Source of the DNA: Dillenia suffruticosa
Taxonomy: Eukaryota; Streptophyta; Magnoliopsida; Dilleniales; Dilleniaceae
Direction: 5' to 3'
Length of the DNA stretch: 64,000 bases
Assembly: GCA_033439265.1 (NCBI GenBank)
Contig: JAVTVX010000020.1
Coordinates: 18,742,001-18,806,000, forward strand
Shown: positions 1 to 64,000 of the stretch, piece after piece
Position numbering within the stretch: the stretch's first letter is position 1
How the letters are laid out: the number at the start of each line of letters is the position of its first letter
Translations under genes and position numbers: made by a program
Notes under the pieces: generated by a model
What the model was told of the DNA's origin: nothing
The model's input: only the letters and a program-made list of their open reading frames with translations
Databases searched by the model: none

Positions 1-265
1 GATATTATTTATTTATTTAGTTATTTTTACGTTAGATGAATCGGTATTTAAATTATTTGATTAATTCAATTTGAGCATCGGAAGTATCATTTTAAGGATT
101 AGCTTCTCAACACTTGTTTTGTCATATTCTCAACACCTATTTTATTTTTATTTTTTCTTGGAAGTGCCTTCTATGTTCTAACTGTTCTACATTTTGAGAC
201 TTTTTGACTTGAGACATGGGATTTAGGTGCTCCCGTACCATAGAACATTGCGAATTTACTTCCAT

Positions 266-350
266 TTTTTTTTTTTTTTTGTTATAGGAAGACTCAAACT
301 CGAGATTGGAAAGAGGAGATAGAGTCAGTTGAGTTATAATTCATTGATCA
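266..350 (-). mobile_element. Short tRNA-derived SINE
   Basis: Read on the minus strand, this segment starts with a box-A-like stretch (TAACTCAACTGACT) and a box-B-like stretch (GAGTTTGAGTCTTCC), followed by a poly-A tail that shows as the T tract at 266-280. It is flanked by near-perfect direct repeats AATTTACTTCYAT at 253-265 and 351-363 (12 of 13 identical), which fit a target-site duplication from L1-type retroposition. It is only about 85 bp long, so it is either a tRNA-head-only SINE or a truncated copy. The tRNA species was not determined. Confidence 0.6.
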
Positions 351-363
351 AATTTACTTCTAT

Positions 364-1143
364 ATTAGTGTATTAGGGGATGCTTATAGTCATAGCACTA
401 AATAATTATTTATTTATTTAATTTTAAGGAGCCTGAATTGGGAAAAGGTTTGAACGAATAAACACCCATTGGTCGGTAGGATATAAATTTCATTTTCCTA
501 TATAGGAAAAATGAGATAGACCAAAAGAAAAAGTAAAATTGTTGAGCTTTCTGGAGCAAGTTGCATAAATGGATGAGTCGGATCCGGACATTTTGGGTTT
601 AAAGGTTGACCCATTATTTACTTATTTATTTATTAAAATCAAACATCTTATAACATAAAGAATCAAAAAATTTGAAAATAATATAAATCATATATTTATG
701 AACACCTAAATATATTTGAAATCCATGAACATATTTAGATTTTATAAAAAAAATATTTAAACACACCAAACTAGTATTTACGAATATATTTATAACATGA
801 AAATATTTGAAGTGATGATATAAAAGGATTAAAAAAATTATTATTTCGAAAAAGTTTGAACATTAAATAAAGGATAAGAAAAAGCTCATATAAGAAGTTT
901 CTCTTTAAAATATACTTTTTCTAATTTTTTATAAAAAAAATTATTTTTAAAGAGAAAAAATTTTATTTGATAGGACTTTTTTTTAAAAGGAGAAAAGAAA
1001 ATGAAAAAAATCCTGTCAAATGAACGTCAAAGAAGAGACTTTAAACTTTGATTTAAATGTTTTTCGCTCCAAATTAGGTTTTATGATATTTCCATTAAAA
1101 TTTTGGAACTAAATACAATCTACTGCATGCATCATTGTCGATG
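364..1143. other. AT-rich intergenic DNA, no gene seen
   Basis: The stretch is AT-rich with homopolymer runs. No reading frame, RNA gene or transposon boundary could be supported. Confidence 0.6.
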
Positions 1144-1549
1144 CCAGAAAGTAGACATGAGCCCGGGCCGGTTTGGGCCCGAAAACCGGCCCAGCTGGCC
1201 CGAAAAAAGTCGGCCCGCGAACTGGCCCGATGCTACAGTAACCGAATCGGCCCGAACCAGTTACTGTAGCGGCCGGGCCGGTTCAGGGCTTTTTGGAACC
1301 GTAAACCGGCCTAGAACCGGCCCGGGAAGGGAACCGGCCCAGAACCGGAACTGGCCCCGAACCGGTCCGGCCCGGCGGTTCCAACAACTATACCCTATTT
1401 TTTTTTGAATTTTTTTTTTCTAATTTTACTCCTCTCAACAGTTATAAAACGACTAATTTTGAGGTTATTTTGATCCATAAGGTCAAAAAATTTTCCTATA
1501 AATACCTTACACCCCATTTCCAAAAACTTCACAACAAAATATATCTCTC

Positions 1550-1880
1550 TCTCACATCTACATTCTCTCAATATTACTACATTCTCTTAATTTTCATTAC
1601 TATTTCCATTATCATTTCCTTTTCACCATTTTTTAAATTCTCTACCATTTTCTATATCATTTCCATCAATTTCTACACCATTTCCATCAATTTATATACC
1701 ATTTCCATTATTATTTCTACCAATATTTTTATTAAACACATTTTCATTTTCTTTTCACCATTGTTTAAATTTTTCGTACAATTTTTTATACCATTTTTAT
1801 CAATTTCTACACCATTTCTATTATCATTTCCACCATTATCATTTCTATTATTCTTTTCACCATTTTTGTATTCTAAACTT
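1550..1880 (+). repeat. Degenerate tandem leader repeat of hAT copy 1
   Basis: Units resembling ACCATTTCCATCAATTTCTA recur many times with variable spacing. The opposite strand of hAT copy 2 carries the same array (about 15905-16200), so it is an original part of the element. It lies between the terminal array and the transposase start. The long open frame through it is low-complexity (I, F, S, T, Y) and is not taken as a gene. Confidence 0.7.
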
Positions 1881-2326
1881 TTGTGAAACCCATTGACTCA
1901 GTATACAACAACATAGCATATCTAGAAAAGTTTTGTCTGGGGACAATTAATTGTCGAAGAAAAGAGGTATTTAAGCGAGAACAGACAAGCTTCACCTCTT
2001 ACTTGGGAACTTTCCTGGTACTCTTACTACAGAACGGTTTGGGTGGAGAAGAGAAGATTACAAATTTTCCACGACCTTCAACATTTATCAAGATTTGACA
2101 AGATTTCAAGGTTGAGAGATCAAATTCAAGATTTTGTAAAAAACAACTGCGATATCCGTCAAGTCGGTATATTTAATTTTTTCACATATTTATTTTCTTG
2201 CATTTGCATTATTTTTTTTAAATAATTAAATTTTAAAAGTTTTTTTTAAAATTTAATCTTAAATTTCATTTTTAAAATTTAATCGTATATTTAATTTTAA
2301 AAATTTATTCTTAAATTTTTAATAAA

Positions 2327-4365
2327 ATAACTGGAACATACTCTTCACAATTTTCTCAATAATCTCCTATGCTTCCATTTTTTTTTAAAATGAAATTCCC
2401 GATAATATAGATATTGAAACTCTTTTCGAAAAAACTGAATCTAGTAATACAGAATTTAATACAATACGGACTAAAAAATATGATATTAATATATGGACAT
2501 TTTTTGAAAAAAAATATGAATAACAAAAAGCAATTTGTAAAATTTATCATAAAAAATATAAAATTTTGAAGGGTTGGGGGTAGACACACTTAGAAAACAC
2601 TTAATTAATAATCATCCAGATAAATTATTATAAATAAGATAAACACAAATTAGTACAGGAGAAGATAATATAACTGGTACATTTAAATATAATTCAGATA
2701 AAGAAAAAATTGGACAAATAGAATGGTTAGCAAGAAAAGAATTACCACTTAGTATAGTTGCATGTCCCGTATTTGAAGAATATGTACAAAAATATTTACA
2801 ACCCGATTATAAAAAAGTAGTAGAAGATCAGGTAGAATGAGATCATTAGATAGATATCAAGAATTAAAAAATGATATAATTACACAATTTATTATTAGTG
2901 ATTGTAAATTTTCATTAATTTCGGATAGTTGGAAAAATGAATATAAAAAAAATATTATATTGTAGTAACATGTTATTGGATAAATAAGTTATGGTCTTTA
3001 GAAAAAAGAATTTTAGCTTTCCAACGTTGAGAATTTTCACATTTCGGTACACATATAATTAGAATAATTTCAAATGTTATTTATGACTTGGAATAAGTGA
3101 TAGAATTTTTTCTATTTCATTTGATAATATTTCGGCTAATACAACTGTAGTTAATAGTTTAAAAAATTCTTTAAATACAATTTTAAATGAAACTTTTTTT
3201 CATATTAGATGTGTATGCCATATAATTAATTTATGTGTTAAAAATTGTTTAGTAATGAGAGAATTACTTTTAAAATCTATTTGGGATATATTCATCAAAT
3301 AAGAAATTTTTCTACAAAAATTTAAGAAATTAGACAATTATGTTTGTTATATAATAAAAAATATAAAAAATTTAAAATGGAATGTAACATTAGGTGGAAT
3401 TTAACATATGATATGTTACAAGGTGTACTTTCTTTTCAAAATATTTTAATTGAATTTACAAATTCAAATTACGAATATGGTTTTATCGATAATAACGCTT
3501 TCGATTTTATATCTACACTTACGAAATTATTGAAAATATTTTATTTATGTACAAATTTATTATCCGGATATTATTATTCAACTACTTATTTAATATTACC
3601 AAATATTTATAAAATTATTTATGTATTTAATGAATTTGAAAATAAAGAAAGATTTCGTGAAATTGTTCTTTTTATGAAAATAAAATTTTTCAAATATTAT
3701 GAAAAAATTCCAATTTTATATTTAGTTGCAAGTGCATTAAATTCACGTGTTAAAGTTGAAGGTGTTGAAATGTTAATTGATTGTTTTGCACAAGTTTTTC
3801 CATCAGAACCATCTATTAACCCATATTTTTTAAAATAAAAAATATATTTTACTTTACATGCAATATTTGAACTATATGAAAAGAAAAAAAATAATTTAAA
3901 TACTAATAATATAGGTAGTAATAGTAGTAATACCACTCAATCATCTTCATTTTCATTTAATCCCTTACACATATTAGGAAAAAAACAAAAATTTCGTTAT
4001 CATTTAATGAATTACTTTTATATAAACAAATATTTAGATTAGAAAGTTTTGATAATACTGATTTATATGGTATATTAGATTTGTGGAAAAATAATGTATC
4101 GTATTATCCAATTTTGGCCCAAGTGGCTAAAGATGTACTAACTCTTCCGGTATCCACAGTGCGATCGGAAAGTGCTTTTATTGCAGGTGGTCGAGTGTTA
4201 ATCAAGAAACGTATAAATTTAGCGGACGATACTTTAGAAGCCTTAATTTGCATTAAAGATTGGAAGGATGCAGAAAAAAGAATCCAAAAATTCATGAAGG
4301 TCTCGGAAGATGATGAACAAGAAGTAGAAAGAAGAAGAAGAATAATAATAATAATAATAATGTAA
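2327..4365 (+). pseudogene. hAT transposase remnant (copy 1)
   Basis: Remnant of a hAT transposase, the enzyme that cuts and reinserts the element. Comparison with copy 2 places the former start at 2327, where ATG has become ATA. A BED zinc-finger-like stretch follows near 2530-2600, then the central catalytic region around 2640-3840 (residues resembling TRWNST near 3390, seen as IRWNLT), then the C-terminal hAT dimerisation region at 4081-4300 with the motif RSESAFIAGGRVL. It ends in an acidic and Ile-rich tail made by AAG and ATA repeats. Several frameshifts and stop codons break it, so no functional protein is expected. Family identity rests on the dimerisation region, which is distinctive. 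Confidence 0.85.
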
Positions 4366-4874
4366 CAAAAAAATCAAAATGATGTAAAAATCAAAATAAT
4401 ATAAAAAGAAATATTAGTGGATTCTAAAATTCAAGTGATGAGTTTGGTAGTGGACGTACACCGAATTCGGTGGAACCACTCTAAAAATTTTGTATCTTTA
4501 ATTTTTAATTTATTTTTTTTATAAAATATGAATTAAAAAAGACAAAATTAATAAATAAATCATTACAAGAAAAAAAAAAAAAAACAACAACTAAATTAAA
4601 AAAATGGAGTTACAAAAATAAAATAAAATTAAAAAATAGAGTTAAAAAAAGTTTTAAAAAAAAACCCGGCTGAACCGGGCCCGGCCCCGGCCCCGGCCCA
4701 GCAGTTCTGGTTCAGCTGGCCGGGCCGGTTCAAATTTACATAAAATTTGGAACCGGCCGGCCCGGCCCGACCCGGACTGGCCTAGGAACCTCAGCCAGCC
4801 AGGCCCGTGGTTCCGGGAATCGGCCCTGAACCGGACCGGAACCGGCCCGGCCCGGTTCCATGTCTTCCAGAAAG

Positions 4875-5720
4875 TCCCAAGTCTTGAACGTTTTTCAATA
4901 TTCTTGTGGAAGTGCCTAATTTTTTGATATCATCTTTTAAATTAGGCTCCTGCATTGGTGGAGCAAGGTAGATGTAAAATGAATCCGGCCTTAATATTGA
5001 CACCATGTAAATTTTGAGAATGTAGAAATTGCAATTTTGGTAATATATATTTAAAAAAATAAATAAATTGTGGGGTGATGGCCTACGATGACTCATATGC
5101 CAAACACTGGATGTGATTGGATCCTGGCAAGCTTCAAATTCAAGAGCATTCACGCTCTCCCCGTCTCTTCTGCCATGAGGTAAAACATTTTCAACTTCGT
5201 ACATTTGCTTATTCATTTCTGTTTAAATCATACACAAGGAAAGGAGAAAATTTTGTTCATTTCTTACTGATGCCTTTTCTTACATGCTTCATCTTTGAGT
5301 CATGACTATTGTACTGGCAATTTGCATTTATCTAATTACACATGCCCAGTTTTAGTTTTAAATAGAAATTGAATCAATACCAAATTTTGTAAAACCCATG
5401 AATTAAAACTTTAAAAAATGGTTTTGATATGGTTTTAGTATTGGAATTATAATCAAAATCTGAATTGGGACCTTCTAAAAAAACTGGAATCAAGAATACA
5501 AATATGAAATTATCTTAAAAATCATGATAACCCTAAAAAGCCATGAAAGAATTGCGAAAAATTATTCAAAAATTAAAAAAAATCAAAATAGACTTAAAAC
5601 CAAATTGAATCCAAATTTGAACGGTTACTGATTATCGAAACCTTTCAATTTTAAAATTGAAACTGAAATTGTTATTCCGATACTAATTCTAATTCTTTCT
5701 TCCCACAAACCTATTATCCG
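4875..5720. other. Intergenic DNA between hAT copy 1 and the LINE
   Basis: Unique-looking, AT-rich sequence without a supportable gene. The open frames seen here are short and have no recognisable domain. Confidence 0.5.
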
Positions 5721-5732
5721 ATTTTGGGTTGG

Positions 5733-8094
5733 TTTTTTTTTTTGGTGGAAAAAACGAGAAAGAAAAGAAAAAACAAGGAAAAAACAAAAAAGCCTAAGGG
5801 TCCAGGCCCAGGCCCAGGCCCAGACCTCTTGGAAAGACAAGGATACATCTGTTTTTAGCCCTGAGAGTCTTGATGCCCAACACATCATCCTGAAGAAGCT
5901 TGGTCAAAGAAGGAGGAGGCGAGGCAAATTCATGAAAACCCGGTCTGCAGTCGTGACCAAGAGCAGCCAAATGATCTGCACATTTGTTTCCCTCCCTGAA
6001 GACATGGCGGATCTCACTGACTTGAATCTCGTTCATGAGATCTTGACAGTCCTAAATGATTCCTCGAAGAGGATGATCAGACGTGGGATTGTCTTTTAGA
6101 AGGTTGATGGTAACCATAGAATCAACTTCTAGTTCTATATCCTTCAGACACTTCCTCTTCGCAAGTAAGAGACTCTCCCTAACGCCCCAAAGCTCTGAAA
6201 TAGTGACTGAACATGTGCCCACATTGATAGCAAATCCTGACAGCCATTCACCTTTACCATTCCTCAGGAGCCCTCCTGCAGCAGCACGGCCATTATACAA
6301 GACAGAGCCATCAGTATGGAGTTTGACTTTGTTGTTTGTAGGGGGCGTCCATCAAACCCAATCCATTCTACTAGTGCGCTTATCAAGGCAATTAACGCCA
6401 GCAAGGTTAATATCTTGACAAAGGTTCCTTGCCCACCTAGCAACTTCTATGGTTGGCATCTGCTCATTCTGATAGATACGTCGACAACGAGCCTTCCAAA
6501 TGACCCACACAGTGGAAACAAATTTACTCATCTCTATGTGAAAGGTGACATTGCTGCAACCTTTATAGCCAATCTTGAGCCACCAGATTATGTCATCGGT
6601 CCAGAAGTTGTTCTCCCTCTCTACCCCAGGAAGGACCATGGACCAAACCTCTCTAGCAGTAATGCAGTCCCTTAGGCAATGAAGAGTAGTTTCTTTGGCT
6701 TCTCTACATTGTTGGCACTCATCGACCATAGTAAAATTCATTTTCTTCCTTTCTACATTGGTCATGAGCTTGTTGTTAGCGGCTAACCACAAGAAAAATT
6801 TGGCTCTTTCTGGACCTGCTACTTTCCAAATCCAAGACCAATCCTCCTCCTCTTGAAACTCACCACCACTGAGGGCACAGCGGAGACTGTACGCCGAAGC
6901 TGAAGAGAAAACTCCATCACTGCTTCTATCCCAACAGAAGTCATCTGCAATACTATTGTTCTTAGAAATCATTATTCCTCTAATTTCTTCAACCTTCTCC
7001 ATTGGAAGACTGTCTTGAAGCTCCTCAATTTTCCACTTTTTACTGGCATTGAGAAAGTGCTTGACTTTCACACTGAGAGGCATGGTTGTGTTAGGGAAGC
7101 TATTAATCAAAGGTTCCTTTCCTACCCAGTGATCAGTCCAGAACCTGATTTTGTTGCCATCTCCCACCTTCCATTTCATTCATTTGGCAATGATGTGTCT
7201 ACTTTTTATAATACCCTTCCACACTACAGAGGCGCCAGGCTTGTAGATATGAGTTAGCAATTCTTCACCTTTTAAGTACTTGTTTCTTAGAACTCTGCAC
7301 CACAAGCTTTCATTACCCTTTAGGATCTGCCACCCCAGCTTGGCCATTAGAGCAATGTTCGAATCTCTGGACATTCTCAAGCCTAGCCCTCCTTCCTTCT
7401 TGGGTCTGCAGACCTTCTCCCAGTTAATTAGATGGACCTTTTTTTGATTCCCGGACCATCGCCAGAGAAAGTCCCTGTTGAGCAGATCTAACCTCTTGCA
7501 GATGGACTCTGGAATCCACGTGGCTTGCATAGTGAAGATGGGGAGAGCTACATTCACTGATTGGATCAGAACTTTCCTTCCGGCAGGGCTTAGGAGTTTA
7601 GCTTTCCATCCTTCGAGTCTATTCTGAACCCTCTCGACTAGGAAACTGAAAGTTTGCTTGTCTACTCTTCTATGGATCATCGGGATGCCCAAGTACTTCC
7701 CAATGTCTTGAGTAAGAGAGAATTTGCTAATGGCCACTAAAGAGTCTTTAAGGGTCTAAGGGACTTTGGGAGGAAACCACAATTTCGATTTATTGGGATT
7801 GATGGTGAGGCCACTCTCCACAGCAAACTCCCTCAAACAATCCAGGATGTTGCTCATGCTTAGAGTGTCGGCCTTAGAGAACAAAAGGAGATCATCTACA
7901 TAGAAGAGGTGAGAGATAGCCGACCCACCTCTGCAACTTTTGACTGGATGCCAAGAGCCTCTACCGAATCTGTCTTGGATCATGTAGGGCGGGCGTTCCA
8001 TGATAAGAATAAAGAGATATTAGGAGAGAGGATTTCCTTGTCTCAATCCACGACCAGGCTTGAGGGACTGCATCGTTTCACCAGGCTTAAAAAG
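5733..8094 (-). mobile_element. 5'-truncated L1-type LINE with RNase H
   Basis: A non-LTR retrotransposon on the minus strand. Its 3' end is a poly-A tract (T run at 5733-5743 on the + strand) and its 5' end is truncated inside the reverse transcriptase at 8094. Flanking direct repeats ATTTTGGRTTGG at 5721-5732 and 8095-8106 (11 of 12 identical) mark the target-site duplication. It keeps the second half of ORF2 only. A short GGCCCA repeat (about 5800-5822) sits at the end of the coding part. Confidence 0.9.
5794..8094 (-). pseudogene. LINE ORF2: RT C-terminal half, zf-RVT, RNase H
   Basis: Reading leftward, the order is RT motif GRGLRQGNPLS (about 8030-8065); RT catalytic motif FYVDDLLLF (about 7890); the RT thumb/connection (about 7180-7740); a zinc-binding RT-associated region with QCREAKETTLHCL (about 6660-6700); and an RNase H domain with the acidic residues in LHTDGS, ELWGV and EVDSM (about 6070-6340), then CADHLAALGHD. 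The frame is continuous but interrupted by five single stop codons, at 8020-8022, 7756-7758, 7180-7182, 6352-6354 and 6052-6054. I found no frameshift. In an active element this protein would nick DNA and reverse-transcribe the RNA. Here it is dead by nonsense mutation and truncation. Confidence 0.88.
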
Positions 8095-8117
8095 ATTTTG
8101 GATTGGTTTTTGAATAT

Positions 8118-10146
8118 CACTACAAAAAAATACAATTTTGGTGACGGATTTAGTGACGAAAATTATAGAGAAATTCGTCGCTAAATATTATAGCGATGGA
8201 TTTAGCGACAAAAATTTTTTCGTCTCTAATACGACATCGCAAAAGTTTAGCGACGGAAAAACGAAATTTGTAGCCAAATTAGCGACAAAAAAAATTTCGT
8301 CGCAAATGTCCGTTGCTAACTTAGCGCTAGATAATATCTTTTGTCGCTAAATTTAGTGACGGAGACAGCAGTCCGTTGCTAAATTTAGCGATGGATAACA
8401 TTTTCCATCGCTAAATATAGTGACGGATGCAGCAATCTGTCGTTAAATTTAGTGACGGATAACAATTTCCATCGCTAACCTCAATGACCGACAGAACAAT
8501 GCGTAGCTATTTTTAGCGATGGACTACTTTGGTCGTCGCTAAATTAGCGATGGATTAGTACATCCGTTGCTGATGTTAGTGACGGACTAGACTATTCGTC
8601 ACTAAACTTAGCGACGAAGAGGCCTATCCGTCGCTAACATTAGCAACAAATTGTTGTATCCATCGCTAACCTTAGGCAATATTCAGCAACGGAAATAGTT
8701 AGCCATGGCTAACTTAGCGACGAACCTAGCAACGAATCCAGAAATTCTCTAGCGACAGATTTTGCAATGAATTTGTAAAATTATGAAAAAAAAAATCCAT
8801 TTGTTTTAATATTTTTTCCTGTTTAAGAAACCAAATAAAACCATGTCCAACCAACATTCAAATATCCAATTGAACAAAAAAAATCTATCGGTCACTATCC
8901 AATCCAATATCATTTATTTCTAATCAAATATTCCATTCATATCCAATGGAACCAAAAAACCATTAATGTTTAGCTAGCGAACGTTCATAAAATAAATCTA
9001 CAAATTTTGCAATCTAACAAACATCCATTGAATAAGAGTTTGTGCACCGAACAAAATATGATATATATTTCTTACGTTTTCTTTTATTTTATTATTTTAT
9101 TATTTTTTCTCTTTTATTTTTTTGGAAATCATATAATAGTTTATAAATGGATATGCGCCTATTAGTAATCATCCGTTTCTCTGTCACCATCCTCCAAAAA
9201 CTATTGTTTGATCTACTTGTCAAATGATATAAATCGCCGGACGTGAATATATGATATATTGTTTTCGTTGCTGATAATGATAACAAATAAATATGAATAA
9301 CTAAACTTTTAAGAACAATTGACTATATGAGAAAAACAAATGGACATAGAAGCCAAAAACACATAAATAGTGAACTCGATACCTGCGATCGAGTGAAAAT
9401 TGTTTGTTATAGATTGGTTGAATTATTTATTATTGAAAATTTTCAATTTGGTGAGAATTGTAATATTCACTATATATTTAATTCAATTTCGTTATTTAAA
9501 ATATATTAAAAAAAGATATACGGTTGAAAATATTTCTTAATAGAGTACAGAAGAAATTTAGTTACGAAATTAGTTCTGAATTTTGAAATTTTGATAATAA
9601 ATTAACGACGAATTTAGCTACAAATATCTAATTAGTAACAAATTTTACCACGAATATTATTTTTGTGGCTAATTAGTGATGAATTTAGCCACAAATTTTA
9701 AAGTTCGTTGCTAAATTAGTGACGAATTTAGCGACAAAAAATTTTTGTTATTAATTAGCGACAAAATTTGTCATAAAAATTTTTTATCACTAAATTAGTG
9801 ACGAAATAGGCGATGAAATTTTTTCGTCGCTAAATTTAGCGACGGATTACTATATCTGTGGAAAAATTTAGGCACGAAATTTTTATTCGTTGCTAATTAG
9901 CGATAAATTTTGCAACGAAAAATTTTTTATCGTTAATTAACGACGAATTTAGTCACGAAAAATTTTTCGTCCCCAATTAAGGACGAATTTAGTCACGAAT
10001 GATTTATTCATTGCTAATTTAGCCACAATTAATTTTTTGTCGCAAATTTCGTTGCAAATAGCGACGAAAAAATTTTTCGTCGCTAAATTTGTCCCAAAAT
10101 AGCGATAAATTTTTTCCGTCGCTAAATCTGTGTTTTTTTTATAGTG
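8118..10146. mobile_element. Non-autonomous CACTA (En/Spm) transposon
   Basis: The left end is CACTACAAAAAAATAC; the right end read inward is CACTATAAAAAAAACAC. Both carry the CACTA signature. A 3-bp direct repeat TAT flanks the element (8115-8117 and 10147-10149), the size expected for CACTA. Dense subterminal arrays of TTTAGCGACGAA/GACGGA-like units in both orientations fill about 8140-8770 and 9545-10135, and the middle (8780-9540) is AT-rich. No transposase frame is present, so mobility would have needed an enzyme supplied from elsewhere. Confidence 0.92.
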
Positions 10147-10149
10147 TAT

Positions 10150-12469
10150 GTCTATATCTAACCAATAAAAAAGGACGTGCATAAGTAGGAATAAATGTAA
10201 ATCATTTCATTAGTGAGCCCTATACGTGAAGCATGAAGATCTAAGAACAATAAATGCAAAATTAGAGGATTCAAAAGGATAAATTAGCAAACTTAAGTAA
10301 TCAACAAAAATTTGCGGTTAAATTTGAAATTTTATTACTTGACAATTTAAAATGACATAAAGTCTTCCGTTTTCGGCATTAAGCAAAATAAGGTGAGATC
10401 TTGACTTGTATTTTTCTTTCTATATTTTTCCATTTTGTGAATAATGAAAATTTAAGGTAATTATCAAAATATATGACAAACTACTCGGTATTATACCATT
10501 TTGTCGTTTTAGCAACTATTCCGTAAATTCAATTTGATTTAGTTTATTTCAAATTGTCTCTATTTTCCTTTATTCTATTTATAACTTTTCTAACTAAAAT
10601 AAATTTTCTTTCTTTAAAAATATAAAATTTTGTAAAAAATAAAATTCTCTATTTTTATCAATGCGTCTATCTGACTTCAAATGAATTTAATTTCAATCAA
10701 ACTATGTGTCACGACTTTAAAGAAATTTAATAATTTATATGATACTATGATACTAACAGTATCATATAAATTATTAAAAGTATTATATAAATTGTTAAAT
10801 TTCTTTAAAGTCGTTACACATAATTTGACTAAAACCTAGTTTGTCACCAAACTCTTGATAGAAAGTTGAAAAGACAAAGCTAGGGTTAGAAATTAACTTA
10901 GTAAACCTACCACTTTATGTATGCCCCAGCCCACAAACAACTTCGACCTTAGAACTAAAGTCTATTGTAAGATCCAATGCAAGGGCGATCACTAAGAGCT
11001 AATAGAATGCAGTGAACAATTAATGCTATTTATTTACTAAAAATAAGCAAGAAGAAAAAGTAAAAATCTGTAAATTTTTTTCAACTATCGGTAAAAATTA
11101 AAATTTAAATTAGATTAAAATCTTAAAATAAAAAAGTTATTGATATTATAATAATTTTAGTTATTATTAAGCAGGAATTTGATTTCAATTTGTAAAACCA
11201 ATATTCTCTATATTTTTTCTTTATTGGGAGGGCATTGCCTCCTTTATGGTGGAGGAAGAGAGGATTTTGAACTCTCAGCAATGGTGAGGACTTAAAATCC
11301 CTACTACTACTACAGGGTAAATGATGGGTGATTACAATCAGAAAATTTATCATGTAATTAGCCACAGTAGCCAAGTTTTCTAAGCCCTCCAAATTAGAGA
11401 ATGATTCACTATATCATAAACAACTTCTCAATGATTCCCCACTCATCCCCCCCCCCCCCACCAAAAAAAAGGAAAGAAAATTCTATTATACACTTTGTGA
11501 CTCTCGCGGCCATGGGCATCCATGTTTTGCTACTTTAAATCCAATTGGAAGATCAAACCGTGTTATTCCTTTTGCTAGGAAAGATTAGACAATTACATGT
11601 TACATTAATTCTTTTTTGGTCACACTGCTAAGTGAAAAACCATCCCCCATAAATAAATACCTTACCAAATTCAAGAAAATGACATTCCATTTTGACCAAG
11701 TATTCCATGATTCAATTGGACATTATCCTTCTCATTGCTTCTTCATCCGGATAGAGATATCATGTGATCTCTCCCCCTCTCTCTCTCTCTCTCTCTAGCA
11801 CTTTCATGAAAGAGACACTTTGACAGAAAGATGTAGGAAGAAAATGGAAACAAAATGAAAGTAGGAAGAAGTACAAGGCAGAAGGAAGAGTAGTGGAGAA
11901 GACAAACATTTCAAATCCAAATGCACAAGGATTGCTGCTATATCTATATCCTTAACAACTACTTCCTTCCAATCCAATTTATCATTTTCGGCCACTTTCT
12001 TCATTTTTGCATAGCTTTGTATTTGTTTTTGTTTTGTATTCCCACCATGTGACGTCCCACTATTAACTCCATTTCTTTTTCTTTCCTTCCACATGTCTCT
12101 TCACGTATGTTTTCTTCTCTTCTCTTCTTTCTCATGCATATTATATGCAATTGTTTCTCCCAGTCCCATGTGGTGGGACCAAAATACAAACATGCCTAAT
12201 ATAAATCAAGGGCTAAATTGCCGTCAAAATTTGGGATATCCAATTGGTCCCAAGAAACTTTGCCTTTTGTTTTTAACGGGTGAAGTATGTCCAGACAGAA
12301 CCGCACAACTTCTTTCTTAAAAAATATTAGGAAATATCTAATTTGACACACTTAATTTTATCATCATAACTTCATTGTAGTCATGGTGGTACAAAATATT
12401 TGATTTTTACATATTAGTCTCATGAACAATTTCAAATTTTATAATTCAGAAAAATATTAAATTATTGTG
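10150..12469. other. Intergenic DNA, no gene supported
   Basis: AT-rich sequence with a palindromic hairpin (10697-10828, listed separately), a C10 run near 11449 and a CT repeat near 11773. None of the short open frames has a recognisable domain. Confidence 0.5.
10697..10828. repeat. Imperfect palindrome (hairpin, MITE-like)
   Basis: A left arm starting TCAAACTATGTGTCACGACT and ending TTTATATGATAC is mirrored by GTATCATATAAATTATTAAA ... TACACATAATTTGA. Arms are about 50 bp around a short loop. The right arm carries an extra duplication of about 20 bp (ATTATATAAATTGTT-like). It could be a small foldback transposon or a hairpin RNA source; no target duplication was identified. Confidence 0.6.
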
Positions 12470-13652
12470 ACCGAACTAGAGATGTTATGACACTCGGATA
12501 GTGTCACGAGTACCCGTGACACTACCCAGTCAAGGCTCGAGCTCGGTCAACACGAGCTGAGGTCAAGCTCGACCTCGGCTATTTCTATATCGAGCTTGAG
12601 CCCATATTGTGTCGAGCTCGAAGGTCTGTCGAGCTACCCGATACATGCAAAATTACGTGTATACCCCTATTGTTTTTAACAAATTACAAATAATAATTCT
12701 TGGGTTTAAAAATTTGAAGGATAAAAATGTAATTTCACATTTCATTTATCCAAACCCTTTCGTCATTTCTCATTCTAGATCCTCGATGTGTTCTCTCATC
12801 TCACGGTGACCTAGCGAAGCTCCTCTCGCCATCTCGCGTCTCGATTCTCATCCTTGGATTTTTGAAGTTCAAGCTCTACGTGCGACAAATATCTTGTTCT
12901 CCTCTCCATCGCTGCTCCACTTTCATTACGCAAAGGTCAATTGAAAAGTACTCTCTCTCTCTCTCTCTAGGATTTTTGCAAGATCTGTGAACTCAGGGCT
13001 TTTGTGATTTTTTTCTTCTCCCTTAGGCTTTTGACGATTTGTTTGATGATTCGTTCTTCTCTCACCTTGATCTAGCTCTCAAGTTTTCAAGCATCCCTAT
13101 CTCTATGCAACAAAGATTTGCGAAATGCGACTGTGAGTCATCTATCACTAGTGAAGTAACCGGGCTGGGCCAAGCCGGGCTCGGGCCGGTTCAAGGTCGG
13201 TTCGAGGAACCGCGTGCCGGGCCAACAGCGGTTCCTAGGCCAGTCCGGGCCGTGCTTGGCCGGTTCCCAATTTTTTTCTTGTGGAACTGGCCCGGCCCGC
13301 TAAACCGGAACTGGCGGTTTCGGGCCGGGCTCGGTTCGTTTTTTTTTTTTTTCTATTGCGTTTTTCTAAATTTTTTTGTAACTTTATTTTTTAATTCCAT
13401 TTTAATTTTATAACTCCATTTTTTATAATTTTTTTTAATTAACTTTTGATAATTCACTTGTAATTAAAAATTAGAGACACAAGATTTTTAGAGTGATTCA
13501 ACCGAATTCGGTGTACGTCCACTACCAAGCTTATCACTTGGATTTTTAAATCCACTATTTTTTTTACATTATTTTGATAATTACATCATTTTGATTTTTT
13601 TTTCTATTTAAAATGACTTTTAAACAAAAGAAAAATATTATTATTATTATTA

Positions 13653-15676
13653 TTATTCTTTTTCTTCTTCTTCTTCAACTTCTTGTTCATCATCTTCCGA
13701 GATTTTGATAATTCTTTGCATTCTTTTTTCTGCATCCTTCCAATCTTTAATGCATATTAAAGTTTCTAAAGTGTCGTCCGCTAAATTTGTACGTTTTTCG
13801 GTTAACACTCGACCACCTGCACTAAAAACACTTTCGGATGGTACTGTAGATGCTGGATGGGTTAGTATATCTTTAGCTACTTGGGCCAAAATTAGATAAT
13901 ACGATACATTATTTTTCTACCAACCTAATATATCATATAAATCTACATCATCAAAATCTTCTAATCTAGGTATTTGTTTATATAAAAGTAATTCATTAAA
14001 TGATAATAAAGAAGTTTTTTGTTTTTTTCCTAACATGTGTAAGGCATTAAATGAAAATGAAGATGATTGAATACTATTACTACTACTACTAACTATATTA
14101 TTAGTATTTAAATTATTAATTTCCTTTTCATATAATTCAAATATTGATTGTAAAGTATGATATGTTTGTTGTTTTAAAAAATGTGGGTTAATAGACATTT
14201 CTGATGGAAAAGTTTGTGCAAAACAATCTATTAACATTTCAGCACCTTCAACCTTAACACGTGGATCTAATGCACTTGCAACTAAATATAAAATTAGAAT
14301 TTTTTCATAATATTTTAAAAATTTTGTTTTCATTGAAAGAACAATTTCACCAAATCTTTCTTCATTTTCAAATTCATTAAATATATAAATAATTTTACAA
14401 AGATTTGGTAGCATTAAATGAGTAGTTGGATAATAATATCCAGAAAATAAATTTGTATATAAATAAAAAATTTTCAATAATTTTGTAAGTGTAGATGCAA
14501 ATTCAAAAGCGGTATTATCAATAAAACCATATTCGTAATTTGAATTTGCAAATTCAATTAAAATATTTTGAAAATGAAGAACACCTTGTAACATGTTATA
14601 TGTTGAATTCCACCTAGTGTCACATTCCATTTTAAATTTTTTATATTTTTTGTTATGTAAAATACATAATTATTTTATTTCTTGAGTTTTTACAGCAGAA
14701 TTTCTTATTTGATGAATTAAATCGTGAATAGATTGTAAAAATAGTTCTCTCATTGCTAAACCATCCTTAACACATAAATTAATTATATGATATGCACATC
14801 TAACATGAAAAAAAGTTCCATTTAAAATTATTTTAAAAAAATTTTTTAAACTATTAACCGCAATAGTATTAGCCGAAATATTATCAAAGGAAATAAAAAA
14901 AATTCTATCACTTATTCCATAATTATAAACAACATTTGAAATTATTCTAGCTATATGTGCACCGGAATGTGGAAATTCCCAACATTGAAAAGCTAAAATT
15001 CTTTTTTGTAAAGACCATGAATTATTTATCCAATGACGTGTTACTACAATATAATATTCTTTTTTATGCTCACTTTTCCAACTATTCGAAATTAATGAAA
15101 ATTTATATTGACTAATCATAAATTCTGTAAGTATACCATTTTTTAATTCTTTTTATCTATCTAATGATCTCCTCCCACCGGATTTTTTACTATTTTTTTT
15201 ATAATCGGGTTGTAAATATTTTTGTACATATTTTTCAAATACAGGACATGCAACTATACTAAGTGGTAATTCTTTTCTTGCTAGCCATTCTATTTGTCCA
15301 ATTTTTTCTTTATCCGAATTATATTTAAATGTATCAATTATATTACCTCCCCCTGTAGAAATTTGTGTTTGTTTTGTTTGTGATAATTTATCTGGATGAT
15401 TATTAATTAAGTGTCTCTTAAGTGTGTCTACCCCCAACCTTTTAAAAATTTATATTTTTGATAATAAATTTTATAAATTGCTTTTTGTTCATTATTTTTT
15501 CTTTAAAAAAATGTTCATATATTAAAATCATTTTTTTTAGTTTGTGTTATGTTAGATTCAGTGTTACTAGGTTCAGTTTCTTCCAAAAAAATTTCAATAT
15601 TTATATGATCGGGAATTTCAAAAAATGGAGGAAGAGAAGATTGTTGAGAAGATTGTGAAGAGTGTGTTCCGGCCAT
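13653..15676 (-). pseudogene. hAT transposase (copy 2), lightly damaged
   Basis: The start codon is at 15674-15676 (protein begins MAGTHSSQSSQQ). The N-terminal part (15515-15676) is in another frame from the rest, so one frameshift lies near the BED zinc finger (about 15440-15515). From 15437 down to 13653 the frame is continuous except for three stop codons, at 15153-15155, 14670-14672 and 13917-13919. Recognisable parts are HLINNH (zinc finger end), TRWNSTYNML (about 14600), LDPRVK (about 14255) and the dimerisation region SESVFSAGGRVL (about 13810-13845), then a Glu-rich tail. The stop at 13917 reads TAG where a Trp is expected, consistent with G-to-A decay. Inactive as written, but closer to intact than copy 1. 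Confidence 0.88.
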
Positions 15677-15904
15677 TTTATAAAAAAAAATTAAGATTAA
15701 AATTTTTAAAATAATATATACGATAAAATTTTTTAAAGGAAATTTAAGATTAAATTTTTTAAAAAGAGAATGCAAATGTAATGCAAATGCAAAAAAATAA
15801 ATATGCAAAAAATTTAAATGTACCGATTTAACGAATATCGCAGTTGTTTTTTGTAAAATCTTGAATGAGCTCCCAACATTGAAATCTTCTCAAATCTTGA
15901 TTAA

Positions 15905-16200
15905 TGTAGATAATGGAGTATAAGGTAATGAAATGGTGTAAATTTTGATGGAAATTGTGTAAAATTTGATAGAAATGGTATAAAAAATGGTGTAGGTAAT
16001 GTGGTATAAGAGAATAGAAATGGTGTAGAAATTGGTGGAAATGTAAATAATTGTGGAAATGTAGATAATGGAGAAAATGAAAATGGTGTATAAGATGATG
16101 AAATGGTGTAAAAATTGATGGAAATGGTGTAGGTAATAGTGTAGAAAATGATGGAAATGATATAAAAAATGGTAATACAAAGGAAATAATAATGAAAGAA
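15905..16200 (-). repeat. Degenerate tandem leader repeat of hAT copy 2
   Basis: The minus strand repeats ACCATTTCTATCAAATTTTA-like and related units, matching the array in hAT copy 1. It precedes the transposase start. Its role is unknown; a promoter, a leader or transposase binding are all possible. Confidence 0.65.
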
Positions 16201-16790
16201 TGTAGTAATATTAAGAGAATGTAGATGTGAGAGAGAAAGAGAGATTTTATTGTGGAGATTTTGGAAATAGGGTATAAGGTATTTATAGGAAAATTTTTTT
16301 ACCCTATGGACCAAAATAATCTCAAAAGTAGCCGTTTTATAGTTGTTGGGAGGGGTAAAATTGGAAAAATTTCAAAATTCAAAAAAAGGGAAAAAATTTG
16401 AACCGGAATCGGCCGGGCCGGTTCCGGGCCTGAACCGGCGGTTCCAGTCAATTCAGGCCCGGTTCCGTGCCGGTTCCGGGCCGGTTCCGGGCCCGAGCAG
16501 GTTCCGGGCCGGTTCCCTGTTCAAATTTTTTTGGAACTGGCCCGGCCCGCTACAGGAAACGGTTCCAGGCCGGGTCGGTTTACTGTAGCATGGGCCGGTT
16601 CCGGTTCCGGGCTCTACCCGGGCCAGCCGGGCCGGTTTTCGGGCCCAAACCGGCCCGGTTACTTCACTATCTATCACTGTTCGATATCATTGTCTCTACT
16701 GCAATATCATCTCTTTTAGTCGAAGGTTAACTCTCTCTCTCTTTTCCTCTTTTCAGAAAATTCTAGGGTTTTGCTTCCTATCACTCTTGC

Positions 16791-16793
<3 letters not shown>

Positions 16794-16839
<46 letters not shown>
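16794..16839. repeat. CT microsatellite
   Basis: A run of CT dinucleotides with one TTTC interruption, inside the TIR element on the right of hAT copy 2. Confidence 0.95.
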
Positions 16840-17059
16840 TGCTTCCTGGCTCAGGTCCAATCTTGCCCCGCGAGGTTTGCGACACTCGAGGTCGAGTTCC
16901 TCAATGACACTTCGAGTTGAACTCGAGCTCTAGAATGACAAGCTCGACGAGCTCGAGCTCGAGCTCGAGCTCGAACCCACCTATAGTATACTCGAGTCAA
17001 TCTCGGGTATTATGATACTCGAATTCAACCTAGTGTCATAACAGGGCTAGACCGAACTA

Positions 17060-18389
17060 TGGCTTTAGCTGGTTGTGAAGACATCGGGCTGGAGGCAGGG
17101 GAGAGGCAAAGCCCCCCTTTGAAATTTTGGAATATAATATATATATTTAAAAATATTTTAATAAATATCATTAAAAGTTTTAAAAATACTGTCAAAAATC
17201 CTCAAAAAATTATTAAAATATTTTAGAATAACATTTGTACCCTAAAAATTATGACATTATTCCCTTCTTACCCCTGCTCATTTTATGTGGTATATTGTCC
17301 CTTAATATAAATTTTTGACTTCGCTCCGAGCTTCATCCCATGACAAAAATTTGTGTTATATAATGTGAACTTGCATTAACGTGAATAAATTTTATAAACG
17401 ACGAATGCAGCTCATTGGGCATGAGCTGGTTGCTGTTGTTGCTGCTGACATGATTGTTAATATAAATTAAATCAGGAAAGTGTGTACGTAGAAATAATAC
17501 TGAGCCATCGGTGATTGGGCAATGCCGGGTCAGCCATGGAATTCTTTCTTTTTGAATTTGGAAAATCTTTTTGGACTTTTGCGGTCCAAAAAGTGTTTTT
17601 GCTGTACAAATAAATGCTTGTAGCTAAGAACATTAATGGATATTCTTTGTTCATGTTGATGGATACGGGATGAAAAAAAAAAAAAAAAAATTCTATATCA
17701 ACCCTTTTCAAGCTCTTCCTTTATCTTCAACATACTCTTTTTTGCATCAATTTATATAATTATTTTATATTAACTTTATATATATATACACATTTGTACT
17801 TTGCTATGACAAAAACATGGCAAGAGAAGATCTGCGAAACCACTTTTGATCAAAGTGAGTAAACTTTCATCATTCGGGTGTTTGACCAACTATAGCATTC
17901 ATCATTGGTATCCTTCTGATCACTGATTTTTGGGGGAAATTTTATAATTAAGACCGTGTCTGTGAGCAAGCGATCAATGAATTTTTTTGGTGATGATTCC
18001 GAGGGCATGAGCGGGGAGGGGTCCTTTGCGGCTCTTCCTGATTGGCAGTGGGAATGATGGGGTTTGGGTTCGGGTTCGGGTTCGGGCTCGGGTTCAATCC
18101 ATGCGGGTGTTCCTTTTATGCGGTCCCATCATCTGATTTAGTTTATATAATACTATAAATAGTGTCTAAGCACTTGTTAATGCATGCTTAATAGAAAAGA
18201 CTCAATTTGATTTTTAGTAATTTTTTAATTGTCAAATAAAATAAATAAATGATTAGAATAGCATATAATCTATTAGTCTATTTATTAAAATTTATATACC
18301 CTTCTTTATTTCACTGTGTCCGTACAATGAAGTGCAATTTCCGATTGTCAGGGTTCCGCATGCCGTTATTGTCTCCGAACATAAGAGGG
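17060..18389. other. Intergenic DNA, no gene supported
   Basis: AT-rich. It contains a poly-A run near 17674 and a GGGTTC hexamer repeat at about 18066-18095. Bases 17100-17340 resemble old dispersed repeats, but the type could not be settled. Confidence 0.45.
18066..18095. repeat. GGGTTC hexamer repeat, five units
   Basis: Five consecutive units of GGGTTC with one variant (GGGCTC). It resembles the telomere repeat TTTAGGG only in being G-rich and does not match it. Confidence 0.85.
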
Positions 18390-19781
18390 AGATTAAACTT
18401 ACACCTATGTATGAAAATAAATAAAAAATACAAGATTATTTTAATTACAAAAAAAATTAAACTTATAAATCATATTATAAAATTATGAAAGATAATGATA
18501 AATATAAATTGAGAATAAAGATAAATGTGTCTCAAAATTCATTTGGATTTATACCAAAACAATTTATCATCGAAACAATTCATTTGTTAAGATATTAAGT
18601 GAGATATTTAAAGTATAGAAGAGAAACTTATATATGGTATTCATTGATATAAAAAAAATATAGTAGAGTTTGTAAAGACGTATTATGGTAGACGTTGATA
18701 AAGTTATTAAAAATATGTATGTGAGAACTGTTACTAATATAAGATATTGCGGAGTTTAAATGATAATTTTCCAATTAATATTGTGTTTCACCAAATTTTG
18801 ATATTAAGTCACTTTCTTTTTGCAATAATGATAGATAAAATTATAAAAAATATTCAAAATAAAATACCATGATATATGTTTTTTTAACAAATGATACGGT
18901 GTTGGTCGATAAAATAAGATAGGTTATACTAAATTAGAGTTATGGAGAGTCACATTGGAATTTAAAAAATTTAGATTGAGGAAATAAAAAATGAGTAGAT
19001 GAGATATACGTTTGATGACAATTATTAGAAAATTAAAAAAATGATTAAATTATAAGGAAAAGACGTACAAAAAAAATAAACGCTTTCGATATTTTAGTTT
19101 TATTATTCAAAATAATGATAATATAGATAAAAATATAAATCATATGATTCAAATAAATTGGATAAAATGGAGAAAACCATTTGAAATTTTTTGCAATTGC
19201 ACATTACTATTGCATTTGAGGGAGAAGTTTTATACAATTGTAATAAGACCTATACTATTGTATGGTATCAAGTGTTAGATATTAAATAACAACAATAATA
19301 TAAAATGATTGTAACTGTAATGAGAATATTTAGATAGATATGTAATAAAATTAGAAAAAATAATATTAGAGATGAAAAGATACGTATTAAATTAGGAGTA
19401 AACTCAATTGTGAATAAAATTCGAGAATATTATCTTAAATAATTTGGACATGTATAACGAAAACCAAATATACAATAGTTAGGAGGACCGAACTTAAATA
19501 TAGAAAATTTATTGAAACGTAATAATAAATCATTGAAAATTTAAATGTAAACCATTTGTAAAAATATGATAATTATGGATTTAGTTGAGACAGTAACTTT
19601 AGATATGAATGAGTGACGTAAAAGAATTGGAACAAATTAAATCATCTCTTTTATCATTTTAAGTTTTTATATATGTATTTTTTATTTTAAATTTTAACTA
19701 TATATTTTTTCATCTCTCTTATATTTCTGTTTCGAGTGGCCGAACTCAAAACTTGAGATTAAGATTTAATTTGTCGTTGTT
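18390..19781 (+). mobile_element. RTE-type LINE fossil (reverse transcriptase)
   Basis: Conceptual translation in shifting frames gives, in order, stretches matching the common plant RTE-clade reverse transcriptase: a segment ending KLINHIIKL (about 18455-18485), QNSFGFIPKQ (about 18530), a decayed FADD region reading TNDTVLVD (about 18890), and a C-terminal RIFR...RKNNIRDEKIR...FGHV segment (19320-19460). The 3' end has the typical GTGGCCGAACTCAAAACTTGAGATTAAG block followed by a short TCGTTGTT tail (about 19730-19781). Stops are frequent and many sit where Trp or Gln codons are expected. Identification is from remembered family motifs. The 5' limit is uncertain. Confidence 0.75.
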
Positions 19782-19811
19782 TTCAATATTTATTTGTTTT
19801 TGATACCCTTT

Positions 19812-20540
19812 TTTAATCATAAATCTAAACTCTATTTAATCGTTGGTATTAAATTTAAACTTTTGAGATTTAATATCATTTATATTTTTCTCTTTGTTTT
19901 CTTATATTTTCTTATATTTATTGTTTTTCATATATTTTCTTTTTCTTTTATACTCTTTTTCCTATCTCCTCTCAATTTGTCATCAATTGATGTAATTTTC
20001 ATTCTCTAATTGAAATCGAGAAAATTGATTCCATTTCCATTAACTTTTTTTTTTAAATAAATATTTTCTAATGATATCCATCCATTCCAATTTTCATTTA
20101 AATAATGTAAAAATATTTAATATTTATTTTCTTATTCTAATTTTTCTACTTAATTTTTAGTTTTCATTTTTCAATAGAAAATTAGAAATTATGTTCGTGT
20201 CTCAAAATTTCAGAATATTTTTCTAAATTTTGTGTTTCCATTTTCCTTTTAATTTTTCATTAAATCAAATGTATGATAAACAATAAAATTTCGATTCATT
20301 ATAGAACAAAAATCCCCAAAAAATAGTTCTTCATTACTAAATCAATAAAAACATATACTTTGACAAATGAGACAATACATAAATCGTGACAAACTGAGAG
20401 GAGAGAAAGAGTAGGGCGGAGAAAAAAAATCAGAGAGAATATATGAAAAACAATAACCAAGTGAAAGTATAAAAAAAGAAAGAGAAAAAAATAAATGACA
20501 TTAAATGTCAAAAAACCATATCTAATGTTAGCTGTCAGAT
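19812..20540. repeat. Foldback repeat with arms of about 170 bp
   Basis: The stretch 19812-20005 reappears inverted at about 20375-20540 (arms roughly 75% alike by eye), separated by about 370 bp of AT-rich DNA. Both arms show a segment like TTTAATRTCATTTAT followed by TTTTTCTCTTT and CATATATT. It may be a MITE or foldback element. No terminal motif or target duplication was recognised. Confidence 0.55.
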
Positions 20541-20555
20541 AGAATTTAGATCATT

Positions 20556-20750
20556 TTTTTTTGTACCTAGCTAGGCCACCAACCTAGTATCCGAGATTTC
20601 GCTCTGACTAATCTAGATCGACCGCTTGCAGGGTCCAATTGAGGGGGTAGGTCTCCCAACGTTGATTTTTTTGTTTCCATAGGGGATCGAATTCCAGATC
20701 ATGGTTAAGGAGCGTCAGTCTCCGAATCAACTGAGTCATCAGATGTCGGT
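20556..20750 (-). mobile_element. tRNA-derived SINE, copy A
   Basis: A perfect 14-bp direct repeat GAATTTAGATCATT flanks the element (20542-20555 and 20751-20764). On the minus strand it begins near a box-A-like TGACTCAGTTGATTCGG, then a box-B-like GGAATTCGATCCCC, a family body including the complement of CTCTGACTAATC, and a short poly-A tail (T run at 20556 on). It shares its body with the copies at 37321-37510 and 55586-55814, so these three are one SINE family. As a class such elements are RNA polymerase III transcripts moved by LINE machinery. Confidence 0.85.
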
Positions 20751-20764
20751 GAATTTAGATCATT

Positions 20765-22299
20765 CCAATCTTGATCATTGTATATTCTGTTGTTATAATA
20801 AGTTTATTAGCTACCTAGTTATTTGTATTATTTTATATAAAATCTTGTACATTTACGAAATTAATAATAAAGACTCTTCTCTTTCAATTCATATCGGCAT
20901 GCCTACTATAGTTGATTGTCCTTATTTACATGAACATATCATAACTTCTAGTAATCTCGAACAATAAGAGTTCACATATATTTAATCCCACCTGGATATA
21001 TTTGCAAATGAGATAATTGTTTCTTCAACAAAGCCACATCTCACTTCAAAAGACGGTTGAGTCTTCTTAGAAATGAGTTGAGCCCATTGATAATTAGCTC
21101 AATAAACCAAATTCATAAACTAAATAAGCAATGCATGAGTCAAAACTTTTTTGTACACATAAAATACGATTTGAGTTTAAATTTAAATTCGTTCGAGTTG
21201 ATTTGATTCATGAGCATTGTATATATCTTGTAATTTAATATTTGATGTATATGAAAATTGTTTATTTTCAATTATTAAGTCTGCAACTATAATTACATGT
21301 GCAAAGTTACAAAAATTACATTACTAATGAACATTTCTAACAAATCGATAATCAAATCTATCTTTTTTTAATTTATTTTTTATTCTGAAGTTTTCTATGA
21401 TATTAAACAAGCTACCTGATGCTTATTGACCAGTTATGCTTGTTTTTCTCTTTTTCTTTTTTATATTGAATGACTTATTTCGGTTTGTGATTTCATAATT
21501 ATAATTTATTTATTAGTTGTTTAATTTGAATATCTAATTTAACAACTTGATTCAGATCTATGTATGTAAGCCAACGAGGCAAGTAGAGTTGCTTATGATC
21601 TCAGCGTGAGACAAGCCTAAGTCAACAAAATTAGATCACTAAAAATAAATTAGAATATGAAGTAAACAAAATTTAGTTAAATGGTGTATGAGTTACCATA
21701 AGTTCTCGACTCATTTCCACCCATTAGAGAAGATGCGTAATTGACTTACTTGAAGGATAGATTTATTTTAAGTTTTGTATGTGAGTGATTGTTTTATAAC
21801 TGTAAAATGTATTTTGATAATAAGTAAAATATATTAGAATGATGAAAGATCTATTTGGATAAAATTAGATCAAATCTAGGAATATTTAAAGTCATTTATA
21901 TGGGTTGAAAACTTGAACTTGTCGACTCACATAAGAAATAGGTCGATTTGCTAAGTAAAAATCAATATGCAAACTATAAAGTAGGATACTCAAATCGACT
22001 TGAGTAGAAATCAAGTTGACTCCCTAAGTGCTATAACCTTACTGAATTTAGATAGTAGGTTAATCAAATCAATTCACTTAATAAATTAAATCAATTCGAA
22101 AAATATTTTGTGAAAAAGATAAAAGTTGAGTTTAAAAACAAATCGACATGTCCAAAACATAAGTCAACTCATTCAATGAATGTAACAGTAGAATTAAAAG
22201 TTTCAAAATCTTAACGATTAAAAATTTAGAAAACCAACGATCAAAATGAAAATAAGATTAACTATATTTATATCAAATCGATTTAGTATAGTCATGAGT
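20765..22299. other. Intergenic DNA, possible old repeat
   Basis: AT-rich, no gene. The part 21540-22150 contains repeated words such as AAGTCAACTC and GTCGACTCA that also occur at 26750-27240, on the far side of the 22300-25826 element. This hints at one older repeat split by that insertion. Confidence 0.4.
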
Positions 22300-25200
22300 T
22301 GTCACGCCCCAACCCATGGGTTCGAGTACGCGATAACTGCCACATGATCTAAAAGTACATGTAGTCACCAGCACGTACCCCAAAACCTCGCACAATCATA
22401 AATAATGGTCAAAAAATCATTTATAAAAGAATTTAAAAACTATTTTATCATTTAAAGGCACAACAGTCTATCCATTTATTGTGTTAGGAAGGATAGTCAC
22501 TCCCGGTTTCTTTTTCCACAATCAAGATCAATCCTCATTTAGCCTTGTCCAGCCCCTAGGTAATATCATCAAGCATCCAAAACTATCAATATCCATCAAT
22601 CCAAATCAATCCACAAACCCTTTCACTGCATATTCTTCCTTCGTTAAAAGTAACTTCAAAATCCTCAAAATCCAATTGAACATGTCATTAAACAAATTAA
22701 ATATTGAGATAGAAAGATTATATTATCTTGATTTAGTCTCTAAAAGATCTATCCAGTTTAGGTTACACCAAATCCTTGATTTTTTTTTCTCTTTTTTGTG
22801 ACAACTCTAGATTTTTAAGATCTTCCAAAATCAAGGCTAAAATTTAACTTTGAGAAATTGGATGTATAGTTTGGAATCTTCGATCTAGAGATTTGGTGGT
22901 GAATCGAGAAAGTTTGGAAGAAGAGAGGAAGAAGAGTCTAGAGAGAGAAGAATAGTCTAAAGAGTGAAATGAAAATGCTTAGATCTTGTGTGTTAAGGTC
23001 TCACTTCTCCTTTTATGTTCAAACCATTTTCAATAATTGATTAGTGACCCTCTCGCACTTCTAAATTGCACATGTAACCCATTTTGTCCTTTAGTTAATC
23101 GAGAAAATGTAACACCGATTTCTAGTAATTATATATCATATACCACTTCTCATGGTTATATATATATATATTCTTTTGAGATATCTAAAATGAAATTTTA
23201 ATTTTCTGCTTATTTATTTTGAGGTTTTGCTTCAAACAAAATCGCTAAAATCGAAAATTTTATCGGTAAACTAAAAATCTTCTCGACAAATGCCAGTAAT
23301 GCCTAAAGAAATAAAAAATGATTAAGAAAAAGTCTACACACTTAAATAAAAATATTTAAATGAAATTTTATATTTTTAAAAAATTTTGAACAAAATTTCA
23401 TAGGAACCAAAAAATACAAAATCGTTAAAAGTTAGGAATTTAAGTGCAATTAAGATAAGTTGAGAGACTAAGTTTCAAACTACTCAAAGATGGACAATTG
23501 GAGCCAAATGATTGGTCAAGACGGCAACACAATTGGTTAGTGGTCTTACAGGATAGTTCCACATTCAAGATAGTTAGATGGAAGTTTATACATGAAAGTT
23601 AATGGATTAACTTGTGCTTCTCTCCTTTGACATGGCCGGCCAACATGATATGTAATGGAGTGCATGGAGTTTGCTTGAATAAACAATTGTATGGTTTGAG
23701 TGCTAGAATAAGTGGATGGTTGAGATAATGCATGGGATTATTCAACAGTCAAAGATACTTTGTTAGATTTATAAAAGAACTTATTTTGAGAAATTCGGTT
23801 TACTTTTTCTTTATTTCTCCTCCCTTGGCCGAAAATATAAACACTCACTCTCTAAAATTGAGTTCAACCATGAAATCAAAGAGGTTAGAGCATTGTTGGA
23901 AATTTTAATTTCAAAATGAAGGTATAGAAATATTGTATTCATATGTTGTGATTTGATTTTGGTGTTAAGGTGAGAAAAAAAATTTTCAAGGATTCAAGAG
24001 AGCAGTGACATATATTGTTAGTAAGAGAGTTTACAAGGAAGGTAACATATTTTAACTTATATAAAGATTAAATCATTTGTTGAGTAGTTACATTAGTATT
24101 CATACTAATATACTAGATATTAAATTCCAGATTTGAATTTTGTGTAGTCTTACTATAATATCTCATTCTTTATGAATCGAAAATCTAAATCATTTATTTC
24201 TGTAAACTAAACTTTTAAAACTTTAAAAATTGTATATTATGTGAAATATTTTATAAAAGAATTGATTTTTAGTGATTTTTATAAATTTAGCATATTTTGC
24301 CTACTCTATCTCATACTCTGTGTACGACTAGTATCTTGTGTCAATTTCTATAATATCTTTTTGTATGTAATTTGGAGAAACTTAATACAAGAAACTTTAG
24401 ATTTCTATCTTATTTTTAATTTGAATTAAATATCACTAGAATCGGAGTTGTATGCTGAAAGTTATGGTATTTTTACTAAAATTATGCAGAGTTAATTATA
24501 CTGAAACATGAAAGTTATAGTTTGAATCCGAACAAAATTTTGGAAGATATCACTATTTTACTAAACCTACACGTGGTATGTTTTATATAAATTTTCTCTA
24601 AATATGAATTTGAGATTTCATTTTAAAGAAAAATATTTTTATATGTAATTCGTAATCCTATGATATGATATTATTGAAATAATTGATAAATTATATATTG
24701 TTTAAGCTAAACATAGGGTTACGTTTTCTTATGATGGGTGACTTATTCGATAAACGAGAACAGTTAGGGGAGTGGCATACCCTCCCCAATCGAGGTGAGT
24801 GAGACGAATTTTTTCTGATTTTAAATGAAAAATAGTTTGATCATGATTTTTATAAATAAATTTTGAAATATGATTTAGAAATATTTTAGTATTTGTGGCA
24901 TGGGTTGAAATGATAATTTTAAGAAAATTTGTATTCCGATATTACAACTTGACAGTGTCATAATTTTCCTTACGAATAAAGATTTATAAATGATGACGTA
25001 TGACTCATGTGTATGATTATGGAATGGTGCATAATGGCTATAGTATACTCCCTACCACGGTATTAAGCGTTTGCCCGATAGGGTGACATGGTGGGATAAC
25101 ACGAGAGTAGGGTTTTGAGCCCCCTGACTCTGGCTAACAGATCCAATAGGCAAGCACCCATGAGGACCGTGTCAACACCAAGGGAAGGGGTTAAAAGAAA

Positions 25201-25826
25201 ATATATATGTTCATTTTTATGATATCGTAGTAATTTTTTGGTGGATTTTACCATAATTAAGTCAAATTATGGATATAATGTGTTTTATTACCGACAGACA
25301 TCTCATAATACATGATTATGATAAGAATGCATATTATTTTGAATTATACGATATATTGCAAATGAATATAAATTTGAAAATGATAATTTGATTTGCCACT
25401 ATCACAAATTCATTTATTATTATTATATATAGTCATTTTATCTCACTTACTGAATATGTAGATTATACTCATCTCTTATATTTAAAATTTTCAACTTATA
25501 CTACACTTGACTTATTTTGAGATATTGCTCTACGAGTTTTACTAACAAACGCCATCGGGTAAGTATTCATACGCATCTTTTTTAATGATTGGACCGTGTA
25601 TATAAATATTATATATAAATCGAGACAAATGTTTTAAAAAATTTTCTAAAAAATATTTTTATTCAAATTTCTCGCTGTATGATTTGACTTAGAATGACGA
25701 GTAGGGTCATGATATTAGTTATAATATTAGTATTGCGTCACCTCGACGTACGAGTAGGGCATATCCGTGCCTCGAGAAGTGGCGGCGGTCTGTTCGCGTG
25801 CTCGACCTGCGGGTCGGGACATGACA
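22300..25826. mobile_element. 3.5-kb element with inverted ends TGTCACGCCCC
   Basis: The left end reads TGTCACGCCCCAACCCATGG and the right end, read inward, TGTCATGTCCCGACCCGCAG. Similarity continues for about 45 bp (GGTTCGAGTACGCGA against GGTCGAGCACGCGA). No coding frame is recognisable inside. A structured GC-richer block (25040-25190) lies near the right. No matching target duplication was seen, so it could be a long-TIR DNA transposon or, since it runs TG...CA, an LTR-like sequence. Confidence 0.5.
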
Positions 25827-27400
25827 GAAGGTCAATCCAATGGGTTTAAACATTTAAACTTTTGGTCTGCTAAGGGAAAATATTCGGTGACGAGGAAGTA
25901 AAGTTAGAATAAAAATTAAAATTTATGAAAATATATTAAAGATAATAGAAATATGAAAATTTCAAAAGTATAGAATATAATAAAGATCGTTTATATGGTT
26001 AAAGCGTTTGGGGTGGTGTAATGGTAAAATAAACTTTTTGGAAGACTTGAGTTCCCAAGGTTCAAAGGATCAATCTTCAATGGCTGGTGAGAAGCACAAT
26101 TTCACAATAGGAAGATACAAGTGTTCAAACATCTAGGAAATAAGAGAGGTGCAAGCAATATGGTGAATGTTAGAATGCAAGTGTACTAATAGGTAAATGA
26201 AAATCATACCGATATGGTTTCAAAATTGGATATCTAGTTTCAAAATTGGATATCTAACGATAGATTCAATATTCATCGTTAGGTAATGTAATTGGAGTGT
26301 GATATACCTAAAGGCATATGAAAATTAGATGTACCAATAGGTATATAAAAATTGTAAAATAATAATGAGTCTACCTAAAGACAATAACTTCCACTATATA
26401 CCGACAACCTTTAAGCTCTACAATATACAGACATATCATAACTTCACAATACACTGAAGAGGTAAGGGGAAATGTACCGTCAGGATCTCCACTTACAAAA
26501 TAGCATACTGTAACTTTATCAATAATGGAGTACCGACAGAGATAAACACCAAACAACGCAATTCACCGACCAGTATAATAAACGAGAACTCTAGTGATCG
26601 GGAACTTAAAATTGAAAAATTTTCGACTAAATGTTTAAAGGAATTCTTGAACAGTCCAAAATGTAGAAATTTATATTTTTATCTAAATTATCTATTCTCT
26701 CACATTTTCATAAAATATGAAAATTTTTAAATAATTCATTTAGAGTCAACATCACAGTCCGGACTTGAATAGTGTTACATAAGTCAACTCGCCCCACCAA
26801 CATTTAGAGAAATTTGTGGAAATCAATATGTTTCATGAAGTTAGGTCACAAAACATTAAGACATGAGTAGGCTAGAACTTAGAGTTTAAGTCAATACTAA
26901 GCTAAATTGACTTGCATATTGTACAAGTCTACTTGCATATTCCGAACTTAAAAGATATATTAAGTAAGCTCTAGATCAAGTCAATCTAAATATCATAAAT
27001 AGTTGATTTACACAAATGCAGTATAGTGAAAATCTCAATTTGAGTATAAGTCGACTTGACCATTATTCAAGTCGAACTGCACAGAACATAAATGTCACAA
27101 AACACTCCATTAGATGACTACAAGTACCAACAAGTTAATTTGTATGAGTCACAATATAAAATATGTTTAAATCAAATTTACAAGTTAACTTGCATGCTCA
27201 CAGAACTAAGAAAGAACTTAAGTACTACCAAACACAATTCAACTTAACAAAAATAAAAATTGTTTTTTAAGAAATGGAAATTACTTTTTGAACACTTTAA
27301 TTTTTTTTTACATATATTCTTGTATGTTATTTTGTAATGATTCATAACGGTAGGGGACACTTTGCAATCATGGTGAACTTATGCGTTCTTTGTTAGTTTC
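25827..27400. other. Intergenic DNA, no gene; possible SINE near 26000
   Basis: AT-rich. At 25995-26075 a box-A-like TGGTGTAATGGT and a box-B-like GGTTCAAAGGATC lie about 45 bp apart, suggesting a tRNA-derived SINE, but no target duplication was found. A 20-bp tandem duplication (AGTTTCAAAATTGGATATCT twice) is at about 26217-26257. Confidence 0.4.
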
Positions 27401-27420
27401 TAAAAACCGGAGAATAATTG

Positions 27421-27482
27421 TACCATTCTCTCTCTCTCTCTCTCTCTGTGTGTGTATATACACACGTGTGTATGAATGTATG
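27421..27482. repeat. CT/GT/TATG microsatellite, copia insertion target
   Basis: CT and GT dinucleotide runs followed by TATG-like units directly precede the 5' LTR. The same kind of repeat continues after the 3' LTR at 34482-34530, so the retrotransposon split one microsatellite. Confidence 0.85.
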
Positions 27483-27977
27483 TGTTGGTTATTTATGCCC
27501 ATTATGGGCATTTGGGTAATTAAGGAATGGGGTAACTCCCATCCTTAATTACCATTAACCATAATTTGGTAACCCCCCACCAATAAAGAAAATAGGTCTT
27601 TCCTTCCTTCTTAGAGAAGGCAACAATAGAGAAGGTATCTCTCTTTCCTTGTGAGTGGATAGCAGCCATGGGCAACCATGATCGAGGCTGGAGTTTCATT
27701 GCACTTCTCTAGAGAGAGAAAATAGAGAGAGAGATGAAGATTTTCGTATAGGAAAATCTCCCATCGTCAAGCAAATCACCGGATGTAGAGGGTTGCGGCG
27801 TTGTGACGCTGTGGTGGTGATTCGACCAACCTCATGATCACCATCCCGACCGCGAAATCGGATCAAGGAAAGTGCCGCTTGAAGATTCTACGAATTGAGG
27901 TATTCTAAATCCGATCTATTTTATTTTCCGAAAATTATTGTATGCTTCCACTGCATGAGAATCCTAAAAATCCAACA
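27483..27977 (+). repeat. 5' LTR of copia element
   Basis: Starts TGTTGGTTATTTATGCCC and ends with CCAACA before the primer-binding site. It would hold the promoter and polyadenylation signals of the element. Length equals the 3' LTR with no indel seen. Confidence 0.95.
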
Positions 27978-28539
27978 TTGGTATTAGAGCATACGTTGGA
28001 TTTAATTTAAAAATAATTTTTGGATTTTTTCGGGTATAAAAATATAGGGTTTAAAATTTTGGGGTCCGGATCACGAATGAGTTTCATGAATCCGAGAACA
28101 CCGTAGGAATACCCATGACCCAGGGATTTCAAATATATTTTTTGTTTAATTTTCGGAGCATGGTTGGGCCATGAAAAGTTCGGTAGAAGTTTGCGACCCT
28201 ACGGACATAAAACCCTTAGATCTGTGGCTTTAGAGGGCGGATCGATGCATGAAAAAATTATAAATGAGTTCCTTGCATCTAGATCTACGGTTTTATATAT
28301 TTTATTATGAGTTTTGGGTGCCGGAAACTGGGATTTCCGAATGGCCGCGGAGGGTCGCGACTGGGGTGGTTGAGTCCTACCATTTTTGGGCTTGAATCCT
28401 CCTAAAATCTAGTGTAAGATGTTTGGAGGATGCCCACAAATTTTTCCCAGTCGAAAAATGCAAGAAAAAATAGCCGGATTGGTGTTTTTCAGAAAACGGG
28501 TCGAAAAACCCGTTGTAGGACCCGTCGGGTGAAGAAGAC

Positions 28540-28980
28540 CCGACCCAGACCCGCGGGCGCGTGACACGCACGCGCCAGGAGGTGCGTCTGGCAGGTGCGT
28601 GAAGCAAGGGCAGGTAGCGGTCGGGGTCGTACCATGACCCGGACCGACCCGCAACGGACCCGACCGGGTCGGACCGGACCGTTGACCGGGTCGGACCGAA
28701 CCTGTTGACCGGGTCAGTCGGGTCAACCCTGACCCGTTGACCAACCCGGTCAGACCCGGCTCAACACGGCTCAGCGCGTGAAGGCGCGTAAGCCGCGCGC
28801 CGCGACTGGGCGCGCGTGAGCCGAGCCGTGCCAGGCGTGTGGCGGCGCGTGTGAGGCGCGCCTCGCGTCTGGCGCGTGCGGCAGGCCGCTGCCGGCGCGT
28901 GGAGGAGCGTAGCGGAGCGTGGATAGCGCCGCCGGCGAGCCGCGGCGCGTGTGGGCCCCGGGCGGCTCGTGAAGTCGCTA
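28540..28980. repeat. GC-rich leader of copia element
   Basis: A stretch far richer in GC than the window, made of two parts: irregular repeats around GACCGGGTCGGACC (28640-28750) and GCGCGTGAGCC/GGCGCGT words (28770-28970). It lies between the primer-binding site and the gag region. The long open frame antisense to it looks like a by-product of GC-rich sequence lacking stop codons. Confidence 0.7.
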
Positions 28981-29069
28981 AAAATTGAATTTTTTCAATT
29001 TTTTGGGGTCCTATATCCATAAATATGACTTTTTTGTGGGTTTTTGTGTGCAGAATCACAATCCAAATG

Positions 29070-32000
29070 GTAAGATGCGATTCCAAGTTGTGGTGTATGG
29101 TGTCCGTTGACTCATACGCTCGCTTTGGGGTCGTACTCAAGTCATTTTGGTCTTGATGATTCGTAGGGCGTACAAAAATATGATAATAAGCATCTCCAAG
29201 TCACAAATGTCTCTCTTAATACGTTGAGAACTGTCGTATTAAATTTTTGCAAGGAGAGTAAACTGAATGATGTGATCTGCGCGATTTTATCAATAGATTC
29301 AGTTTATTCTCGAGAGACAAAATCTAACGGGAATCTGAGACACGAGATGATGGACCCCAGGGTGGGCACCGCGCCTCAGGGTATACGAGATAAAGAGATC
29401 TATTGTGTATGATATAAAAGATTTGTCAAGTTAGGGCAATGCTTATCAGTGGCATATACGATGACTTAATCTTGTTTTTCGAGTCATATTCTATTGACAT
29501 GTCGGTTCGACTCGTCCCATAAGAGCATAGTGTTGCTCTCTTCGGTTCCTATGTGAGAATACAGAAGAAAAGGGTTAATCATACAATGAAGCAAATGTCG
29601 AGTATGATCACCGAGTTAATATATACGGACGAACAAATTTTTGGATGGAATTAAGGTACTGGATGTGATCCGGTTTTTACCTGATTCATGGGAAATCATG
29701 AATCCTATCTCACATTTGACGAAAGTATTCGTACTTTCGTTGACGTGAATACATATTGTGAGCTCGATGAGGAGCACCTAGACGCGAGTAGGCCACACTC
29801 GAGTCATGCTTATTCAGAGGAGTCGAGTAAGGACTTTCCCGGCGCTAAGCCAATAACATAAGCATGCGAATAAAACTCGAGATCTAGGTAATAAAAATCA
29901 TCCGAGAAAACCGACAACGAGGTACAAGAATGCAAGAAGAAGAAATTTGATTAGACCAAAGAAATTGCTACGTTTGAGGTAGATTTGGTCATTTCGCTCG
30001 TGAGTGTGACGAGTAGAAATAAATATCCTTCTTCTTTACGTGGTTTGAGATTTGTCTCATTCACTATAATACTCGCTGATTTCTCTCCTTTGAAATCAGG
30101 AGCAACCGACCACGTAACTCGAGATAAGAGTGCGTAATCCGTCAAATGAATCCTTAAGCTTGGAGGATTTACGTTAAGAACAGAGCATTTGTCGTTGTCA
30201 GAGGGAACGACACTTGCCATGACATTCTTAATACTGTAGGCATTCGACGAATCTACAATTAGTACCTTGTTTAAAATTGACTAGGATATGCATGAAATTA
30301 TTCCTTTCTTTTAATACGATAATTTTCTAAATTATTCTGGTTTTAATCCATGATGGAATGTATGCACTGGGTGCTACTCCTTCTAATGGTTTCTTGTCGT
30401 TCTACTATTGTCTTTATATCTGATTGCGTAGATGATGATATAAATGAATGACATAGTAGACTTAGACAATGGGGTAAGAGATGATGAATCGGTTAGTAGC
30501 GAGAGCTTTATTGGACCCGTTGACCACATTCGAGTTACCTGTATGTAAGTTTTGCCTAGCCGGCAAAATGACGAGAAAACCATTTGGCAATGCAATGAGA
30601 GCTGGGACTCCATTGCAATTAGACCATTGTGTCTTCTTTTTCTAGTGGTCTTATGAGCATGAGAGCTAGAAATGGAGTTGTGTAGATAATTATAGACGCT
30701 TACATGCGTTTCGGTTCATCTATCTGATCTTGCATAAATCTGAGGCATTAGCAAAATGGAGAATCAGTTAGATATGAGAGTAGAGACTCTCAGAACCGAG
30801 CGATAACGCAAGTATTCGTGTAAACTACACATGAGGCTCTGTTTCGAGAAAAGTTTTACGAGACTACTGACTATTAGTTAGTTTCCCATTTGAGCTTTGG
30901 ACAGGGAGACAGCCTGACCTTAGCCACTTGAGGTTATGGGGTTGTGCCACGATTTCTCGCATTCACACGGTGAGTTAGACCCGCGAGAAAATATGTGTTC
31001 CTAGGCGAACACGAACGGCACTATAATCGAGATTGAGTCTTGTAATACTATATTTCTTGAGAATGATTTCCCTAAGAGAGATGAAATCAATTTGGACCCT
31101 ACCCTTTATGCGATGAATGAGCTTAGTGGCTCGGGAAGCCCAGCGGCGGGATACAAGAATCCACTACGAATCTTGACCTCAGTGGGAGCGATCCATCAAG
31201 AGGTAAAGATTTTTTCTCTCCTCCTAAGAGTGTCGAGAATGCGTATTTAAACGTTGTTTCTCGATTGAGGGTGAGACCCTCGTTGCGACTCTAGAGGATG
31301 ATGAGAAATCTAAAACGGTCCGAGAGGCTCTCGAGAGTTTTACAAAAGATGCAAAATACCGTTTATTGAAGGTCATAAATGAAGAGAAGGAATTGATGAG
31401 AATCAATGGGGTCTGGGACCTAGTTGATTAGCTTGAGGGCGGAATGACTATTGGGAACAAGTAGGTTCTCAAGATCAAGATAAAGGTTAACGGATTGATG
31501 AAGAGGTAAAAGACTCGTCTAGTAACCAAGGGTTACACTTAGACTGAGAGGTGGACTATCGAGGAGTCATAGTCCAATTTATCTCGATCCGTTTATCTTT
31601 CAGCGATTGTCACGAACATGGATCAGGAGTCACATCACAAGGACATAAAGACCGCTTTCGTAGTAGAAGTCTAGATGAGGCGATCTACATTGAGCATCCC
31701 TCTGGGTTCGTTCTAGTAGATTAGGTGGATAAGGTCTATTGATTTTAGAAATCAAAATACGACCTTAAGCCATCATCTAGACAGCGGCGCTTGAGATTTC
31801 ACGAAAATGTGATATCTTATGGTTTTGTAATGATCGAGTAGGATCATTGCAAATATCTGATACGTCCCGATGACTCCTTTATGAGCATGTTCGCATATGT
31901 AGGTGACATTCTGTTGGCTGGGAACAACAGAAAGTATCCAATGACCATTGTAACATGGTTATGAGGTTTTAGTTCATTCTCAGATTTTGGATCCGTAGGG

Positions 32001-32870
32001 ATCGCTTGAGAATGGTGTTGACTCTTTAACAAGAGTTTTACATCAGGTAGATTTTTAAGCATTTCGAGAATAACGAACACAACCTAAAAGATACTCTTAT
32101 CGCTAAAGGTAAAAAGATCTGAATCTTGACACATGCCCTAGAATTTATAAAGAAATAAGGGAGATGAGTAGAATCCCTTATTCCAGTGCAAAATACATTT
32201 CTAGTGTATGCGATGAGGTATACACGTGTGATATATAGTTTGATGTATGCGATGAGGCATACATGACCAGACATTTATTTTATGGTAGATCTGGTGAGTA
32301 GGTATTAATAGAATCCTAGAAGGGATCACTGTAGAGCAGTGAAAAAGGATTCTGAAATATTCCATTTGAACTGCGGACCTCTCCATGTGTTACGGATGAG
32401 GTAATTTGCGTCTGGGATTCAGATACTGACTGGGAGTAGTGATCTGAATAAACGCAAAAGGTTTTATCTTCTTAGAGCAGTAAGAAGAGAACATGTATAT
32501 CTCTATTTACGATAGAGACTGAGTTTGTAGTATGCTCAATTACAGTTCATGAGAATGATTGGCTTCAGAAATTTTCTGGAAGACTTAGGGGTCGTGACAG
32601 ATAGTGGGAGGTCAGTGATGATTATTGTGATAATCAGACCGACACTGTGAACAAATGAGACCCTAAGTATAATAGTAAATCTAAACACATTGATACCGAA
32701 AACCACTTTATGAGAGATATTACGGAGAAGGGTATTGTGACATCTAAGTACACCTTGAAATACAACATAAGAGCTGATCTCTTCAGAAAACCCGTTGTGA
32801 GAGATTCCTTTATGAGATAAGGAATTATTGGGTTTAGTGTACTTTAACATTTCTCCTTATATACTGTTTT
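29070..32870 (+). pseudogene. copia gag-pol remnant
   Basis: No continuous frame survives, but the copia domain order can be read in pieces: gag with RFLPDSWE (about 29670-29695), a His- and Lys-rich decayed zinc-knuckle region (about 29870-29960), reverse transcriptase from about 31400 (VWDLVD, VLKIKIK, TRLVTKGYT, MDQESHHKDIKTAF), its catalytic box at 31896-31907 reading YVGD instead of YVDD, and RNase H to about 32820 (DLGVVTDSG, then ADLF). Integrase should lie between about 30200 and 31100 but is not clear. Stops and small indels are frequent. Loss of the catalytic Asp alone would make the polymerase inactive. Confidence 0.82.
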
Positions 32871-33984
32871 AGATGTTTATTTTAATATATGACATGTATG
32901 CATTATTGGGTCACATATTTATTTCATGCATCATTTATTGTCATATATTGTGATCTTGTGATAAAAGATGTGTCAAGCAGGCGTGGTCGACTCTCTCACA
33001 CGAGTGACTACCTCCGACTCTGAGTGAGCGGAGATGAGACAGATTCTAGTCGTAAGAGGCTTTGAGAGTAGCCTTATTAGAATATAAGTCACCCTAATAT
33101 GTGTTCAGGATGAGGTCATATGCGATATGACCGACATGGAAATACCCACATCCATGTTGCCTGTAAGTAGCCAGGTTTGAGATCTCAGATATCACCTGCG
33201 ATTAGTGATATTGTCTCTGAGATGCTCTCTCTGAGATCTCTGGGTAAAATCTTATGTGTAAACTGAGTCCCGTACCTGTACAGTATTAGAGAAATCTGAC
33301 ATATGCCCTTTGAGAGATGGGGGAATAACACTGTGGCACGTGTTTCATACCACGTGTGATGAGACGACCATGGGACAGTGGGAGCTATTATTTGAGACGA
33401 CAGTTTGATCTTGATCCTCGTTCCCACTGTGTGAGATTTGAGATCCATTGGGTGGGATCTCTTATGCCCTTATTACTTTCGGCTGTCTCTAGAAGTTTTG
33501 GTTCAGTGTTGCTACTTTAGTCTGTTTACCTATGGCCCAGAATATAAATTGAAGTCTAAGGGGCAGGTTTAGGAAAACAACTGAATTGAGACCGATAGAT
33601 TCGAGTTTGGGAAAAGGAAGATCAATAGACATTACATCATTGTCATGTATTCATAGGTCGACCTATTGTGTTAATCCATGTTGGGATTCAAACATAATAA
33701 TGAATACATAGTCGAGCAAATTGATTAGGGATCACTTTCGATGAGAAAAGTGGCTCGATGGATGTAAATGCATTGAGTCTGGGGTATAGCGAGTTATTTT
33801 TATACTAACAGTGACTACTCGATCATCCTAATAGGTGTATCGAGAAGTCTTTGCTTGCAGGTGCACTCGCCGGTCGCACGACGCCCAATCCAGTATGAAG
33901 GTCCAGTAGGGTGATGTGATAGATCGCATGAGTTGCGATCTTGTGATTGACGGAAGTGAAATGCCCTTATGTGCAAGTGGGAGA
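32871..33984. other. Non-coding 3' region of copia element
   Basis: About 1.1 kb between the RNase H remnant and the 3' LTR without a recognisable gene. This is long for a copia element and could contain an extra, now unreadable, segment. Confidence 0.5.
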
Positions 33985-34479
33985 TGTTGGTTATTTATGC
34001 CCATTATGGGCATTTGGGTAATTAAGGAATGGGGTAACTCCCATCCTTAATTACCATTAACCATAATTTGGTAACCCCCCACCAATAAAGAAAATAGGTC
34101 TTTCCTTCCTTCTTAGAGAAGGCAACAATAGAGAAGGTATCTCTCTTTCCTTGTGAGTGGATAGCAGCCATGGGCAACCATGATCGAGGCTAGGGTTTCA
34201 TTGCACTTCTCTAGAGAGAGAAAATAGAGAGAGAGATGGAGATTTTCGCGTAGGAAAATCTCCCATCGTCAAGCAAATCACCGGATGTAGAGGGTTGCGG
34301 CGTTGTGACGCTGTGGTGGTGATTCGACCAACTTCATGATCACCATCCCGACCGCGAAATCGGATCAAGGAAAGTGCTGCTTGAAGATTCTACGAATTGA
34401 GCTACTCTAAATCCAATCTATTTTATTTTCTGAAAATTATTGTATGCTTCCGCTGCATGAGAATCCTAAAAATCCAATA
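33985..34479 (+). repeat. 3' LTR of copia element
   Basis: Same length as the 5' LTR, with about 13 substitutions by eye and no gaps. The last bases are CCAATA where the 5' copy has CCAACA. Confidence 0.95.
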
Positions 34480-35746
34480 TTATGTATGTATGAAAGTGTG
34501 CGTGTGTGTATGTGTATGTTTGTGTGTATATGTCAGTTCAATGCGATGGATCCCATCTTTTTTAAGTTGCACTTAAAGTTTAAATCATTTGTGAATTTGG
34601 GATTTTGGGGGAAAGAAAATATAGGCCTCAAACCATTTATGAGTTTAGCGAAGTGGTAACATAAGTAAGACAATAATTTTAGTAATATCATAATAATTCA
34701 AATTTATCTTAAGAAATAAATTGCTATTTTAATATGTAAAGACTCGAAAGGGCCATTCCTATTAAATTATAAAATGAAGTGAGTGCAGAGAAAGGATCTT
34801 TTGGTTGGGATCTGTACAGCTGCAAAAAGATGGACAGATTAGGTTATATATTTATGTACAAGTATAAAAGAGTTAGAGGTTATGGATTTATGAACTTAAA
34901 TGTGGTGGGACCAAATCCACCTTGTGCTCCCTTCCTTGCATGCAGATTACCAATTGAGACCCTTAATGCCTACATCTACGAAATTAAGATTTCGCAAATT
35001 GGAACTTGATTTGGGCTATGGCATTCAAATTATTAAGGTTGGTCATTATGTTCTTTTGGTTTACTTGTTTATTTTATTAATTCTTTCCGGATTTAATAAT
35101 CTCAATTTCAAATATTTATACAAAAAAAAATTCCCCCGCAAAACAATACATGCCCATGAACTCCTAAACTCAAAAAGGGGGGAATCAAAGATGTAAAGAG
35201 AAAATCAAATAAAAAGGGAAAAATTAAAAAACGAAAATAAAGACGCGCCTTCGATATACCACTTATTGTGTCCACGATAAACACTGGGTAACCAAGTGTA
35301 GAGCGGATAACTATTGAAAATATCTAAGTAGTAAGCTCACCCCGGATTACTTCCGGTCATTTTAAAGAGTAAATGTCTTTCTTATGAAAAAAATTCTTGT
35401 AAAAATATTTTATGATCCAATGTATCTTATTAATTAAGATAAAATCATAAAAAATTGTAAAAACTTTTGTTTGGATATCCTTCGGCTCATAAACTTATAA
35501 GAAAAATATTATGAATAGAATACTCATAAAAATTAATAATTTTCCTTTTTATTTTCTTGAATATAAATTAATTTAAATAGTACAACTATTTTTGACCCCT
35601 AAAGAGCCATGTTCATTCTCTTTAAAAGCCTTGACGTTAAAGCTAGTCCCACAATTTGGTGTTGCATTCTCGTCACCAAGTCATCAATTTGAGTTAAAAC
35701 TAATTAATTGTTTGTAAAATCAGAGAAGCAACAGTTGTTTTTTTTA

Positions 35747-35777
<31 letters not shown>
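35747..35777. repeat. ATT microsatellite
   Basis: About ten consecutive ATT units. Confidence 0.95.
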
Positions 35778-35778
<1 letters not shown>

Positions 35779-36483
35779 TTTTCACCAAAACAAAAGGATA
35801 GAATTAAATAAAAAGTTAAAAGTGATGTACGGTGCACGTTGTCATATTCCTCACCCTAATAATAATATTAAAAGAAAACCCTAAAAAGTAATGAAAGAAA
35901 ATACTAAAATATTAGTTAAGAAACCACCGGCTTCTGTTGTTGCTTTCCGATTAGATTGGTTTTATTAATTAATTGTGTGGTTTAGGTATGTGAACCCGAC
36001 CGGAACCGGCTTAACCGGAGAGAAGTTAGAATTTATTGCAATGATTTTGGCTCAACACGTTAATCCATTTATATTTTTGTCATTAAAATATTTGAACACA
36101 CGATATTGTCAGTTGAAAGCAATTGTAAATTTTTAAGAGAGAGAGAGAGAGAGAGAGATAGATTAATTAAACAAACTGAAAATTTTAACCCAAGTCATTA
36201 GCCAATACAATCGTCACTCCCACTTGGTTAAAGTTGACTTTCACCTCAAACGGTGCCTCTTGGTTGACTCCAATCATTGCAGAATGGATCAAAATCAGAT
36301 GGAGTTGGCCAATGAGATCATTGCTTAGTAAGGACCAGATTTGATTTAGGTTTTGGGTTTAGGTGATCTTGTAATTACTGAATAAAAACTTACATTCTCC
36401 AACTGCCCTACGTTACATTAAACTAATACAAATAATGCAATTGGAAGATCGAATAAAGGAAAATGGAAGGAATGTTAATTCAC

Positions 36484-36487
<4 letters not shown>

Positions 36488-36522
<35 letters not shown>
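36488..36522. repeat. GA microsatellite
   Basis: About 17 uninterrupted GA units. Confidence 0.95.
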
Positions 36523-36526
<4 letters not shown>

Positions 36527-36657
36527 AGAGGGTGTCCAATAGATAGTCCAAAACACACACGCACACAAAAAAAAAGGGAAAAAATGTGGGAGGGAATATC
36601 CCCACCTCAAAAAATTTATTAACCCTAAGCCACAAACCCAAACACCCCTCTTTTCAT

Positions 36658-36688
<31 letters not shown>

Positions 36689-37320
36689 TCCCTTTAAGGT
36701 TAAAAAAAAAAAGAGAATTTTAAAAATTAAAATAAATTAACAAATTCACATTTTAAAATATAATAACTGATCAGATATTTGAATATAATATATATATAAA
36801 CTATTTTTTTGCGAGTAATTAAAACATACCACAATTGAAGTTGGATATACAATGTTTTTTCTACCTTTCGGCCCTTAACTTGCTTAAACTCTTGCCTCTG
36901 TTCTCGGCACGACAGAAAGGAACATTACGAACATTTTGGTTCGTAATATTCTTGGCAGGAGAAAACCCATCAAAGCAAATGGTAGGATGGAACAACGATC
37001 AAGCAAAGAGGTAATTTTGTTCAAATGGCCCAATTATAGTTGGTTTGACCAAAGCATCATCCCCGTTTATAGTAATCTATAGCTTCTCATGAAGGCGTTT
37101 GGTGGGATTAAAACATCACTCATGATTAGACACCCTATATAAACATTGCTCCATACTTAACTATAATTCAGTTATGGCTTCTTTAGCTCATCATTTTCTT
37201 TGGTTTATCTGCTCACAAAGTGTAACTATGATGATAATCATTAAAACGACAAACAGTAATCATGGTGAAACTCTCTCTGAAGAATAAATTTAAAAATTCC
37301 TTTTTCTTTTCCCTATTTTG

Positions 37321-37510
37321 TTTTTTCTTTTACCCTGATCTCCCGATATCCAAAATTTCACTGCGACTAATTCGGGTCGATCTGACTGTCGAGTCTCCTA
37401 TAAAGAGGGAGATCTCCCAAAATAGTTTTTTCCGTTTCCAAATAGGCTCGAACACGAATATTTAGTTAAGGGATGCAGAGCCGTTCCCACTTTGTTGACT
37501 AACTTTGGTT
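37321..37510 (-). mobile_element. tRNA-derived SINE, copy B (bHLH upstream region)
   Basis: Same family and orientation as copies A and C: it shares the complement of the CACTGCGACTAATT...GGGAGATCTCCC body and ends on the right in tRNA-like sequence (minus strand CAACAAAGTGG, then GTGTTCGAGCC). Flanking repeats CTTTTCCCTATTTTG (37306-37320) and CTTTTTCCTATCTTG (37511-37525) match at 13 of 15 positions. It ends about 930 bp before the start codon of the bHLH gene. Confidence 0.75.
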
Positions 37511-37994
37511 CTTTTTCCTATCTTGTAGTACTAAAGATTTTAATCTCATACATTTTTTCCCCAAGCTATGAGACTTTGTATATTTTGATATCATTTTTAA
37601 ATAGTAAAAATGAACGAGAATGATATTTTTATTAAAACTTTTATTATAATTAAAAATTTTAAATTATTCTATTTAGAAGAAAAATTCTCAGTCATATTAC
37701 CACAGGTATGTTTTAGTTAATGAGGCAAATCATCTCGCAAACTACTATATGATAACTCCAATGATAATAAATTATGAAAAAATCTATACCCGATCTCCAT
37801 TAAATGTTATATTAATATTTTTGTTAATTATGGTATTAGTCAAAATATTTATGTCATCTCTGACTCCATTTTCTACTTATTTTATAATAATTTTTTAAGC
37901 GCTTTTGCACTTTTCTCCCACCATCTAGTATGCATCAAGTAAAGCACAATATGGGAAAAGGCAAAGCAAAATTTTAGAAAACTTCTTCCACGCT

Positions 37995-37997
<3 letters not shown>

Positions 37998-38038
<41 letters not shown>
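37998..38038. repeat. GA microsatellite in bHLH promoter region
   Basis: GA repeat with one GG interruption. A second short AG run lies at 38125-38143. GA/CT tracts are common near plant promoters. Confidence 0.9.
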
Positions 38039-38182
38039 TAAATTCAACAGAGTGAATGCAAACCGGGCACTTTGACGTTCAGGGCCAGGCAACACTGCTT
38101 CCATCCGTCTTTTACGGGCAGAGTAGAGAGAGAGAGAGAGAGACCAGCGTAGAAAGGTCAAACAACCCATTTCTTTTTTAGC

Positions 38183-38189
38183 TATATAA
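38183..38189 (+). promoter_or_regulatory. Candidate TATA box of the bHLH gene
   Basis: TATATAA lies about 250 bp before the start codon, followed by CT-rich sequence typical of plant 5' untranslated regions. Position and sequence fit; nothing else proves it. Confidence 0.4.
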
Positions 38190-38441
38190 CTTGTTCCCAA
38201 CAACTCATTTCCTTCCCCACTCGCTGGCTCTCTCTTTCTCTGCTTTGCGTTTCAGCACTGACAAAATCTTCTGTGCTCACCTCTTTCTCCTCTGCTTTGG
38301 TTGTTCTTTACTACTCTCTTTGTTCATCATACAGGCAAAATCTTAAAATTAGCTCCAACTTTTGAATAATTCAGCTTCAATCCTCTTCTGGGTATCCCAA
38401 GAAACTCAATTTTTTTAAAGTGAAATTTGAAATTTTCCTTA

Positions 38442-40944
38442 ATGGAGAAGGAATTTCTCTTTCCACCTCCATTGCTCTTTGAACCATCTTCATCTTCACC
38501 AATGCCAAATTGGCAACACCTATCTTCACCGATGGAAATTCAAGCCCCAGAAATGAATTATTTACCCAACAACTTTGATAACAAGTTTGTGGATCACTCA
38601 GTCCACTATGAAGCAGCACTGAGTTCACATGTCTCATCCCCTGCAGCAACAAGTTCAGCTTTTTCAAATGACAGCTTCCTAATGGGAGAATTAATTGGAA
38701 AATTAGGAAATATCTGTAATTCACCACAATCACAACCCTTATTGACTGCGATAGCTGGGAATTCATGCTATAGCACACCTATGAATTCTCCTCCTAAGAT
38801 TAACTTGGCTATGGTGGATCAGTTTGTGAAGGAGAATCTGCCTCCTCTGGTTGGGGATTCAATCCCATCTCTGAATTCCCATTTGCCTTCTCTGGTTGGG
38901 GATTCAATCCCATCTCTGAATTCCCATTTGCCTTCACTTTCTGCTGATCCAGGATTCGCTGAGAGGGCTGCCAGATTTTCATGCTTTGGTAGCAGAAGCT
39001 TCAATGGAAGAACAAATCAAATCCTGCCAAATAATTCTGAATTTCCTTACAGATCTATCCCATTGCTTGGAAATGGCAGGATTTTAAGAGTGGCTAGTAG
39101 TCCTTCACTCAAAGCAATTGGATCTCAATTGGATATTCATGAAAACAAGAATTTGACATTGCAGGACGGGATTGAAGTCAAAATGGGAAATGGGTCTGTT
39201 TCCGTTCCTGTTCAGGACAAGAAATCCACAAGCTTGACCAACAATTCCACTCCTGAAGTACCAGAAAACATAAATTCTCAAGGGGAATCCTCTGTTTCTG
39301 AAAAGGTCACTGGTGGGGGAAATGTTGGCAAAGTTTCATCTGATTTGAATTCCAGAAAAAGAAAAGCATGTTCTAGGGGAAAAGGGGAGGACTCTGTGAC
39401 ATCTCCATCAATGAAAGCTACAAAGGTATATTTTCTTATAGAAAGTTCGAAGTTTTCAAGTCTTGTCATCAATTCATCCACTGAATCCAAGAATATTACA
39501 CTTTTCAGGTTGCAAAAGAGGCAGATGATTCGAACCCAAAACGATGCAAATGTAGCGAAAAGAACAAGAATGGAAACCAAAATGGAGGTATAAAAGCTGA
39601 GCAAGATCAAAATGACAGTACCGGTTCACCTAAAAAAGAAGATCAAAAACAGAGAAAGACTAGTCCTAATAAGCCGCCAGAGCCTCCAAAGGACTACATT
39701 CATGTCAGGGCTAGAAGAGGTCAAGCAACTGACAGTCACAGCCTGGCTGAAAGGGTAATAACTACAATCTTTAATCAGATGCATTGCAATACAAAATTTC
39801 AAAAAAAAAAAATGCCGTTTTATTGTATATATTAGGAAAGTTTGATGCCTGAGTTCTATTTTTTTTATTTTTTATTTTTGGCTAGGTTCGACGCGAAAAG
39901 ATAAGTGAAAGAATGAAGCTTCTCCAAGATCTTGTGCCCGGTAGCAATAAGGTAGCAACTTGTATATCCTGTACTGCACAAGCTTGAGAACAAGAAAAGG
40001 TTTAGCTTACTAATTATCATGAAAATTTACCATTGCAGGTAACTGGAAAAGCACTTATGCTTGATGAGATTATAAACTATGTTCAGTCATTACAACGCCA
40101 AGTTGAGGTAAAATTATACTCTAGCATAAACCATCATTGATCATTTGCAATATTGCTTACAATGTAATTTGATCTCCCTATGTTTGGTTTATCCTTGCAG
40201 TTTTTGTCTATGAAGTTAGCTTCTGTGAATCCTAGACTGGATTTTAACATGGAAACTCTTCTCTCAAAAGATGTAAGTCTTTGTCTGTTTCTACACAAAA
40301 CAAACTATCTCATTTTCACATCCCTACAATTTTCTTTTATTTTTATTTTCTGAAAAATGGAATTTTATATATATATATGTAGATATTTCAACCAAATAGC
40401 TTGTTGCCGCATCCGGTATACCCGATGGATGCATCAACACCGACATTTTACGGTCACCAACCCCAGCAAATTTCAGCAGTACACAGCAATCTGTCTAATG
40501 GGGCAAGCTCAAAATGTGCAGTGGACCCATTAGACAACACTGCACTATGTGCTAACATTTCTATGCAGTTTCCTCCAATCAATGAATTCGGTCAAGGAGT
40601 TTCTCAGGTATTTAATTCCTGACACCAATTTGGCTTTTTTTTGGCATAATGTCACTCATCCCATGTACAAACATTTGGTATAGCCCTTTTTTAATTATTT
40701 TTAAAATATGTAGTTTTCAACACTCTGTGAGGATGATCTGCAAAGCATTGTTCAGATGGGTTTCGGACAAAATCAGAAACAGGAATCTGTTTTACACAAT
40801 CAGCAGAACTTCCAAGGTAAATATGATCGACTTATAAATAAATGCACTTAATGTTTCGATATATACCTTAATCTGTTATTCATGATCCTTTTGTTTTCCT
40901 TCTATTTTGCAGTTTTAACATCTCACATGAAAATTGAGCTTTGA
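38442..40944 (+). CDS. bHLH62: bHLH transcription factor, bHLH62/49/78 type
   Basis: Eight coding exons: 38442-39425, 39509-39754, 39886-39951, 40039-40107, 40201-40272, 40383-40607, 40714-40816 and 40913-40944, all with GT-AG introns, giving 598 aa. The start is the first ATG in frame (MEKEF...). The bHLH domain (about residues 397-465) has the basic motif with H405, E409 and R413, which predicts binding to E/G-box DNA (CACGTG class), then loop and helix 2 ([19 protein letters not shown]). A conserved upstream motif [16 protein letters not shown] lies at about 168-183. Related Arabidopsis proteins are nuclear regulators of cell elongation and flowering. A 15-residue tandem duplication occurs at residues 136-165. 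The symbol rests on motif resemblance plus the neighbouring CSLC gene; bHLH49 or bHLH78 type cannot be excluded. Confidence 0.9.
38847..38936 (+). repeat. In-frame 45-bp tandem duplication in bHLH exon 1
   Basis: Two adjacent 45-bp copies, almost or fully identical by eye, encode [15 protein letters not shown] twice. They sit just before the conserved [16 protein letters not shown] motif and keep the frame. Confidence 0.95.
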
Positions 40945-43900
40945 TCGCTTTCATTCGCCAAAATTTCAAGCAAATAAGGGGGAAGAGACAAGACTGCTGT
41001 ATATATATATATATATATATGAAGAGAAGTCATTTCAAAGACATTTGCTTTTTCTTAGGTCTAATTATGATTTTTCCCCACTTAATCTCTCTCTCTCTCT
41101 CTCTCTCTCTCCCTTCAATCCAAAAAAAATCATTTCGTCATCTTCCTTTTTATTGTATTTCTTTTTAATTTTTTATGAGAGTTCTTTAATCAGCTGATGT
41201 AAAATCCTATAATCAATTCCATCTTTTGGTGCAAAATTCAAAGCATCCTCTTGTAAGAAACATTGCTTAGTAGTGAAGAACAAAGTTCCAAGTTTTCTAC
41301 AATCATCCAGAGCTTTACAATACTTTTGATGCTAACACTTGGCCCTACTTTGTTATACGTGGATTTGCCTTGTTTCTGTAGTTGGGAAACGCTAAGAGTG
41401 AGAAGTAACTTTTAAGATTTTGCTCATAAAATTTTGTTTTTTACTATGCAATTTTCCTCATTAACTATGATGCAAGTTATTGTCATTTTTAGCACTAGAA
41501 TAGCGTAAACAGGTGGGCATGGTATTGCTTCGGTCGCAAACAGCTGTTTTAGTGAGGTTCTTACACTATGTTACAAAGTCCATTCTGGATTGATTATGAC
41601 TTGAATGATTTAATCTTGTTCAATAGTCAACCATGATTTCTGGCATTATTTTGGGCCCCCCTAATTTTCTCTGATTAAAAAAAAAAAAGAAACATCCGTT
41701 CTCATTTTACTGTGCACAGAAGGAACCAATCAATCAAAGCTAAGGTAGAACCTAGCTATATGTTTCTTAACAACTTCTCTCTTTATAAAAGAGCATCAAA
41801 AGAATCCCAGGTTGGCAAATTGGTGTGATTCTGACTGGACCCGATGAGCCAAAAGGGCTCACCCGAAAAAACAAAGAAAAAAAAAATCACCTACTTCAAA
41901 AATATTTTATTAAAAAATTAAAAAAAGAAAAAGAAAAAGGGGTTTGTCTGGTGGAGTTGAGGTATGGAAAGATGCCCTTAAAGATCGTCTAATCTTTTTA
42001 ATCAGAGGCAGTTAGTAAAATCCAGTTTATGGTGTTTAACAAAAGATTTGTGTGTTGCAGCCTTATGCTTACCTTATGCTTATTTTATTCATGAGTCTAT
42101 TATTGGGTCTGCAGATTTTTGTAATTTAATTATTACATAAGATGCTTTCGAAATGATGCTGCATATAGATGATTACTTAATACTCTATGCTAGTAATTAA
42201 ATATCCAAAATGTTTTTCCTTCTTTTTTTTTTCCCTGGTTGTGTATCGTCCCGTGTTTTTGCTCATCCAATTTTGTATGTTCTTTTGATCTGTCTTATAC
42301 ATACAACTGTAACCATATTCCATGGAGGTTCTTTGTATTTTATCCAAAGTACAGAAGGAAAAAGATATATATATGTTAAACAGCTGAAATAAAAAAATAG
42401 AGCGATGTTTGGAATGATCCGTAAAGAAAAAGATAGCTTTGGCAATTGAAGAAAATCATGAGTGGATCTACATCTAATCTTATTTAGAGATCTTTGCTTG
42501 GTGTGTTGCATCATACTTTCTCCATTTGTTTTGATCATATAACAAGAAAATCATAGTTATCAATATAAAGATTTTCCCTATCCTTTTGATTATGACCAAT
42601 TATGTGCAACTGTTGATGCTTTTTGGTCGAATCCAAAACCAAAAACCCTCTCTGATATCACGTTCTGACTTTCTTGAGCCCACCAAAGTTCTTTTTGGTC
42701 TCCGACTAAATTATGGGGAAAAAAAAAAGGTGACTGTTTTTTCTTTTGTTTTTGCACTTGTTTTTCTCCCTCCACTTTTTACTTCTCTTTCTGCTGCTGA
42801 ATAAAGGTGAAAGAATACACTTTAGAATCCGCATGACTTCATTAACATAAGTATCCAGAGGTTTGTGATTAATACAGTTCTGTAATTTGGCGTCTCTAGC
42901 ACAAAGTGGCTGTTCTCAGAATTCTAGTATGTAATATTGCAAGTTTTGACCGTTGCTGCAAAAGTCTATTGCATCATATTTGTTTCAACTATGCTCTATA
43001 TGTAGAACGCTAAACAATTAGGTTTCCCAAGGAGGGCTGTCCATGGTTGAGTTTTTGTTGTCTTAATTTGGGTTGGGTATAGGCTATTGTGCTTGTACTA
43101 CAAATCAATACCAGTCTCTAATGTAGAGCATTGTTCTGTCTATCAATTTTTTAGGAAATGGAACTTACATAAGCGGATGTAATATACAACATAATTTGGT
43201 GTCAAATAATGAAGAAAACTTATACCAGTAGTCACTGGATTTGGAGTGAATTCTCACCACTGAAATCCTGAATTTTATGTTGATTGATTGAGGAAAGAAA
43301 AACTTTCAAGTCTCCACAATTGCATCCCTGAGTTTTCAATTGATATTGACCTGAGAGTGACACCCCACCAAGAACAAAGAAGTTGTGGGAGAAAAAAGAA
43401 AAAGAGAAAAAAAAAAATTTAAATTGCTGCAATGGGATTGTAGAGCAGAATAATGATGTTTAGGGTAGGTGCCTTATTAATCAGACCAATTCACTGTGTA
43501 GGACTGTGTAGGGTACTTTTGCTTTCACCCTTTGGAGAGGAGGCAATTTGTGAAACTTTTGGAATTGGTTGTTTTATCTTTGTAGGGGAGAAAAAACAGG
43601 CAGTGGCGCAAGAAACCCATCATATGTTTCACCAACCATTGCATTATAATTTTTCATGCTGCTCTCCAACTGTAAAATTGTTCCATTTCAAATGCCATCA
43701 CTATCAGACACCCTCTTTCCCTTTTATTTATTTTTATTTTATTTTCTAAATCAATGTCACTATCTTACCTATTTTTTCTTCGTCTGGTGAAATATTAACT
43801 ATCTCTAGAGAGAATTAAAGTCCAATCACTCTGAACTCATGCAACTGTCTGCTTATAGCTTCAATGGTTTCTCAGCAACAAGACTAGTACATTTATAATC

Positions 43901-45620
43901 TTTATTCCAAATAAATTCCATAAATTTTGAGATAGTGGTCTGTCTTCCTCTTTTAATTTTCTTTTTCAAATTCTTTTGTTGATCTTGCTAAGCCATGTGA
44001 TGTTGAAGGTCTTAATCAATGGCGCTACATAGATGATCTTAAGTTGGCAAATTTCTACCATTTTACAATGCTTTTAAGCACTCTTGCTTGCTGTAATGAT
44101 GTTCAATTAACAACAATTTCTCCTTCTGGGTAGGTCTAAACGGGCAAGTTTTATCGCCTTAAATTGAGCTAAGGAAAAAAAAAGGTACATATGTTTGTTG
44201 TTTGTTCGGTGAGGAGTCAGTTTCTAGGTGTTACGGAGAGGGAAGCATAAATAGTCTATGTTGAAAAAAGTCATTTTTTTTTTTAATTCTTTTGTCTTTT
44301 GTGATTCAATGGTGATGGTGCCATGACAACATCCCCAAACACAATCTTGCAGAGATAGATTGCTAGTGGCAAAGAGAAAAAGAGAGATTTACAAGTCAAC
44401 TATTGATCCCTTTGAAGTAAATTATTGGACAAAACTGGAAATTTAAACCCAGACATTGCAAGAGTAAAGGGTCCACTAGAGGTTGAAAATGTGTATGGTC
44501 TTGTTTGTTATCTGTTTCCAGAGTTCACCATCTTGCTGCAGAACTTTCCTTCTGTGAATGTATCTCTATAAATTAATAGAATACAAGGTATATAAAGTTG
44601 TGTCATTTGACGATCTTAAGATCAAGGGTAAAGGAAGTGGGTTGGAGACAGATTTTTTTTTTTTTTTTTGGTTATAAAATTTTAATAAAAAAATTATATA
44701 ACATTTCAAAAATTAAAACTAAATTTTAATTGTCCCTTAAAAATTATAATCTTCATTTGAAATTATAATCTCAAATAGGTGTCATTGTTATACTTTGCTT
44801 TCCATGTAAAATCCCTGGTTTCACCCCAATTAATAAAAATGAGAGTTGTTTAAGGAAATTTGGACGTGGGATTTCGCATATACACAGATTGTTGAGGAGA
44901 GAAAGAAGCTTGTGTCTGGTTCTCACTAAGTTTTGCAGTTTAGTGTAGGGCGGGCAAACAAGAAATCCCTATGGGATTATGCATAGCCATGTTGTAGTGA
45001 CAACGAACTCTGTATAGTCCAGAGCCCATGTAACTTTCAAGTTATCTTGCTCATAAACCACTTCAAGTTCATTACTAAACCTTAAACCAGTTGCCTAGAA
45101 AGTCGGATGCCAGTCTTGTTTCGAACCTAGTACAGGACTGGGTGTTCAAAGATTGAGCGGGGATTTTACACCTCTCATATTCTGATTCTGAGGTTTGAAA
45201 TTAAGACTCTCTCTGTGATGATCCTTTCAACCTCAGCTATTAGACATTAGAGAGCTCATGTCGTGTCAGAAGCCTCAACAAGACCATACAAGTAAGAGTT
45301 CAATATATATTTCGAGACCGTAATAGGGTTCATATTCAATTAAGACGAAGGATATAAATTTGAATTAAAAAAATTAAAAATATTTCAAATTTATGTGGTC
45401 TTTTAAGTTTTTAACATCTAGGCAACACGTGAGAATAATTCCTCCCCCTCGCTTGCTTTTCTTTACTAACCCCCAATATATAAATTATTATTATTATTTT
45501 TTTTTTTATTAAAAGTATCTCAAAATTTTTTTATATTCATCATCACTTGAACAGACATAAATTTTACTTATTTTTCATTTTTTTTTTAAAAGACGCTTCT
45601 TTTCACTTGGATCTCCCACT
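40945..45620. other. 3' flank of bHLH gene and intergenic DNA
   Basis: Starts with the probable 3' untranslated region, which contains a TA repeat (41000-41021) and CT repeat (41086-41111). The rest is AT-rich without a supportable gene. A T18 run near 44652 begins a stretch that resembles an old dispersed repeat (to about 44830). Confidence 0.45.
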
Positions 45621-45856
45621 GTGCTGAAATCGCCTCTACTTCCTTCAGCCGAACGTATCACACCTGTAATTAGTTTTCCTCCATCTCCTCCCCTCCCTCT
45701 CTCTCTCTCTCATGAAACCCTAAAATTTCACCGCCAATGTGATTGGTGTCACGGTCTGAGCAGCGGCAGCTGCAGTCACTCTTCACTCTTCATCGCTGAT
45801 GGCCGTGATCAGCTGCAGCTGTAGTCACCGACTCTTCATCTCTAATAACAGGAATG

Positions 45857-45899
<43 letters not shown>

Positions 45900-45905
45900 G
45901 CTATT
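45621..45905 (+). other. Gene-like 5' leader block (orphan)
   Basis: GC-richer than its surroundings. It contains CT-rich sequence, AAACCCTAAAATTTCACCGCC, a local duplication of CAGCTGYAGTCAC-containing sequence (about 45768-45840) and then a CT microsatellite (45859-45889). This composition is typical of plant transcription start regions, but no downstream coding frame could be tied to it. It may be the stub of a gene broken by the CACTA-derived insertion. Confidence 0.3.
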
Positions 45906-46904
45906 TGTCTTCTGATTATGATGCCACTTTACTTTATTCTTGTTATTTCCTTGCGCATTTAAAAGTGCTTGAGCCTTTAGGGCACTTTCATCAATTCATG
46001 AACGGCATGCCAAAACTCTCTCCTTTGGATTTTTGTGGGCTTTTGTTATTCTTATCGTCTTGTGGGGTACCGGAAATTGCATCAATAAGGCACCGAATTT
46101 TGAGCCCTGCCCTTGTTATCATCTGTTTTACCTGAAGAACAAGTTTGATTTTTTTTTTAATTATTCAATCTTCTTTGTTTTTTTTGGGCACAAATCAGGT
46201 TTTTTTGGGAAGAATTTCATTTCTTGATTATCTTCAACTTGTTCTCTTCTTTTAGGGTATTTCTCTGTGGATTTTCTGTCATAGGCAAATAATATATATA
46301 AAAAATAGTTGAATTCCTTCCTTTGAAATTGTTCTCTTTGTATAATCTTATACCAAATCATTTTGTTGTTCTCTCTAAACCCTTTCTCGTTGTCTTTATG
46401 CAATGTTTATTTTGTTTGAATCTCTCTTATGAAGTGTGTCTGGGTAGCTGCTCCGATAACTAGTGTTTCCTTGTGTGCATTCTAGAGAGTGTAAGGCCAA
46501 CCTAGAATATTATGCTATTCAGGCCTGTGTGCACTATACTAATGCAGTTGAAAGCATAGTAATTAGAATTTTACGTTTTGATTTGATTCAAACAGAAATA
46601 TATTTGGTCCAAATAGATGAATCTTAATCATATAAAAATATTACAATTTGAATTCCATTTATGAATCGAATCATATGATTCCATTCGATTCAAACAAAAG
46701 TACCATGATGGGGAGCCAATAGTTGGAAGCCCCAGATTGTGCAAAGGTCACGGACTCATTTGTTGATGATTTGGGAATTTAGTTAAATTAGATGTTCTCA
46801 AGGCATGCCAAGGATTTGTTGAGGGAATGCTTTAGGGCAACATCTAGTTGTATCCAGTTGAGGCTGCCGCATTGTGGTATGCACCTGGTCATAATGTGTG
46901 CTCG

Positions 46905-49530
46905 CCTCAAGTGTTGAAAGAAAATGTATTGTAGTGTAATGATATAACACAAAATGGTGACCTAATGTACAAGATTTCCACTATTGTTAAATGTCGGAGG
47001 TTGTTTAAGTGATATGAACCAATGATATGAAAGCGCAAGAGAATACTAACTAATGAGTCCACAATTTACTTATACTCAAAAATATGATTAGAAAAGGTTT
47101 TGATCAAATTAAACATTGATAATTTATTCAGAAAAACCAAATTCAGTAAGAGAGATGTGGGTGAGAGAGATAGAATTTAATCTACTAAATAATTAAGTAT
47201 ATATTAATCAAACCCCAAATACTTAAAATTATAGAGAAATTTTATCTTGAAATGTCTTACACTATTTTAAAAACTCCAAATACTTAAAAATTCGGAAAAA
47301 AAAAACCTGTTTTACACTATTCTGAGTTGTCTTTATGAAATTTTATCTTCAAACATTCAGAAAAGATATAGTCCTCCTATAATCCTATCCCTCTCTTTCC
47401 CCAGAAAAATAAATGAATACATGATTGAATAATATCATGCTATAGACATTGCTTATTAAAATATTCTACTCAATTAGTAATAACGTCTAAACTATCATAT
47501 AAAACTTGCATTTACATTTTTCTCGGATTGTTAACTTACAAAACTATTGATTTCTGTCATCATGAATTGCATCTACTCCTAGAATTGAGTATGCTGCTCT
47601 TTTAATATCCACATTTATTCTTCTTGAGTAGCAAATTTATCACTCATAGTTATACTTTGAACCTCTGCTTCATCTGCTCTTTCTCTCCGCTACAATTTTC
47701 AATTGAAAATTTTCAGATGCTACAATCACTTTCATAGGAGCAACCTCTCTTAAGATATTACGAATATCAAGCAACGTTTGCATATAAATTTTTGCAGGTG
47801 AATTTGATGACATAGTTTTTTTCATTACGCAAGTCATCCTATAGAACAGAATAATTTGTTATGTGACAAAAATATACAAATTGAAAATCTAAAACTATTT
47901 GAATTGCAAATAATAGTAGATACCAAAATTTGTTCAACTTTATCATTGATCATTTTTCCTTTTTTTGAAAAATGATCAATCTAGCATTAGTCAATTGCTG
48001 GTAGTTTTTTTTCTTCATTCTTTTTTTTTCACATGTTCATAATCACGATAGAATTGTTATACTATTGTGCAAGTTTAATGAATGAAAAGAAAGAAGATAA
48101 TAAGGAATAAAGAATAAGTTGTGAAATGCTAACCACATTATCAACCACTCTTGTAATCGAAATAGATCCAACTGTGGGTAGAGTAACATTAATTGCACGA
48201 TTTTGAATGTTTTTCATATTCATTTTCTGTTAATTTTAAAAAAGAAAATCAAAATAATGAACTCAAATAAGTTTTTTATTATAAAAAAAATGAGAAAGAA
48301 ATAATGATATGACTTGAATCTGAAAGTCCTCACGGGTAAATTTATCAAATAATTTCACCTAATCATCCATCGGTACGTTAAGTGAAAGATTTTTCACAGC
48401 CTTTTCTTTGGATGTGAATTTCCTGAAATAAAAATGCAGCTTATACTGCATGTTCTTGTGCTAATCAACCAATTGTTTTTGAATGACACTCTATTTTTGT
48501 GCTGTCATCATAATTCGAACTCTCCTTCAAGAATAGAAGAAAGACATTATGATATTTATATATAACGTCAAATAATCATACAAATTAATTACTGTATATT
48601 CACCTAATAAACTAACAATATTGTACCGTATATTTGCTAATAATATCATTCTTCAATTCTTTTGGTTGGTGTTTCCACGTTATGTCATCAAATTTGGCAA
48701 ACTACTACATAATACAGTCACCCTTTGTGATCAACTCTTAACTATTTTCTTTTATTAGTCGACCGGCATATTCATCTATTTCAATAATAATTTTTTTATC
48801 GGATGCTTTTTTTTGCTTGAGCCAAATTTTTAGTGACTCCTCATCGTGTATGTGTTTAGGTAAATGTTATTCAATATAAACAAATACTAGTTATCCACTC
48901 AAATATAAAAACTCATATGTATTGATTTTTGTTGTTAGAATACATCTCGAGAAGTTTAACTAATATGATCTTAATGTTCAGAATCCCCTTCAAGTTACTC
49001 TTTTGCATTGATCTGTTGATCTAATGCTAAGAAATGAATCTCAGTACGGTCATGTATGTCGGCACTCAAATTAAGTAAGGGTTTAACTCGGCTCTATTTA
49101 GAATTATTGGAAAGTAGTGATATCTCTTATAATGACTCATCTTCAATGTTAATATAATAAGTGGTGTGTTTCTTAATTGTAGTGAGTCATGCACTCATAC
49201 GAAAATAGGGTTGCGACAATAGTAGTATTTTACCAGCAGTCTTTTTTCCCAGAGATCCTTCATTTCTTCAAACGAAATGAACAGAGATAAAATTAGACCG
49301 ATTTCCGAAATGTCTTTTTGGATACTCCTCAATATTCCAACTATTAGCAAAACGTGTGAAGTAGATAAATGATTCATCTACCATTAGAAGGGGTTTTTGT
49401 TGGAATTCTTCTTTGAGAAATTTGTTAGGCATCCATTAAATAATAGTAAATAGTAGTTAATGAAAGAAAGAAAACAAAGAATAAAAAATTATAACAATCT
49501 GAATAGTAAGTGTTTTTCCTTGTGTAGATC
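46905..49530 (-). repeat. Left arm of large CACTA-derived inverted duplication
   Basis: This arm reads, on the minus strand, like the arm at 49602-52165. Paired landmarks are TGTCATCAAATTTGGCAAACTAC (about 48685) with GTAGTTTGTCAAATTTGATGACA (about 50503), and GTGCAAGTTTAATG-type flanks further out. Identity looks like 70-80% by eye. It holds a decayed copy of the same protein region (KKIIIEIDE on the minus strand, about 48790). It lacks the CACTA terminal repeats that follow the right arm. Confidence 0.85.
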
Positions 49531-49601
49531 GATCCACACATGAAAAAGCGTTTGCCATTCATATTGTTATAATTTTTTATTCCTTGTTTTCTCTCTTTCA
49601 A
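49531..49601. repeat. Spacer of the inverted duplication
   Basis: About 70 bp between the arms, itself a partial extra copy of the adjoining right-arm sequence (TTGTTATAATTTTTTATTCC). The right arm next to it contains a further small duplication of TTATTTATTACTCTTTAGTC (about 49680-49765). The centre is therefore a small cluster of repeats. Confidence 0.75.
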
Positions 49602-52165
49602 GATCTACACAAGGAAAAGCACTTGCCATTTGGATTGTAACAATTTTTTATTCCTTATTTTCTCTCTTTCAGTAACTATTATTTATTACTCTTTAGTCCA
49701 CACAAGGAAATATTTCTTGTTTTCTCTCTTTCATTGATTACTATTTATTACTCTTTAGTCGATGCCTAATGAATTCCTTAAAAAATGATTCTAACATAAA
49801 CCCCTTTTAGAAGCAGATGAATCATTATCTACTTCTCACTTCCGCAAATAGCCGATATATTGAGAAATATTCAGAAATGTATTTTGGGAATCGGTCTGAT
49901 TTTATCTATTTTCATTCCATTTGAAGAATGGAAAGATCCTTAGGAAAAATGTTACTGCTAAAGTACCACTATTGTTGTAACCCTATTTTTGTAGGAGTGC
50001 GCGATTCACTCCAATTAAGAAATACATCACTTGTCATATTAATATTTAAGAGGAGTCATCACATAAGTCATCACAAGAGATATCACTGCTTTTCAATAAT
50101 TCCTAACAGAGTCGAGTTAGACGTTTGGTTAATTTGAGTGCTGACATACATGAATGTATTGAGATTCACTCCTTAATATTAGATCAACAGATCAATGTGA
50201 AATGATAACTTGAAGGGGATTCTGAACATTAAGATCATACTTTTTCAACTTCTCGAGATATATTTTGACCACCACGATCAATGCATATGGGTTTGCATAT
50301 TTGAGTGAATAATTAGTATTTGTTTATTTTGAATAACATTTATCTAGACACATCTATAATTAGGGGATTCATTAGAAATTTAGCTTATGCCAAAAGGATG
50401 CGTCTCAATAAAAAAATCATTGTTGAAGTAGATGAATGTGTTGATTATCTAGTAGGAGAAGATAGTCAAGAGATAATCACAAATGGTGGCTGTATTATAC
50501 AGTAGTTTGTCAAATTTGATGACACAACGTGAAAGTATCAATCAAAAGAATTGAAAGATGATATTATAAGTAAGTGCATGATACAATATTGTTAGTTTTT
50601 TAGATGGATGTATAATAATTAATTTGTATGATTATTTAGCGTTGTATATATCATAATGTCTTTATTCTATACTGTAAGAAAAATACAAATTATGATGGTA
50701 GCGCAGAAATAGAGAGTATTATTAAAAAATAATTGGCTAATCAACATAAGAATAGATAGTGTAATCTGCATGTTCACTTGAAGAAATTCTCATCCAAAAA
50801 GAGGCCGTGAAAAATCCTCTACCTAATGTTTGAATGGATGATTGGGTGAAACTGTGATAAATTTACCGGTGAAAACTTTCAAGTTCAAATTATTTTACTA
50901 TTTCTTCCTATTTTTATAAGGATAAAATTTTGTTCAGGTCATCATTTTGATTTCTTTTTATGAAAACTAACAGAAAATGAATATAAAAAACACTTAAAAT
51001 AGTACAATTAATGTAACTTCATCCACAATTGGATTTGTTAGTATAACAATTCTAACATGATATGAACATGTGACATAGAATAAATGAAGAAAAAAAATGA
51101 TAAGCAATTGACCAATACCAAATTGATTATTTCTTAAAAAAGGACAAAAATGATCAATGATAAATCTAAACAAACTTCGATATTATTTATTATTATTTGT
51201 AATTTTAATAGTTTTAAATTTTCAATATATATGTTTTTGTCACATAACAAATTATTTTGTTTTGTAGTATGATTTGCATAATGAAAATATCACGTAATCA
51301 AATTTACCTGCAAAAATTTGTATGCAAAAGTTGCGTGATATTCCAAGACACCTTAAGGAATGGGTTGCTCCTACGAAAGTGATTATGGTATATGAAAATT
51401 ATAATTGGAAATTGCGATGGAGAGAAAAAGAGCAGATAAAATAGAGGTTCAAAATGTAACTATGAGTACCAAACTTGCTGCTCAAAGAGAAGAAATGCGG
51501 GTATTAAATGAGCAGTATACTCAATTCCAGGAGTATATGCAGTTTATGATACCGAAAATCATTCATTTAATGAGTTAGCAATTCGAGAAAAATGTAAGTA
51601 CATGTTTTATATTGTAGTTTAGAGATTGTTATTAATTGAGTAGTATTTTTTATTAAGTAATGCCTATAGTATGATATCATTTAATCATGTATTTTTTTTT
51701 TTTGAAAGGGGAAGGGGGTAGGATTAGAAGAGAACTATGTTTTTTCTCGATATTTGAAGGTAAATTTTCACAAAGACAATTTAGAGTAGTGTAAATATAT
51801 TGTTTTTGGGTTTTTAAGTATTTAGAGTTTTTAAGGTAGTGTAAAACAGTTCAAGATAAAATTTCTCTGTGTTTCTAAGTATTTGAGATTTGATTGTTTT
51901 ATACTTAATTATTTAGTAGATTAAATTTTATCGGTTTCTTTTCTTACTTCTCTTATTGAATTGGTTTTTTTGAGTAGATTATTAAAGTTCAATTTAGACA
52001 AAACTTTTTCTAGTCATTTTTTGGATATAAGTAAATTTTAAACTCATTAGTCAATACTCTATTGGGATTTCATATTGTTGATTCACGTCACCTAAACAAC
52101 CTTTAACACTTAATAATGGTAGGAGTTTTGTACATTAAACCATCTTTATGTGTTATAACTATTGC
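49602..52165 (+). repeat. Right arm of large CACTA-derived inverted duplication
   Basis: Reads as the reverse complement of 46905-49530. Together with 52166-52769 it forms the 3' part of a CACTA element on the + strand, ending in the terminal repeat. The arms are head-to-head: coding direction runs outward from the centre in both. Confidence 0.85.
50340..51560 (+). pseudogene. CACTA transposase-region remnant (Transposase_24-like)
   Basis: Fragments read RLNKKIIVEVDE (about 50400-50440), KELKDDIISKCM (about 50545-50580), HLKKFSSKKRP (about 50775-50805), and further broken pieces. Order and wording resemble the plant En/Spm (Ptta, Transposase_24) protein: a basic stretch, a conserved acidic strand, a KELKDD-like helix, then a His/Lys-rich segment. 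Stops and frameshifts are numerous. The assignment rests on motif memory plus the CACTA end downstream; only a profile search would settle it. Confidence 0.55.
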
Positions 52166-52769
52166 ATTACATGACATTTTCTTTTGAGTTTGATGTTGAA
52201 TTAATATATTTGGTATTTTGTGTAACTATTTAGTTATTTATGATATTGTGGTTTTTTAATGTTAATTTCATATAATTGATATAAATTTTTTTCTTTTTCA
52301 GTGATATATCGTAGAATGTTTCAAGAAATATCTACTAATCAAGAAATTCGTCACTAAAGTCATCGCTATTGTATTGCTCGACATATTTTTAGTGATGACT
52401 TTTTTCATTACCAAATCATGTCACTAAAATTAATCATGTGCAAGTCATTTTTGTTGACTATTAATTTAGACACCAAACGTTGTTACTAAAAGCGTTGACC
52501 AAGTTACTTTTAGTGGTCATTTGGACTTTTTAATTATCATCATGGTGACAACTTTTTTGTCACTAATTTGATGACGAAAAAACTTTTGATCACTAAATTC
52601 GACCCTTTAATGATAACTTTTTACATTTGATCACTAATAATCTTTAGTGATGGAACATTAGTGACCATTGAGTCACAATATTTTTTTTTGTCATTAAAGT
52701 GTTTTAGTGATCACAATTGAAACTTTAGTGATCAAAACGCTTTCGTCATTAAAGGCTTTTTTTGTAGTG
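52166..52769 (+). mobile_element. CACTA 3' end with subterminal repeats
   Basis: The right terminus read inward is CACTACAAAAAAAGCC (52754-52769), the CACTA signature. From about 52350 to 52750 the sequence is filled with TTTAGTGAT/ATCACTAAA-type units in both orientations, the subterminal array. The matching left terminus was not found, so the locus cannot move as a unit. Confidence 0.85.
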
Positions 52770-52794
52770 TCTTATGGTTATGGTCAATCATATC

Positions 52795-53129
52795 TAGGAT
52801 TGGCAATTGGGAGGGGTCAACCCAAGCTCGGCCAGTTTTGAAGGGTCGAGCTAGGGCTGAGCTTGGCTCGTTTCATGATCGGGCCGAGCTCAGGCTTCTT
52901 TTTTAGGCCCATTTTAATTATAGGCCGTGTGTGGACCAATGGGCTTGACCCATCGGGCCGAGTCTTGTCCGAAATAGACCCGAGACCCTTTTAATTTTTT
53001 GGGCCAAGCTCGAGCCTTGGTCCTTCGAGTTTTCTTGAGCCGGGCTCAGGTCGGGCCCATAAAAATTTAATCGGGCCAAACTTGAGCTTCGCAAAGTTTG
53101 ACTTAAAAAAAGCTTGATTGCTACCCGTA
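52795..53129. mobile_element. hAT-type MITE, 335 bp
   Basis: The ends TAGGATTGGCAATTG and, read inward from the right, TACGGGTAGCAATCAAG follow the plant hAT pattern TAGGGTTGGCAAT. A perfect 8-bp duplication ATCATATC flanks it (52787-52794 and 53130-53137). The interior is rich in GGGC/GCCC and GAGCTC/GGCTCG words and has no gene. It lies 25 bp beyond the CACTA terminus. Confidence 0.88.
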
Positions 53130-53137
53130 ATCATATC

Positions 53138-55568
53138 TCTGTAATTGTGCTAATTATGGTCACAATATTACTCCATCACAAATCTTGTCACTGACTCTGG
53201 GATATCAACATGTGGACCTTATGCTGTATGCTGCTCTACCAGCCGCGTGTCGTTAGCACTTTAGTATGGCTGATTTGTGCGCTCTGTGTTGCTTTGCCGA
53301 TTTGGAGGCTAGCAAGAGCAAACTCCTTAGGCTTTTTTGGACGTAAATCTTTTTGTCTTCTTTAACCGGAAGGTGGCCTTTTGTTTTTAATTTATTCAGT
53401 TAACATCTGTCTAAACAAGGTGAAGGCAGAAGTATACATGCATGATTTGTGGGCTTGGGGCCTTAGGCTTGGTGAATTTTGTTAAAACAGGTTAGGTTGC
53501 AGAAGATACTGGGGAAAGTCCTTGCCATTGTAGACATATAAACGAGTAATGCCTGGTAAATGTACCGTCTCTCCTATTTTTTTGGAGTCCTTGTGTAAGT
53601 TCTGGTTTTAATTATATTTGAACTGGTTGGTTGCAGATTCTGATTCCAAATAGTCTGCTTTTTGAGAAGAATCCTAACTTTTGGAAACAATCAGCTTCTC
53701 AGGTAAAATATTTATTTTCCTTTTTTTCTGGTCTTCTTGATGCTCATTGAGCTGGAAAATGATCGTAGTTAGCTTTGTGTCAACATCTTTGCCTTCAATT
53801 TTGAGGGCGGCAAGAATGTTAACATTTGACCACCTATAAGAGGATTGCTTTTGACTACACTTTTGCATTTGTTATTATTATTATTTTTAATCTAATTTTG
53901 CTAAATCACCCTCTTCCATTTGTCATTTAAAGATTATGTTTGCCAAAATCTCTTCTATGCACTTTAGTGATTTCTGGGTAATTGCTGCTTCACTGTAATC
54001 TAGTCAACTAACCACCATGCTTCAAAAAAGAAAGAAAGTTGCAGAACAAGTAGAACAATTAAAACTCATTTTTCTTTACCCTAATAGTAGTACCCCTTTA
54101 ATAAATGGAACTAAGTAATGGAATGGGCATAATAATTCTCATTTTCTGTCAACCCATTGTCAATCATATTTATTTTCCTTAAAATTTACACTGAACGCTC
54201 TTATATTTACTGTTGCACCATGGAGAGCATGGATGGCTGCATTTAGGAGGTTTTGCTCCATTTAGGGCAAGAGTTTGGAACCTCTGTTTGAATTAGAGTT
54301 TGTTCCTCATTTAGTCAACCAAGTATCTCGTTATATATTATAATTTAAAGTCTAGTATGTATTAAAATTAGTAGATTTATTTTAGAATTTATGACACTTA
54401 AAAAAAAAGATTTATTAGCTAATTAGGTTTATCATATTTTGAAAGTTTTTTTTTTTTTAATTTTTTTCCCTTGTAATATTGAATGATTTATAAATATTTA
54501 TTAATCACCTTTTTTTTTATACACACTAAATGATTATTTTGATTTTATGAAGGTGTTTGGTATATATCTTAGGGAGTACTTTTAGGTTTTGGCTTTCCAA
54601 ACAAGGGGTGTTTGTTGACTCCATTTTTCTTTATTTGAATATTAGTATTCAAAAATTTGATTAATTCAATTCGAACAGTTGTGAGATTCAATTTATGAGT
54701 TGATTTTCTCAATATCAATTCTTCTATTTTCAAAAGTAGTGTTCAAAATATTAGTCATGAAGTCTGGTGCTCTACCGTTAGATGATCTTAGGACGTTGGT
54801 GTTTGATAACTCCTTTGACAGTTGATGAAAACTGATTGTCCAAAGGTTACAAAAAGACACCAGCTATCCGAAGTAACATTGACGGTTGGGTATTTTTTTT
54901 TTAATTATTTAACCCACCTATATTAATATTAATAAAACCAAACACTAAAATTAGTGCTAATAAAGTAAACTGTGTAAAATTTCGTCTTTTCTTATAAAGT
55001 CATGTTATATAATTATTTTCTTAATAATATCTATTTAAATTAGTTATTTCTAAAAAAAGGTTTGAATATTTTTATTATGAATTTTATATTTCAATATATA
55101 ACAATAAATATTTTTAAAAAATAAAATAGATTTTGTCATTTTTAGTCAATTTATATATGAATAGCAATTCAACCAGACTCTAATTTCAATTGAAAACAAC
55201 AATCGGCTATTGGTTATCTGCCATAAGTGATTAACTGAATTTCATTAGTTAAATCAAATAGATCTTTAGTTTATAATTGAATTTTGTACTAGTTTGAAAT
55301 TTTATGAAAATTTTAATTTAGATATCTTATTTAGAAACTTTAATTCAATTAATGTGGGTGAGTTCATGAGCGGATTTGAATTATTTGTAAGTTTAACATG
55401 AGTCGAGTCTGAATTGCACCGAGCTATCAACTGTGACTGTTGTATAAATTTTACAAGCACTAGACTGGGCTGGGCTGGGCTGCCAAGATTTGAGAACGAA
55501 GCTCCTTGATGTTCAGTTTATCAACCACTCTTGCAACAGTGATTTTGATTTCATCTGGGCTCATTAGA
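53138..55568. other. Intergenic DNA with one possible orphan exon
   Basis: Mostly AT-rich and unassigned. The single noteworthy piece is the splice-flanked 66-bp open segment at 53637-53702, listed separately. Confidence 0.45.
53637..53702 (+). other. Possible orphan exon, 66 bp
   Basis: A pyrimidine/G-rich acceptor ending TTGGTTGCAG precedes, and a donor GTAAAAT follows, an open segment of exactly 22 codons (begins ILIPNSLLFEKN, ends KQSASQ). No neighbouring exon was found. It could be a relic of a displaced gene, part of a non-coding RNA, or chance. Confidence 0.3.
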
Positions 55569-55577
55569 GTCTCCTTC

Positions 55578-55579
<2 letters not shown>

Positions 55580-55625
<46 letters not shown>
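55580..55625. repeat. AT microsatellite (expanded SINE tail)
   Basis: About 23 AT units directly at the 3' end of SINE copy C, partly inside its left flanking repeat. Confidence 0.95.
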
Positions 55626-55629
<4 letters not shown>

Positions 55630-55814
55630 GTCCCTGGATTTGATCCACCGTCGAGCGTCCGGAGATTTATTCTGACTAATCTCGGTCGAGCTGCTGTCGA
55701 GTCTCAATCGGGAGGGAGTTCTCCCAATATTGTTTTTATCACTACTAAAATTCGAATCTCGATTTTTGATATAGGATGTTAGTATCATTTCCATTAAACC
55801 AACGAATTGTTGGT
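55586..55814 (-). mobile_element. tRNA-derived SINE, copy C (CSLC upstream region)
   Basis: Minus-strand SINE of the same family as copies A and B, with box-A-like TTGGTTTAATGG and box-B-like GAGATTCGAATTT at its right end and the shared body CTGACTAATCTCGGTCGA on the + strand. The flanking repeat GTCTCCTTCYCATATAT (55569-55585 and 55815-55831) matches at 16 of 17 positions. Instead of poly-A, its 3' tail is an AT repeat. It lies about 870 bp before the CSLC start codon. Confidence 0.82.
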
Positions 55815-55831
55815 GTCTCCTTCTCATATAT

Positions 55832-56609
55832 GATGAAAGGAATTAGTTAAGTTTAAAATTACTTGTTTTTCTGATCAAAATTTAGTAAAATTTTCATTAG
55901 TTAATAACCAATTAATCACGTATGGTTAGCATAAATCATGAGAATTTATTTTTAAAAGATAATTCAGTAGTTATAACTCTTTTGTTCTGATATGATGATA
56001 AAAAAAAAAAAAAAAAAAAAAGTGAGCTCACCCTCCCCAACCTCATTTTTCCGGACTAAATTGTTAATTCTCCAAAGGCAGACCGACAAAAAAAAGGAAA
56101 AAAAAAAAATAACACGAAAGCAAGATCGGATCGCCGGTTTAAACCGAACCACTTGCTGTCCTTTGACAATACACCGTTGTCCTCTTGTTCCAAACTTTTG
56201 CACATGGCTTGCGTTATGCTCCCGCTCCAATCCTCTGCATCAACTTCCATTCCCACTAACAATGACTCTCCCACTGGCATCTCGCCACATCAGTATTTGC
56301 TGATGTGGCTTTGATTGATCGTTGTAGCTGAGGAACACTCCCAAATCGAGTTCACACGGAAACCAGGAGGCAAACTATGGCAGAGCTCCGCTAAACTTGG
56401 TGGGAGTGGGACTCTCTCTCTACTCTATAACTAATAATAGAAACTAGAAAGAGAGAGAGAGAGAGGAGCATTCGCTCTCTTCATTTCACTTGAACCCAAT
56501 TACACAAACCTCCAACTGCGGATCTCATCACTCATTATCATCATCATCCTCATCATCATCATCAAAATCGGAGATGGATACCACCATTTTAGAAAGAGAA
56601 AACAGAGCT

Positions 56610-56656
<47 letters not shown>

Positions 56657-56682
56657 GCACAAAATTAAAGCAATCTCAGTAT
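55832..56682 (+). promoter_or_regulatory. Upstream and 5' leader region of the CSLC gene
   Basis: No gene. A poly-A run lies at about 55998-56021, a CATCAT-type trinucleotide repeat at about 56535-56563, and a GA microsatellite at 56614-56652 just before the start codon, probably inside the 5' untranslated region. No unambiguous TATA box. Confidence 0.4.
56614..56652. repeat. GA microsatellite in CSLC 5' leader
   Basis: About 19 GA units ending 31 bp before the ATG. Length variation here could change the leader of the mRNA. Confidence 0.95.
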
Positions 56683-59600
56683 ATGTCTCGTCCACCAAAC
56701 TACGAGTTTCAAGAATGGTGGAACAAAGAGAGAGAGAAGAATCGCGACCTCCTCATCCCTCAATCCGATTTAAGCCCCAATCGTCATTCCGTTGTCCAGA
56801 TCCAATCTCCTTCCTCCTCCGATTCAACTCGGGACTGTGATCGATCTCGTTCCAGATCCGCTCGCCAACTCTCCTGGCTCCTCCTCCTCAAATTCCAACA
56901 ATTCGCTTCCTCTCTCTCCTCTTTCTCCTCTCGCTTTCTCTCTCTCCTCCGCATCGCCAATCGCCGCATCACATCTCCCGAATCCCTCACCGATGCTTCC
57001 ATTTCCAAGTCCGAATCGCGATTCTATCGCGTGATCAAAGGTTTCCTAATAATCGTTGTAGTTTTGCTGTGCATTGAGCTTGTTGCCTACTTCAAAGGAT
57101 GGCATTTCAGTCCTCCTTCGATAGAATACGCAGAAGCCGAGGTTGTTGGACTCCTCGGCGTCGTTTACGCCAACTGGCTTTATATCAGAGCCAATTACTT
57201 GGCTCCGCCGTTGCAGAGCTTGACGAATGCTTGTATTGTACTCTTCCTGATTCAGTCTGTGGATCGAGTAATTTTAGTATTGGGTTGCGCCTGGATCAAG
57301 TTTAGCAGGATTAAGCCTGTAGCGGCTATGGAATATCCTGGTAGTTCAGAAGATGGTAACGACCTGCATTATCCCATGGTGCTTGTGCAGATTCCGATGT
57401 GCAATGAGAGGGAGGTAAGAAGATGTAGGTTTCAAATCCCTAATTTCTTCCTTTTTTGTTCAAATTATGATTAGTTTTAGCTCAATTCCAAGTTCTGGTT
57501 TAAGTTTTAGTTCTTTCGATGTTCACAATGCTGCTCTTTACAACACGTTAGTTTAATGCTACAGTAATTACTATATTTGCTGAATTCCAGTTGGCATCGG
57601 TTTATTGTTCGGAAGTTATTCAGTATCAAGTGTTAACTGTTTTTGGCGTATAATTAGGCATTTCCTGTGATTGACACTTTTTTTTTTTTGGGGTACATCT
57701 AGCTTATGCTTGTGGTTTTAGGTTTTAAATCCCTAATTTCTTTTTGTTTTTGCGAATTACGTATCATGTTTTTTAGTCAAAACTGTGATTCCTATTAGCT
57801 CTAAACTTACGATTTGAAGCTTTTGTTCTGTCCATGTTCACAACATTGTTCATTGTAAGAACTAAGTTCTTGATTGATATTGCTAATCAGGCTATTTTTG
57901 CTAGATTAGGTTTCTACCTGATTTAGGGTAGCGTTTGAAAAATTACAATATTACTTGGTTGAAGAAATAGCTTCACAGAAAGTTGGATGTCTTGCTTTTT
58001 GTGATGGTTTGCTACAAGGGGTTAACCCTCATTTGTAATTACTATTTCCTTTTTGGTAGTAAATTTGTAACATTTAGGTAAAAACACAGGTGGTTCATCC
58101 TGTCTTGGCTTGTTTCACATGTAGAGACAAGGATAAAACTGTACTCCCTTGATATGCCAGCCTCTTGTTGGACCCTCAGGCACTAATATCTTCATGATTT
58201 GTTGAATCATTAATTCGTTCTTTTACCCATGGACTTGTCTTTATCTACTGCTCACTTCAAAATGCTTCAGATTGCTAGGTAATTTCTTTCAGAATCCTTC
58301 AACATGCATTGAGGATTCAACTGTTAACTATTGATCCATGCTAACCATGATAGGCACATTGTTTATGATGGAATTTTTCTTTTTCCCTCAAAATTGGTTA
58401 CAATTTTTGGTACATGCATGACAAACTATTCCGATACCACTCGTGCAAAGCTCAATTTTAGAAGGCCGAAGCTAGTTCTGTTTTTCAAACGGTTTCTTTG
58501 AGAACTAGATGTACTCAAAAAACAATTTTTTTCCTGTAAATTCTAACCTTTTTTTATCGTATAGATGCTAGTGAAATCTCACATCTTGGGATTGATGTTC
58601 CATGCAGATATTATAATATTATTTTTAAGAGGTGATGAATTGTGCTTTTATTCCACTCACAATTTTACAAACTAATGATGATTGTGTTCAACACTTACCA
58701 AACATGACACTTCTAAAACACCTAAATGGACTCATTCAACTTGGCTAAGTTATAATTTAATGGTCCATTTTGCGGGTTCTGGGCAACATTGAAAGAGATT
58801 TTGTGCACTTTTGGTATGGATGGTGACGCTATTTGTGCTTTAGGAGGTAGTGATTACATTCCCAGATGTTAAATGAAAGATCTAATTTCCATTGTCTCCT
58901 CATATTATCCAATATGTGGATTATAGGAGCACTTCATGATCCCTGGCTTGCACCACAAATACAAAACATACTGCATTTAAGGTAGCATTTTCTGTCTCAA
59001 GCAACTTGGATAACACTATAAAGTGACTTTAAAATTTCAGAACATATCCAAAAAAATAATAATAATAATAAGAAACTGATTATATAAACATGAAAAAGTA
59101 AGTGGGAAAATTATTGAAAAACTACATTATCGTTCCTTCATTATACCAATGTTCACACTCTAGGATCTGTCACCTCCAAATCTACCATAATATATATCTT
59201 CAGCTCTATCCTCCACAAATTTACTGGTAAGCGACTTCTGGACAGACTTAAAGGACTATCTTTGGAAATGGAGAATGGAGTTGGAGACAAAAAAAAATGC
59301 CCAAATGCCCTCACTTATTGATCATGTGGGACTTGTACAATGTGAGGTTTTAAAAATGAAACAACATGCTGGAAGTGAGCGAGCATCAGCCAATAGTGAT
59401 TTGATTGAAACACTTATTGCAGGAAGTTTTACCCTTGTTGCAAAGGCAAAGCGAGATATATGTGGATTTTCCCTAGAATAGACCTTTTTGGCAACAAGCT
59501 TTTAAAAGTTGTTATAGAAAAATGTATCTAATTGACTCATTTTCAGATAAATGAACTCGTGAACATATCAGCACCGTAAGGATTTATAGGCACTAATTTA

Positions 59601-62600
59601 TGGGGGAGATTAGCTGTATTACCTTTAAAATTAAAACTGGTTCAATTATATTTTACAGAAACATGAATCTTACGTCACCATGTATGCCACAAATGCAACT
59701 TTTTTGTTTGTTCTGCACTAATAAGTTGAAAACCCCTTAGATTCTGTATGATGTGGCAACTGTCCCACAGTAACACAACAAGTCACAATGTACTGCAGTT
59801 TTTATTGATGTACTTACATTTTCAGAGGAAGATAAGAGTTGAACATTCATGTGATGGTGGCATTGCTTATAGTTTTTTTTAATGATCTTGGGTTCACTTA
59901 TTAGAAGCAACCTCTTAATAAAAGGAAGCATGTTTGTTAATGAAATTGCCTATCCTAAAGCTTATGCATAGAGGGATGATTATTTGAGCATCAGATCAAC
60001 TTTTTTCTGTAACCAATAAGAGGAATTTCAATTACTGGAATGTGCACAGCAGTTGCGGCTCTCTAATTATGTCCCATTTTAAATTGTTATTCATTGAGAG
60101 CCCAGTGCAATGGACAGTCCACTTGTAGATTTTTGGTTTATCTCTCCTTTGAAGCTCTTTTGCTGCATTTGTCTTTGTTTATGTATTCTGAAATGCCTTT
60201 CTAGAAATGAATTTGGAAATTTTGGTGAGAGTTTTCCAGGGGTTCAACCATGTTGCTTTTTAATGCTACAGGTTTATCAACAATCTATTGCAGCAGTATG
60301 CGTCCAGGACTGGCCAAAGGATAGAATGCTTGTGCAAATTTTAGATGATTCTGATGATATGGAAGTCCAAAACCTTATCAAGGCAGAGGTACAGAAATGG
60401 CAACCGAGGGGTGTGCGTATACTCTATAGACATCGTCTGATACGGGCAGGCTATAAGGCAGGGAATCTTAAATCTGCTATGAGTTGTGACTATGTCAAAG
60501 ACTATGAGTTTGTGGCAATATTTGATTCAGATTTTCAGCCTGCACCAGATTTCTTGAAGAAAACTATTCCTCATTTCAAGGTAATCTAGGGCCACAACTG
60601 CTATGAGAGTTGTGACTTCTCAAGCTTGAGTTATATGCTTCTGTCGATTAGGTGTTGATTTTTGTTGAGTTCCATGTGCATGCACGTTTTTGTACATCTT
60701 TACAGCATGATGTGTTATTTGATCAATAACTTGAACTTATATTTCTTTTGAATAATAATTTTTTGTTTTCTTCTTAAAGGGAAATGAAGATCTTGCACTG
60801 GTCCAAGCAAGGTGGGCTTTTGTAAATAAGGATGAGAACTTGCTTACAAGATTGCAGAACATTAACTTATCCTTCCACTTCGAGGTTGAGCAGCAAGTCA
60901 ATGGGGTGTTCTTAAACTTTTTTGGCTTCAATGGGACAGCTGGTGTATGGAGAATCAAGGCCCTTGAGGAATGTGGCGGCTGGTTGGATCGTACAACTGT
61001 TGAGGACATGGATATTGCTGTCCGTGCTCATCTTCATGGATGGAAATTTATATTTCTAAATGATGTAAAGGTCTGTGAAGTAGATAGTTCAAAGAACATC
61101 TCTTACACAACTGAGGTAGAATGCCATTTGAAACTTAATTTCAACCTTTGTGTGCAGTGCATGTGCGAACTTCCTGAGTCCTATGAGGCTTACAAGAAAC
61201 AGCAACATCGCTGGCATTCAGGGCCAATGCAGTTATTCCGCTTATGTTTTTTTGATGTAATCCATGCAAAGGTACAAAATCGGCCCTATAGTTCACTTAA
61301 ACTTGTGTATTTAAATCAGTTCAGTGCTTTACTTTATGGTCTGTCATTCCTTCCCTCCTCGGACGGTCTGGTAGTGTTAGTGTTGCTCTTTGCTGCCCTA
61401 ATTCTCTTCCAATGTGTGTGTTTCTTGCTTAGAAATTGCTAAAAACTGTTAAGTTGCTGACATTTTGTGTGTGAAAGGAACTATGTATATTTCAAACTAA
61501 ATTAATGGATTGCCATCATATCTTATCATTGACAGGTGGAATAATCATGCCATCAACTCTGAAATAATATGTTTTCAATTATGTCCTTGAAAAGGGAAAA
61601 CAAACAAACTTCTGGGAAAAGAACTCTTGGAGCACCTGCCTTGGTACTCCAGGATATGAATATGCTTGAAGAAATCTGAGTTAAAGTTCAATTAATTTAA
61701 AGTTTGGAATCTACATGATTCCTCAAAATTATTTCTAGGAAGACATGGAAACTACACTCCATTCTATTTCCTCACTTTCCTTTCCTCATTTTTGTACCCT
61801 TCTCTAATCTTCGCAGTTCTATCAATGGGAACTTTATTTTTGTTAAGGTTGATGATAGGATCATTCTGGATTTCATCTTTTTCTTCTGCTGCTTAATTTA
61901 TTCCAAACCTTCCATTGCTTAGACTTAGAAGTAGGATGCTAGAGAATTTTGATTAGTTCTCTTGCAGATTTTCTAGTACTGTCATGGTATATTATTATTT
62001 TTTATTGAATCAGAATTATATTGGAATGTAAGATATTAATGAATTTTACAAATTCAAAGACCAAATGGCATTTCTATGAGGGAGGCCTGAGATTCCCAAT
62101 AATGCTGTTAAACAATCGTTGGGTCCATGTGGCATGGGGATTTGGGATTTTGAGCAACTGTGGTTATATTTTGTATATGTAGAAAACTTCTCATATAACT
62201 TAAGGGCTTCTAAAATGAGTGAAGAAATGTAAAACATACATATATATGTTGTTTTCTTAAAAGCCTGTCAGCATAATTGCAAAATTTTTTCCAAATACCA
62301 ATCAGAGTCCTGCTTAAATAAGATCTAATGAACTTCAAAATTGCAATGTATATTGCAAGATCTATGTGCAATTCAGAGTTTACTTGCATTATTTTCTTTC
62401 AAATTGCATTGTTGCAAGTCAGATGAAAGATTAAAAAACCACAAATTTGGAAGTTCTTGGGATCAACCATAGTCAAAATGAGAATTAATTGTGCAGACCT
62501 GCCCCCTCCCCTCTTTGTTCTTCTTCATTATCTCTTTGCATGAAAGAAAATTGTACGAAGCCTAGAAATGGGCAGTATTTATTACGTTATATTTTGTATG

Positions 62601-63566
62601 TGAGATTGGAAGTGTCTCCTAGCATCTAAAGAAAATTATATGAAGCCTACAAATGGGCAGTATTTATTACGTTATATTTTGTATGTGAGACTGGAAGTGT
62701 GTCTCCTAGCATCTAAAAAATTATTGGATATGCTAGTAATAGTGTTTTCTTGACAGTCTTATACCCACCAATATAAAAATAAACAGATATTGCCAAGTGT
62801 TTTGGTGCAGTTTCGTATCTACAGGTACTTTTTGAAATTTGTGATGACAATTATCGATACTTATTATGCATCTGCTTATGCTGTCTGGGTCCCAGTTTAA
62901 CATGTATTTTCTTAATGTTTGTTGCAGGTGAGTTCGGGCAAGAAAGTGAATATGATATTTCTATTCTTTCTCCTGCGGAAGCTCATCCTTCCATTTTATT
63001 CTTTTACCCTTTTCTGTATTATACTCCCACTAACCATGTTCCTACCAGAAGCTCAATTGCCAGCTTGGGTAGTTTGTTACATCCCTGGTGTTATGTCCAT
63101 TTTAAATATCCTTCCTGCCCCACAGTCAGTCCCATTCATTGTTCCTTACCTTCTCTTTGAAAACACCATGTCCGTGACCAAATTCAATGCCATGATATCA
63201 GGACTTTTCAAATTTGGAAGTTCATACGAGTGGATAGTAACAAAGAAAACAGGGAGATCATCAGAGGCTGACCTCATTTCCTACTCAGAGAAGGAATCTG
63301 GACCGCTACTTGAGAGCACAAATTTTCATAAATCATCATCAGATTCAGGCCTTGCTGAGCTGAACAAGTTAGAAATGACCAAGAAAGGTGGGAAAAGAAA
63401 AAGAAATCGATTATATAGGAAAGAACTAGCTCTTGCAATTATATTGCTAAGTGCCTCAGTAAGAAGCCTGTTGTCTGCCCAAGGAATTCACTTCTACTTC
63501 CTTCTATTTCAAGGTATCACATTCCTAGTTGTTGGTCTTGATTTGATTGGAGAGCAAGTAAGTTGA
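56683..63566 (+). CDS. CSLC6: Cellulose synthase-like C glucan synthase
   Basis: Five coding exons: 56683-57414, 60272-60580, 60780-61070, 61158-61271 and 62928-63566, all GT-AG, giving 694 aa, close to the family's usual length. It begins [17 protein letters not shown] proteins are Golgi membrane GT2 enzymes that polymerise UDP-glucose into the beta-1,4-glucan backbone of xyloglucan. Membrane segments are at about 118-138 and 183-204 before the catalytic domain, and about 493-519, 529-549, 650-668 and 671-690 after it. Catalytic signature: D269/D270 (LDDSDD), D329-S-D331, TVEDMD with D423/D425, and Q459-Q-H-R462-W463 (QxxRW), all intact. The C-terminal [20 protein letters not shown] block is typical of CSLC. 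Intron 1 is 2.9 kb. CSLC6 rather than CSLC4, 5, 8 or 12 is chosen mainly from the bHLH62 neighbour. Confidence 0.93.
62543..62715 (+). repeat. 85-bp tandem duplication in CSLC intron 4
   Basis: Two adjacent copies start AAAGAAAATTGTACGAAGCC (62543) and AAAGAAAATTATATGAAGCC (62628). Both contain TATTTATTACGTTATATTTT and end in TCTCCTAGCATCTAAA. Few differences are visible, so the duplication is recent. Confidence 0.9.
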
Positions 63567-64000
63567 TTATAGGTACAATTTTGCTGAGGAAAACTTACCC
63601 TAGAGATTTTACTTTGGGTGGAAACTCAAGACTGCTTGGTGTGTTCAAACCAATTACCAAGAGCCTAATATTCCTGGTCTTCACTGTTTGTAAAGTCGTG
63701 ATGATTCTCGGCTCCAAAAGATGAAGCAAATCATCATGTTCATTGGACTGTTTTTTGTTTATATCTAATTGCTACTCCTTCTTTAGAAAAAGCTGGTCTA
63801 TAGCTTCTGTCCTTCTGTTCCATGAGCGGAAATGAGGTTATCAGGTTATCGTAGCTAGAAATGGGAGGAGACATTGGAAAAACTGTGTGGTCAGAAAAGG
63901 GCAGATGATGGTGGGGATGGTGATCGAAATGGACTCACTGCCCCGGACATGTTAATTTCTGGTTATACTGTTGTATAATTTATCCCTCGCATCAATTGGT
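63567..64000 (+). other. 3' untranslated region and flank of the CSLC gene
   Basis: Follows the stop codon at 63564-63566. The end of the transcript was not located. Confidence 0.5.

Follow-up and report, generated by a model that had tools for sequence, protein, structure and literature searches.

A head-to-head inverted duplication of a CACTA 3' half with plastid filler, a likely scar of old double-strand-break repair

The locus and its palindrome

The window was a stretch of 64,000 nucleotides of the Dillenia suffruticosa genome (C20:18742001-18806000), and the genome searched comprised 596 Mb in 37 contigs (C numbers). Two genes, both on the + strand, frame the locus. The upstream gene ends about 6 kb before it and is presumably bHLH-like, judged by a motif and by exons placed by eye. 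The downstream gene begins about 3.8 kb after it and matched glycosyltransferase family 2 in Pfam; we take it to be CSLC-like. The locus had been placed between two genes, and these two do flank it, but at about 4-6 kb they are not close. The features of the locus are as follows.

46696-46926, +: left flank, 79.7% identical to C17:17419372-17419610
46917-46926, +: 10-bp microhomology AAAGAAAATG at the left junction
46917-49530, - (element orientation): left arm, short of the final 585 bp at the CACTA 3' end
46927-49251, -: 5'-truncated CACTA 3' half, left arm
49254-49379, -: plastid piece 2 in the left arm, from ycf2, encoded on the opposite strand
49386-49499, -: plastid piece 1, left arm, 89.5% identical to C23/C14
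49531-52184, +: right arm, with the axis at 49530/49531
49531-49672, +: 71-bp tandem duplication beside the axis, confined to the right arm
49711-49806, +: plastid piece 1 (spacer upstream of psbE), right arm, 89.6% identical to C23/C14
49810-49939, +: plastid piece 2 in the right arm, from ycf2, encoded on the opposite strand
49942-52184, +: 5'-truncated CACTA 3' half with coding remnants, right arm
52185-52769, +: CACTA 3' terminal region beyond the palindrome; subterminal repeats seen by eye
52757-52769, -: CACTA terminus CACTACAAAAAAA
52770-53758, +: right flank, collinear with C17:17435691-17437104

An earlier note, made from the letters of the window, had described two mirrored arms of about 2.6 kb around a spacer of about 70 bp, spanning 46905-52769. 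Comparison of the window with itself and a gapped alignment agreed on the inverted duplication, with arms at 46917-49530 (-) and 49531-52184 (+), 0 nt between them and a join at GATC/GATC. Two inverted blocks were found, 46917-48064 with 52184-51039 (bit score 945) and 48166-49483 with 51034-49711 (bit score 1043). At the axis, 49453-49530 and 49531-49608 match inversely over 78 nt (82% identity) with a gap of 0 nt. The extent held from 46917 onwards, but 46905-46916 is flank, outside the palindrome. The spacer disappeared: the segment taken for it, 49531-49601, is the first unit of the 71-bp tandem duplication and itself matches the left arm inversely.

The arms are 81.1% identical over 2475 aligned sites (K2P 0.226), with 346 transitions, 123 transversions and 38 gap events, and identity is uniform lengthwise (0.777-0.838 per 250 columns). 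The divergence of 19% supported the view that the event is old.

Transposon and plastid sequence in the arms

The right arm extends 585 bp further than the left, up to CACTACAAAAAAA at 52757-52769. With up to two mismatches allowed, CACTACAAAAAAA was not found between 41129 and 51256, hence not near the left arm, and the observation that only the right arm carries a CACTA terminus was borne out. The region 52185-52769 had 48 matches in the genome including itself, some places giving two rows. At the insertion site, the check for a 3-bp target duplication showed that the right flank starts with TCT, likewise at C17, and that the left element end is lost.

Two core arm pieces used as DNA queries matched seven loci beyond the window, of which C11 has three, C12 two, and C1 and C27 one each; about 20 kb around each locus was compared. 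All seven relatives are single-armed, with the left and right arms mapping onto one stretch in each. The outer arm part as query found C27 again and four short matches (three on C29, one on C19); in the 3-kb loci around these, both arms also map to one stretch. The copies at C11:8.305 Mb and C27 reach the CACTA 3' region with their last bases eroded, and neither of these two (C11c and C27) has an exact CACTA at the 3' terminus.

At C11:8.33 Mb, Pfam detected a fragment of Transposase_21 (TNP2; E 7.9e-16) that has the orientation of the core and lies about 2.5 kb upstream of it; at C27, a Transposase-associated domain (Transpos_assoc) was detected 0.7 kb upstream of the core. Because a CACTA terminus is present here and TNP2 lies upstream in a relative, the family is CACTA, and we identify the arms as its downstream half. 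We read the coding remnants as those of a downstream ORF, putatively of Transposase_24 type, that would resemble plant Ptta/En/Spm proteins. No credible Pfam transposase domain was found in the arm frames and pieces (9 + 3 proteins, best E 0.094), nor in six pieces of C12a and C12b (best E 0.05, not credible); all of these pieces are interrupted by stops and frame changes. Three other upstream ORFs in relatives (L021:581-1117, L011:723-1070 and L011:2312-2704) gave nothing credible in Pfam. A Transpos_assoc match at L009:4785-5258 was set aside: about 2.5 kb past C12b on its 3' side, it could be part of a different element.

A 58-aa piece from C12b, searched as one coding segment, gave five genome matches among the best candidates scored. 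Two of them are the arms, at 50416-50586 (+, right arm) and 48621-48791 (-, left arm), which confirms that the coding direction runs outward from the centre. Each of the five matches has at least one stop, so that this segment has no uninterrupted copy among them; an intact CACTA relative, which the earlier note had suggested looking for, did not emerge from it.

Within the window, a second CACTA-like element was observed at 8118-10146, with CACTACAAAAAAA as its left end, CACTATAAAAAAA as its right end, TAT on both sides and many short inverted repeats in its interior.

The arms had been read as CACTA sequence. This was correct for the CACTA 3' half, but about 230-240 bp of each arm near the axis is plastid DNA. 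Outward from the axis, either arm consists of about 31 bp, plastid spacer, ycf2 and the CACTA core, which starts at 49942 in the right arm and at 49251 in the left arm. The innermost 31 bp or so on each side (49500-49562, GATC-ACACA...) had no match outside the locus at the sensitivity of the genome search used. In the right arm, the 428 bp closest to the axis match C23 (74,751 bp), C14 (105,000 bp) and six chromosomal places (two on C8, one each on C15, C17, C37 and C35). Two of these six were examined, and both contain Ycf2 (Pfam; best E 6e-89 on C8 and 2.6e-20 on C15). C23 and C14 are identical over 3,096 bp, a stretch that carries psbE (Pfam); only psbE and their small size led us to regard them as plastid contigs. 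By eye, trnW, petG, psbF, psbL and psbJ presumably lie near psbE there, and we take piece 1 to be the petL-psbE spacer.

The Ycf2 domain in the left arm (E 2e-9, 35.8 bits) lies above the curated threshold of 29.2, and that in the right arm (E 6.8e-6, 24 bits) lies below it. Piece 1 has further matches in the right arm at 49563-49608 and 49628-49697, and the plastid spacer is thus partly tandem-repeated there. With Ycf2 in both arms and piece 1 from beside psbE, the sequence near the axis is identified as a NUPT.

Both arms have the same junctions between plastid spacer, ycf2 and CACTA. Three of the seven relatives reach the plastid-CACTA junction (C12a, C12b and C11), and they have other sequence there. 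This common chimera shows that the arms descend from one sequence. When the arms were compared with the plastid copy over 114 comparable sites, with 62 gapped columns set aside, the left arm had 10 changes of its own and the right arm 12, and 2 were shared. The pre-duplication share of time is 2/13 (95% interval 2-45%). As only 2 of the 24 changes are shared, the duplication would have followed soon after plastid capture.

Comparison with the family gave two kinds of result. In a nine-copy alignment, the arm-arm K2P of 0.246 falls within the single-copy range of 0.200-0.290 (17 pairs with at least 200 sites), and the tree is near-star with supports of 21-74, in which the arms are not sisters. 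The arms have diverged as freely as unlinked family copies. When four copies were compared, 53 informative sites paired left and right arm against C12a and C12b, vs 31 and 27 for the other pairings; with transversions only, the counts were 3, 0 and 0, the three pairing the arms. The divergence and the ungrouped arms in the tree would suit two separate related CACTA insertions that landed head to head. Such a pair of insertions is nevertheless very unlikely: the two arms share the plastid filler and its junctions and meet with no spacer between them, the four-copy site patterns group the arms together, and the common chimeric junction nearly refutes it. Assumed substitution rates between 1.3e-8 and 3e-9 per site per year gave an age estimate of about 8 to 38 million years.

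Insertion site and origin of the duplication

A locus on C17 is collinear with the flanks and has no palindrome; its interval consists of 16 kb of other DNA. The right flank matches C17 on the same strand in three pieces, 52770-52795, 53129-53260 and 53265-53758, at 92%, 76% and 71% identity. It departs from C17 by a small inserted element at 52795-53129 and by about 700 bp that are extra on C17. A relative of the CSLC-like gene lies downstream on C17 at 17450443, in the same order, with 93% identical amino acids in the best stretch.

The small element at 52795-53129 has an 8-bp direct repeat, ATCATATC, on both sides (52787-52794 and 53130-53137). It is missing from the collinear C17 locus, where ATCATATC is single. 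From its 8-bp duplication, the element might be a hAT.

Palindromes are generally known as a class of assembly artefact. A false palindrome would be near identical in its arms, but here 19% of sites are different and 38 gap events separate the arms, and both flanks match one collinear C17 locus; we give an artefact next to no probability.

At the left junction, AAAGAAAATG is common to the C17 flank and to the reverse complement of the right-arm end. A rough probability of this match by chance is 2e-5 to 5e-5, calculated from base composition only, and the match is likelier than that in the A-rich junction. The locus thus combines 5' truncation, plastid filler, an inverted duplication with zero spacer, microhomology, and a collinear C17 locus without the palindrome. 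A rearrangement produced by microhomology-mediated break repair would be recognised by microhomology at a junction, by filler and by a homologous locus that lacks it, and all three are found here. We consider it likely, with good confidence, that the locus is the scar of an old double-strand-break repair at a CACTA insertion, now decaying.

The order of the repair steps may be inferred as follows. A break would have occurred within the CACTA element, and the gap would have been filled by plastid DNA. The broken end would then have been copied in inverted orientation, by fold-back, sister-chromatid fusion or template switching, until the copying ended where AAAGAAAATG matched the left flank. 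Afterwards the arms would have decayed independently, chiefly by C-to-T changes, with no detectable constraint on their pairing. For this reading, the 16 kb of other DNA in the C17 interval mean that the empty site is not preserved there base for base.

It could also be supposed that a palindromic CACTA with two 3' ends moved as a unit, with termini once on both sides and the left end lost later. The outer side of each arm is the element's 3' side, and the right one is complete, as such an element would have it. We regard this as most improbable, because no second palindromic copy was found among the seven relatives, the left arm stops at the flank microhomology, and the missing 585 bp used as a query found no second match beside the left arm.

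The repair scar resembles complex NUPT insertions that serve as filler in break repair, in that short plastid pieces from separate places are joined end to end. Complex NUPTs are described as typically having microhomology of 1-7 bp at the edge of the organelle DNA, a hallmark of such insertions (PMC6215612). The scar differs from them in that its filler is enclosed, together with half a transposon, in a large inverted duplication, and in that the 10-bp microhomology is at the transposon-flank junction. An inverted copy, junction microhomology and a complex join are also found in templated inverted duplications and in microhomology-mediated break-induced replication (PMC11724301, PMC2621351). 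The templated inserts of yeast are reportedly mostly about 5-34 bp, in contrast to 2.6 kb here. A literature search for break repair with plastid filler, microhomology and an inverted copy together gave no paper, and other searches showed related mechanisms; this is no claim of absence from print.

The scar would be a datable example of how a structure like the maize Mu killer can arise, by breakage, organelle filler, inverted copying and exit at microhomology, in which the plastid pieces serve as a clock for the order of events.

The question of a silencing hairpin

The earlier note had proposed a natural hairpin similar to Mu killer that could silence the CACTA family. In such a locus, read-through RNA would fold across the axis and be diced into silencing small RNAs. 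Mu killer is an internally deleted, partly duplicated transposon (maize MuDR) in head-to-head inverted arrangement at one locus, and in these respects the locus described here is similar. In Mu killer, both outer ends are the mudrA-side TIR, two partial mudrA copies are present, and silencing has been shown genetically (PMC3440606). The same paper disputes a model of flanking read-through and leaves a possible contribution of a long hairpin. Here, by contrast, the outer sides are the element's 3' side, so that the arms face the opposite way; one end has been lost, and the arms, which contain plastid DNA, differ by 19%. An inverted duplication of transposon coding sequence is present in the form of coding remnants. 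The arms are not close to each other and to a target (81%; few 21-mers), and the outer ends are not both a transposase-side TIR.

Several observations would suit such a hairpin. RNA of 46917-52184 was predicted to fold as one hairpin, with 2156 of 2198 pairs formed between the arms on the + strand and 2102 of 2153 on the - strand; one control stretch gave 113 of 1765. With G-U pairs allowed, 89% of aligned sites pair in the + stem, where 24 uninterrupted stretches reach 21 nt, and 87% pair in the - stem, with 12 such stretches. With Watson-Crick pairs only, these values are 81% and 4. Hairpin transgenes with mismatches or G:U pairs are still processed and silence well (PMC9263138), which means that mismatch in the stem does not by itself exclude function. 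The antisense strand of those engineered hairpins perfectly matched its target (PMC9263138), and this counts against the hairpin here.

The arms also lost more C/G sites to T/A than single copies did, 22-25% vs 17%, counted at sites unanimous in the other copies. The difference was 82/366 vs 117/676 in the first setting (p 0.048) and gave p 0.003-0.025 in three other settings, all four p values being uncorrected. The transversion share was 0.021-0.024 in the arms vs 0.022-0.023 in three settings, and 0.028 vs 0.022 in the fourth. This excess is a weak sign that the inverted repeat could have been methylated more heavily, but most of it comes from the right arm, and the single copy on C1 equals it at 24%. 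A strand skew of transitions (197 vs 149, p 0.011) was considered as a hint of + transcription and was dropped, as it faded when the changes were polarised (82/315 vs 58/283, p 0.12).

Against the hairpin, the arms diverge like unlinked copies, indicating that arm pairing was not conserved. Exact 21-mers shared with any of the seven relatives number 49 of 2584 in the left arm and 24 of 2624 in the right arm; with up to two mismatches, 627 and 569 match. The searched 58-aa coding segment has no uninterrupted copy among its five matches, and the recognised flanking genes are about 4-6 kb distant. Taken with the free drift of the arms and the few exact 21-mers, this left the proposed Mu killer-like role without backing: it is possible but unsupported, and we regard the hairpin as unlikely. 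A large inverted transposon duplication between genes is by itself no evidence for a silencing locus.

In a variant of this idea, C-to-T decay would have given G-U pairs in the + transcript, so that the RNA could fold fully while the DNA repeat was broken up. The CACTA family that such a hairpin may have silenced would by now be inactive in this genome, and the hairpin's chloroplast pieces (ycf2 and the psbE-side spacer) would have been diced too. In engineered hairpins, breaking up the DNA repeat in this way avoids self-silencing. We consider the variant a long shot for this locus.

Other repeats were observed in the window and near a family member. Another potential inverted pair consists of two hAT-like copies at 1163-4853 and 13167-16658, with about 8.3 kb between them; they match in two blocks at 73-83%, and a hAT RNase-H domain lies at 13917-14669 (Pfam). 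At 27483-34481, two direct repeats of 497 bp, 97.4% identical and 6.5 kb apart from start to start, begin with TGTTGG and probably delimit a young LTR retrotransposon. Near the family member at C11:8.33 Mb, an inverted pair of 2.37 kb (L010:1-5003) is 98.7% identical with about 260 bp between its copies; this inverted repeat is much younger, and ORFs of 679 and 1194 aa lie in or beside it.
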